Below are positions 1-42,928 of a stretch of 42,928 bases of DNA, in pieces. Positions within the stretch are counted from its first letter, which is position 1. Each line of letters starts with the position of its first letter. Source of the DNA: Propionibacteriaceae bacterium (lineage in GTDB: Bacteria; Actinomycetota; Actinomycetes; Propionibacteriales; Propionibacteriaceae); NCBI GenBank assembly GCA_030537675.1, contig JAUNVL010000008.1:8764-51691 (forward strand), in the 5' to 3' direction. The notes under the pieces were generated by a model. That model was not told where the DNA came from. It made no database searches and saw only the letters and a program-made list of their open reading frames with translations. The position numbers and the translations under genes are program-made.

Positions 1-938
1 CTGGGCGACGCGCTCGGGCTGGGCGACGCCACCGGGTTGCCGGGCGCCGACGTGGCGGGGCTCGGCACAGGCGATGCGGACGGGGAGGGCGAGGCGACCG
101 GCGCGGAGGGAAGCGGCGCGGTCGACCCCGGTGGCGGCTGCTTGTAGCCCATGCCCGTGGTGTCGACGACGACGGTGCTGCCACTCAGCCACGGCTCCGG
201 GTTGGTGAAGTTCCCGTCCGCGATCACCTCGAAGTGCAGGTGGCAGCCAGTGGAGTATCCGGTGGAACCCACGCGCCCCACCCCTTGGTGTGCCGTCACC
301 GTCTGCCCCACGTTCACGCCGATGGCCGAGAGGTGGTTGTAGGTGGTGACGACGCGGTGGCCGCCGATCATGCCGTGGTCGATCTTCACCTGGATGCCGT
401 TGCCACCAGCCCATCCGGTGCGCGTGACGGTACCCGGCGCTGCTGCGCCCACGGGCGTTCCGCAGGGAGCGGCGAGGTCAAGGCCCGAATGCAGTTTCCA
501 GACGTGACGGATGGGATGGAACCTCATGCCGAAACGCGATGTCTTGCGGCCCTGCACCGGCATGCTCAGCAGCGTGCCCGTGCCGGGCTTCACCGACGGG
601 ATGGCCGCCGTCGGAACGCTGGAGGGGACGGTCAGGACGTTGGTGTCCTCGCCGGGCGCTTCTTCGAGGGCGGACGATTGCTCTGTGACAGTCGTGCTGG
701 TTCGTGCGACGGGCAGCAGCGGAATCTGCGCGTTGGCCGACAACTCCCTCGGAGCACCGGACGGCATGGGCATTTCAGGCTGCGTGGTCGCAACAGACTT
801 CGGAGCGGGAGGCTGCACGATCGGGGCCATCGGCACGGCCACTCTGTCTCCGGGCTGGGTACCGAGGGAGACGAACAAACCGACCATGAGCACAGAAGAC
901 ACGGCCGCGACGAGCGACCTGAACCTCTGCATTCCCAT
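1..938 (-). CDS. Secreted M23 (LytM) family metallopeptidase, 3' end outside window
   Basis: Likely a zinc endopeptidase that cuts peptidoglycan cross-links outside the membrane. Reading leftward from 938, the frame stays open to the window edge, so the C-terminus is missing. The N-terminus (MGMQRFRSLVAAVSSVLMVG) is a signal peptide or membrane anchor. A proline/alanine-rich linker of about 100 residues follows, then the peptidase domain with an HSGLD segment (first Zn ligands, HxxxD) and the HLHFE segment carrying the HxH motif. The visible C-terminal part is a Pro/Ser/Ala tail with a repeated ASPSPSASP unit, which suggests a wall-spanning stalk. The start at 938 is preferred over the ATG at 932 because AGGGGAG lies 5 nt upstream. 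It diverges from cca. Confidence 0.9.
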   Translation of the reverse strand, partial: MGMQRFRSLVAAVSSVLMVGLFVSLGTQPGDRVAVPMAPIVQPPAPKSVATTQPEMPMPSGAPRELSANAQIPLLPVARTSTTVTEQSSALEEAPGEDTNVLTVPSSVPTAAIPSVKPGTGTLLSMPVQGRKTSRFGMRFHPIRHVWKLHSGLDLAAPCGTPVGAAAPGTVTRTGWAGGNGIQVKIDHGMIGGHRVVTTYNHLSAIGVNVGQTVTAHQGVGRVGSTGYSTGCHLHFEVIADGNFTNPEPWLSGSTVVVDTTGMGYKQPPPGSTAPLPSAPVASPSPSASPVPSPATSAPGNPVASPSPSASP

Positions 939-1112
939 ACGGACTCCCCTGAGCCACGACGTCAGCCAACCATTGCCGGACACCGACCCCCATGGAACCA
1001 TACATCGCGCCTGGTCCGCCATAGTCCCGGCAAATCAGGCACTCCTGATGAGCTCGGCAGCCAATAGCCTCCCAGTAACCCGCCGGCAGGGGTGGGCGTA
1101 AGGTGTGTGCCC

Positions 1113-2555
1113 ATGCCGAGCCTCACCCAAGCCCAGACGAACGCCGTGGAGCAATTGCTGCGTATCTCCGCCGTCATCGACCAACTGGGGCACCTCTTCG
1201 AGGACGCCGGCCACCGCCTCTTCCTGGTGGGCGGTTCGGTGCGCGACGCGTTGCTGGGCCGCCTCGGTCATGACCTCGACTTCACCACGTCGGCGCACCC
1301 CGATCTCACCCACGAACTGCTGAAGCGCTTCACTCCCTCCACATGGGACATTGGCCGCGATTTCGGCACCATCGGCGCCATGAAGCGCGACGGTGGCAAC
1401 GAGTGGCAGATCGAGATCACCACCTTCCGCGCCGACATCTACCGCAGCGAGTCCCGCAAACCCGAGGTGGCGTTCGGCGACACGCTGGAGGGGGACCTGG
1501 TCCGTCGCGACTTCACGGTCAACGCCATGGCGGTCGACGTGTTGACGAAGGAGTTCATTGACCCCTACTCCGGTCTGCAGGATCTGGCGGACGGCGTCCT
1601 TCGCACCCCATCCACACCGGAGATGTCGTTCTCGGACGACCCGCTGCGCATGATGCGCGCGGCGCGCTTCGCCTCCCGCCTCGGTTTCCGCGTGGCCCCG
1701 GAGGTGGTGGCCGCGATGACGTCGATGGCCGAGCGCATCACGATCGTCTCCGCTGAGCGCGTCCAGGCGGAACTCACCGGGCTGCTCCTGACGGACTCGC
1801 CGCGCGCGGGGCTGGACCTGCTGGTGCGCACCGGCATTGCCGAGTACATCCTGCCCGAGCTGCCCGCCCTGCAACTCGAACTCGACGAACACCACCGCCA
1901 CAAGGACGTCTACGAGCACTCGCTGACCGTCCTTGAGCAGTCCATCGACCTGGAGAAGGCCCGCGGCCACTCCCCCGATCTCATCGGACGGCTGGCAGCG
2001 CTGCTCCACGACATCGGCAAGCCCGCCACCCGACGTTTCGAGGGCGCCAAGGTCACGTTCCACCACCACGACATCGTCGGGTCGAAGCAGGTGAAGCGAC
2101 GCCTGCGCGCACTCAATTATCCCAACGCAGTCGTGAAGTCGGTGGCCAAACTGACGGAGCTGCACCTGCGGTTCCACGGCTACGGCGACGGCCAGTGGAC
2201 CGATGCCGCCGTGCGCCGCTACGTCCGGGACGCGGGCGACGAACTCGAGCGCCTCCACATCCTCACCCGCTCCGACTGCACCACCCGCAACAGGGACAAG
2301 GCCACCCGCCTGCGCCGCAACTATGAGGAGCTGGAGTGGAGGATCGACGAGCTCGCACAGGCCGAGGAGCTCAACTCGCTCCGGCCGCATCTCGACGGCC
2401 AGCAGATCATGTCCATCCTGGGCATTCCACCGGGCCGTGAGGTGGGCAAGGCCTACGCTTTCCTGCTGGAGCACCGCACGGAACACGGCCCCGTCGGGCA
2501 TGAAGAGGCGGAGCGCCTGTTGCGCGACTGGTGGGCTGGTCGCGGGGAGGCGTGA
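1113..2555 (+). CDS. cca: CCA tRNA nucleotidyltransferase (poly(A) polymerase family) with HD domain
   Basis: Adds or repairs the 3'-CCA end of tRNAs in the cytoplasm. The protein has 480 residues, normal for the actinobacterial family (called pcnA in mycobacteria). The nucleotidyltransferase signature LVGGSVRDALLG begins near residue 38 and is followed by the metal-binding DLD (D54, D56). RRDFTVNAMA is the usual family motif. A C-terminal HD domain is seen as LLHDIGKP (H299, D300). The ATG at 1113 is chosen because AAGG lies about 9 nt upstream; an in-frame GTG at 1092 has poor spacing to any ribosome site. It is followed after 35 bp by the DUF6049 gene and then murJ, the arrangement known from many actinobacteria. 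Confidence 0.95.
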   Translation: MPSLTQAQTNAVEQLLRISAVIDQLGHLFEDAGHRLFLVGGSVRDALLGRLGHDLDFTTSAHPDLTHELLKRFTPSTWDIGRDFGTIGAMKRDGGNEWQIEITTFRADIYRSESRKPEVAFGDTLEGDLVRRDFTVNAMAVDVLTKEFIDPYSGLQDLADGVLRTPSTPEMSFSDDPLRMMRAARFASRLGFRVAPEVVAAMTSMAERITIVSAERVQAELTGLLLTDSPRAGLDLLVRTGIAEYILPELPALQLELDEHHRHKDVYEHSLTVLEQSIDLEKARGHSPDLIGRLAALLHDIGKPATRRFEGAKVTFHHHDIVGSKQVKRRLRALNYPNAVVKSVAKLTELHLRFHGYGDGQWTDAAVRRYVRDAGDELERLHILTRSDCTTRNRDKATRLRRNYEELEWRIDELAQAEELNSLRPHLDGQQIMSILGIPPGREVGKAYAFLLEHRTEHGPVGHEEAERLLRDWWAGRGEA

Positions 2556-2578
2556 ACTGTCAGAGGACGCTGGCAGTC

Positions 2579-2584
2579 TACGAT
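2579..2584 (+). promoter_or_regulatory. Candidate -10 element for a leaderless DUF6049 mRNA
   Basis: TACGAT ends 6 nt before the GTG at 2591, and no usable Shine-Dalgarno sits at that start. This is the spacing expected if transcription begins at the start codon. No convincing -35 is visible. Confidence 0.35.
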
Positions 2585-2590
2585 GGAGCG

Positions 2591-4498
2591 GTGAAAGCGC
2601 CCGGATGGATTGTGCGCGCCCTCGTGGCAGTGGCAGTGGCCATCCCCACCCTGGCGCTCACGCCGTCCATGGCGCACGCGGAAAGCTCCAGCCTCGTGGA
2701 TGTCACCATCTCCACCACCACCTCCCCGGTGATTGACCTTTCCAAGCCCGAGCAGGTGGTGGAGCTCAGCGGGACCATCATCAACACCTCCACTGATCGC
2801 ACCCGCTACACCACCGTCGAATTCTGGAAGTCCACCGAGCCCATCACCACTGCGGAGCAACTCGACGAGGTGCTCGTCTCACCCGCCACGGAGCCGGTCG
2901 GGGAACGCCAGCAGCCCCCATCGGAGGAGTCGGGGCACGTTCAGGTCATCTCGCGTGAGGACTGGTTCAGCATGGGTCAGCGCGCCGACTTCACCGTGTC
3001 CGCCACCGTGGGGGAGCTCGAACTCACCACTGATGGTGCCGTCTACCTCGTCGGCGTGCAGGTGCGGGGGATCCCGGAGTACGGCGACAAACAGGTGGTG
3101 GGGCGTGGCCGCATCCTGTTGACGGCATCGTCCACACCCCTGGCCTTCACCCAGGTCGTGGAACTCGCGGCCGGTCCGAAGCGCAACCCGGACGGCGACT
3201 TCGTCGATGACTCCCTCGCCAAAGCCGTGGCAACGAACCTGGATGAGCTGCTCACACTGTGCGAGAACGTGGACGCCACCGTGCTGCTGGATCCGATGCT
3301 GCTGATGGACGTGCGGGCGCTCGCCAAGGACCACACGGTGAACGGTGAGCCAGTTCCGGCCAGCGACGACGCCGCTGCCTGGGTTGCCCGCCTGGAGGCC
3401 GTCATCGCCAAAGGTCGCGTCCTGCGGCTGCCGTGGGGTGACGTCGATCTTCCACGCGCCAGCGCTGCGGAGACCCTGACGGAGGCGATCCAGTGGGCCG
3501 ACGACGCCCTCACCGATCCCGTCCTGCGAAGACTGCCGTTGGCCGCTGACCTGGGCGAGAACGCCAACCCCGAGCTGGTGAGGGAACTCGGCCAGCTCGG
3601 TTTCAGCACCGTCATGGCCAACAACACTGGCGGCGGCAGCATCGGCCCCGTTCGTGTGGTGCGGATCAGTGACCCGCACCAGTCGGGCATGGGCCCCGGG
3701 GGCAGGAACACCGCGGCGCAACAGCTGTCGCGTCGGGTGGCGGAGGAACTCGTCGCCGAGATTCCACCCACGTACCTGGCCCGCACGGCCACCGAGACCC
3801 GTGGCGCAGCAGCATTGCCGTTGCAACGTCGCGTGGTGCCCATCACCCCCGACGATGCCGCCGCCACCTTCACCGCCAGCGAGGACGCCGCCCGGTGGGA
3901 TCAACTGTCGCGCCGCATCGATGACCTGCTCTCCAAGGCGTCCTTCCGACGCGACCTGACCGGCACCGACGATCTCCCCCAGCTCGAACGCGTGGCAGCC
4001 ACCGCACTGTCCTCCTTCTTCACCACGGAGGCGGACGCGATGCGCTGGCTGACGGCGAACCAGCCACCGGAGGTGAACCCGATGAAGATCACCATCAGCG
4101 CTGCGAGCTCCTTCGTCATGGGTTCCCGCACCAACAACTTCCCCGTCACCATCACCAACGCCCTGGAACTCCCGGTGACACTGCGGCTGGTCTTCGAGAG
4201 CGAAAGCCCTCAGCGCATCGCAGTTCCCGCCACGGATTTCGAAACCCTGGAGCCCGGTGAGAGCCTGACCCTGACGCTCACCCCGCAGGCGTCGTCCAAC
4301 AGCGTCGTCACGGTCAGGGGTCACATGGAGACCGTCAGCGGTGACACGTTCGGGGTTCCCGTCGTCATCGACATCACCGCCACCGAGCTCGGCCGGGTGG
4401 GCTGGATCATCATCATCATTTCCGGAGCAGTGGTGCTGGGTGGCACCGTGTGGCGGATCCGGGCCGTACAGGCCGAACGTTCCAAGGAGGACGCGTGA
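2591..4498 (+). CDS. DUF6049 family secreted/membrane protein
   Basis: The function is not firmly known. It belongs by position and architecture to the family of mycobacterial Rv3909, found between cca/pcnA and the MurJ-pseudokinase gene. The 635-residue protein starts with a signal peptide ending near SMAHA. It has a long extracytoplasmic region and one C-terminal membrane helix (GWIIIIISGAVVLGGTVW), followed by a short basic cytoplasmic tail. A beta-rich segment before the helix resembles an Ig-like fold. The GTG at 2591 is chosen because it places the signal peptide at the N-terminus; the frame is open upstream to 2531, inside cca. Its stop overlaps the murJ start, which indicates translational coupling and a shared envelope role. 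Confidence 0.85.
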   Translation: MKAPGWIVRALVAVAVAIPTLALTPSMAHAESSSLVDVTISTTTSPVIDLSKPEQVVELSGTIINTSTDRTRYTTVEFWKSTEPITTAEQLDEVLVSPATEPVGERQQPPSEESGHVQVISREDWFSMGQRADFTVSATVGELELTTDGAVYLVGVQVRGIPEYGDKQVVGRGRILLTASSTPLAFTQVVELAAGPKRNPDGDFVDDSLAKAVATNLDELLTLCENVDATVLLDPMLLMDVRALAKDHTVNGEPVPASDDAAAWVARLEAVIAKGRVLRLPWGDVDLPRASAAETLTEAIQWADDALTDPVLRRLPLAADLGENANPELVRELGQLGFSTVMANNTGGGSIGPVRVVRISDPHQSGMGPGGRNTAAQQLSRRVAEELVAEIPPTYLARTATETRGAAALPLQRRVVPITPDDAAATFTASEDAARWDQLSRRIDDLLSKASFRRDLTGTDDLPQLERVAATALSSFFTTEADAMRWLTANQPPEVNPMKITISAASSFVMGSRTNNFPVTITNALELPVTLRLVFESESPQRIAVPATDFETLEPGESLTLTLTPQASSNSVVTVRGHMETVSGDTFGVPVVIDITATELGRVGWIIIIISGAVVLGGTVWRIRAVQAERSKEDA

Positions 4499-7400
4499 GC
4501 ACTCAGGTCTCCACCACCAAGAAACTGTTGTCCGCGAGCGTTCTGATGGCGTCCGGCACGTTGGTCTCCCGGATCCTCGGGTTGGTGCGGGTGATGCTCA
4601 TCGTGTACATCCTCGGCAACACTTCTCGTCAGGCCGACATGCTGACGCTGGCCACGTCGGTGCCCAACTCCTTGTACATCCTCTTCGCCGGCGGCGCCCT
4701 CAACACCGTGCTGGTTCCCCAGATCGTGCGCGCCATCAAGAACGACGACGACGGCGGCGAGGCCTACACCAACCGCATCATGACGGCGTTCATCCTCATT
4801 GTGGGGATCGTGGCCGTCATCGTGACCATCGGCGCCCCGGTGGTGACGAGGCTCTACGCTGGTGGGGCATTCCAGGTCCCGGAGCTCGCGGACCAGTACG
4901 CGTCCATGGTGGCGCTGACGTACCTGACGCTGCCGCAGATCTTCTTCTACGGTGTGTTCTTCCTCCTGGCGCAAGTTCTCAACGCACGTGACCGGTTCGG
5001 TCCCATGATGTGGGCGCCCATCGCCAACAATGTCATCACCATCATCGTTCTTTCCGTCTACCTGTTCGTGTGGGGCACGGGTGACGACCACTCCCTCGCG
5101 TTCACCCCCGCACAGATCTGGACGCTGGGACTGGGGACCACCCTCGGCATCGCGGCCCAAACCGCCGTCCTGCTGCCGTATCTGCGCAAGGTGGGCTTCA
5201 AATTCCGGCCGCGCTTCGACCTCAAGGGGACGGGACTGGGCCACACCTTTTCGCTGACCAAATGGACCATCGGGTTCGTGGCAGTGAATCAGCTGGCGTT
5301 GTGGGTGGTGACCAAGCTCGCCACGTCGGCCACCGCAGTCGGCGGCGCCGGCCTGTTCGCGTACCAGAACGCCCACCTGCTGTGGATCCTGCCCCACTCG
5401 CTCATCACCGTATCGCTGGCCACCGCCATGCTGCCCAACGCCTCCCGTCTCGCCGCCGCCGGAGACATGCGGGGCGTCGGGCAGGAAACCACCAAGATCA
5501 TGCGTCTCGCACTGGTGGCGCTCGTACCCGCCACGGTGGGTTTCATCGCTCTGTCAGAGCCCATCACCCAACTGCTGTTCGGCAACGGCGTGGGCGCACG
5601 AGACTCGAAATGGGTGGGGTTGGCGCTGGTCGCCTTCGCCGTCGGCCTGGTGCCGTTCACCGTTCAGTTCGTGTGCCTGCGCACCTACTACGCCATCGAG
5701 AACACGCGCACCCCCTTCCTCCTGCAGTGCATCATCGCTGCCGTCAACGCCGGAGGCGCGCTGCTGTTGGTGCGGTTGGTCACCAATCCGAACCTCCACG
5801 CAGCCGTCCTCGCCCTTTCCTACTCCATCGCCTACGTGGTGGGCGTGCTGGTGAGCTGGCAGATCCTGAAGCGCCATGTCCCCGACCTCGACGGCGGCAA
5901 CCTGATCCTGCACATCTTCCGCCTCACCCTGGGCGCCTCACTGGGCGGGGTGATCGCCTACATCACTGCCCGTCAGATCACCTCTGCCATGCCTGACAGC
6001 AAGCTGGGGCCCCTGCTGTCCGTCATCGCGGGGCTGGCCATCATCGGGCTCGTCTACGCCGGGGTGGGCAAGCTCCTGCAGGTGCGTGAAATCGGTGGAC
6101 TCTTCGATTTGTTGCGCGCCCGTCTCGGCCGAGGCGGAAAGAAGGCACCCGAGGCGGCAACGTCCGGGGCACAGGCTGAGGACATGGACCCCACCCGGCT
6201 GCAGGCCGCCGTCGACGTCGAGGAAGACCCGGACGAGGTCCCCGATGACGAGCGCGACACCATCGCTGACGGGTCCCTCCCAGCGGTATCCGACGTCAAC
6301 GACAGCACGGGCGAAGAATCCGAGCCCGAACCAGCAGAGGACGACGCAGAGGAGGCGGCCCCAGAAGAGGCGGTGCCCGTTGCTTCACTCGGCGAAGCCG
6401 GACAGCTCCTCAGCACGAGGTACCGACTTGAGGAACTGCTGGCCAGTCGCAACGGCATCGAGACCTGGCGCGCCCACGACCTCCAGCTGTCGCGGGATGT
6501 CCTTGCCCACGTAATGCCCTCCGGTGACGCCCGCATCCCCACCGTGCTGGACGCGGCCCGCACGGGCGCCGCCGCCACGGATTCGCGTTTCCTGCGCGTG
6601 CTCGACGTCGTCTCCCTCGACGACGACAGCGACGTGGGTGGCTACGTCGTCTGCGAGTACGCAGATGGCTCGCCCGTGTCGCAGTTGCTGCGCAACGTGC
6701 AGCTCAGCACGCTGGAAGCTGCGTGGATCGTGCGTGAGTTGGCCGATGCGCTCTCAGCGATGCACAACAACGGTCTGTTCCACGAGCAACTGACCCCTGA
6801 GAACGTCATCATCACCACGAGCGGGGCAGTGCGGCTCGTGGGCTTCGGTGTGGAATCAGTCCTTGCAGAAGAGGAGCGGCCTTCGAGCTGGAGCGCCAAG
6901 GAGGCCGCCGACGTCACGGCGCTCGCGGCTCTGCTCTACGCGCTGCTGTCGAACCACTGGCCCGGCAAGGCCGCGTGGGGGCTGCCTGCGGCCCCCATCA
7001 TCGGCGGAAGCCTGGTGGGACCACACCGGTTGCGCCCTGACGTACCTGCCCACCTGGACAAGATTTGCACCTCGGTCCTGTCGAACTCCGAAGAGACGGG
7101 CGATGCCCGCATCACCACGTCGTCGCAGTTGGCGGCGGCCCTGTCGAATGTCCTCGGCTCCGCCAATCCGTCACCCGACCTGGAGGACCGTCTGCGCAAC
7201 GGCTTCATCCAGGCGCCGGCGTCGGGACCAGACGTCGACCGGAATCCGGCACTGGCTGCGGCAAGTGTCATCGAGACCCGGCACCAGGAGGTCCACGAGC
7301 AGGCACTCGAGGAGATCGCTGCCCGCGATTTCAACGAGGACGAGACACTGGAGAACCCGCTGGAGTACCAACGGCGGCTGATGCCCACGAAACGGCCGGT

Positions 7401-7998
7401 CCTCTGGATCATTTTCGCGATCGCCGTGTCCACGCTCATCCTGTCGCTCATCTTTGTCCTGGGCAACCGCTCCAAGGACGAGGCAGGCCCCGCGGCCACC
7501 AGCACCACCCAGAGCCAGCAGCCGGGGGGTGAACTGGCCATCGTCTCGGGAGTCGACTTCGACCCGGCGGGTGATGGTGGCAACGACGAGGAGAACACCT
7601 CCCAGGTGCCGCTGGCCTTCGACGGCGACCCGGAGACGGGGTGGCCCACGCTTGAATACCGCAATCGTCCCAACCTCGGCGGGCTGAAGCCGGGCGTCGG
7701 GATCGTTCTCGACCTGGGTGAGGCGCGCGACGTCTCGTCGGTGGACGTCCAGTTCTCCGCACCCGGGACGTCGGTGGAACTGCGTGTGCCCGCCGACGCG
7801 GCGGCCGACAAGGCACCCATGGGGTCCCAGGAGGAATGGAGCATCGTCGCCAGCCAGACCGACGCCCCCGCGACCACCACCCTGACCCCCGAGGTTCCCG
7901 CCAACACCCGCTATCTGCTGCTGTACCTGACGAACCTGCCGGAGGTGAGCACGGCGCGCTATCGGTCGGAGATCAACAACGTGGTGGTCAACGGCTGA
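4495..7998 (+). CDS. murJ: MurJ-type lipid II flippase fused to a pseudokinase and extracellular discoidin-like domain
   Basis: Residues 1 to about 535 form the multi-helix MurJ/MviN domain that moves lipid II across the membrane. An acidic linker follows. Residues about 637-900 resemble a Ser/Thr kinase but are catalytically dead: the VAIK lysine position reads VLAH (about residue 672), HRD reads HEQ (about 763) and DFG reads GFG (about 783). One membrane helix (about 968-990) leads to a 155-residue extracellular domain resembling F5/8 type C (discoidin). The 1167-residue length and layout match Rv3910 of M. tuberculosis, whose pseudokinase is phosphorylated by PknB and bound by FhaA; the same control is inferred here. 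GTG at 4495 has AAGGAGG 5 nt upstream and overlaps the preceding stop by 4 bp. Confidence 0.95.
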   Translation: MSTQVSTTKKLLSASVLMASGTLVSRILGLVRVMLIVYILGNTSRQADMLTLATSVPNSLYILFAGGALNTVLVPQIVRAIKNDDDGGEAYTNRIMTAFILIVGIVAVIVTIGAPVVTRLYAGGAFQVPELADQYASMVALTYLTLPQIFFYGVFFLLAQVLNARDRFGPMMWAPIANNVITIIVLSVYLFVWGTGDDHSLAFTPAQIWTLGLGTTLGIAAQTAVLLPYLRKVGFKFRPRFDLKGTGLGHTFSLTKWTIGFVAVNQLALWVVTKLATSATAVGGAGLFAYQNAHLLWILPHSLITVSLATAMLPNASRLAAAGDMRGVGQETTKIMRLALVALVPATVGFIALSEPITQLLFGNGVGARDSKWVGLALVAFAVGLVPFTVQFVCLRTYYAIENTRTPFLLQCIIAAVNAGGALLLVRLVTNPNLHAAVLALSYSIAYVVGVLVSWQILKRHVPDLDGGNLILHIFRLTLGASLGGVIAYITARQITSAMPDSKLGPLLSVIAGLAIIGLVYAGVGKLLQVREIGGLFDLLRARLGRGGKKAPEAATSGAQAEDMDPTRLQAAVDVEEDPDEVPDDERDTIADGSLPAVSDVNDSTGEESEPEPAEDDAEEAAPEEAVPVASLGEAGQLLSTRYRLEELLASRNGIETWRAHDLQLSRDVLAHVMPSGDARIPTVLDAARTGAAATDSRFLRVLDVVSLDDDSDVGGYVVCEYADGSPVSQLLRNVQLSTLEAAWIVRELADALSAMHNNGLFHEQLTPENVIITTSGAVRLVGFGVESVLAEEERPSSWSAKEAADVTALAALLYALLSNHWPGKAAWGLPAAPIIGGSLVGPHRLRPDVPAHLDKICTSVLSNSEETGDARITTSSQLAAALSNVLGSANPSPDLEDRLRNGFIQAPASGPDVDRNPALAAASVIETRHQEVHEQALEEIAARDFNEDETLENPLEYQRRLMPTKRPVLWIIFAIAVSTLILSLIFVLGNRSKDEAGPAATSTTQSQQPGGELAIVSGVDFDPAGDGGNDEENTSQVPLAFDGDPETGWPTLEYRNRPNLGGLKPGVGIVLDLGEARDVSSVDVQFSAPGTSVELRVPADAAADKAPMGSQEEWSIVASQTDAPATTTLTPEVPANTRYLLLYLTNLPEVSTARYRSEINNVVVNG

Positions 7999-8002
7999 AC
8001 CG

Positions 8003-8031
8003 TTCCACTTTCCGGCCGTCGCGCTTACAAT
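8003..8031 (+). promoter_or_regulatory. Promoter of the VOC protein gene
   Basis: TTCCAC at 8003-8008, a 17-nt spacer and TACAAT at 8026-8031. The start codon is at 8040, 8 nt after the -10, and no Shine-Dalgarno is present, so the message is probably leaderless or nearly so. Confidence 0.55.
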
Positions 8032-8039
8032 CCTGTGCA

Positions 8040-8474
8040 ATGACAGAGCGACCGTGGGACCTGCAGGTGGCCGTCGACTGCGACGACCCGCACGAACTCG
8101 CCACATGGTGGGCGGAAGCCCTCTCCTGGGAGGTCGAACCGCAGGACGCGGAATTCATCCAGTCGATGGTTGACCAGGGATTCGCCCAGGAGTCCGAGGT
8201 GCGGACGTTTCGCGGCAAGCGGGTCTGGGCGGCCGGCGCAGCCGTCATCCACCCCGATGGTCATCAGCCCCGGCTGCTGTTCCAGCGCGTTCCCGAGGGC
8301 AGGACGGTGAAGAACCGGGTGCACTGGGATCTCCGCCGCCCTCATGGAAGCCCGACGTCCGAGGACGTGGAGCGACTCGTCACGATGGGGGCTCAACGTA
8401 TCGGCGAGGGCCAACAGGGCCCCCACAGCTGGGTGGTCCTGGCGGACCCGGAGGGCAACGAGTTCTGCGTCTGA
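8040..8474 (+). CDS. VOC (glyoxalase-like) fold protein
   Basis: A 144-residue cytoplasmic protein of the glyoxalase/bleomycin-resistance/dioxygenase (VOC) superfamily. It starts MTERPWDLQVAVDCDDPHELATW, typical of the actinobacterial glyoxalase-like group. It has the second beta-alpha-beta module (VHWDLRRP through HSWVVLADPEGNEFCV) with the familiar DPEGN-F-C ending. The substrate is unknown. The ATG at 8040 is the only start that removes an unrelated upstream segment overlapping murJ. It has its own promoter 41 bp after murJ, so it is probably not part of the murJ operon. It converges on glpK. Confidence 0.8.
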   Translation: MTERPWDLQVAVDCDDPHELATWWAEALSWEVEPQDAEFIQSMVDQGFAQESEVRTFRGKRVWAAGAAVIHPDGHQPRLLFQRVPEGRTVKNRVHWDLRRPHGSPTSEDVERLVTMGAQRIGEGQQGPHSWVVLADPEGNEFCV

Positions 8475-8555
8475 GGCGCATTTGGTGGCGACGACGAAGC
8501 CGGCCGGCGCGGGTCTCCCCACGCCGCCCGGCTGTCGATGCGGGTCAGTGACCGA

Positions 8556-10076
8556 TCATTCGACCACGTCGTCGTCAACCCAGTCGAAGGTCCGGGTGAC
8601 GGCCTTCTTCCAGTTGCGGTACAGACGCTGCTGATCTGCATCGTCCATGTCCGGGGTCCAGCGCTTGTCCTCGGCCCAGTTGTCGATGACGTCCTGCTCG
8701 CCCTCCCAGAATCCGACGGCGATGCCGGCGGCGTAGGCCGCGCCCAGTGCGGTGGTCTCTGCCACCTTGGGGCGGACGACGTCGACACCGAGCATGTCAG
8801 CCTGGAACTGCATCAGCATCTCGTTGCCGGTCATGCCGCCGTCCACCTTCAGCTCGGCGAGTTCCACGCCCGAATCGGCTTCCATGGCATCCAGCACCTC
8901 ACGCGTCTGGAAAGCCGTGGCCTCCAGGACGGCGCGGGCGATGTGGCCGCGGTTGACGTAGCGGGTGAGACCGACCAGAGCACCGCGCGCGGTGGACTTC
9001 CAGTACGGCGCGAACAGACCGGAGAACGCCGGCACGAAGTACGCACCACCGTTGTCCTCCACCGTCGCTGCGAGCTTCTCCACCTCGGGTGCGGAGTCGA
9101 ACATCTTCAGGTTGTCCCGCAGCCACTGCACCAGCGAACCGGTGACAGCGATGGAACCCTCAAGGGCGTAGATGGCGTCCTTGTCGCCGATCTTGTAGCA
9201 GACGGTGGTCAGGAGGCCATTCTTCGAGGGAACAATCTCCGTGCCCGTGTTGAGCAGCATGAAGTTGCCGGTGCCGTAGGTGTTCTTGGCCATGCCCACC
9301 TCGAAGCACGCCTGGCCGAAGGTGGCGGCCTGCTGGTCACCGAGAATGCCCGCGATCGGGACTCCCTGCAGCATGCCCTTGACGCGACCCTCACCGTAGA
9401 CCTCCGCCGAGCTGCGGATCTCCGGCAGCATCGACATCGGAATGGTCATGTCCGCGGCGATCTCCTCGTCCCAGCTCAGGGTCTTGAGATCCATGAGCAT
9501 GGTGCGCGACGCGTTGGTGACGTCGGTGATGTGCAATCCACCGTCGACGCCACCGGTCATGTTCCAGAGCACCCAGGTGTCCATGGTGCCCATGACGAGG
9601 TCGCCGGCTTCCGCCTTCTGGCGTGCCCCTTCGACGTTGTCCAGGACCCACTTGACCTTGGGGCCGGCGAAGTACGTGGCGAGTGGGAGTCCCACCCGTG
9701 CCTTGTACTTGTCCTGCCCCTCTTCACCGCCCAGGTCGTCGACGATCTTGGCGGTGCGGGTGTCCTGCCAGACGATGGCGTTGTAGACGGGCTCACCGGT
9801 GGTCTTGTCCCACACCAGCGTGGTCTCGCGCTGGTTGGTGATGCCGACTGCGGCGATGTCGCTGTAGTTCAGCGACTTCTTGCTCAGCGCGTCAGCGACG
9901 ACGGCGCGGATGTTGTCCCAGATCTCGACGGCGTTGTGCTCCACCCAGCCTGCGCGGGGGAAGATCTGTTCGTGTTCCTTCTGGCCAGTGGCGACGATCT
10001 GGCCGCCGTGGTCGAAGATGATGGCGCGGGAACTGGTGGTTCCCTGGTCGATTGCGAGTACATACTTCTCAGCCAT
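8556..10076 (-). CDS. glpK: Glycerol kinase
   Basis: Phosphorylates glycerol to sn-glycerol 3-phosphate with ATP. The 506-residue length is normal for the FGGY kinase GlpK. The N-terminal phosphate-binding segment ([15 protein letters not shown]), the glycerol-contact region with [14 protein letters not shown] in the first domain, and [22 protein letters not shown] followed by [13 protein letters not shown] in the second ATPase half are all present. GGAAGTGAG lies just upstream of the ATG. It is the second gene of a glpF-glpK pair with a 47-bp gap. A GlpR-type regulator is not encoded in the window. Confidence 0.97.
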
Positions 10077-10123
10077 TGAGACTCACTTCCTTGTGGTGGT
10101 TGGTGATGATCGTGCGCATGGGA

Positions 10124-10918
10124 TCAGACGAGCAGGAACGTGCTGGCAACGCCGCCCAGCACACCTCCGATGAGGGGCCCGACGATCGGGACCCAGGAGT
10201 AGCCCCAGTCGGAGGTGCCCTTGCCCTTGATGGGGAGGAGGGAGTGCATGATGCGGGGACCGAGGTCACGCGTCGGGTTGATGGCGTAGCCGGTGGGACC
10301 ACCGAGGCTGATGCCGATGCTGACGACGAGCAGGGCAACGCCGAGAGCACCCAGCCAGCCCAGGTTCACGGGGCCACCTTCAGCCTGCGTGTTTGCGTAG
10401 TACCCGGCCGCGAAGATGGTGAAGACCAGGACGAAGGTGCCGATGATCTCCGTCACCAGGTTCCAGCCGTAGCTGCGGATTTCAGGACCCGTGGAGAAGA
10501 CGCCCAGCTTGAAGGCCTTGTTCTCCTCGGCATCGAAGTGCTGCTTGTAGGAGAGCCACATCAGACCGGCGCCGATCATGGCGCCCAGCAGCTGCCCAGC
10601 GAAGTAGACGAGCGTGGAAACAATCGAGATGGGAATTGCGCCCTCGATGAAGTCCGGTTCACCCATCATCGAGTTCCGCGCGATGATGCCGACCGTGACG
10701 GCCGGGTTGATGTGGGCGCCGGATGCGCCGGAGGCGAGGACACCGACGAAGACGGCGAGGCCCCAGCCCCAGTTGATGAGAAGCCAGCCGGTGCCCTGGC
10801 CCTTGGTGCCCTTGAGCAGGGTATTGGCGACGACACCGCCACCCAGCAGGAGCAGGAGCATCGATCCGACGGCTTCAGAGAGGAACACCTGCCCGAGGGT
10901 GATTTCAAGCACTTCCAT
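10124..10918 (-). CDS. glpF: Glycerol facilitator (aquaglyceroporin)
   Basis: A 264-residue MIP-family membrane channel with six predicted helices, for passive glycerol entry. The first pore motif is canonical (HINPAV, N71-P72-A73). The second reads AINPTRDLGPR, so the usual NPA is NPT (residues 214-216). The following R217 and D218 are kept; that Asp is typical of glycerol-conducting members. The gene is immediately upstream of glpK, which traps the substrate by phosphorylation. The start at 10918 has a purine-rich GGAAATGGGG stretch upstream but only a weak ribosome site. Confidence 0.95.
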   Translation of the reverse strand: MEVLEITLGQVFLSEAVGSMLLLLLGGGVVANTLLKGTKGQGTGWLLINWGWGLAVFVGVLASGASGAHINPAVTVGIIARNSMMGEPDFIEGAIPISIVSTLVYFAGQLLGAMIGAGLMWLSYKQHFDAEENKAFKLGVFSTGPEIRSYGWNLVTEIIGTFVLVFTIFAAGYYANTQAEGGPVNLGWLGALGVALLVVSIGISLGGPTGYAINPTRDLGPRIMHSLLPIKGKGTSDWGYSWVPIVGPLIGGVLGGVASTFLLV

Positions 10919-11083
10919 TTTACGACCCCATTTCCTGACGACAGTGTCAGCTAGTGCGTGTGTGACGCGGAGGCTCCGGGTCCATTCCCGGCTGCCACGT
11001 GGCCGGTGGGAGCCCTCGTGGCAAGCGCCAGCACCCCCCGGTGGTCACATCATTTCGGTGACTGCACGTCCTCGCAAGGCGCA

Positions 11084-11097
11084 TGCACGTTCGTGCA
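11084..11097. promoter_or_regulatory. Inverted repeat, possible operator upstream of glpF
   Basis: TGCACG-tt-CGTGCA is a perfect 6-bp inverted repeat with a 2-nt centre. A further TGCACG half-site lies at 11063-11068. If the -10-like hexamer at 11133-11138 is used, the repeat falls in the early transcribed region, where a repressor could act. The cognate regulator is unknown. Confidence 0.35.
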
Positions 11098-11223
11098 CGG
11101 CCGGCATCGCACGACTGCAACTTGTGCGCCGGATATTAACCAGCCACTGGTCACGGTGCCCACCCAGCCCATGAAGATGACGGCATCAGACCTGGGTCCA
11201 TGGTGAGCGCATCATTCAGCGGG

Positions 11224-11229
11224 TAGGCT
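11224..11229 (+). promoter_or_regulatory. Candidate -10 element of the ABC exporter operon
   Basis: TAGGCT ends 8 nt before the GTG at 11238 and there is no Shine-Dalgarno, consistent with a leaderless transcript. No clear -35 is seen. Confidence 0.3.
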
Positions 11230-11237
11230 CCCACTTT

Positions 11238-12164
11238 GTGGAAATTCCGGTGATCAGGGCAACAGGCCTGCGCAAGTCCTACGGCGACTTCGAGGCAGTG
11301 CGAGGCATCGACTTCGCCGTCGCGCCCGGAGAGTCGTTCGGCCTGCTCGGCCCCAACGGGGCGGGCAAGTCCACCACCATGCGCATGATCGGCGGCGTGT
11401 CCCACCGCAGCGGTGGCGACCTCACCATCCTCGGCATGGACCCCACCCACGAGGGTCCTCGCATCCGGGCCCACCTGGGGGTGGTCCCCCAACAGGACAA
11501 CCTGGACACCGACCTCAGCGTCATCGACAACCTCATCACCTACGGCCGCTACTTCGGACTGCCCCGCACCTTCCTGAAGCAGAAGGCTGAACTGCTGCTG
11601 GAGTTCGCCCAGCTGAGCGAGAAGCGCAAAGCCAAGGTCGACGACCTCTCCGGCGGCATGAAACGACGTCTCACCATCGCCCGCTCGCTGGTGTCCGATC
11701 CCCGCATCCTGCTCCTCGATGAGCCCACCACCGGCCTGGATCCACAGGCCCGCCACGTGTTGTGGGACCGACTGTTCCGGCTCAAGGAGCAGGGCATCAC
11801 CCTGGTGTTGACCACGCACCACATGGACGAGGCCGAGCAACTCTGCGACCGGCTCGTGGTGGTGGACCACGGCCGCATCGTGGCCGAGGGCACGCCGTCG
11901 GCGCTGGTGCGGGCCCACGCCGGGCGCGAGGTGCTGGAGTTGCGGTTCGGATCGCAGCGCAACGCCCCCCTGGTGTCCTCACTGGAGAGTGTGGGCGAGC
12001 GCATCGAAGTGCTGCCGGATCGCCTGCTGGTCTACGCCTCCAACGGGGAGGCGGCACTCGCCGAGGTTCTCGCCCGTGGTCTGGAACCGACGTCGTCGCT
12101 GGTGCGTCGCTGCTCGCTGGAGGACGTGTTTCTCCGGCTGACCGGACGGAGTCTCGTTGACTGA
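11238..12164 (+). CDS. ABC exporter ATP-binding protein (NodI/DrrA-like)
   Basis: The cytoplasmic ATPase of an ABC-2 exporter, 308 residues. Walker A is LLGPNGAGKSTT, the Q-loop region reads VVPQQDNLD, the signature is LSGGMKRR, Walker B is LLLDEPTTGLD, and the switch histidine follows in LVLTTHHMDEAE. The VPQQDNLD loop and the C-terminal extension of about 80 residues resemble NodI/DrrA ATPases that serve antibiotic or lipo-oligosaccharide export. The substrate cannot be read from the sequence. The start is a GTG with no ribosome site and a -10-like hexamer directly upstream. It is coupled to the downstream permease by an 8-bp overlap. Confidence 0.92.
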   Translation: MEIPVIRATGLRKSYGDFEAVRGIDFAVAPGESFGLLGPNGAGKSTTMRMIGGVSHRSGGDLTILGMDPTHEGPRIRAHLGVVPQQDNLDTDLSVIDNLITYGRYFGLPRTFLKQKAELLLEFAQLSEKRKAKVDDLSGGMKRRLTIARSLVSDPRILLLDEPTTGLDPQARHVLWDRLFRLKEQGITLVLTTHHMDEAEQLCDRLVVVDHGRIVAEGTPSALVRAHAGREVLELRFGSQRNAPLVSSLESVGERIEVLPDRLLVYASNGEAALAEVLARGLEPTSSLVRRCSLEDVFLRLTGRSLVD

Positions 12165-13038
12165 GCACCATGTGGTCGCACCCCCGGAAGGCGACGCCAC
12201 CCAGCGATTGACGTCGCTGCGCGTCCCCATGACCCACGACGAGATGGCTGCCGCGGTGGCAAGCCGCGGTTCCGTCTTCACGCTCGAGATGTGGCTGGTC
12301 CAGGCGAAGTCCTACGCAGGCAGCATCCTGGGCGTGGGCGTCCTGTCGCCGTTGTTGTACCTGATGGCCATGGGTGTGGGCCTCGGCGTGGTGGTGGACA
12401 AGGCCTCCGGCGGTGGGCTCGGGGTCCCATACCTGCATTTCGTCGCACCGGCGCTCCTCCTGACGACGGCCATGCAGGCCGCCACCGAGGAGAACACCTT
12501 CACCATCATGGGCGGATTCAAGTGGCGGGAGACCTACTACGCGCCGCAGGTCACCCCCATCGAGCCAGAGCAGATCGCGGGGGGCCACGTCCTGGGCGTG
12601 ACGTTGCGCTATCTCGTCACCTGCATCATCTATTGGGCCGTGCTGGCCGTGTTCGGCGCCATCCCCCACCTCCTGACGGGACTCCTGCTGATTCCCATCG
12701 GTGTCCTGTGCGCGTCGGCGGTGGGATTGCCCATCATGGCGTGGTCATCCACCATCACCCAGGACAAGGGTCAGTTCGCGCTGCTCGGCCGCTTCGTGAT
12801 CATGCCCATGATGCTTTTCGCTGGCACCTACTTCCCATTGGAGACCCTCCCGATCTACCTGCGGCCGCTCGGGTGGGTCTCACCGCTGTGGCACGCCGTG
12901 GAACTCGGACGTGCCGTCACGATCGGTGCACCGACCACGGCCATGATGGTCGTGGTGCATCTGGGCTACATGTCCGCCCTGTGCGTCATCGGCTGGGTGC
13001 TGGCGCGTCGGCACTACCGCCGGAGGCTCGTCGGATGA
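12157..13038 (+). CDS. ABC-2 type permease, first subunit
   Basis: A 293-residue membrane protein with about six hydrophobic helices after a soluble N-terminal segment of about 50 residues. It resembles NodJ-like ABC-2 permeases: amphipathic helix (MWLVQAKSYAGSILGVGVLSP), first helix with LLYLMAMGVGLG, and a final PLWHAVELGR segment typical of this group. A TTG start at 12157 with GGACGGAG 5 nt upstream gives the natural N-terminus; a GTG at 12172 is possible. It overlaps the ATPase stop and the second permease start, so the three genes form one operon and probably a heterodimeric channel. Confidence 0.85.
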   Translation: MTEHHVVAPPEGDATQRLTSLRVPMTHDEMAAAVASRGSVFTLEMWLVQAKSYAGSILGVGVLSPLLYLMAMGVGLGVVVDKASGGGLGVPYLHFVAPALLLTTAMQAATEENTFTIMGGFKWRETYYAPQVTPIEPEQIAGGHVLGVTLRYLVTCIIYWAVLAVFGAIPHLLTGLLLIPIGVLCASAVGLPIMAWSSTITQDKGQFALLGRFVIMPMMLFAGTYFPLETLPIYLRPLGWVSPLWHAVELGRAVTIGAPTTAMMVVVHLGYMSALCVIGWVLARRHYRRRLVG

Positions 13039-13880
13039 GCGCCCCCACTGATGAGCGCGCCACACTGCCGGACGCGCAGGGCCTCCTCCGGCGACCCTTC
13101 CGCTCCAGCATGTACAGCGGCAATGCCCGGGCCGTGTTCGACCGCGGTATCCGCTCGCAGTGGCAGGGCAACCTGTGGGTGATGGTGTCCGGCTTCATCG
13201 AGCCAGTGTTGTTCCTGCTGGCCATGGGACTGGGGCTGGGTGCGCTGATCGGCACCATCACGGACGATGCCGGCCGGTTCGTGGAGTACCCGGTCTACAT
13301 CGCCCCCGCCCTGCTGGCCACCTCCGCCATGAACGGTGCCGTGTACGACGCCACGTGGAACGTGTTCTTCAAGTTGAAGATCAGCAAGATCTACGGCGGC
13401 ATGCTGAACACCACCATCGGGCCCATGGACGTGGCCCTGGGTGAGATCGCCGTCGCGCTCGTCAGGGGCGGTGTCTACGCCACCGGTTTCGTGGCGGTGA
13501 TGGCGGTGCTGGGCCTGATCTCGTCATGGTGGGCTCTGCTGATGGTGCCCGCCTGCCTGTTGATCGCGTTCGGGTTCGCGGCCATCGGCATGGCCGCCAC
13601 CAGTTTCCTGAAAACGTTTCAGCAGATGGACTGGTTGACGCTGCTGCTGATGCCGATGTTCCTGTTCTCCGCCACGTTCTACCCCTTGAGCGTGTATCCC
13701 GAAGCGGTGCAGTGGGTCATCATGGCGCTGCCCCTGTGGCACGGCGTCGAGTTGTTGCGAGCGCTCAACGGCGGCTGGGTGGACTGGGGCACGGCCGTAC
13801 ACGCCCTCTATTTCGTGGTGCTGGCGCTCGCCGGGACGTGGGCTGCCTCGGTCCGTCTGAAGGCGCTGTTCCTGCGCTGA
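13035..13880 (+). CDS. ABC-2 type permease, second subunit
   Basis: A 281-residue paralogue of the preceding permease, with six predicted helices. The two share the segment around LFLLAMGLGLGALIG, the internal (F)K(L)KISKIYGGMLNT loop that parallels FKWRETYYAPQVT in the first subunit, and the terminal PLWHGVELLRAL motif. The ATG at 13035 overlaps the previous stop (ATGA) and has GGAGG 8 nt upstream. It likely pairs with the first subunit to form the transmembrane path for the ATPase encoded upstream. A small hairpin lies just downstream before a convergent gene. Confidence 0.88.
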   Translation: MSAPTDERATLPDAQGLLRRPFRSSMYSGNARAVFDRGIRSQWQGNLWVMVSGFIEPVLFLLAMGLGLGALIGTITDDAGRFVEYPVYIAPALLATSAMNGAVYDATWNVFFKLKISKIYGGMLNTTIGPMDVALGEIAVALVRGGVYATGFVAVMAVLGLISSWWALLMVPACLLIAFGFAAIGMAATSFLKTFQQMDWLTLLLMPMFLFSATFYPLSVYPEAVQWVIMALPLWHGVELLRALNGGWVDWGTAVHALYFVVLALAGTWAASVRLKALFLR

Positions 13881-13890
13881 CAGCCCCGGA

Positions 13891-13906
13891 TCCTGCGAGC
13901 GCAGGA
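13891..13906. terminator. Short hairpin between convergent genes
   Basis: TCCTGC-GAGC-GCAGGA, a 6-bp stem with a 4-nt loop, lies in the 38-bp gap between the ABC operon and the convergent four-gene cassette. There is no T-run, so termination is only presumed. Confidence 0.4.
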
Positions 13907-13918
13907 CGCACCGTCGCT

Positions 13919-14533
13919 TCAGAAAGCGTCGTACAGTTCCTCGGTGAAGGATGCGAGTTCGTCCACCGTGCTGTCCTCGGAAAGTGTGCCCACCCGCAAT
14001 GTCTCATTGCTGCCGGCCATGACGCACACAATGCTCTTCCCTCCGCTCGCCGTCGTCGACCCGCACACGGCCCGACCCAGGTAGGCAGGATCCGCCATGT
14101 TGTCGACGTTGATGGCGTAGGACGTCGTGGAGAAGGTGATGGCGGCTGATATCACGCCGATGGTTTCGGGGTCGTCATAGTCGGCGATCACGGATTGGGG
14201 GTCTCGCATCTCTTTGACGAACGCGTGGGCGCCCACCGTTTTCGGGAACGCCGGGTCAGACAGGTCCTTGAGGGAGTCGAGATTGAGCGGGGGGAATGCT
14301 CCCCAGTCGTCCGTTGCCGGCTCGGACGAGTCCCCGGAGGCAGAGGGGACGGGTGGGGTGGGTTCATCTGATGGCTCCCCCACCATCAGTGTCAGCCACA
14401 CGATCAGCGCAATGATCACCACCACCGCGACGGCGGCCACGACCCACCACAGGGGGTGGCTGGAGGTGTTCCGCGACGACGCGCTGGGCCCTGCCGCACG
14501 CGGGGGGGAGAACCCGTCCGGAGCCTGGCTCAC
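13919..14533 (-). CDS. Membrane-anchored unknown protein, fourth gene of the WXG-like cassette
   Basis: Not recognised. The 204-residue protein has a Ser/Pro-rich cytoplasmic N-terminus, one strong membrane helix (WWVVAAVAVVVIIALIVWL, about residues 29-48), an extracytoplasmic acidic Pro/Ser linker and a globular domain of about 120 residues. Two cysteines 13 residues apart in that domain (CGSTTASGGKSIVC) could form a disulfide. It begins with a GTG whose GTGA overlaps the stop of the preceding gene. As the last gene of a coupled four-gene set, it may tether or receive the helical proteins encoded upstream; that role is inference. Confidence 0.75.
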   Translation of the reverse strand: MSQAPDGFSPPRAAGPSASSRNTSSHPLWWVVAAVAVVVIIALIVWLTLMVGEPSDEPTPPVPSASGDSSEPATDDWGAFPPLNLDSLKDLSDPAFPKTVGAHAFVKEMRDPQSVIADYDDPETIGVISAAITFSTTSYAINVDNMADPAYLGRAVCGSTTASGGKSIVCVMAGSNETLRVGTLSEDSTVDELASFTEELYDAF

Positions 14534-15453
14534 AACTTCACGCCCTCGCCCTCGGGCCCAGTGTTGCCGTCGACGCGCAAGTCAGCGTTGCTTCCGTCCG
14601 ACCTCACGCCCTCACCCGTGCGTGCCGGATTGTAGGCCGCACCATCGCTGCCGGTGGGCCACATACCCACCTTGAGGAGGTGGGGCATCTCGATCGTTCT
14701 GCGGTGTTCGCGGCGCAGGGAGTTGGACGAGCCGTCGGCCACACCGCCATCCTCTGCTTCCGCGATCTCACGCTCCAAGTCCTGCATCACGGATATTGCT
14801 GTGGACGTTCGCCGGTAGTAGGTGAGAAAACCGCTGCCCGTGGCGCCGTTGATGGCGCCCACGCCCTTGCGAATTGCCTTGGCCACCACGAAGAACACTG
14901 CACGGTTCAGTTGGGCTCCCGCGTAGCAGCTCTGCGCCGTGCTGGACATGATGCCCTCCAGTTCCGTCAAGGCCTTGGTCTGCACCCCCACAATGGTGTC
15001 GTAGTTGCCTCGAGCAGTACCATCCCAATTTGCCATCGGGGGAAACTTCCCGATGGCTTCAATGTTGCGCACCACACTGGTCCGATTGTCAGACCAGGCC
15101 TGGAAATCGTCTTCGAGCTTGCGCGGGACGTCCTTGTGTTGGCCAATGCGGATCTCGCATCGCGATTCCACATGGTTGAGCTGCGCGGTGGCCTGCGCCT
15201 TCAACGCGTCCACCTCGTTGCCGAAGCGTGTTCTTTCCGCCTCGTAGTGGAGAATATTGACGATTTTGCTCTTGATGTCAGTCCAGTACGAGTTGGCGTC
15301 CGCGTCGTCGGCGGCCTTCGCGGCATTCACGGCGGCTTTCAGCTGGTCGAGCTGATGCTTGACGTCCGAGTACTCGCACGTGCCCGCGGCCGCGACTTCC
15401 GCCTTGTTGAGGGTTGCCCTCCAGCCGTTCAGCATCTCCAAGATCTTGATCAT
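14530..15453 (-). CDS. Helical protein with WXG-type WDG motif, third gene of cassette
   Basis: Not assigned to a named family with certainty. The protein has 307 residues. Residues 1 to about 235 look almost entirely alpha-helical, rich in Ala, Lys and Asp. A WDG triplet (W143-D144-G145) sits between two long helices, the position of the turn in WXG100/ESX substrate hairpins. A hydrophobic patch (AVFFVVAKAI) follows at about 185-194. The C-terminal 70 residues are low-complexity Gly/Asp/Ser. It has no signal peptide. Starts and stops overlap both neighbours by 4 bp. It may be an ESX-like secreted or partner protein, but no secretion ATPase is nearby. Confidence 0.7.
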   Translation of the reverse strand: MIKILEMLNGWRATLNKAEVAAAGTCEYSDVKHQLDQLKAAVNAAKAADDADANSYWTDIKSKIVNILHYEAERTRFGNEVDALKAQATAQLNHVESRCEIRIGQHKDVPRKLEDDFQAWSDNRTSVVRNIEAIGKFPPMANWDGTARGNYDTIVGVQTKALTELEGIMSSTAQSCYAGAQLNRAVFFVVAKAIRKGVGAINGATGSGFLTYYRRTSTAISVMQDLEREIAEAEDGGVADGSSNSLRREHRRTIEMPHLLKVGMWPTGSDGAAYNPARTGEGVRSDGSNADLRVDGNTGPEGEGVKL

Positions 15454-16886
15454 GAGATTTTGTTGGCTGTCGCGACGGCATCCTGTTCGTTGGATTCATA
15501 GGCTCCAGCCGCATTGTCGAGCTTGCCATTCAGCGACTCGAACTCGGAGCTTGCACCTGAGGACCACTCCGAGGCCGCACCCGACAGTTCCGAGTGTGAC
15601 GGCTCAACCTTTTTCACCAGCCCAAAATCGCTCTTCCGCTTGGATGCAGCAGCGAGCGCCTGCATCTCTGCAGCGAGGTCGCTCCACATCGTGCCGGTGT
15701 TCCTCAGCTCAGTGGGATCGTTCTTGTGGGTGTCACCGTCGCCGCCGCCGCCGGGTTCCTGCGGCTGCGTGGGTCCGACCGGCTCACGGGGCGTCACCGG
15801 CGGTCTTGATCGCACATCGTCGACGGGGTTGTGGGGTTGCGCCCATCCGTCGTTGCCACCACCGGGAAGGTCCGTCTGGCCGTTGTTGCCTCCGGGACGA
15901 ATACCACCCTCCGGCGTGACATTGGCGCCTGTCCCCGGGGTGTTCACACTCGACGTGGGCAGCCCGCCCGGACCGTTGCCAGTGTTGCCCGTGGTGAAGG
16001 CTCCGCCCGGAATGGTTGAGCCGCTTCCGTAGCCAGGGGAGGGCGTACCCACGTGCGACGTGGCTCCGCCGACGACAGGTGCGGATCCGTTGCCGGAGAG
16101 CCCTCCTGATGACGGCATGTCCTCGTAGCCGTAGCCACCGGACCCACTTCCGTAGTCGCCCGAGCCCCCACCGACCCCGCCAGGGCCTCCACCGATCCCA
16201 CCACCGAAGCCGCCAGTGCCTCCACCGACGCCGCTTCCGTAGCCACCCGAGCCTGCGCCGATGCCACCTCCACCGGAGCCCGAGGAACCGAATGGCAGGT
16301 CGGCGATCCCGTCGCCATTGACGTCGATGCCATCATCCACGTAACGGTCGGCGATGCCATCGCCGTTGACGTCGCCGGGGCCGGATCCGGCGGCCATCAC
16401 GCCGCCACCACCCATCCCACCGACGCCCATGCCGCTGGGCATGCCACCACCTATTCCGCCGGCGCCCAGACCGCCAGCACCCATGCCTCCCGCACCAGCT
16501 GCACCGAGACCGCCAGCGGGCATGCCGCCAGCCGTCAGTCCGCCCGCGCTTCCCATGGCACCAGGGGCCATCCCCCGGGCGACGCCCGCTGCGCCCATGG
16601 CCTGGGCACCGCCCATCCCGGACGGATCTCCGATGGCGCCACCACCAGCACCGCCGGCTGGTCCCGCACCTGCGGCACCGCCGCCGCGGCCGCCCATCAT
16701 CATCGGTGGCATCATCCCGGAACCAGCTCCACCGGCGCCCTTGCCGCCCTTGCTGTTCGGGTTGATGGAGGCTTCGCCGAGCTCATCGTCGGTGAGGAGG
16801 TCGTCGGAATCCGCCGTCACACCCTGGGCGCCGCTGAGCGAAGCACGCCGCTCAATTTCCGCCCATGGATCGTTTGAGTTGCTCAT
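15450..16886 (-). CDS. Glycine-rich protein with DxNxDG loops and EspC-like C-terminus
   Basis: A 478-residue protein. Residues about 45-380 are an extreme Gly/Ala/Met/Ser/Pro low-complexity region, interrupted near 170-196 by two copies of DVNGDGIAD, which resemble EF-hand or dockerin-type calcium loops. The last 90 residues form a helical module with AASEWSSG (W441) and then AYESNE (Y463 to E467). This fits the YxxxD/E type VII secretion signal and resembles EspC-type ESX substrates. No Sec signal peptide is present. The start overlaps the upstream stop as ATGA, and its own stop overlaps the next ATG. A surface or extracellular role is inferred from composition only. Confidence 0.75.
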   Translation of the reverse strand: MSNSNDPWAEIERRASLSGAQGVTADSDDLLTDDELGEASINPNSKGGKGAGGAGSGMMPPMMMGGRGGGAAGAGPAGGAGGGAIGDPSGMGGAQAMGAAGVARGMAPGAMGSAGGLTAGGMPAGGLGAAGAGGMGAGGLGAGGIGGGMPSGMGVGGMGGGGVMAAGSGPGDVNGDGIADRYVDDGIDVNGDGIADLPFGSSGSGGGGIGAGSGGYGSGVGGGTGGFGGGIGGGPGGVGGGSGDYGSGSGGYGYEDMPSSGGLSGNGSAPVVGGATSHVGTPSPGYGSGSTIPGGAFTTGNTGNGPGGLPTSSVNTPGTGANVTPEGGIRPGGNNGQTDLPGGGNDGWAQPHNPVDDVRSRPPVTPREPVGPTQPQEPGGGGDGDTHKNDPTELRNTGTMWSDLAAEMQALAAASKRKSDFGLVKKVEPSHSELSGAASEWSSGASSEFESLNGKLDNAAGAYESNEQDAVATANKIS

Positions 16887-17656
16887 GATTGCTCCTTCGG
16901 ATTCAGCATTGCCTTGAAAGCGGCCAGCAGAACTTCGTGTTCTGCTTCGACCTCGTCAATTTCACTGCGGTCGTCTTCAGCGGGGATGAAGCGTGCGTAC
17001 GCATTCTCCGCCGCACGCACGACATGCGTGCAGATGTCGCCCGCCTGGGCGGTGTCCAGCCATTTCGTGTCGAACGTCACCGCGTTGGCGATGCCGTCGT
17101 CGGTCAACGACACGGTGACACCCTTCGACTTGCCGGTGGTGGCGGGCCGTGGAAGCGGCACCTTTTCCTCGCGTCGTTCAAGAGCCTCGTCCCAGCGTCG
17201 CTCCACGTCGTCGAAGGCGTGCTGGAACGCGGCGAAGGAGCGCTGGCTGAAGGGGGGCAGCCCGCTGAAGTCCGCGTCGTCGTACGTGCGGACCTCTGGC
17301 GGCTCGACGCTTGCCACGTGGAGGTTGGCGTTCATCAGTGCCTGCATGAAGCAGTCGTCCAGAGTGCGCCGTTGCAGCCGGGAATGCCACCGCGGTGAAA
17401 CGCGGACCTTGGTGATTCGGTTCTCCTCCACCCAGACGCGGACGATTCCCTGGCTGTCACTGGCCGACCCGTCACCCATGACCGACCAGTCGGCCGGGGT
17501 GTCGTCGCCACCTTGTTCCTCGTGCATATCCTCGACGTCGTCGGTGTCGCTGTCGTGGCGTTCATCGATGTCCGGCCCGGGTGCCAATGGATCAATGTCC
17601 CCGATGTCCTCAGCGTCCACGACCCACACCTCCTCATCCCACGAAAATGACCCCAT
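16883..17656 (-). CDS. Protein with two YbaB-like segments, first gene of the cassette
   Basis: A 257-residue soluble acidic protein. Two regions resemble each other and the YbaB/EbfC fold: about 70-115 (VRVWVEENRITKVRVSPRW then a helix) and about 180-225 (VTVSLTDDGIANAVTFDTKW then a helix). A helical, charged spacer separates them. YbaB-like proteins often accompany actinobacterial WXG/ESX gene sets. ATG at 17656 is preferred: CATACT ends 7 nt upstream and there is no Shine-Dalgarno. A TTG at 17686 would add ten residues. It leads the four-gene coupled cassette and may act as a chaperone or assembly factor; that is inference. Confidence 0.7.
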   Translation of the reverse strand: MGSFSWDEEVWVVDAEDIGDIDPLAPGPDIDERHDSDTDDVEDMHEEQGGDDTPADWSVMGDGSASDSQGIVRVWVEENRITKVRVSPRWHSRLQRRTLDDCFMQALMNANLHVASVEPPEVRTYDDADFSGLPPFSQRSFAAFQHAFDDVERRWDEALERREEKVPLPRPATTGKSKGVTVSLTDDGIANAVTFDTKWLDTAQAGDICTHVVRAAENAYARFIPAEDDRSEIDEVEAEHEVLLAAFKAMLNPKEQS

Positions 17657-17710
17657 GGCGCCCAGTATGGCAAACCGTGGGCTCAAACCTTCTGCCGCTC
17701 GCTGAGTGCC

Positions 17711-17758
17711 CCAACGACAGAGACACCACCGGTGCAGGACCGGTGGTGTCTTCGTTGG
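17711..17758 (-). terminator. Long hairpin downstream of the PTS operon
   Basis: CCAACGA-cag-AGACACCACCGGT, loop gcagg, then ACCGGTGGTGTCT-TCGTTGG. The two arms give 13 plus 7 paired bases with a 3-nt bulge. It lies between the end of ptsI and the start of the four-gene cassette on the same strand, so it probably separates the two transcription units. No T-run follows. Confidence 0.75.
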
Positions 17759-17833
17759 CGTTCACTGACGAAGCCCGCCCGCTGCTCCCACCTGTAGTCA
17801 ATTCGACGGTCAGTGGGCGCAAGGAGCCGGGAT

Positions 17834-19519
17834 TCACAGAAGAACGTTGAGTTCCTGATCAGCCAGGTCGAGTACTGCCTGACGGGCGTCAGTTGCCGTT
17901 CTCGCTCCTACTGCGGCGGATGCCATCTGCTGGCACAGTTCCAGTGTGTGCATTCCCAACGAGGCGCGCACAGCAGGCACCTTGCCCGGGGCCATCGACA
18001 GGCTGGACACGCCCAGACCCACGAGGACCAGCGCCAGCAACGGGTCTCCACCCGCTTCGCCGCAGACACCCACTTTCTTGTCATTGGTCTGGCCGCCAGC
18101 GCAGCTGTGCTGGATCAGTTGCAGAACAGCGGGTTGCCACGGATCCAGGAGGTTGGCGAGCTCACCCTCCATACGGTCCGCAGCCATCGTGTACTGGCTG
18201 AGATCATTCGTGCCGATGGACGCGAAGTCGACGATGGCCAGAAGATCTTGTGACCTCAGTGCCGCGGCCGGAACCTCGATCATGATCCCCACGCTCGGCA
18301 ACCCGGCCGCGCGTGCCGACTCAGCGAACTGCTCCGCCTCCTCGCACGTGGCAATCATTGGAGCCATGACTCGCAGGTCGGCGTCGGTTTCCCGATGCGC
18401 CGCACCCAACGCTGCGAGCTGGTCCTCCAGCAACTGTGGGATCGCGAATCCCAGACGGATTCCTCTGCGTCCCAGCGCAGGGTTTTCTTCCTCCCCGAGG
18501 TTGGCGAAACTGAGGGGCTTGTCCGCCCCCGCATCAAGAGTGCGGATGACCACCCGCCTGTCACCGAAGGAACGCAGCACCTCGGTGTAGATCGCCGTCT
18601 GCTCAGCGACCGTAGGTGCGCTCGACTGCCCGAGGAAAAGGAACTCGGTGCGGAAGAGACCGGATCCTTCGACGTCCTGTGCGGCGGCAGCTTTCGCGTC
18701 ATCGAGGGTGCCAATGTTGGCCAGGAGGGCAACAGCGTGTCCATCCTTGGTGGCTCCACTTCCGTGGCTGTCCTTCAGTGCCGCGGCCCGGCGTTCAGCC
18801 CGCTCCAGCAACTCATCCTGCTCCACCTGCGAGGGGGAGATGATGACTTCCCCGGTGCTCCCATTGACGGCCACGACGGTGCCGTTGGGCAGCTCCAGCG
18901 CACCTGAGGTCTTCACCACGGCCGGGATACCCAGCTGTGCGGCAAGGATCGCCGTGTGGGAGGTGGGCCCTCCCGCAGCCGTGATGATCCCGAGGACGAG
19001 CTTCTTGTCCATTGCCGCCGTCTCGGCCGGTGCCAGATCGTGGGCAACAATGACCGCTGGGCTCGTCAGCTTGGGTACCCCAGGCTCCTCCCGGCCCAAC
19101 AGGCGGCTGATGGTGCGATCCCGCACATCATGGAGATCGGTCACCCGCTCCGCCATGTAGCCCCCCAAATTCGCAAACATCGTGGCGAACTCTTCGACGG
19201 CATCGTGGACGGCCCGGGTCACGCCCGTCCCCGAGGTGAGTCTGGTGTCGATGGCTCCCGTCAATCCTGGGTCACGAGCCATCATGGCGGTGGCTTCCAG
19301 GACCGCGCGCGCGTGCTCGGGCACCGTGGCCATGCGCGCTTCCAGCCCTGACGCCACCTGCTCCAACGCCTTGTGCACCTTCTCGATGGCCGACGCCGAG
19401 TCGGTCGTCGCCGGCTCGTCAGGGCTGAAGGGCGCCGCTGGGGGCACCTGCACAACGTTGCCGATGGCCATACCCGCAGAAACGCCAATGCCGTGCAGAA
19501 CTGCATGCGCCTGGGTCAT
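17834..19519 (-). CDS. ptsI: PTS phosphoenolpyruvate-protein phosphotransferase (Enzyme I)
   Basis: Transfers phosphate from phosphoenolpyruvate to HPr, the first step of PTS sugar uptake, in the cytoplasm. The protein has 561 residues, close to the family norm. The active-site histidine is in GGPTSHTAIL. The PEP-binding barrel shows FRTEFLFLG, RTLDAGADKP, GRRGIRLGFA, MIEVPAAAL, SIGTNDLSQYTMAADR and the catalytic CGEAGGDP near the end. The ATG at 19519 is chosen because AGGAG lies 5 nt upstream; the GTG at 19525 would overlap that ribosome site. It follows ptsH by 2 nt and is the last gene of the operon, ending before a long hairpin. Confidence 0.96.
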   Translation of the reverse strand: MTQAHAVLHGIGVSAGMAIGNVVQVPPAAPFSPDEPATTDSASAIEKVHKALEQVASGLEARMATVPEHARAVLEATAMMARDPGLTGAIDTRLTSGTGVTRAVHDAVEEFATMFANLGGYMAERVTDLHDVRDRTISRLLGREEPGVPKLTSPAVIVAHDLAPAETAAMDKKLVLGIITAAGGPTSHTAILAAQLGIPAVVKTSGALELPNGTVVAVNGSTGEVIISPSQVEQDELLERAERRAAALKDSHGSGATKDGHAVALLANIGTLDDAKAAAAQDVEGSGLFRTEFLFLGQSSAPTVAEQTAIYTEVLRSFGDRRVVIRTLDAGADKPLSFANLGEEENPALGRRGIRLGFAIPQLLEDQLAALGAAHRETDADLRVMAPMIATCEEAEQFAESARAAGLPSVGIMIEVPAAALRSQDLLAIVDFASIGTNDLSQYTMAADRMEGELANLLDPWQPAVLQLIQHSCAGGQTNDKKVGVCGEAGGDPLLALVLVGLGVSSLSMAPGKVPAVRASLGMHTLELCQQMASAAVGARTATDARQAVLDLADQELNVLL

Positions 19520-19521
19520 GC

Positions 19522-19791
19522 TCACTCCTTGTCGAGGTCGCGGCTCAACAGCTCGACCAACGTGTCGAGTGCGGCTTCGTCGCCCTCACCGGTGGCCTCG
19601 AGGGTGACGGCGTCCTCGTGCTTGGCCCCCAGTGCCATGACGCCCAGGATGCTGCGGGCATCCACTGGTGCGCCCCCCTCCTTGGCGATGGTGACGGCCA
19701 GTCCCGTGGCGGACGCGGCTTGCACGAACAGCGCTGCAGGACGGGCGTGGAGTCCGACGCTCGATGCGATCTTGACGGTACGAGTAGCCAT
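19522..19791 (-). CDS. ptsH: PTS phosphocarrier protein HPr
   Basis: An 89-residue phosphocarrier that passes phosphate from Enzyme I to the IIA domain of the sugar permease. The phosphorylated histidine is H15 in SVGLHARPA. The regulatory serine region is kept (S47 in DARSILGVM), although no HPr kinase is encoded in the window. ATG at 19791 starts the canonical N-terminus (MATRTVKIAS); a longer upstream frame has no support. It lies between the permease gene (96-bp gap) and ptsI (2-nt gap). Confidence 0.96.
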   Translation of the reverse strand: MATRTVKIASSVGLHARPAALFVQAASATGLAVTIAKEGGAPVDARSILGVMALGAKHEDAVTLEATGEGDEAALDTLVELLSRDLDKE

Positions 19792-19887
19792 GATTAACTC
19801 TTTTCTCTTCTGGGTGAGGCGGTGTGCCTCAATGGACGGGCAGACGTGCAATGGAGGTGGGCCGGTATTCCGGCCCACCCGTGCGGG

Positions 19888-21987
19888 TCACTTGTTGAAC
19901 GCGAGCAGGGCATCCAGTGCCGCAACCTGGGTGGTGGCTGCATCCACCATGGAGACCTGATCAGCCTGGGCATCCATCACGACGACGGGAACGATCGGGT
20001 TGCGGCCCGTGGCCTCGATCGCGGGAACGTCGAACGTGATCATCACATCCCCCACCTTCACCTGGCTGCCCTCCTCCACGTGGGTCGTGAAACCCTCGCC
20101 CTTCAACTGGACGGTGTCGAGGCCGAGGTGTACGAGGACACCAACGCCGTCCTCGCTGAGGATGGCGTAGGCATGGGGCCAGAGCTTGGCGAGCTGGCCA
20201 CTGATGGGTGCCACGGCGTCGATGGACTCGCGCGGCGGGTCGATGGCAACGCCATGTCCCACCAGTCCCCCGGCGAACGTGGGGTCCGGAACCTCTGCCA
20301 GCGGCACCACGCGGCCACGCATCGGAGCGAGGATCTGCGTGGTGGTACTGGATGCCGCTGCCACTGCGGCTGGTTCCTCCTGCTGGGCCGGGGCTGCTTC
20401 GACTGCGACGGGAGCAGCCACCTTGTCGGGAGCAGCCGAGCCCAGAGCAGCATTGATGTCGCTCTTCAGTGCGTCGGAGTTCGTGCCGAAAATGGCCTGC
20501 ACGTTGTTGCCCATTTCAATGACGCCAGCGGCGCCGAGAGCCTTGAGCGCCGACTGGTCCACATTGTCTTTGTCGGCCACTTCGATCCGCAGACGGGTGA
20601 TGCAGGCATCCACGTTGAGCAGATTCTCCCGGCCGCCAAAGGCCTTGATGATCTGCTCGGCTCGCTCCCGCTTGCCCGGGGCCGACCCGCCTGCCGCACC
20701 AACGTTTCCGACCGTGGCATCACTGAGTTGTGCCGCCTGGGAAGCTTCGAACTCATCGTCCGGCTCGCGCCCGGGGGTTCGCATGTTCCAGCGCGTGATG
20801 GCGAACCGGAACATGAAGTAGTAGAGAACCGCGAAGCCCAGACCCACTCCGACGAGTAGTAGGACGTTGTTCGCCGCCGGAGCCGTGCCGTACAGCAGCA
20901 GGTCGATCAGTCCCGCCGAGAACGAGAACCCGAGGTGGATGTCGAGCGTGTACGCAAGCGCCAGGGACAACCCTGTGAGAACCGCGTGGATCACGTACAG
21001 CGGGAACGCCACGAACATGAACGAGAACTCCAGCGGCTCCGTCACGCCCGTGATCAAGGCGGTCAGACCGGCGGCACCCAGGATGCCGATGGCCACCTTG
21101 CGCTGACTGGGCTTGGCCACGTGGATCATGGCCAGGGTGGCAGCAGGCAACCCGAACATCAGGATGGGGTAGAAGCCTGCGGTGAGCAGTCCGGCGCTCG
21201 GGTCACCGGCCGCGAAGCGGGTGAGCTCGCCAGTGACGACATTGCTGCCGGTGTTGAAGTCGCCGTAGACGAACCAGATGTAGGTGTTCACAATGTGGTG
21301 CAGTCCCAGCGGGATGAGCATCCGGTTGACGACGCCGTAGACAAAGGCGCCCACTGCTCCCGAGCCACCGATGAAGGCGCCGACCGACGTCAGACCGGAG
21401 TTGAACAGCGGGTAGAAGTAACTCAGCGCAATGCCCAGGAACAGCGCCGCGAGCGACACCACGATCGGGACGAAGCGTCGGCCACCGAAGAATCCGAGGT
21501 AGTCCGGTAGCTGGATGGTGTGGTATTTGTCGAACAGGAATGCAGTGATCAGACCGATCAGAATTCCCGCGAGGACGCTGTAGTCGATCATCGCCTGATT
21601 ACCCGCAGCGTCTGTGACGCCGTCCAGCACGAGGGGCGACATCGACGTGAAGACCGACTTGATGACCAGGTAGCCGGCCACGGCGGCCAGCGCCGTGGAG
21701 CCGTCCGCCTTCTTCGCAAAACCGATGGCGACGCCGACGGCAAACAGCAGCGGCAGGTTGTCGAAGAGCGCGCCACCTGCCGCGCTCATGGAGTCGAAGA
21801 AGGGACCGATGACGGGGGCGTCGATCTGCCCCAGCAGGTCCTCCTGGCCAAGCCGCAGCAGGATGCCGGCGGCGGGCAGCAGAGCAATGGGCAGCATCAG
21901 GCTCTTGCCCAGTCGCTGCAATTGGGCGAACCCAGGTATCCGCAGTCCAGATTTGCGGGGCCGGTCCACAGTTGTTTTGGTGGTCAT
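19888..21987 (-). CDS. nagE: PTS EIICBA permease, N-acetylglucosamine/glucose type
   Basis: Imports and phosphorylates an amino sugar or glucose. The 699 residues are ordered IIC, IIB, IIA. IIC (about 20-400) shows GLHHIVNTYIWF and the segment ELTRFAAGDPSAG followed by GLPAATLAM, which matches NagE better than PtsG, and TGVTEPLEF with the substrate-contact glutamate. IIB carries the phosphocysteine C462 (DACITRLR). IIA carries H605 and the phospho-accepting H620 (VLVHLGLDTV), 15 residues apart as in E. coli IIA-Glc. ATG at 21987 has AGGAGG 4 nt upstream. It is first in the operon with ptsH and ptsI. Substrate choice between GlcNAc and glucose is by motif resemblance only. Confidence 0.9.
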   Translation of the reverse strand: MTTKTTVDRPRKSGLRIPGFAQLQRLGKSLMLPIALLPAAGILLRLGQEDLLGQIDAPVIGPFFDSMSAAGGALFDNLPLLFAVGVAIGFAKKADGSTALAAVAGYLVIKSVFTSMSPLVLDGVTDAAGNQAMIDYSVLAGILIGLITAFLFDKYHTIQLPDYLGFFGGRRFVPIVVSLAALFLGIALSYFYPLFNSGLTSVGAFIGGSGAVGAFVYGVVNRMLIPLGLHHIVNTYIWFVYGDFNTGSNVVTGELTRFAAGDPSAGLLTAGFYPILMFGLPAATLAMIHVAKPSQRKVAIGILGAAGLTALITGVTEPLEFSFMFVAFPLYVIHAVLTGLSLALAYTLDIHLGFSFSAGLIDLLLYGTAPAANNVLLLVGVGLGFAVLYYFMFRFAITRWNMRTPGREPDDEFEASQAAQLSDATVGNVGAAGGSAPGKRERAEQIIKAFGGRENLLNVDACITRLRIEVADKDNVDQSALKALGAAGVIEMGNNVQAIFGTNSDALKSDINAALGSAAPDKVAAPVAVEAAPAQQEEPAAVAAASSTTTQILAPMRGRVVPLAEVPDPTFAGGLVGHGVAIDPPRESIDAVAPISGQLAKLWPHAYAILSEDGVGVLVHLGLDTVQLKGEGFTTHVEEGSQVKVGDVMITFDVPAIEATGRNPIVPVVVMDAQADQVSMVDAATTQVAALDALLAFNK

Positions 21988-22142
21988 GGGTCCTCCTGCC
22001 GGCCGCGCGCACACCGGACGTAAGGCAGTTGGGGGGAGAGCTCCGCGCTGCGGCCAATCTTGGCACACAAGGCATCCACAGTTTCGTCAGGTTTCGAAAT
22101 GTCTTGGGGAGCGTCAGGAGCGCGGTCTCTCCGCGGCACGCC

Positions 22143-24614
22143 TCACACGTTACTGGCCACCCGGCTGCGGAACTGCGCGGCGGAGAGCTTTCGTCGGCTG
22201 GCGATGGCGAGCACCGAGAGGATCAGCGCCACCGTCGCCACCAGGAGCATGCCACCCAGCAGACCCACGAGTCCCGAGCCGTCGGAGATCCAGGTACGCA
22301 CCAGCAGCAACCCGTTGTGCACAGGCGAGAGGCCGGCGACGGCGTCGAACACACCGGGGGTGGCCGACGTCAGCCCGAGCGCAACGCTCAGTGCCAGCAG
22401 GAGCACGGCGATCCCGCGTCCAACGTTGCCGAGCCACGCCGTCAACGCGTGGTTGACCAGTACGAACAGGACGCCGAGAGCGGCCAGCAGGCCCATGAGG
22501 CCCAGCACCCGTCCCAGCGAAAGCTCCAGCGTCGTCCCGCCCATGAATCCGAACACGAGACCCAGTGCGGCGGTCAGCGCCATCGGTGCCCCCACCGTCC
22601 GTCCCCACAACGTCAGGTTGGAGGAGCTGGACGTCAACACATCGGAGGGAACGGGACGGGCCACGACGAACGTGGCGAGCGCTGCGAGCCACAACACGGT
22701 CACCAGTACCAGTGCTACCAGGGCGGCGCGGCCGGAGTCGATGAGGTCGTTGGACTGCGCGACGGGGCTGGTCACCACCGTGGAGAGTTTTTCACGCGCC
22801 TCCGGGCTGTAGGTGGGCACCTCTTCTGCGCCCTTGGCCAGCTCCGTCGCGAAGGTGGTGGTGCCCTCGGCGAGCTGTTCGGCTCCGGTGTCCAGCGAGA
22901 CGATGCCGTCGGAGAGCTGGCGCATGCCGGTGGCGGCGGAGTCGACGCCTGCCGTGTACTGCGAGACGCCACTGACGAAGGAGGAGGTGCCGTCAGCCAG
23001 CCCAGCTGCGCCTCCACTCAGCTGTCGGGCACCGTCGGCCAGTTGCCGAACGCCGCCGGGCAGCGCGGATACCTGGGTGTTGAGCTCATTGATGCCGCCC
23101 AGCAACTGGGTGGCGCCGCCGCCCAGCGTGTCGGCATTGTCCACCAGCGGCTTGGACTGGGTGATCAGGGTTCCTGCACCGTCCGAAACCTGCTGGAGTC
23201 CGCTCTTCAGCTGCCCGATCTGCTCCTTGGTCCCGGCTTCGATCTGCCCGGGGAGCACCTTGATGCCGTCGGCCAGCGAAGTGGCACCCTTGGCGAAGCT
23301 GCCGGTCGTCCCCGCGAGCGTCGCAGCCCCTTCCTTCAGGGAAATCTTGGACTTGGGGTCGGGGGTGTTGAGCGCCGCGGAGCCCGTGCCCGTACCGGCC
23401 TGGAAGCCTGCCTTGAAGCCAACATCCAGTGCCAGCTGCACACAAGCATCGGCGTCGAGTGCGGGAGGGCACACGAAATTGGCCTTGAGCTGCGCGAGTC
23501 CGTCCAGGACCGGCCCGGGTGGGTCGACCTTGCCGGAGGCGAACGCCTTCAGCTGCGTGTCCACGGCGTTGATGCCGCCGCTGATGCCCTGGGTGGCGCC
23601 GTCGATCTGCTTCGCGCCGTTGGCGAGGTCGCGCGACCCCTTGACCAGGGGGTCGAACTGCGAGGTGTCGGTGTCGGCGTCGAGTCCGGCGATGACCTGG
23701 TCGATGCCGCCCTTGAGCTGCGAGACTCCCCCGATGACCTCCTTCGTGCCTGCCGTGTACCCGGGTATTGCGCCGAGCAGCGGCTTGGCTCCGGTGGCCA
23801 ACTGGTCGACGCCGTCGGCCAGCTTGGGTGCTTGGCCAGCGAACTCGGTGACGCCTGCGCTCAGCTGCGAAGCACCATCAGCGAGGCCTGATGCGCCCTG
23901 TGCCAGTTGCGAGGCTCCGTCAGAGAGTTGCTCGCCGCCATCCACGAGCGCGGCGGAGTTCTTCGACAGAACCCCCAGCCCGTCGGCCAGCTGCACCGCA
24001 CCCTTGGACAGTTCCCCGGTGCCGTCCGCCAGCTTGGTGGCGCCGCCGGAGAGTTGCGTGGCGCCGTCGACGATGGTGGAGAACTGGTCGGCCACCTGGT
24101 TGAACCCGATGTAGATGTTGTCCAGGTAGCTGGAGGTGAGCTGGGAATTGATGGTGTCGGCGGCGAGCCGTGCGATCTCCTGGGCCAAAGCAGCATCGGT
24201 CACGGGCGCGTTGTCGGAGACCTGGACCGAGACGGTGGCCTGGCGGGCCACGTCGGCGTCATTGGCACTGAAGGACGTGGCCGAGGCCGAGAACTCCGGC
24301 GGGATGGTGACGACTGCCGCGTACTTGCCGCTGGTCAGCCCGTCCTTCGCGCTCTTGGCATCGGCCAGTGTCCAGCCGATGTTGTCCCCTTCGCGCTCCA
24401 GGATGGCACCTGCCAGTTGCCTGCCGAGCGGGACGGTCTGGCCGTCCAGTTCGACGGCCTCGTCGAGGTTCACGACGGCCGCGCTGACGCGGTCGTCATT
24501 GTTGTTGCCGCCGAGCGTGATGAGCGCGGCCACCGCAAGCAGCGGCACCAGGATCAGCGCCACCAGGGCGGGCCAGCTGACGCGATGGCCGGCGTGTGTG
24601 CTTTCGGGCCTCAT
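22143..24614 (-). CDS. YhgE/Pip family membrane protein
   Basis: An 823-residue protein with one N-terminal membrane helix (about 14-36) and five C-terminal helices (from about 620). Between them is a long extracellular stalk with dozens of L-x-D-G / L-x-x-G-A heptad-like units (for example GATQLSGGATKLADGTGEL). This is the YhgE/Pip layout. The family includes phage-receptor proteins and the EsaA/YueB proteins of Firmicute type VII secretion. It overlaps the MMPL gene by 4 bp, so the two are coupled and probably form one envelope transport complex. The exact function is unknown. Confidence 0.88.
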   Translation of the reverse strand: MRPESTHAGHRVSWPALVALILVPLLAVAALITLGGNNNDDRVSAAVVNLDEAVELDGQTVPLGRQLAGAILEREGDNIGWTLADAKSAKDGLTSGKYAAVVTIPPEFSASATSFSANDADVARQATVSVQVSDNAPVTDAALAQEIARLAADTINSQLTSSYLDNIYIGFNQVADQFSTIVDGATQLSGGATKLADGTGELSKGAVQLADGLGVLSKNSAALVDGGEQLSDGASQLAQGASGLADGASQLSAGVTEFAGQAPKLADGVDQLATGAKPLLGAIPGYTAGTKEVIGGVSQLKGGIDQVIAGLDADTDTSQFDPLVKGSRDLANGAKQIDGATQGISGGINAVDTQLKAFASGKVDPPGPVLDGLAQLKANFVCPPALDADACVQLALDVGFKAGFQAGTGTGSAALNTPDPKSKISLKEGAATLAGTTGSFAKGATSLADGIKVLPGQIEAGTKEQIGQLKSGLQQVSDGAGTLITQSKPLVDNADTLGGGATQLLGGINELNTQVSALPGGVRQLADGARQLSGGAAGLADGTSSFVSGVSQYTAGVDSAATGMRQLSDGIVSLDTGAEQLAEGTTTFATELAKGAEEVPTYSPEAREKLSTVVTSPVAQSNDLIDSGRAALVALVLVTVLWLAALATFVVARPVPSDVLTSSSSNLTLWGRTVGAPMALTAALGLVFGFMGGTTLELSLGRVLGLMGLLAALGVLFVLVNHALTAWLGNVGRGIAVLLLALSVALGLTSATPGVFDAVAGLSPVHNGLLLVRTWISDGSGLVGLLGGMLLVATVALILSVLAIASRRKLSAAQFRSRVASNV

Positions 24615-27331
24615 GCCTTGCTCCCCTGCAGGGTGATTTCGGCGACTGTCATGACGCCGTCGGGATGGAAGTCTTCAAGGTGTGCGGCGTTGGCGGCGCA
24701 CAGGAACAGGGCGGATGCGCCCTGGCCTCGTGTCTGTTTCACGAGTTGCGCGAGGGCGGCCCGTTCGGCTTCTGAACCCACCACGTCCACCGAGTCGACG
24801 AAGGCCACGCGGCCCGTTCGTGTCCTGATGGTGGACAGCGTGTGCGCCACGTCGCGGACCAGCGCGAGGTCCACGTAGACGGCGCGACGGCGCACGAGTG
24901 CGGCCGACTGCGGAAGCAACTCCCCCGCCACACGGGCGCGCCCGGAGGTGGTCTCGAGGCGACCGGAGAGCGCCATGGCGGCCCCCGTGCGGGCACCGAG
25001 CGGCCCGACGATTCCCACCACGGCACCGCCGGGGACGGACAATTCAATGGGGTTGACGATGCCTTCGACGGCCAGGGCGTCGGCGTGCACGAGATCGTCG
25101 GTGCCCGGCCAGTTCTCCATTTCGAGCTTCTTGGTCAGCACCTCGCCCTCGACGTCGAACACGGGCAACAGCTTGTCCAGCCAGTCCGGGAGCCACCAGG
25201 CCTTGTCGCCGAGGAGCGCCATCACGGCCGGGACCAATGTCATGCGTACCAGGAAGGCGTCCACCGCCACACCGACGGCCAGCGCGAACGCGATCTGTTT
25301 GATGGGGCCCATGCCTTCGGGGACGAAGAACGCGAAGACGGAGAACATGATGACGGCGGCTGCCACCACGACTGGGCCTGAGGCCACGAACCCGTCGCGG
25401 ATGGCGTCCATGGCGCTCTTGCCGTGCACGTACTCCTCACGCATGCGGCTGACGAGGAACACCTCGTAGTCCATGGCCAGGCCGAACAGGATGCCCATGA
25501 CCAGGATGGGCATGAAGCTGATGACCGGCATCGGCCTCTCGAGGTTGATGAGCCCCTTGAGGAAGCCCTCATTGAAGACCAGCGCTGTGGCACCAAACGC
25601 CGCGCCGACGCTGAACAGGTACCCGACGGTGGCCTTGATGGGCACCGCCACCGAACGAAACACTGCGGCCAGCAGGACCAGCGACAGTCCCACGACGAGC
25701 AACCCGAAGGGCAGCAGGGCGGAGGCGAGCTTGTCGCTGACGTCGATCTGCACGGCCGTGAAGCCGGTGACCGAGGTGTTGACGCCGTAGCGCAGCTCCC
25801 ATTCGTCGGTCTTCTCGCGGAGACGCTCGACGAGTTCCGCCGTGGCCGGGTCGTCGGGGCCGGTGGTGGGGACGATCTGGATGAGACCGGTATCGGCGTT
25901 CTGGTTGGGGGTGGCGAGCGGGACGGAGGCGACGCCGTCGATCTGCTCGATGTCGCTCTTCAGCGACGCCATCAGCCCCAGTGGGTCCATGGAGCCGATG
26001 ATGTCGGCGGTGACGATGAGGGGCCCGTTGAAGCCCGGGCCGAAGTTCTCCTCGATGAGGTCGTAGGCGATGCGGTCCTGCGCCGTTGCCTCGTGCTGGC
26101 CCGAGTTGGGCAGCGCGAGCTGGAGGCCCAGGGTGGGGATGCTCAGCGCACCGAGCCCCAGGACAACCACGAGGATGGTGGCGATGGGGTGCTTGGTGGT
26201 GACACCCACCCACCAGGCGAACGGTCCGCCGCGCTTGGCAGGGGTCTTCGTCGCGGGAACGTCGTCGATCTCGTCGGTTCCCTCGGCATCGGCGGCGGCC
26301 TTCCGGCGCTTCCGCGGCTTGGGACGCAGCCGTTCGCCGACCAGACCCATGAAGGCAGGGAGCAGCGTGAGCGCGATCACGACTGCGAACGCGACGGTGA
26401 GGGCAGCGAAGACGCCCATGACCGTCAGGAACGGGATGCCCGCCACGCCGAGGCCCAGCAGCGCGATGAAGACGGTGAGGCCAGCGAAGATGACGGCGGA
26501 GCCCGCGGTGCCGACGGCGCGGCCGGTGGATTCCTCCACCTCCATGCCGTCGCGGAGCTGATCGCGGTGCCGGGACAGGATGAAGAGCGCGTAGTCGATG
26601 CCCACCGCGAGGCCGAGCATGACGGCCAGCAGTGGTGTGACGGAGTTGATGGCGGACACGCTGGTGAGGATGAGCAGGATGGCCATGGCCATGGCCACGC
26701 CGATGATCGCCGTCAGGATCGGCAGCCCCGCGGCCACCAGTGATCCGAGCACGACGAGCAGCACCACGAGTGCGATGCCGAGCCCTGCCGCCTCGACGAT
26801 GCTGAGTGCGGGGAGTTCCACGTTGTAGGCAGCACCGCCCATGCTGACGCTGGTTCCGGCAGGAAGATCCTTCTCCATGCGGTCCGCAGCATCGGTGATC
26901 TCCTGCAGCTGATCCGTGCTGGGGTTGCCGTCGATGTCCAGGGTGAGCTGGATGATGGCGGCGGTGTTCGTATCCGAGATGAGTCCGTCGACCAGCTCAT
27001 TCCACGGTGAGGTGGCGGATTCGACGGTGGGAAGGTCCTCGAACTCGCCAAGGTTCTCCTCCACCACTGTTTTGAGGTCGTTGACGTCGGTTCCTTCAGG
27101 CGCCACGACGATGGCGCTGGCGCTCAGCGCGGCACCCTCGGGGAACGTCATGCGCAGATTGTCCAGCGCCTCCTGTGAGGAGGAGCCGGGGATGCGGAAC
27201 TCGTCGTCGAAGTCACCCATGACCAGCACACCGGTGGTGCCCAGCAGTGCGAGCATCGCCACCCACAGCCCGATGACCTTCCAACTGTTCCGGAAGCACC
27301 AGCGACCAAGTGAGTACAACCGTGCGGACAT
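24611..27331 (-). CDS. MMPL/RND family transporter with degenerate ABC-ATPase-like C-terminus
   Basis: A 906-residue membrane protein. Two MMPL halves are visible, each with an extracellular loop domain and membrane helices. The intramembrane motifs are GIDYALFILSRHRDQL and AMDYEVFLVSRMREEY, typical of proton-driven MmpL transporters. Residues about 745-906 resemble an ABC nucleotide-binding domain without its catalytic residues: GIVGPLGARTGAA replaces Walker A, the LSGGQ motif is missing, and VAFVDSVD stands where Walker B should be. GAGG lies 4 nt upstream of the ATG at 27331. The gene heads a coupled pair with the YhgE gene and diverges from a TetR gene across two operator-like repeats. 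Confidence 0.9.
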   Translation of the reverse strand: MSARLYSLGRWCFRNSWKVIGLWVAMLALLGTTGVLVMGDFDDEFRIPGSSSQEALDNLRMTFPEGAALSASAIVVAPEGTDVNDLKTVVEENLGEFEDLPTVESATSPWNELVDGLISDTNTAAIIQLTLDIDGNPSTDQLQEITDAADRMEKDLPAGTSVSMGGAAYNVELPALSIVEAAGLGIALVVLLVVLGSLVAAGLPILTAIIGVAMAMAILLILTSVSAINSVTPLLAVMLGLAVGIDYALFILSRHRDQLRDGMEVEESTGRAVGTAGSAVIFAGLTVFIALLGLGVAGIPFLTVMGVFAALTVAFAVVIALTLLPAFMGLVGERLRPKPRKRRKAAADAEGTDEIDDVPATKTPAKRGGPFAWWVGVTTKHPIATILVVVLGLGALSIPTLGLQLALPNSGQHEATAQDRIAYDLIEENFGPGFNGPLIVTADIIGSMDPLGLMASLKSDIEQIDGVASVPLATPNQNADTGLIQIVPTTGPDDPATAELVERLREKTDEWELRYGVNTSVTGFTAVQIDVSDKLASALLPFGLLVVGLSLVLLAAVFRSVAVPIKATVGYLFSVGAAFGATALVFNEGFLKGLINLERPMPVISFMPILVMGILFGLAMDYEVFLVSRMREEYVHGKSAMDAIRDGFVASGPVVVAAAVIMFSVFAFFVPEGMGPIKQIAFALAVGVAVDAFLVRMTLVPAVMALLGDKAWWLPDWLDKLLPVFDVEGEVLTKKLEMENWPGTDDLVHADALAVEGIVNPIELSVPGGAVVGIVGPLGARTGAAMALSGRLETTSGRARVAGELLPQSAALVRRRAVYVDLALVRDVAHTLSTIRTRTGRVAFVDSVDVVGSEAERAALAQLVKQTRGQGASALFLCAANAAHLEDFHPDGVMTVAEITLQGSKA

Positions 27332-27374
27332 CAGACCTCAATCTTTTCAATACAGCAATGAATCCCAAAAGAGC

Positions 27375-27388
27375 ATACAGTTCTGTAT
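27375..27388. promoter_or_regulatory. Operator-like inverted repeat 1 (MMPL/TetR intergenic)
   Basis: ATACAG-tt-CTGTAT, a perfect 14-bp inverted repeat, lies 43 bp upstream of the MMPL start. It is followed by cg, so it shares TGTATCG with the second repeat. A TetR-binding site is likely. Confidence 0.6.
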
Positions 27389-27416
27389 CGGTGGTTTCCA
27401 AACATGCGCAGGCCCC

Positions 27417-27434
27417 CGATACGTTTGTGTATCG
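27417..27434. promoter_or_regulatory. Operator-like inverted repeat 2 (MMPL/TetR intergenic)
   Basis: CGATAC-gtttgt-GTATCG, a perfect inverted repeat with a 6-nt spacer, lies 45 bp upstream of the TetR start. It is probably bound by the adjacent TetR regulator for autoregulation and control of the divergent MMPL-YhgE pair. Confidence 0.6.
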
Positions 27435-27479
27435 AACATGATCTATGGTCTCTGTGGGCATGCACGAGGAAGGCAGGCA

Positions 27480-28082
27480 ATGACCGAGAGCACACCGCGC
27501 CGCGAGGCGACCAAGCACCGGCTCGTCGAGGCAGCCATCGACGAGTTCGCCGTCCGTGGTCTCGACGCCACCAGCGTGGAGCAGCTGTGTGAGGCTGCCG
27601 GATTCTCGCGAGGCGCCTTCTACTCCAACTTCACCACCAAGGACGACCTGTGCGTCGCCATCATGGAGGGCCACCGGGACCAGGTGCTCGACGGCCTCTC
27701 CCAGGTCTTCGACCAACTCCCCCAGGGCGCCGACGTCGAGTGGGTCACCGGCGAGGCGCTGGGCGAGTTCTTCAGGATCGTCGCTCCCACCGCGCACTTC
27801 CAGCGCACCTTCATCGAGATCCGCCTGCGCTCCACCCGCAACCCGGAGCTGGCGCAGCGACTGCAGAAGCTCAACGCCGAGATCCGCCCTGGCATGGACC
27901 GCTTCATCGACCACCTCGCCGCCCAGTTGGGAATAGAGTTCCGCCTCACCACGAGGCAACTCGTGGATGTGCTCGAATCGCTCTTCTTCTACGACATGAA
28001 CAGCACCCGGACCGACGTGCGTGATTTGATCGGACCAGTAGCACTCGCCTTGTCACAGCCGAAGGAAGTCCCCCATGCCTGA
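27480..28082 (+). CDS. TetR/AcrR family transcriptional regulator
   Basis: A 200-residue regulator. The N-terminal helix-turn-helix is clear (DEFAVRGLDATSVEQLCEAAG then FSRGAFYSNFTTKDDLC, the TetR recognition helix), followed by a helical ligand and dimer domain. ATG at 27480 is chosen because GAGGAAGG lies about 6 nt upstream; the frame is open far upstream without support. It diverges from the MMPL-YhgE operon, with two inverted repeats between them, which points to local repression of that transporter. It overlaps the downstream hydrolase gene by 8 bp, so both are co-expressed. The ligand is unknown. Confidence 0.93.
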   Translation: MTESTPRREATKHRLVEAAIDEFAVRGLDATSVEQLCEAAGFSRGAFYSNFTTKDDLCVAIMEGHRDQVLDGLSQVFDQLPQGADVEWVTGEALGEFFRIVAPTAHFQRTFIEIRLRSTRNPELAQRLQKLNAEIRPGMDRFIDHLAAQLGIEFRLTTRQLVDVLESLFFYDMNSTRTDVRDLIGPVALALSQPKEVPHA

Positions 28083-28698
28083 AATTCACCAGCTCGTCAC
28101 CGCCGGAAACTTCGACCTCCAGGGCCCCCCGGAGCACGAGAACAACGTCTGGCTGATCGGGGACGAGGACGAAGTGCTGGTCATCGATCCCGCCCACGAC
28201 CCGCAGGCCGTGGCCGATGCCGTCGCCGGGCGCCGCGTCGTCGCCGTCGTCCTGACCCATGGACACTGGGACCACGTGCGCGCCGTCCGCGAGTTCGCGG
28301 CGCTCGTCGGTGACCCCGCCGTCTACCTGTCGCCCGAGGACCGGTTCCTCTGGGTGGACAGCCACGGCGACGCCCCTTTTGAGCCGTTGCTGGAGGGCAA
28401 GGTGTTCACCGTCGCAGGCACAACGCTGGAGGTGACGGGCACTCCCGGCCACACCCCCGGCTCCATGAGCCTGTACTGCAGCGACCTGCACGCAGTGTTC
28501 ACCGGCGACACGCTGTTCCAGGGCGGTCCGGGCGCCACGCGCTGGGACTACTCAAGCTTCGAGCGGATCATCGCGTCCATCCAGAGCCAGTTGTTCACGC
28601 TGCCCGACGACACGGTCGTCCACACTGGTCACGGCCCCTCCACCTCCATCGGCGAGGAGTCCCCGCACCTGCAGGAATGGGTTGACCGCGGCTGGTGA
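28075..28698 (+). CDS. Metallo-beta-lactamase fold hydrolase (glyoxalase II-like)
   Basis: A 207-residue cytoplasmic hydrolase. The metal-binding HxHxDH motif is THGHWDH, followed by GHTPGSM (third histidine), FTGDTLF (bridging aspartate) and HTGHGP (last histidine). It thus has all ligands of the binuclear glyoxalase II-like group. A likely role is thioester or similar hydrolysis, but the substrate is not evident. The start ATG lies inside the end of the TetR gene, an 8-bp overlap implying coupling to it. Confidence 0.9.
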   Translation: MPEIHQLVTAGNFDLQGPPEHENNVWLIGDEDEVLVIDPAHDPQAVADAVAGRRVVAVVLTHGHWDHVRAVREFAALVGDPAVYLSPEDRFLWVDSHGDAPFEPLLEGKVFTVAGTTLEVTGTPGHTPGSMSLYCSDLHAVFTGDTLFQGGPGATRWDYSSFERIIASIQSQLFTLPDDTVVHTGHGPSTSIGEESPHLQEWVDRGW

Positions 28699-28709
28699 TC
28701 GCCTCGTCC

Positions 28710-28715
28710 TAGGAT
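28710..28715 (+). promoter_or_regulatory. Candidate -10 element of the 28722 gene
   Basis: TAGGAT ends 6 nt before the ATG at 28722 and no Shine-Dalgarno is present, consistent with a leaderless message. A TTGACC at 28682-28687 is too far (22 nt) to be a standard -35. Confidence 0.35.
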
Positions 28716-28721
28716 GAGCCC

Positions 28722-29135
28722 ATGAGCGACAGGGAAGAGCGGGCAGCCGATGCACGCCGACGTGTGGAGCTGGGCGAGCAGGCCGCCCGCCGTGAGGCGA
28801 CGGCCGCGCAGATCCTGATCGACGAGTTCGTCAAGACTGCGCTGGCTCAGGGCATGGAGCCGGTTCCCCTGAAAGCCACCACGCTGGACGGCCACGTCGT
28901 CAAGACGGACAAGACCGGATGGTACCTGCGGCAGAACAAGTCCATCGCCATCGACGTCGACGGCGGCTACCACTTCCTCATCGTCCCCGGAGGCTGGAAG
29001 GAACGGTTCCGCGGTGTGCAGTTGCCGGGCACCCAGCCGTCACTGACGGTGGGCAAGGGCGGACGCGACGGCGAGACCGGGACCCTGAAGGAATTCATCA
29101 GCTGGGTCCTGGCAGGACAGGTGCCACAGAGCTAG
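28722..29135 (+). CDS. Conserved-looking unknown protein
   Basis: Not recognised. The 137-residue protein has a highly charged helical N-terminus (residues 1 to about 45, Arg/Glu/Ala-rich, possible coiled coil), then a compact beta-rich part. That part includes the segment TDKTGWYLRQNKSIAIDVDGGYHFLIVP and a GGWKERFRG stretch. No signal peptide or membrane helix is present. It has its own putative promoter directly at the start codon. It converges on hipA, with a hairpin between them. Confidence 0.8.
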   Translation: MSDREERAADARRRVELGEQAARREATAAQILIDEFVKTALAQGMEPVPLKATTLDGHVVKTDKTGWYLRQNKSIAIDVDGGYHFLIVPGGWKERFRGVQLPGTQPSLTVGKGGRDGETGTLKEFISWVLAGQVPQS

Positions 29136-29151
29136 CAGGACCTTCTCCACA

Positions 29152-29176
29152 GAGTTGTCCACGATGTGGATAACTC
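29152..29176. terminator. Hairpin between convergent genes; also two DnaA-box-like 9-mers
   Basis: GAGTTGTCCAC-gat-GTGGATAACTC forms an 11-bp stem (one G-T pair) in the 98-bp gap between convergent genes, so it may serve as a bidirectional terminator without a T-run. The same bases contain TTGTCCACG (29155-29163) and, on the minus strand, TTATCCACA (29173-29165). The latter is a consensus DnaA box. Which role is real cannot be decided here. Confidence 0.5.
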
Positions 29177-29233
29177 CAAGTGCAAAACTGGCTCGTTCTC
29201 CACAAATGATTCCAGTGCAGCGCGCCCCCGCGG

Positions 29234-30472
29234 CTAGCTGGATGCGGGTGTCTGGGCGTGGCACCGGATGGTTTCCAGCGCTGCGACTTGCCGGTTGACG
29301 TCCTGCTCGCCCAAACCATGGGCGGCAGCCACGTCTGGCATCGTCCCGATCACCTGCGCGACTTCGTCGATGTGCGCGCGGACCCCGGAGAGGTTGATTC
29401 CGCAGTGTGTGCCGAGGGTGACGAGTGCGCTCGCCAGACCGATGTGCGTGTGGATGCCCGACAGGGGGGTGTGGCGTGGGTCCCCGGCCGCCTGCTCGGG
29501 GTTGACATCGAACATCGGGGACAGGTGCCAGGATCCGCCTCTGCGGACGAGGCCCATGTTACGGAGGTGGTCGTCGGTGTTGTTGATCATCACCGAGAAT
29601 GTGGTGCGTCGGAAGAATGCGTGCAGGTCAACGTCTGTGCGGGCTCGGAGGAACCGTGCGATGTGGTTGTAGTCGGCACGGGGCTTATTGCCGTCATCGG
29701 GATTGTTCATCATCGTCCGGAACGACATGTAGGGGATCCGGTCTCCGCTGTCGTCCCTGTCGAAACGGGCCAGGAGTAGCGCGTCGCGTATCCCGATCCT
29801 GACCAGGCGATTCCTGGGCACGTCGATTCCGGCGGCGGCTGCGAGGTCGAGCGCCGTCTTCTCCCACGCTTCGACGTTGCGGGAATCGGTGCGCATGGGG
29901 AACTTCGCAAGCCACAGGCGTCCGTCGGGTTCCACCACTGAAGCCTTCGGGCGTGCCCCACCGAGCGCGGTCGATCCTGCTTGGACGAGTTCTGAGATGG
30001 CCCCCATCTGGTCGGCACTGTCTGCCTCAACCTGGTCGGCAGCGTGGAGCAGTTCTGCGAGTGGGAGTCGGGCAGGTGGGCCGCTACAGGTGAGCCACTC
30101 GTCGCCACCCACGTGTTTGAAGCGCAATGCGCCTTGGCGCGCGAGGTCGGATGCGCCAGTGATGTAGTCCAGGTCATCGAAAGGTCCCTGCTGGGCGGCG
30201 TGCGCTTCTCGTTGGAGAAGGAGCTTGCCCCACCGGTCTGGTCCGGTGTCCTCAAGAAACATGGGCACGCCGCGAGTCTGGATCGGTTCGTCGTCGAGAC
30301 GGGATGCGTTGTTCAGCGGGAAACCGTCTCTGCCGTAGAGGAACTCCGGTTCGTAGGTGAAGTGTGACGTGGCAAGCCCTCCACGTCCATACACGGTCAG
30401 TTCTCCCACTTGCACGGTTCGCCCTGCCGTGTGCAGGTGCACTTCGACTCGACGAGCGCGTTCCGCGGTCAC
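29234..30472 (-). CDS. hipA: HipA-type serine/threonine kinase toxin
   Basis: The kinase toxin of a type II toxin-antitoxin pair; E. coli HipA phosphorylates glutamyl-tRNA synthetase. The 412-residue length is normal. The HipA N-terminal domain is followed by the Gly-rich segment STALGGARPKAS near residue 170, the ATP-binding lysine in WLAKFP, the catalytic NNTDDHLRN (N-x-D-x-H-x-x-N, near 300) and the metal-binding DVNP. All key residues are present, so it should be active. The GTG start at 30472 overlaps the HipB stop (GTGA), which indicates coupling with the antitoxin. Confidence 0.93.
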   Translation of the reverse strand: MTAERARRVEVHLHTAGRTVQVGELTVYGRGGLATSHFTYEPEFLYGRDGFPLNNASRLDDEPIQTRGVPMFLEDTGPDRWGKLLLQREAHAAQQGPFDDLDYITGASDLARQGALRFKHVGGDEWLTCSGPPARLPLAELLHAADQVEADSADQMGAISELVQAGSTALGGARPKASVVEPDGRLWLAKFPMRTDSRNVEAWEKTALDLAAAAGIDVPRNRLVRIGIRDALLLARFDRDDSGDRIPYMSFRTMMNNPDDGNKPRADYNHIARFLRARTDVDLHAFFRRTTFSVMINNTDDHLRNMGLVRRGGSWHLSPMFDVNPEQAAGDPRHTPLSGIHTHIGLASALVTLGTHCGINLSGVRAHIDEVAQVIGTMPDVAAAHGLGEQDVNRQVAALETIRCHAQTPASS

Positions 30473-30789
30473 AGCTGCCCCGATCGTTTGCGCACCCTCT
30501 GGACCGTCGTGCGGTGGGCGAGCTCACGGCCGTACCGGTCCTGGTACGGGTCGAGGGCTCGTGTGAGGTTGTCGGTGAGTTCGAGGACTGAGAGGACTCG
30601 CATGAGGGCTCCGATGCCGACGCCCTCTTGACCTTTTTCAAGCCGGGCGACCACCGGGGTCGACACGCCTGCACGTTTGGCGAGTTGTGCCATGGTGAGC
30701 TGCTGCAGTTTCCGCCATGCGGACAGGTACCCGCCGATCTGCTCGAGGGTCATCTCCACGAGCGGGTCAGGTATCTGATAGCGCTCCAT
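30469..30789 (-). CDS. hipB: HipB-type antitoxin, XRE family helix-turn-helix
   Basis: A 106-residue protein with an XRE/HipB helix-turn-helix (WRKLQQLTMAQLAKRAGVSTP then VVARLEKGQEGVG) and a basic C-terminal tail (VRKRSGQL). Expected to neutralise HipA and repress the operon. The ATG at 30789 has no Shine-Dalgarno; TAAACT ends 7 nt upstream, so the message may be leaderless. A perfect inverted repeat sits 2 nt upstream of that -10-like element, a suitable place for autorepression. Confidence 0.92.
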   Translation of the reverse strand: MERYQIPDPLVEMTLEQIGGYLSAWRKLQQLTMAQLAKRAGVSTPVVARLEKGQEGVGIGALMRVLSVLELTDNLTRALDPYQDRYGRELAHRTTVQRVRKRSGQL

Positions 30790-30796
30790 GTTCTAT

Positions 30797-30802
30797 AGTT
30801 TA
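30797..30802 (-). promoter_or_regulatory. Candidate -10 element of hipBA
   Basis: On the minus strand TAAACT lies 7 nt before the hipB ATG. No convincing -35 is visible. The adjacent operator-like repeat supports this as the promoter. Confidence 0.45.
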
Positions 30803-30804
30803 CT

Positions 30805-30818
30805 GCACCTACAGGTGC
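30805..30818. promoter_or_regulatory. Operator-like inverted repeat of hipBA
   Basis: GCACCT-ac-AGGTGC, a perfect 14-bp inverted repeat. It falls in the spacer just upstream of the hipB -10-like hexamer, as expected for a HipB-type autoregulatory site. Confidence 0.6.
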
Positions 30819-30826
30819 CACTAGTA

Positions 30827-30858
30827 GCCTTAAGTCATCTCTCAAGTAGAGTTAAGGC
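30827..30858. repeat. Imperfect hairpin upstream of hipBA
   Basis: GCCTTAA (30827-30833) and TTAAGGC (30852-30858) pair perfectly, and CTCT/AGAG pair inside them with a 5-nt bulge and a 5-nt loop. It lies in a locally AT-rich stretch between hipB and the tad locus, and could be a second regulator site or an RNA hairpin. Confidence 0.4.
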
Positions 30859-30975
30859 AGCTGAGTGTCAATAGGACCGTGCTCAGAATCTCGACCACGA
30901 CGTTTCCAAGCGCCAAGAAAGCCCTGACGCTTCACACGTGGCTGGCCATGTTTGAGTAGTCCCCAGCTAACTCAC

Positions 30976-30984
30976 TTGTCCACA
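30976..30984 (+). promoter_or_regulatory. DnaA-box-like 9-mer
   Basis: TTGTCCACA, the form of DnaA box common in high-GC actinobacteria, lies in the gap upstream of the tad locus. A single box has no known role by itself. Confidence 0.3.
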
Positions 30985-31023
30985 GATCGTCACGAACCTC
31001 TGCTTGCTGGACCATTCGCGACA

Positions 31024-31029
31024 TACATT
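31024..31029 (+). promoter_or_regulatory. Candidate -10 element of the tad operon
   Basis: TACATT, about 10 nt before a strong AGGAGGTGA ribosome site that precedes the ATG at 31051. A TTGCTG lies 14 nt upstream, closer than a standard -35. Confidence 0.3.
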
Positions 31030-31050
31030 GCGTGGTCTAGGAGGTGAGGA

Positions 31051-31695
31051 ATGCTCCTCGATCACCAGCCGACGAAGGCTGACATCACGCCACCACCGGC
31101 GCCACGGCCCGACGCCGTACAGCTCCGCGCTCGCAGAAGCCCCCGCCTGATTGCCGTCGGAGTACTGGCTGTCGTGCTCGGTGCGTTGGGCGCGGCTGCC
31201 CTCTACTCGATGAATACCGACCACGTGAGCGTCGTCGTCATGGCCAACGACGTGGTCCGCGGCGACGAGATCAAGGCCGCCGACCTCACGGTGGTGAGCG
31301 TGCCCTCGGGGTTGCAGGTCCAGATGAGCGGTGTGGATGAACTGGACCGGATGGTCGGCCAGACTGCGCGCAGCGACCTTCCGGCCGGTTCCTTTCCTCT
31401 GACACGGCACCTGGGGCAGGAACCCATCCCAGCGGGCCACTTCCTGGTGGGGATGAAACTCAGCCCGGGCCGACTTCCCTCGGCAGAACTCCCACCGGGT
31501 ACCCGTGTCCAGCTCGTCAGCCTGGCCGAGGGCGATGACACTGTGGTCGACGCCGTCGTGGCGTCCGCTCCGGCGCTCGCCGACGACGGATCCGGACTTT
31601 TGCTGGACGTGACGGTGCCGCTCGATTCGGCTGCCACCGTCGCGACGCTCGCCGCCACGGATCAACTGGTACTCATCGCCGCGGGTGATGGGTGA
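31051..31695 (+). CDS. SAF domain protein, CpaB/RcpC-like, of the tad locus
   Basis: A 214-residue membrane-anchored protein. A basic cytoplasmic N-terminus is followed by one helix (RLIAVGVLAVVLGALGAAAL, about 33-53). An extracytoplasmic SAF domain then starts at DHVSVVVMANDVVRGDEIKA. SAF/CpaB proteins are pilus-assembly components of Tad systems; their precise job is unresolved in monoderms. A perfect AGGAGGTGA ribosome site precedes the ATG. It is the first gene of the tad operon, and its stop overlaps the next start. Confidence 0.85.
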   Translation: MLLDHQPTKADITPPPAPRPDAVQLRARRSPRLIAVGVLAVVLGALGAAALYSMNTDHVSVVVMANDVVRGDEIKAADLTVVSVPSGLQVQMSGVDELDRMVGQTARSDLPAGSFPLTRHLGQEPIPAGHFLVGMKLSPGRLPSAELPPGTRVQLVSLAEGDDTVVDAVVASAPALADDGSGLLLDVTVPLDSAATVATLAATDQLVLIAAGDG

Positions 31696-32501
31696 TGGCC
31701 ACCATCGTCTTCACCAGCGCGTCGGGCTCACCCGGCGTGACCACCACAGCCGTGGGCTTGGTGCTCACGTGGTCCAGGGATGTCCTGCTGGCCGACTGTG
31801 ATCGCGACCCGTCGCAGGCCGTGCAGGCCGGGTACCTGCGCGGCATGGATCACGGTGGCCGCGGTTTGGCAGCCCTGGCGAGGCTGCATCGGGAGAACCG
31901 GGCGCTCGCGCCGGACCTGTGGCGACACACGGTCCCCCTGGCACTCGGTGATGAGCAGCGGCGTTTCCTGCCCGGTTTTTCGCAGCCCGCCACCGTACGC
32001 CTGTTCGACAGCGTGTGGCCGGAGCTCGCCGACGCCTTCGCGGCGCTCGATGAGCAGGGTGTCGACGTCATCGTCGACGCTGGAAGGGTTGGGCGCGACG
32101 GTCTTCCCCTGCCGCTGCTGGCGCAGGCCGACGCGGTGTGCTTCGTGACACGGACAGGCCTCCGTCCCCTGGCAGCGGCCCGCCTGTACCTTCCGCTGGT
32201 CGCTGAGCAGTTGGCGCACTTCCCCGTACCGAAAGCTCTGGGGCTCGTGCTCGTGGATCCCAACAACCCCTATTCGGGCAACGAGATCGCAGCCCAGTTC
32301 GGCGTCGCCTGCTGGGCAGAACTGGAATACAACACCAGACTGGCCATGGTGCTCTCCGACGGTGCCGCAGAACCAAGACGGTTCACCGAGAGCTCTCTCA
32401 TGAACCAGTACCGGGCCATGGGGCTCCGGCTGCGCGAACGCATTCGCAACGCCGCGGAACTTGAACGCGCGATGACGGCCAGAACGGGCGCCCATGTCTA
32501 G
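31692..32501 (+). CDS. CpaE/ParA-like P-loop protein of the tad locus
   Basis: A 269-residue protein of the MinD/ParA/CpaE superfamily, which in Tad systems localises or energises the assembly machine. The P-loop is degenerate: SGSPGVTTT replaces KGGVGKTT, so both lysines are missing, as in many actinobacterial members. LLADCDRDPSQ is the A' motif, VDVIVDAGRVGRDG the Walker B region. The C-terminal part contains LVLVDPNNPYSG. It may bind nucleotide weakly or not at all. GTG at 31692 overlaps the previous stop (GTGA); ATG at 31695 is an equal alternative. It overlaps tadA by 8 bp. Confidence 0.8.
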   Translation: MMATIVFTSASGSPGVTTTAVGLVLTWSRDVLLADCDRDPSQAVQAGYLRGMDHGGRGLAALARLHRENRALAPDLWRHTVPLALGDEQRRFLPGFSQPATVRLFDSVWPELADAFAALDEQGVDVIVDAGRVGRDGLPLPLLAQADAVCFVTRTGLRPLAAARLYLPLVAEQLAHFPVPKALGLVLVDPNNPYSGNEIAAQFGVACWAELEYNTRLAMVLSDGAAEPRRFTESSLMNQYRAMGLRLRERIRNAAELERAMTARTGAHV

Positions 32502-33936
32502 CCCTGCGTCCCAGCTCCCCAGCCTGGGTGGAGCCTTCTCGACTCTTGCCGCATCCGACTGGCATCCACCCGCAACGCCACGTCGCAACGGTGATGAGTT
32601 CGTCCCCTCCTCGACGGTGACGGACGTGGATTGGCAGCTCGTGGTCTCGCTACGACGCACAGCCGCCGAGCAGATCGGACTTGCCAGCGATCGGTGGCGC
32701 GATGAGCGCAACGCGCCGATGCCCCCGGAGGACCGCCGCGTGCAGGGTCGCTCCATCATTCGCTCCGTGGTGCACACCCACGCCGAGCGTCTCAGTGATC
32801 TGGGCGAGGCACTGTGGCCACTCGAGTTGGAAAACCGCTACGCCAACGCCGTCGAGAGCGCGATCTTCGGTTTCGGCCGCCTCCAGCCACTCTTCGACAT
32901 CCCGACCGCAGAGAACATCGAAATCCACGGCTGGGACTCCGTCATGGTGCAGTACGGCGACGGTAGCCGCACGTCGCACCCGCCCGTGGCGGATTCAGAC
33001 GAGGAACTGGTGGACGCCATCCGCTTCCTCGGGGAAACGGCGTCGGCCCCCCGCCCCTTCGATGATGCGCATCCGTCAATGACAGTGGCTCTCGGTGACC
33101 GCTTCCGCCTCCACGCGATGGGATTCTCCATCACTCACCGCCCCACCGTCGCGATCCGCCAGCACATCCTCACCGAGGTCACACTGTCCGACCTCGCCGA
33201 GGACGGCATGCTCTCGCAGCCGCTCGCGCGACTCCTGCAATCGGCCGTGCTGGCCCGCAAGTCCATCGTGATCTCCGGGGACCAGGGCGCCGGCAAGACC
33301 ACTTTGCTGCGCGCACTGATTGCCGCCATCCATCCCGGTGAGCGATTCGGCACCATCGAGACAGATTACGAACTGCTCACCCATCTGCAGAAACAACGAC
33401 GCAACGTCATCGCTCTCCAGGCGCGGATCGGACTGGGAGAGAGCATCTCCGGCCAGGCGGTCGGGTCGTGGAGCGTCGCAGACCTGATCCCCGAGGCCCT
33501 GCGCCAGAACCTCACACGACTCATCATCGGTGAGGTCCGCGGCTCCGAGGCCGGAGCGATGTTTGAAGCGATGACGGCCGGAGCCGGAACCCTCAGCACC
33601 ACGCACTCACATTCGGCCTCCTCCACCGTCGACCGTCTCGCTTCCCGGGTCGCGCAAGGTGGCGTCCTGACGGTGGAGGAGGCAATGCGACAGATCGCCC
33701 ACAACATCAGCTTCATCATCCACGTGCATCTCGAGGACAACTCGTGGCGCGGAGGGGTGAGACGTCGCTACGTCAGCGAGGTTCGGCAGATGACGGGGTC
33801 CATCGAGAACGGCCGACCCACCACCCATCTCGTCTATCGCGCGGCGACACACACCCACGGTGAACTGTTCCATCCCGAGGCGGAGATGGCCGCTGAGCTC
33901 TCGCGATACGACGTGGGGGCGCAATGGAACTCGTGA
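32494..33936 (+). CDS. tadA: Tad secretion ATPase TadA/CpaF
   Basis: A hexameric secretion ATPase that drives Flp pilus assembly at the cytoplasmic face. The protein has 480 residues, normal length. Walker A is SGDQGAGKTTLL (K268). The Asp box region reads TIETDYEL, Walker B is LIIGEVRGSEA (E347), and the His box is AGTLSTTHSHSA. An N-terminal helical domain of about 150 residues precedes the catalytic core. Overlaps with the genes on both sides indicate a tightly coupled operon. Confidence 0.95.
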   Translation: MSSPASQLPSLGGAFSTLAASDWHPPATPRRNGDEFVPSSTVTDVDWQLVVSLRRTAAEQIGLASDRWRDERNAPMPPEDRRVQGRSIIRSVVHTHAERLSDLGEALWPLELENRYANAVESAIFGFGRLQPLFDIPTAENIEIHGWDSVMVQYGDGSRTSHPPVADSDEELVDAIRFLGETASAPRPFDDAHPSMTVALGDRFRLHAMGFSITHRPTVAIRQHILTEVTLSDLAEDGMLSQPLARLLQSAVLARKSIVISGDQGAGKTTLLRALIAAIHPGERFGTIETDYELLTHLQKQRRNVIALQARIGLGESISGQAVGSWSVADLIPEALRQNLTRLIIGEVRGSEAGAMFEAMTAGAGTLSTTHSHSASSTVDRLASRVAQGGVLTVEEAMRQIAHNISFIIHVHLEDNSWRGGVRRRYVSEVRQMTGSIENGRPTTHLVYRAATHTHGELFHPEAEMAAELSRYDVGAQWNS

Positions 33937-34787
33937 TGGCAGCCTCCATCGGCGCAATGCTCGCTCTCGGTCCTGTCCTCCTGCTCGCAGGTCTCCGACG
34001 CGTGGAAAGACCGTTCTCCACCGCTGACTCCACAGGGCTGTGGAGAAAGGCCACGTTCCTGTGGAGTTCGTGGTCCGTTCTCCGTCGGATATGGGTGGTG
34101 GGCTCAGTCGTCGCAGGCGTCGTGGTCGCGGTGGCAACCGGATGGCTGATCGGGATCGTGCTGGTCCCGCTGGCCCTGCTCGGTATCCCTGCCCTCCTCT
34201 CGGAACCTCCGCAACATGAGATCGCGACGTTGGCTGGACTCGACCGGTGGATCCGGCTCCTGGCACCTTCGATCGCGACGGGGAAATCGATTCGGGACGC
34301 CATCCTGGCCACCAGAACACAGGCGCCAGCCATCCTGCGCGAGCCGGTGGCGCGGCTCGTGGCGCGCGTGGACCAGGGCTGGACCACCAAGGAAGCACTG
34401 TTGGCGATGGCCGATGACCTGTCCTGCGCGGATGCCGACGCAGTGCTGGCGGCACTGGCCATCTCGTCGAGCCGGGGCGGGGTCGGCACCCGCACGACGC
34501 TCGCTGCGCTGTCGGAGAATTCCGCCGAGCGGTTGCACTCGCTGAGGGAGATCTCGTCTGAGCGGGCCAAGCCGAGGGCCGTCGTTCGACAGGTCACCAT
34601 CATCACCCTCCTCGTGCTGGGTGGCTCCATGCTGCTCGGCGGGAATTTCTTCGAGCCCTACCGCACCCCTGTGGGCCAGGCACTCGCCCTGGCCTTGGCG
34701 GCGGCCTATGTGGGGGCGTTGGTCATGCTCCGCCGTCGCACCATCCCTGAGCCTGCGGCCCGATTCCTTCGGAGCTCCCCGCGATGA
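33924..34787 (+). CDS. tadB: Tad inner-membrane platform protein TadB
   Basis: A 287-residue type II/IV secretion platform (GspF-like) protein. The first membrane helix is at the N-terminus and a second pair lies near residues 55-95. A soluble helical domain contains ATGKSIRDAILATRTQAP and a SSSRGGVGTRTTLAALSENSAERL segment like that of other TadB proteins. The last helices are at the C-terminus (about 222-270). It would form the platform with TadC on which TadA acts. It overlaps tadA by 13 bp and tadC by 4 bp. Confidence 0.88.
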   Translation: MELVMAASIGAMLALGPVLLLAGLRRVERPFSTADSTGLWRKATFLWSSWSVLRRIWVVGSVVAGVVVAVATGWLIGIVLVPLALLGIPALLSEPPQHEIATLAGLDRWIRLLAPSIATGKSIRDAILATRTQAPAILREPVARLVARVDQGWTTKEALLAMADDLSCADADAVLAALAISSSRGGVGTRTTLAALSENSAERLHSLREISSERAKPRAVVRQVTIITLLVLGGSMLLGGNFFEPYRTPVGQALALALAAAYVGALVMLRRRTIPEPAARFLRSSPR

Positions 34788-35674
34788 TCACGGGATGGGG
34801 GCTCATGGTTCTGTGCGGCGCCCTGGTGGGGCTTGGACTCTTCTGCGTCGCCATGGGAACAACTCGACGAACACTTCGATTGGGCGATGCACTTGCCGTT
34901 CTCGACGGCGTGGACGACGTGGTGGTCGTGCAGCCCGATCCCGACGCTCGTGGGCTGGAGGCGCTGGGTGGGTGGATGCAGCGTCGCCTCCGGCTGCCGG
35001 TGACCGTAAAACAGCAGCAACTGCTGCTCCTGCACAATCGCTCAGTGGCGGACTTCTTCGCTGAGAAAGTGGTGCTGTCGCTGGCGGGATTTCTGCTTCC
35101 CACCCTCTGGGTTCTCCTGCAGTACGCCTTGGGCTCCGCTCCAGGGCCGATTCCACTGGTGTTCTCGGTCCTTGGCGCTGTCGTCGGATACTTCCTGGCG
35201 GATTGGCGACTGTCAACGTCGTCGACACAGCTGCGAAGGACCACCACGGAGAGTATCCACACATTCTTCGACCTCGTCGCACTCGAACGGATGGCCAACG
35301 CCTCCGCAACCCAAGCGGTCTCAGCAGCCGCGGGGATCTCGGAGGCGCCGCTGTTCAGAAGGATCGCCTCCGGTCTGGAGCGTGCGCGCCTCGAACAGAG
35401 CACACCCTGGCCAGAGCTGCGACGCGTGGCAAAGGAGTGGAGCGTTCCGGAACTCGACGACTTCGCCGACGTCATGCAATTGGAGGAGCAGGGTGCGGCG
35501 CTGGCTGACGTGCTCCAAGCGCGCGTGAAGGAGCTGCGGGACTCGCACCTGTCGCAGCAGCGGAGCGCCGCGCACGAAGCGACGGAGTCGCTCACCCTGT
35601 GGATGACCCTGCCGGCACTCCTGCTGGGGCTTGCCTTCATCATCCCTCCGTTGTTGCGGTTGACAAGCTCATGA
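34784..35674 (+). CDS. tadC: Tad inner-membrane platform protein TadC
   Basis: A 296-residue GspF-like protein, partner of TadB. Membrane helices lie at the N-terminus, in the middle (about 95-140) and at the C-terminus (LWMTLPALLLGLAFIIPPLL). The cytoplasmic domain includes LERMANASATQAVSAAAGIS, WPELRRVAKEWSVPELDDFADVMQLEEQGA and a VKELRDSHLSQQRSAAHEATESL segment, characteristic of TadC. The ATG overlaps the tadB stop (ATGA). An 80-bp gap with a DnaA-box-like 9-mer follows before the pilin-like gene. Confidence 0.88.
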   Translation: MITGWGLMVLCGALVGLGLFCVAMGTTRRTLRLGDALAVLDGVDDVVVVQPDPDARGLEALGGWMQRRLRLPVTVKQQQLLLLHNRSVADFFAEKVVLSLAGFLLPTLWVLLQYALGSAPGPIPLVFSVLGAVVGYFLADWRLSTSSTQLRRTTTESIHTFFDLVALERMANASATQAVSAAAGISEAPLFRRIASGLERARLEQSTPWPELRRVAKEWSVPELDDFADVMQLEEQGAALADVLQARVKELRDSHLSQQRSAAHEATESLTLWMTLPALLLGLAFIIPPLLRLTSS

Positions 35675-35693
35675 ACGGCTCAGAAAAGAGAGT

Positions 35694-35702
35694 TGTGGAC
35701 AA
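35694..35702 (-). promoter_or_regulatory. DnaA-box-like 9-mer
   Basis: TTGTCCACA on the minus strand, in the short gap between tadC and the pilin-like gene. The significance of an isolated box is uncertain. Confidence 0.3.
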
Positions 35703-35754
35703 GTGCGGCCACCGACCAGCGGTGACCACAGTGGAAACAGAGAAAGGAAGTCAC

Positions 35755-35937
35755 ATGAAAATGTTGCACATGGCCTTGGCCCTGTGGTGGGGGATCTCCC
35801 ACCCTCTGCCAGTCAGGGATGAGCGCGGACTGTCCCAGTCCACGGAGAATGCCATCCTCCTGGCCGGCGCGGTCACCGTCGCCGTACTGGTTGTGACGGT
35901 GATCACCGCCTACGTGAAATCACGTCTCCCAGCCTGA
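35755..35937 (+). CDS. Flp-like small pilin
   Basis: A 60-residue protein with an AAAGGAAG ribosome site before the ATG. A short hydrophobic leader region is followed by ERGLSQSTENAILLAG and one long hydrophobic helix (to about residue 55). The pattern resembles actinobacterial Flp pilins, where a Gly is the prepilin cleavage site and a Glu lies a few residues later at the helix start. Here the usual E-Y pair is E-N and the Glu is at +6 if cleavage follows the Gly. The position after tadABC supports the major pilin role. The frame could also encode a small membrane accessory protein. Confidence 0.75.
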   Translation: MKMLHMALALWWGISHPLPVRDERGLSQSTENAILLAGAVTVAVLVVTVITAYVKSRLPA

Positions 35938-35985
35938 TGCGACGGGCGGGTACACGTCGATGTGCAGCAGGACAGGGGTGATCAG

Positions 35986-38691
35986 ATGAGGATGCTGAAG
36001 GCGCTGGCGGCCCTGCTGCTGCTGGCTGCGCTCCTCGTCGGAGTACCCCTCCTGCTGTCGGCCTGGGGTGACCCCTTGGCGCTGCTGGACGTCACGTGGT
36101 CCACCGCATTGTTGCGGCCGGATGACGGCACGCTGTTGCTGGGCGTTCTCAGCGTTCTCGGATGGCTGGCCTGGGCATTGATCAGCGTGACGGCCGTGGT
36201 GGAAGTTGTGGCCCACCTGTCCCGCCAAAAACTCCGCATCCAGATGCCGGGAATCAACTGGCTTCGGCCAGTCGTCGGAGCACTGGTGGCCATGGCTCTG
36301 ACACCCGTCCTGTCCAGCCAAGCAGATGATCCACCACCATCGGTGAGCACACACGCTCCACTGCATGCAGGAAAACACGTTCCAAGCGCCGCAGAAACAG
36401 CCGCGACGCCTGATCCCGGCGTGCGCAGCTACACCGTGCAGCCAGGAGACGAACTGTGGGCTGTGGCTGAGCGACAACTCGGATCAGGCGCGGACTGGCG
36501 CTCCATCCTGCAGTGCAACCCCGGCATGACTGCGGACACCTCCCTGCTCGCAGGATCCACCATCTTCCTGCCTGCCGACCGTCTGATGGCCGCTGCTGCT
36601 GCCGCACCAGAAACGGTCCGCCGCCTCACGGTGCAGCGGGGAGACACATTGTGGGACCTCGCACGGGAGCACCTGGGTGACCCGCAACGCTGGCCGGAGC
36701 TTTTCAAGGCCAATCAGGACATCATCGATGACCCGGACGAAATCGACATCGGATGGCAGCTGTCACTACCGCCGTCTGCTGGGACGGCCGTGGCCGACGC
36801 AGCAATCGCCCCGGAGGAGGAAGACCCGGAAGTACCCACGCCGCCTCCACCAATGGACGTCGAGCCAGGCGTTCCAGTCGAGCAGCAGGGACTTCCCACG
36901 CCGACGGCGAGCGTTCTCATCAGACCGACGTCTTCAGCGGCGCCCCATGCTCGTCCAGATGCTGTATCGACGGCCACGCACCACCCCACCTCCCACCGCA
37001 GTGATCACATGGAGACGGTGGATGACGACGCTTCCGCTCTTGATCTGCTGGGTCCCGTCGGTGGCATGCTCGCCGCCGGTCTGGTGGCGGGGGTGGCCGT
37101 CCGTCGCCATGGGCAGCTCATCCAGCGGGCAGTGGGTCGACGAATCACCACCGTGGCCCCGCCACTGCAGCGCTTCTTCTCTGCGCTGGTCATGCGCTCA
37201 CACGCAGCGGATCCGGACGAGCGTGGTCTCCAACCCACCTCCGTGGTCCTTGGGTGGCGGGGCAACGAGGACGTCATCGTGGAACTCGAGCACGAGCGCT
37301 GCATGCTGATTGCAGGCACCGAAGAGATGACGTCCGGCATGGCTGCCACCGTCCTGACGAGCTTGTCCTGCGCCGAATGGTCCTCGTCCGTCGAGATGGT
37401 CCTGGTCCAGCCCCACGAGGATTGGTCGAACGCTCTCGACGAGCCACGGCTGACCACTGAAGCAGATCCCGGTGAGGCTCTGGCCCATCTCCAGCGACTG
37501 TGCGCCCAACGCAGGCTCCAACTGGGTCACTCCGACCTCAACACCGAACGCGCCGACGCGGACAGGGCCAGCGTCTGGGCCCCCGTGGTGTTCGTGTTCT
37601 GCCAGAGCCTCCACCCCGGTCAGCTTGATCACATTCGCGATTGTCTGTCACTGGGGCGGGTGGGAGTCAGCGTCGTCGCCACCGCGCAGCCAGGGACCGA
37701 CCACCACGACTCCTCCACTCTCCTCGCCATCGAATCCGGGACGCTGGCCCGATTGGGAGCAGTCAACGAGACGTTCGAGCCCCAACTGCTCAACCAGCCA
37801 GCGCGCCATGCCGTGATGTCCCTGTTCGCGTCCGCCGTGGACGAGGACACCGAGCCCGCGCCGTGGTGGCGTGATGGTGCCCCAGCAGTCGTGACCAATT
37901 CGCCGAACGTGGCGGAGGAGACCCCCGAGGACAACGCGATGCCTGCCTGGTCCCACAACCCTGACCATCCCACCCTGCTCGTTCTGGGACCGGTGGACCT
38001 CATCGGTACCCGGGGCACGCTCCCCACGCGCGCAGTCGGCCAATGCATGGAGTACTGCGCGTGGTTGTTGATGCACCCCGGATCAACACCGACTGCCATG
38101 GTGCGTGAACTGCTGGTGGCCGAGGGAACCCGTCGCTCCAACATGAGCCGCCTCCGGACGTGGCTGGGCAACGATCCGATGGGCAGCCCCTACCTGCCCG
38201 ACGCATATTCCGGACACATTGCCCTTGCCCCGCAGGTGACATCCGACTGGGAACACTTCCAGTCCCTGCTCGCCGGTGGGGTCAACCGGAGCAGTACGCC
38301 ATTGCTGAGACAGGCCCTTTCACTGGTGCGAGGCTGTCCGCTGGACGGCGTCACCTTCCAGTGGCCGTGGGCAGCATCCTGGCTCACCGACATGCTCGGC
38401 ATGATCAGCGACGCGGCCGTCGTTCTGGCCGATCGCTGCACCACGCAGGGCGAGCTGGACGACGCACTCTGGGCAATCAGCCAGGGACAGCTGGCGATGG
38501 GGGACGACGAGACACTTGCCATCCGACGGATAGTCATCCTTGCGCTGCAGGGACGTCACGACGAGGTGACCACAGCCGTGACCAAGCTCACGCGGACCAC
38601 CCGCATCGAGAACCGGGACCTCTGTTCAGACTCGGTCCAGCGCATCCAGCACGCGCTTCATCTCAACCTTTCAGCAGCGACTCGCCGGTGA
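35986..38691 (+). CDS. Large membrane protein with two LysM domains and a C-terminal BTAD-like region
   Basis: A 901-residue protein. Three hydrophobic segments lie within residues 1-115. Two LysM modules follow (YTVQPGDELWAVAERQLGSG and LTVQRGDTLWDLAREHLGDP), which bind peptidoglycan. After a Pro-rich linker and a further membrane helix (LLGPVGGMLAAGLVAGVAV) comes a cytoplasmic half of about 530 residues. Its end resembles a winged helix plus bacterial transcriptional activator (BTAD) repeats of SARP regulators, for example SNMSRLRTWLGND and CPLDGVTFQWPWA. Such proteins are seen beside actinobacterial tad loci. ATG at 35986 is chosen since AGGGGTGA lies 4 nt upstream. Wall sensing coupled to pilus control is inference. 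Confidence 0.82.
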   Translation: MRMLKALAALLLLAALLVGVPLLLSAWGDPLALLDVTWSTALLRPDDGTLLLGVLSVLGWLAWALISVTAVVEVVAHLSRQKLRIQMPGINWLRPVVGALVAMALTPVLSSQADDPPPSVSTHAPLHAGKHVPSAAETAATPDPGVRSYTVQPGDELWAVAERQLGSGADWRSILQCNPGMTADTSLLAGSTIFLPADRLMAAAAAAPETVRRLTVQRGDTLWDLAREHLGDPQRWPELFKANQDIIDDPDEIDIGWQLSLPPSAGTAVADAAIAPEEEDPEVPTPPPPMDVEPGVPVEQQGLPTPTASVLIRPTSSAAPHARPDAVSTATHHPTSHRSDHMETVDDDASALDLLGPVGGMLAAGLVAGVAVRRHGQLIQRAVGRRITTVAPPLQRFFSALVMRSHAADPDERGLQPTSVVLGWRGNEDVIVELEHERCMLIAGTEEMTSGMAATVLTSLSCAEWSSSVEMVLVQPHEDWSNALDEPRLTTEADPGEALAHLQRLCAQRRLQLGHSDLNTERADADRASVWAPVVFVFCQSLHPGQLDHIRDCLSLGRVGVSVVATAQPGTDHHDSSTLLAIESGTLARLGAVNETFEPQLLNQPARHAVMSLFASAVDEDTEPAPWWRDGAPAVVTNSPNVAEETPEDNAMPAWSHNPDHPTLLVLGPVDLIGTRGTLPTRAVGQCMEYCAWLLMHPGSTPTAMVRELLVAEGTRRSNMSRLRTWLGNDPMGSPYLPDAYSGHIALAPQVTSDWEHFQSLLAGGVNRSSTPLLRQALSLVRGCPLDGVTFQWPWAASWLTDMLGMISDAAVVLADRCTTQGELDDALWAISQGQLAMGDDETLAIRRIVILALQGRHDEVTTAVTKLTRTTRIENRDLCSDSVQRIQHALHLNLSAATRR

Positions 38692-38732
38692 TCCTTTGAG
38701 TGGGACATGCACCGCAGCGGTCCCCCTTGGGG

Positions 38733-38738
38733 TATGAA
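38733..38738 (+). promoter_or_regulatory. Candidate -10 element of the 38745 gene
   Basis: TATGAA ends 6 nt before the ATG at 38745, with no Shine-Dalgarno, consistent with a leaderless transcript. No -35 is evident. Confidence 0.3.
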
Positions 38739-38744
38739 TACTCA

Positions 38745-39548
38745 ATGCTTCCCTACGAGTTCCTCGGCGACTGGTCCGGTCAACTGGTGACCACCTCCAT
38801 CCACGCCGGTCACGATCTCCGTCCAGAAATCGCTGATCTGATGATCCTGGATGAGGAGGACAGGCTCCGCGAGGAAGACCCGTTCACCGACGCCATCGGC
38901 TCCCTGATGCCCGCACGGCTCATGGTGCACCGCTCCCGCTTTGAGGCGGACCTGAACCGGTCCCGTGACATGGCCGTGTATGCCGGACCCCAATATTGCT
39001 GGGGATTCAACGTTTGGAGCACAGGCGGACTGCCCGCAGGACCTCTGGCGCGCAGCCTCGAGTACTGGGACGCCTTCTACGCCGACCTCGCCGTCCGCCT
39101 CGACGAACTCGCCGCACGCGGCCCCTTCGTCATCTTTGACATCCACAGCTACAACCACCGCCGCCCCGGCCCCGACCAGCCGGATGAGTCGTGGGAGAAG
39201 AACCCCGAGCTCGATCTGGGCACCGGCATGGTGGACCGCGAGCGGTTCACCCCCGTCATCGACGCGCTGCGTGACTCCATGAGCGCCCAGGGCTTCGACG
39301 TCCGCGACGAGGTCAAATTCTTCCCCAAGCAGATGTCGCAGTGGGTCCACAATCGTTACCCGGGCACCGGCTGCGTCATGACGTTGGAGTTCAAGAAGAC
39401 CTTCATGGACGAGTGGACCGGGCTTCCCGACCCGGACCGTCTCAACGAACTGGCCCAGAGCGTGGTCACCGCAGGCGATGCGGTACTTGCCGCTCTTGCG
39501 GATCTGCCAGCACTTGCGGTCGAGGATCTGGAAGCGCTGGCCAGCTGA
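38745..39548 (+). CDS. N-formylglutamate amidohydrolase-like protein
   Basis: A 267-residue protein of the N-formylglutamate amidohydrolase family, which cleaves formate from N-formylglutamate in histidine breakdown; more distant members have other substrates. The probable metal-site motifs are TSIHAGHD near the start, DLNRSRD and FDIHSYNHRRPG. No histidine-degradation genes are in the window, so the substrate is open. The ATG at 38745 is preferred: it follows a -10-like hexamer, while the GTG at 38700 has no ribosome site and would add an unconserved-looking stretch. A strong hairpin lies 21 bp downstream. Confidence 0.82.
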   Translation: MLPYEFLGDWSGQLVTTSIHAGHDLRPEIADLMILDEEDRLREEDPFTDAIGSLMPARLMVHRSRFEADLNRSRDMAVYAGPQYCWGFNVWSTGGLPAGPLARSLEYWDAFYADLAVRLDELAARGPFVIFDIHSYNHRRPGPDQPDESWEKNPELDLGTGMVDRERFTPVIDALRDSMSAQGFDVRDEVKFFPKQMSQWVHNRYPGTGCVMTLEFKKTFMDEWTGLPDPDRLNELAQSVVTAGDAVLAALADLPALAVEDLEALAS

Positions 39549-39569
39549 CGATCGACGTCAGACCTGGCA

Positions 39570-39599
39570 ACATTTCGGCTGGTTGACCAGCCGAAATGT
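39570..39599. terminator. Perfect 13-bp hairpin
   Basis: ACATTTCGGCTGG-ttga-CCAGCCGAAATGT, a perfect 13-bp stem with a 4-nt loop, lies 21 bp after the amidohydrolase gene and before the MFS gene. No T-run follows. A terminator is most likely, an operator less so. Confidence 0.7.
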
Positions 39600-39670
39600 C
39601 GTGGAGCCCAAGACGATTCACGTGACCGGGTGACCCGCCGCCGCTGGCCGCCCATCTTGTGAGCACGCTG

Positions 39671-39699
39671 TTGGGATGGGCCGGTTTTGCGGTTACTTT
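39671..39699 (+). promoter_or_regulatory. Candidate promoter of the MFS gene
   Basis: TTGGGA (39671-39676), a 17-nt spacer, then TACTTT (39694-39699). This would give a leader of about 45 nt ending in the AGGAG ribosome site before the ATG at 39751. Confidence 0.4.
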
Positions 39700-39750
39700 G
39701 GACGATGGCACCCCGGCACACCGGACGCCCGCCCATTTCACAGGAGCTCC

Positions 39751-41241
39751 ATGTCCGCGCCGGAACACACTGCCGTCAAGGCCGCCACTGAGCAGCAGGA
39801 GTCGCGCCCGTGGCCGGCTCTGTGGGCACTCGTCATCGGCTTCTTCATGATTTTGGTGGACACCACCATCGTGTCGGTGGCCACCCCGACGATCATCTCG
39901 GAACTGAACGCGGGAGTGGCCGAGGCCATCTGGGTCTCCAGCGCCTACCTGCTCGCCTACGCCGTACCACTGCTCATCATGGGCCGCATGGGAGATCGCT
40001 ACGGCCCCAAGAAGGTCTACCTCGCCGGGCTGGTGATCTTCACCCTGTCCTCACTGGCCTGCGGGCTGGTGGGCAGCGTCACGCCGCTCATCATTGCCCG
40101 CGTGGTCCAGGGTCTGGGCGCGTCCATGATGACCCCCCAGACCATGGCCACCATCACCCGCCTGTTCCCTGCCAACGAGCGCGGCAAGGCCATGGCCATC
40201 TGGGGCGCCGTCGCCGGCATCGCCACGCTGATCGGCCCCGTCCTGGGCGGGCTGCTCCTGGACTCCCTTGGCTGGGAATGGATCTTCTTCATCAACGTTC
40301 CCGTCGGCGTCATCGGCTTCATCGCCGTGGTGAAGTACGTCCCCCTCATGCCGGTCAACAACCACCGCTTCGACTGGCTCGGCGTGGCGCTCAGCGCCGT
40401 CGGGCTGTTCTGCATCGTCTTCGGCCTGCAGGAAGCAGACACGTTCCAGTGGGGTCAGATCTGGGGACCCATCACCGTGATCTCGCTCATCGTCTTCGGA
40501 ATCGTGGTCATGGTGGGATTCGTCGTGTGGCAGAAGTTCAACCGCGGCGAACCGCTGCTGCCACTGGAACTGTTCGCCGACCGCAACTTCACCGTCTCCA
40601 ACATCGCCATTGTGTTGGTGGGATTCTCCGTGACGGCGATGCCGTTCGCGCTGATGATCTGGGCGCAGGCTGCCCGCGGCTTCTCCCCCACGCAGGCCGC
40701 CCTCCTGAGCGCGCCGACAGCCCTGATGTCGCTGGTCCTGGCCCGTCCCGTCGGCAACCTCGTGGACAGGGTGCACCCACGAGTGCTCGCCACCCTGGGG
40801 TGCGCCATGTGGTCTGCTGCCCTCTTCGGGCTGGTCGCCGTCATGAACACCTCCAGCCCCGTGTGGCTGATCCTGTTGCCCATGACCCTGCTGGGCGTCT
40901 CCAGCAGCTTCGTTTGGGGCCCCCTGTCCACCGCAGCCACCGGCAACCTGCCTCCGCTCCGCGCTGGCGCCGGCTCCGGTGTCTACAACACGGCCCGGCA
41001 GGTGGGTGCGGTGATGGGCAGTGCCGTCATCGCCACGCTGATCAGCAGCCGCATCGCCGCGAATCTCGGTTCCGACGGCGCCGACTTCTCCCCCACCTCC
41101 ATGGGCACTGACCTTCCGGAGCACGTCCGGGAAGGACTCGCCACTGCCATGTCACAGGCCGTCCTGGTGCCGGCCATCGCCATCGGGGTCGCAGTCATCG
41201 TCGTCCAGTTCTACAAGCGCCCCGCCTACCAGGAGGACTGA
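39751..41241 (+). CDS. DHA2-family MFS multidrug exporter
   Basis: A 496-residue proton-coupled exporter with about 14 membrane helices. Helix 1 carries DTTIVSVATPTI, the DHA2 D1 motif. Motif A is GRMGDRYGPKK in the loop between helices 2 and 3. Motif C is seen as GIATLIGPVLGGLLLD. WRWIFFINVP-like WEWIFFINVPVG is typical of the EmrB/QacA group. ATG at 39751 has AGGAG 4 nt upstream; the frame is open to 39676 without support. The substrate is unknown, most likely drugs or dyes by family. It has its own promoter and no adjacent regulator. Confidence 0.93.
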   Translation: MSAPEHTAVKAATEQQESRPWPALWALVIGFFMILVDTTIVSVATPTIISELNAGVAEAIWVSSAYLLAYAVPLLIMGRMGDRYGPKKVYLAGLVIFTLSSLACGLVGSVTPLIIARVVQGLGASMMTPQTMATITRLFPANERGKAMAIWGAVAGIATLIGPVLGGLLLDSLGWEWIFFINVPVGVIGFIAVVKYVPLMPVNNHRFDWLGVALSAVGLFCIVFGLQEADTFQWGQIWGPITVISLIVFGIVVMVGFVVWQKFNRGEPLLPLELFADRNFTVSNIAIVLVGFSVTAMPFALMIWAQAARGFSPTQAALLSAPTALMSLVLARPVGNLVDRVHPRVLATLGCAMWSAALFGLVAVMNTSSPVWLILLPMTLLGVSSSFVWGPLSTAATGNLPPLRAGAGSGVYNTARQVGAVMGSAVIATLISSRIAANLGSDGADFSPTSMGTDLPEHVREGLATAMSQAVLVPAIAIGVAVIVVQFYKRPAYQED

Positions 41242-41277
41242 TCCGGGCGGTCCCCCCACATGTGGAATGGTTGGGGC

Positions 41278-42264
41278 ATGGACACAACAAAGTTGGGGCG
41301 GACACAGCGCGAGGTTTCCGTCGTGGGTCAGGGCTGCTGGCAGTTCGGTGGCGACTGGGGAGATGTCAGTGACGCGACAGCCATGCGTGTGCTGCACACC
41401 GCCGCCGACTCGGGGATCACGTTCTTCGACACCGCCGACGTCTATGGCGACGGCCACAGCGAGGAACTGGTGGGCCGCTTCCTGAAGGAACGCAACGACC
41501 CGGCCATCGTCGTGGCCACCAAGATGGGCCGCCGCGCAGATCCTCACGAACCACAGGAGTTCACGGCCACGAACCTCCGTGCCTGGAACGACCGTTCCCG
41601 CCGCCTTCTCGGCGTGGACACCCTTGACCTGGTGCAGTTGCACTGCCCGCCCACACCCGTCTACAGCAACGACGAGGTGTTCGACGTCCTCGACGAGATG
41701 GTCGAGGAGGGACGCATGAAGGCCTACGGCGTCTCCGTAGAAACCGTCGACGAGGCCATGACCTCCCTGCAACGCCCGAACCTGGCCACCATCCAGATCA
41801 TCCTCAACATCTTCCGGCGCAAGCCGCTGGAGGAGGTGCTGCCCGCAGCCAAGGCCGCTGGCGTGGGAATCATCGCCCGCGTCCCGCTGGCCAGTGGGTT
41901 GCTGTCCGGGAAATTCACCAAGGACACCACATTCGCCGCCACCGACCACCGCACCTTCAACCGGCACGGTGAGTCGTTCGACCAGGGCGAAACGTTCTCC
42001 GGTGTTCCCTTCGAGGAGGGCATCGAAGCTGCCCGCGAGGTGGCCGCTCTGGCCCGCGACGGTGTGAGCCCGGCGCAACTCGCCCTGCGGTGGGTCATTG
42101 ATCAGCCCGGCGTCAGCGCCGTCATCCCCGGCGCCAGCCACCCTGATCAGGCAAAGTCCAACGCCGTCGCGGGCTCGATGCTGCCCCTCACCACCAAGCA
42201 ACTCACCGCGCTCGAAGAGATTTACGACCGCCGCATCCGCCAGTTCGTGCACACGCGCTGGTGA
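41278..42264 (+). CDS. Aldo/keto reductase
   Basis: A 328-residue NADPH-dependent oxidoreductase with an (alpha/beta)8 barrel. The catalytic tetrad is complete: D51 and Y56 in FFDTADVYGDGHSEELVG, K82 in VVATKMG and H122 in VQLHCPP. The late segment ALRWVIDQPGVSAVIPGAS binds cofactor. ATG at 41278 puts the first beta-strand at the usual distance; the ATG at 41260 would add six residues, and neither has a strong ribosome site. The gap to the MFS gene is 36 bp. A GC-rich hairpin follows. The physiological substrate is unknown. Confidence 0.93.
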   Translation: MDTTKLGRTQREVSVVGQGCWQFGGDWGDVSDATAMRVLHTAADSGITFFDTADVYGDGHSEELVGRFLKERNDPAIVVATKMGRRADPHEPQEFTATNLRAWNDRSRRLLGVDTLDLVQLHCPPTPVYSNDEVFDVLDEMVEEGRMKAYGVSVETVDEAMTSLQRPNLATIQIILNIFRRKPLEEVLPAAKAAGVGIIARVPLASGLLSGKFTKDTTFAATDHRTFNRHGESFDQGETFSGVPFEEGIEAAREVAALARDGVSPAQLALRWVIDQPGVSAVIPGASHPDQAKSNAVAGSMLPLTTKQLTALEEIYDRRIRQFVHTRW

Positions 42265-42283
42265 TCTGAACCGTTTCGCCACA

Positions 42284-42306
42284 CCCGGCGGCAGACCGCC
42301 GCCGGG
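42284..42306 (+). terminator. GC-rich hairpin after the aldo/keto reductase gene
   Basis: CCCGGCGGC-agacc-GCCGCCGGG, a perfect 9-bp stem with a 5-nt loop between the reductase gene and mgtE. There is no T-run. Confidence 0.6.
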
Positions 42307-42331
42307 ATCCCGCACCACCCAGGAGGACTCC

Positions 42332-42928
42332 ATGACGCAGGTCGCACTGAGCCCTGATGATCTCAGGGACGCACTGTCCGAGAACGACCTCGTCGCGCTG
42401 AGTTCCATGCTGCACGCTGCGCACTCGGCAGACATCGTGGAGGAGTTGAGCCGGCTGCGCGGCGACGACCGCGCCATCGTGTTCCGGCTGCTGGCGAAGG
42501 ATCAGGCGCTGGAGGTCTTCGAACGGCTCGACTACCCCACGCAGGGTGACCTGGTGCGGCTGTTGCAGGCCCACGAGACCGCCGCGGTGTTCGAAGACCT
42601 GGACCCTGACGACAGGGTGAGCCTGATCGACGAACTACCCGCCGGCATCGCTGCCAAGCTGATGCGGGGCCTGTCCGCCGGGGAGCGCGAACTGACCGCC
42701 GTGGTGCTCGGCTACGCGGTCGGCTCGATCGGCCGACGCATGAGCCCCGAAGTGGTGACCATTCCCATCGCCAGCACCGTCGGGCAGGCATTGGCGAAGG
42801 CGAAGTCCCGAGCACTTGAGGCCGAGACCATCTACACGCTGCCCGTGGTCAACGAGAGCCGACGCCTCCTGGGCGTGGTGGGACTCCGCGACCTCCTTGC
42901 CGCCGACGAGGACTCACCCGTCAAGGAC
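42332..42928 (+). CDS. mgtE: MgtE magnesium channel, N-terminal part, cut by window end
   Basis: The first 199 residues of a magnesium transporter. The MgtE N domain of helical repeats is visible (HSADIVEELSRLRGDDRAIVFRLL, then EVFERLDYPTQGDLVRLL and DLDPDDRVSLIDELPAG). It is followed by the first CBS domain (MSPEVVTIPIASTVGQALAKA through YTLPVVNESRRLLGVVGLRDLL). These cytoplasmic domains sense magnesium and gate the membrane pore, which lies beyond the window. AGGAGG is 6 nt upstream of the ATG. Only 67 bp separate it from the preceding gene, too short for an M-box riboswitch. Confidence 0.93.
   Translation, partial: MTQVALSPDDLRDALSENDLVALSSMLHAAHSADIVEELSRLRGDDRAIVFRLLAKDQALEVFERLDYPTQGDLVRLLQAHETAAVFEDLDPDDRVSLIDELPAGIAAKLMRGLSAGERELTAVVLGYAVGSIGRRMSPEVVTIPIASTVGQALAKAKSRALEAETIYTLPVVNESRRLLGVVGLRDLLAADEDSPVKD

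What the first reader, a model, noticed from the sequence alone, without database searches (positions are those of the whole stretch)
13919..17656. Four coupled genes resembling an orphan type VII (ESX/WXG) secretion cassette
All four genes read leftward and each junction is a 4-bp ATGA or GTGA overlap (16883-16886, 15450-15453, 14530-14533). The set comprises a two-segment YbaB-like protein, a glycine-rich protein with an EspC-like tail, a helical protein with a WDG turn and a membrane-anchored protein with a Cys pair. No EccB/EccC/EccD or mycosin gene lies in the window. The combination suggests an export or surface-display module whose machinery is elsewhere. YbaB-like and WXG-like genes occur together at ESX loci; the rest is inference.
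Basis: partly seen in the sequence, partly recalled or inferred. Interest (0 to 1): 0.75.

Follow-up and report, generated by a model that had tools for sequence, protein, structure and literature searches.

The report
Secreted-protein operon resembling mycobacterial espACD
Four overlapping genes in a relative of the propionic acid bacteria look like a chaperone, two paired export substrates and a surface anchor for a type VII secretion machine encoded elsewhere in the same genome, an arrangement best known from the tuberculosis bacterium and its kin.

Summary
Observation confirmed; reading largely supported. P1-P2-P3-P4 are real and coupled by 4-bp overlaps (P1 probably starts at GTG 17620). 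The genome carries an ESX locus on another contig: EccB, EccC, EccD, EccE, a mycosin and a WXG100 pair. Across family members P1 is YbaB-like (22 of 28), the P2 tail EspC-like (14 of 24) with a YxxxE signal, P3 EspA/EspE-like (14 of 28) with a conserved WxG turn. That is the mycobacterial espACD/espEFH set. P1-P2-P3 is repeated in Tessaracoccus-group genomes and recurs in other Propionibacteriaceae genera. It tracks ESX: of 197 family genomes EccB is in 28 of 29 with P1 and 34 of 35 with the P2 N-terminal motif. In one genome P2-P3 lie inside the ESX locus. P2 has a long extension: a conserved N-terminal motif, a Gly-rich arm and sometimes Ca-binding-like repeats. Chaperoning, pairing and export are inferred. 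No structure could be predicted, window P2 and P3 match neither EspC nor EspA_EspE on their own, and the EspA_EspE profile cross-matches WXG100.

The parts
16883..17656 (-). P1: YbaB-like protein, apparently two tandem segments, acidic N-terminus with a DPLAP motif; likely cytosolic chaperone of P2/P3. Probable true start GTG 17620.
   Evidence: PF02575 YbaB in 22 of 28 family members (window copy included), best 2.7e-6; window copy 0.044, under cut-off. Halves align weakly to each other. pI 4.05-4.89 in 28.
15450..16886 (-). P2: EspC-type ESX substrate with long N-terminal extension
16689..16886 (-). P2 conserved N-terminal motif (W..EL.RRA, SDDLL, INPN, MMPPMMMGG)
   Evidence: 19-row alignment, 9 invariant columns; in 35 of 197 family genomes, 12 of 29 genera
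16299..16373 (-). Two DVNGDGIAD calcium-binding-like repeats in P2
   Evidence: Pattern D.[DN]GDG..D in 9 of 23 P2 sequences; calcium binding is inferred
15453..15704 (-). P2 C-terminal EspC/WXG-like domain
   Evidence: PF10824 EspC in 14 of 24 family members, best 1.5e-4, window copy itself no match; aligns with one of the genome's own WXG100 families, E 6e-6 (reversed 0.79), single comparison
15486..15500 (-). YESNE = YxxxE, the ESX secretion motif
   Evidence: YxxxE near the C-terminus in 21 of 23 P2 sequences; motif role per PMC6107294
14530..15453 (-). P3: EspA/EspE-like partner substrate
   Evidence: PF18879 EspA_EspE in 14 of 28 family members, best 4.7e-4, window copy itself no match; PDB profile match to ESAT-6-like 4i0x_B, E 0.0015
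15019..15027 (-). WDG (WxG) turn of P3
   Evidence: W143 invariant, G145 at least 90% in 28 rows; W.G.....Y in 27 of 30
13919..14533 (-). P4: membrane-anchored extracytoplasmic protein with Cys pair (C157, C170)
   Evidence: Cys pair in 18 of 18 sequences; 5 of 18 carry a lipobox-like motif. No family assigned
17721..17751 (.). Perfect 13-bp inverted repeat between ptsI and P1, possible terminator of the upstream gene
   Evidence: Read from sequence; not called by the terminator scan

Best explanation
The four genes are an ESX (type VII) substrate-chaperone operon that works like mycobacterial espACD / espEFH. P1, a YbaB-like protein apparently with two lobes, is a dedicated cytosolic chaperone. 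P2 and P3 pair through their WXG-type helical hairpins: P3 supplies the WxG turn and the EspC-like tail of P2 supplies YxxxE. The pair is handed to the EccC of the ESX machine encoded on another contig and exported. Outside, the Gly-rich arm of P2, usually with the conserved N-terminal motif and in some copies with calcium-binding-like repeats, forms an extended surface structure. P4, a TM- or lipid-anchored protein with a disulphide-type Cys pair, holds or receives it at the membrane. Shown: gene order, family-level similarity, an ESX locus in the same genome, tight co-occurrence, one physical linkage. Inferred: pairing, chaperoning, export, surface role, P4 anchoring.
For: Own-genome ESX locus: EccB, EccC (both halves), EccD, EccE over curated cut-offs; mycosin E 1.1e-65 but under its cut-off; two WXG100, both over the Pfam cut-off (places). 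Pfam over family members: YbaB 22 of 28 for P1, EspC 14 of 24 for the P2 tail, EspA_EspE 14 of 28 for P3. For P3 no other family exceeds 2 members; for the P2 tail every family matching more than one member is a T7SS family. YxxxE in 21 of 23, WxG in 27 of 30. Co-occurrence in 197 family genomes: EccB in 28 of 29 P1 genomes and 26 of 168 others; 34 of 35 P2-motif genomes and 20 of 162 others (Fisher 6e-18 and 6e-23; by genus 11 of 12 against 3 of 17, p 1.2e-4). P2-P3 inside the ESX locus of G011 (L177 15058-17174). P1-P2-P3 in other genera (L217-L219). Published precedent: EspH/EspD are YbaB-like and act on EspE/EspF and EspA/EspC; espACD lies >260 kb from ESX-1; WxG in EspA/EspE, YxxxD/E in EspC/EspF (PMC6107294 passages).
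Against: No structure prediction. The window's P1 match to YbaB is under the curated cut-off, and its P2 and P3 match neither EspC nor EspA_EspE by themselves. EspA_EspE also matches the genome's own WXG100 at 0.0066 and, in G078, falls on a WXG100-sized ORF; at E<=0.01 it rings in 65 of 391 order genomes, only one over the cut-off, so it may only mark the WXG superfamily. P3 does not align convincingly with the own WXG100 families. The best PDB profile match of the P2 tail is a coiled-coil M-protein chimera (E 0.015), ahead of an ESAT-6-like protein (0.35). The P1 half-to-half alignment has a low probability (19%). The cassette is unlinked to ESX in the loci read except G011. Related genomes are not independent samples. 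No expression or secretion data.
Confidence: 0.82

Rival explanations
1. P1 is a YbaB-type nucleoid/transcription regulator and P2-P4 are a surface operon it controls; P1 is no chaperone.
For: Pfam names the family YbaB_DNA_bd; canonical YbaB is described as binding DNA (cited in PMC6107294, passage).
Against: P1 is acidic (pI 4.05-4.89 in 28 members), translationally coupled to P2, and co-conserved with P2/P3 and ESX. In M. marinum espH deletion did not change espE/espF mRNA, and EspH bound EspE.
Confidence: 0.08
2. A T7SS antibacterial toxin-immunity set: P3 the effector, P1 and P2 targeting partners, P4 an extracytoplasmic immunity protein.
For: P4 looks anchored outside and often follows P3 (12 of 30 P3 copies are directly followed by a P4 relative); G000:C78 holds a P3 with two P4 copies.
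Against: No toxin domain found in P3 above noise (an Ntox35 match at 0.14 is noise level). P3 family members align along most of their length with conserved columns near both ends, unlike swapped toxin tails.
Confidence: 0.07
3. A Gly-rich surface protein operon exported by another route, with ESX co-occurrence due to shared ancestry.
For: Related genomes are not independent; strong matches to the motif are confined to one family in these samples.
Against: No signal peptide seen in P1-P3 by eye (no predictor run); the association holds by genus (p 1.2e-4); P2-P3 lie inside one ESX locus; the exceptions are partial, broken or weak.
Confidence: 0.04

Closest known systems
Mycobacterial espACD and espEFH (ESX-1 substrate pairs with YbaB-like chaperones EspD/EspH)
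   Same: YbaB-like partner, EspC-type protein with YxxxD/E, larger WxG protein; espACD is also unlinked to the ESX locus
   Different: P1 seems to have two YbaB-like segments; P2 carries a conserved N-terminal motif, Gly-rich arm and sometimes Ca-like repeats (EspC as a short protein is recalled); a fourth anchored protein; often several copies per genome; in Propionibacteriaceae, whose order is reported to carry ESX-4 (PMC4791881 passages)
PE/PPE pairs with EspG chaperone
   Same: Pair with YxxxD/E on one partner and WxG on the other plus a chaperone
   Different: No PE or PPE match that settles membership; chaperone is YbaB-like. EspG was not searched for
WXG100 (EsxA/EsxB)
   Same: WXG-type hairpin in P3 and P2 tail
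   Different: Proteins of 307 and 478 aa; WXG100 profile only weak or absent
Canonical YbaB/EbfC
   Same: Profile similarity
   Different: About 250 aa with two segments, acidic, beside ESX-type substrates

Membership tests
espACD/espEFH-type ESX substrate operon | YbaB-like protein beside the substrate pair | tested here: met
   22 of 28 family members match PF02575, best 2.7e-6; order 1-2-3 in 17 of 30 P3 copies; window copy under the curated cut-off
espACD/espEFH-type ESX substrate operon | EspC-type partner with YxxxD/E | tested here: met
   YxxxE in 21 of 23; PF10824 in 14 of 24
espACD/espEFH-type ESX substrate operon | EspA/EspE-type partner with WxG | tested here: inconclusive
   WxG in 27 of 30; PF18879 in 14 of 28, but PF18879 cross-matches WXG100
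Pfam EspC PF10824 / EspA_EspE PF18879 | Score over curated cut-off | tested here: not met
   Window P2 tail and P3 no match; e.g. L177 P2 18.3 against 23.5 bits
espACD/espEFH-type ESX substrate operon | ESX machine in the same genome | tested here: met
   EccB/C/D/E, mycosin (under its cut-off), WXG100 pair
espACD/espEFH-type ESX substrate operon | ESX-dependent secretion; chaperone binding | not testable with these tools
   Needs experiment
WXG100 | About 100 aa, profile over cut-off | tested here: not met
   P2 478 aa, P3 307 aa; PF06013 in 2 of 28 P3 members, best 0.36, and in 9 of 24 P2 tails, best 2.3e-4, window copy none
PE/PPE-EspG | PE and PPE profiles | tested here: inconclusive
   PE weakly in 8 of 24 tails, best 0.0071; PPE in 3 tails, best 0.087; no PPE among the first 25 of 36 families listed for P3
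LXG / polymorphic toxin | Toxin domain at C-terminus | tested here: not met
   No such match above noise in window P3 or among the families listed for its relatives
YbaB nucleoid protein | DNA binding | not tested
   Acidic pI is only a hint against

The most novel reading that the evidence does not exclude
The cassette is a true relative, perhaps an older form, of the mycobacterial espACD/espEFH modules. It would show that the YbaB-EspC-EspA system arose outside ESX-1, serves an ESX-4-like machine in Propionibacteriaceae, and was elaborated there into multi-copy, calcium-stiffened surface fibres anchored by P4.
Probability: 0.4. Interest if true: 0.78.

Novelty: new variant of a known kind. 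Interest (0 to 1): 0.62.

Why it matters
EspH-like proteins have been described as unique to the ESX-1 system (PMC6107294, passage). An espACD-like set in Propionibacteriaceae would move the origin of that module outside mycobacterial virulence systems. It would offer organisms other than mycobacteria in which to study how YbaB-type chaperones hand EspA/EspC-type pairs to EccC, and would give the ESX systems of these actinobacteria a large candidate substrate family.

Tried and rejected
Single-sequence Pfam and NCBIfam scans of the four window proteins gave nothing useful; only scans over family members did. The first scan of genome contigs with P3 alone found no relative. The promoter/terminator scan was uninformative. 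An apparent P2-P3 fusion in L099 was set aside as a likely frameshift or gene-call artefact. The P2 N-terminal motif outside the family gave only four weak matches (E 0.0011-0.0064) in 394 class genomes; not pursued. The gene caller is my own simple script; it can miss Gly-rich P2 genes and misplace starts. One search scored at most 6 candidates and at most 13 per genome, so their counts are lower bounds. No EccC tree against mycobacterial ESX types was made, and EccA and EspG were not searched, so 'ESX-4-like' rests on PMC4791881 passages. PMC8401907 was looked at in passages and has no bearing.
Full report
What is there. The four ORFs and the three 4-bp overlaps are as described. The operon lies between ptsI (stop at 17834; name recalled from the sequence) and a convergent ABC-type permease gene (13035-13880). 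P1 more likely starts at GTG 17620 than at ATG 17656.

Where it comes from. The window is G000:C97:8764-51691 of a 3.06 Mb, 213-contig genome. The 8 named loci with the P2 motif belong to four Tessaracoccus species, to 'Propionibacteriaceae bacterium P6A17' and to a Propionibacterium sp. MAG. All are called the window's genus by the tool, so the host is placed in the Tessaracoccus group of the Propionibacteriaceae.

A repeated cassette. P3 as a single query matched 18 of 60 genomes, all in the window's genus, often several copies each. Of 30 P3 copies in loci fetched because they hold P1 or P3, 17 have P1-P2-P3 in immediate order and 12 are followed directly by a P4 relative. P1 relatives occur in 29 of 197 family genomes, 8 of 29 genera; the P2 N-terminal motif in 35 of 197, 12 of 29 genera. 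A P3 profile rings in 29 of 352 order genomes, 28 of them in this family. P1-P2-P3 runs in other genera are seen in L217, L218 and L219; G114 carries many dispersed copies, some incomplete by my gene calls.

What the proteins are. Counts include the window copy. P1: YbaB in 22 of 28, best 2.7e-6. Its two halves align with each other, E 0.0012, probability 19%, suggesting two YbaB-like lobes. The PDB profile match is weak, to a nucleoid-associated protein Rv3716c (5yrx, E 0.11). P2 tail: EspC 14 of 24, WXG100 9, PE 8, WXG100_2 6, PPE 3, EspB_PE 2; the other nine families one member each. It aligns with one of the genome's own WXG100 families at E 6e-6 (reversed 0.79), with the other at 7.8e-4 (reversed 0.011), and with the WxG region of P3 at 2.4e-6 (reversed 0.045), all single comparisons. 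P3: EspA_EspE 14 of 28, no other family above 2; PDB profile match to an ESAT-6-like protein over the WxG hairpin, E 0.0015, followed by unrelated and designed helical proteins from E 0.0074. P4 sequences all have the Cys pair (18 of 18) and 5 of 18 a lipobox-like motif.

Results against. The window's P1 matches YbaB under the curated cut-off; window P2 and P3 do not match EspC or EspA_EspE themselves. EspA_EspE cross-matches a canonical WXG100 of the same genome at 0.0066, falls on a WXG100-sized ORF in G078, and rings at E<=0.01 in 65 of 391 order genomes, one over the cut-off, with one below-cut-off ring among 14 control genomes. P3 against the own WXG100 families by hhalign was unconvincing (E 0.0066 over 12 columns at best). 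The P2 tail's best PDB profile match is a coiled-coil M-protein chimera (E 0.015), ahead of an ESAT-6-like protein (0.35). So 'EspA/EspE-like' is the best family name, not proven membership.

The machine. G000 contig C160 encodes EccB, EccE, EccD and EccC over NCBIfam cut-offs, a mycosin (E 1.1e-65, 222 against 279 bits) and two WXG100 proteins over the Pfam cut-off (L163). In 197 family genomes EccB is present in 54: in 28 of 29 P1 genomes and 34 of 35 P2-motif genomes, against 26 of 168 and 20 of 162 of the rest (Fisher 6e-18, 6e-23; collapsed by hand to genera 11 of 12 against 3 of 17, p 1.2e-4). Kinship is not corrected for otherwise. Exceptions: G091 (partial P1, one TGA), G125 (weak motif match). 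In the 60-genome sample EccB is in 17 of 18 P3 genomes; the exception G003 has only short P3 pieces and a P4 match with a stop. Seven genus genomes have EccB without P3 (G002, G004, G005, G010, G017, G023, G034). For three of these (G002, G005, G017) I read the locus: EccC is about 40% identical to the cassette-type EccC and the locus is arranged differently. The EccC tree used 17 sequences, 14 of the 17 EccB-bearing P3 genomes and 3 of the 7 others; it splits them cleanly. In G011 a P2-P3 pair sits inside the ESX locus between eccB and the WXG100 pair (L177 15058-17174); its only P1 match is on another contig.

How it likely works. In M. marinum EspH, YbaB-like by structure prediction, binds EspE and is needed for EspE/EspF secretion without affecting their mRNA; its homologue EspD stabilises EspA/EspC and espACD lies more than 260 kb from ESX-1; WxG is in EspA/EspE and YxxxD/E in EspC/EspF (PMC6107294, passages; EspL: PMC6319747, passages). 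The cassette has the same three parts with the same signals on the same partners. I therefore infer P1 = chaperone, P2-tail/P3 = exported pair, EccC = receiver. The P2 arm (window P2 is 29% Gly; Ca-like repeats in 9 of 23) and the strongly conserved N-terminal motif have no counterpart that I recall in EspC; a surface fibre held by P4 is my guess at their use.

Novelty. Searches for Tessaracoccus with type VII secretion and for Propionibacteriaceae with type VII secretion and WXG returned no paper. Searches with YbaB/EspL, espACD/Actinobacteria/homolog, EspA/EspC/YbaB, ESX/Nocardioides/Actinobacteria/EccB, EspE/Gordonia and WXG100/Propionibacteri listed no paper that by title or start of abstract describes this set. 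ESX-4 clusters are reported in Propionibacteriales (PMC4791881, passages). The library lacks most subscription papers.

Noticed in passing
window 31174-38691 +: Tad/Flp-type pilus or secretion genes: SAF protein, T2SSE ATPase (32617-33936), two T2SSF proteins (34095-35674; the second under its cut-off). The name Tad is recalled.
   Followed up: partly
window 29234-30789 -: HipA-like protein with an adjacent small HTH protein, a likely HipBA-type toxin-antitoxin pair.
   Followed up: no
L094 7800-10233 (G000:C78): A second P3 relative followed by two P4 relatives, without P1 or P2 beside it, in the window's own genome.
   Followed up: partly
G000:C174, C21, C143, C75: Weak WXG100 matches in open frames of 287-620 aa, possible further ESX substrates.
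   Followed up: no
L096 5698-7292 (G001): Three ORFs of 66-71 aa that cluster together, just downstream of a cassette copy.
   Followed up: no
L098, L102, L103, L110, L119: Cassette copies or a lone P1 sit between glpF/glpK-like genes and an MMPL-type exporter, suggesting an ancestral site; the window has the same genes on either side further out (gene names recalled).
   Followed up: partly
L229 7749-11094 (G078): Beside eccB in another genus a WXG100-sized pair and ORFs of 134 and 685 aa; the EspA_EspE match falls on the 105-aa ORF 8073-8390, an example of that profile's cross-match.
   Followed up: partly
G114, 9 to 10 dispersed loci: One 2.7 Mb genome of another genus carries ten P1 and nine P2-motif matches, a large expansion.
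   Followed up: partly
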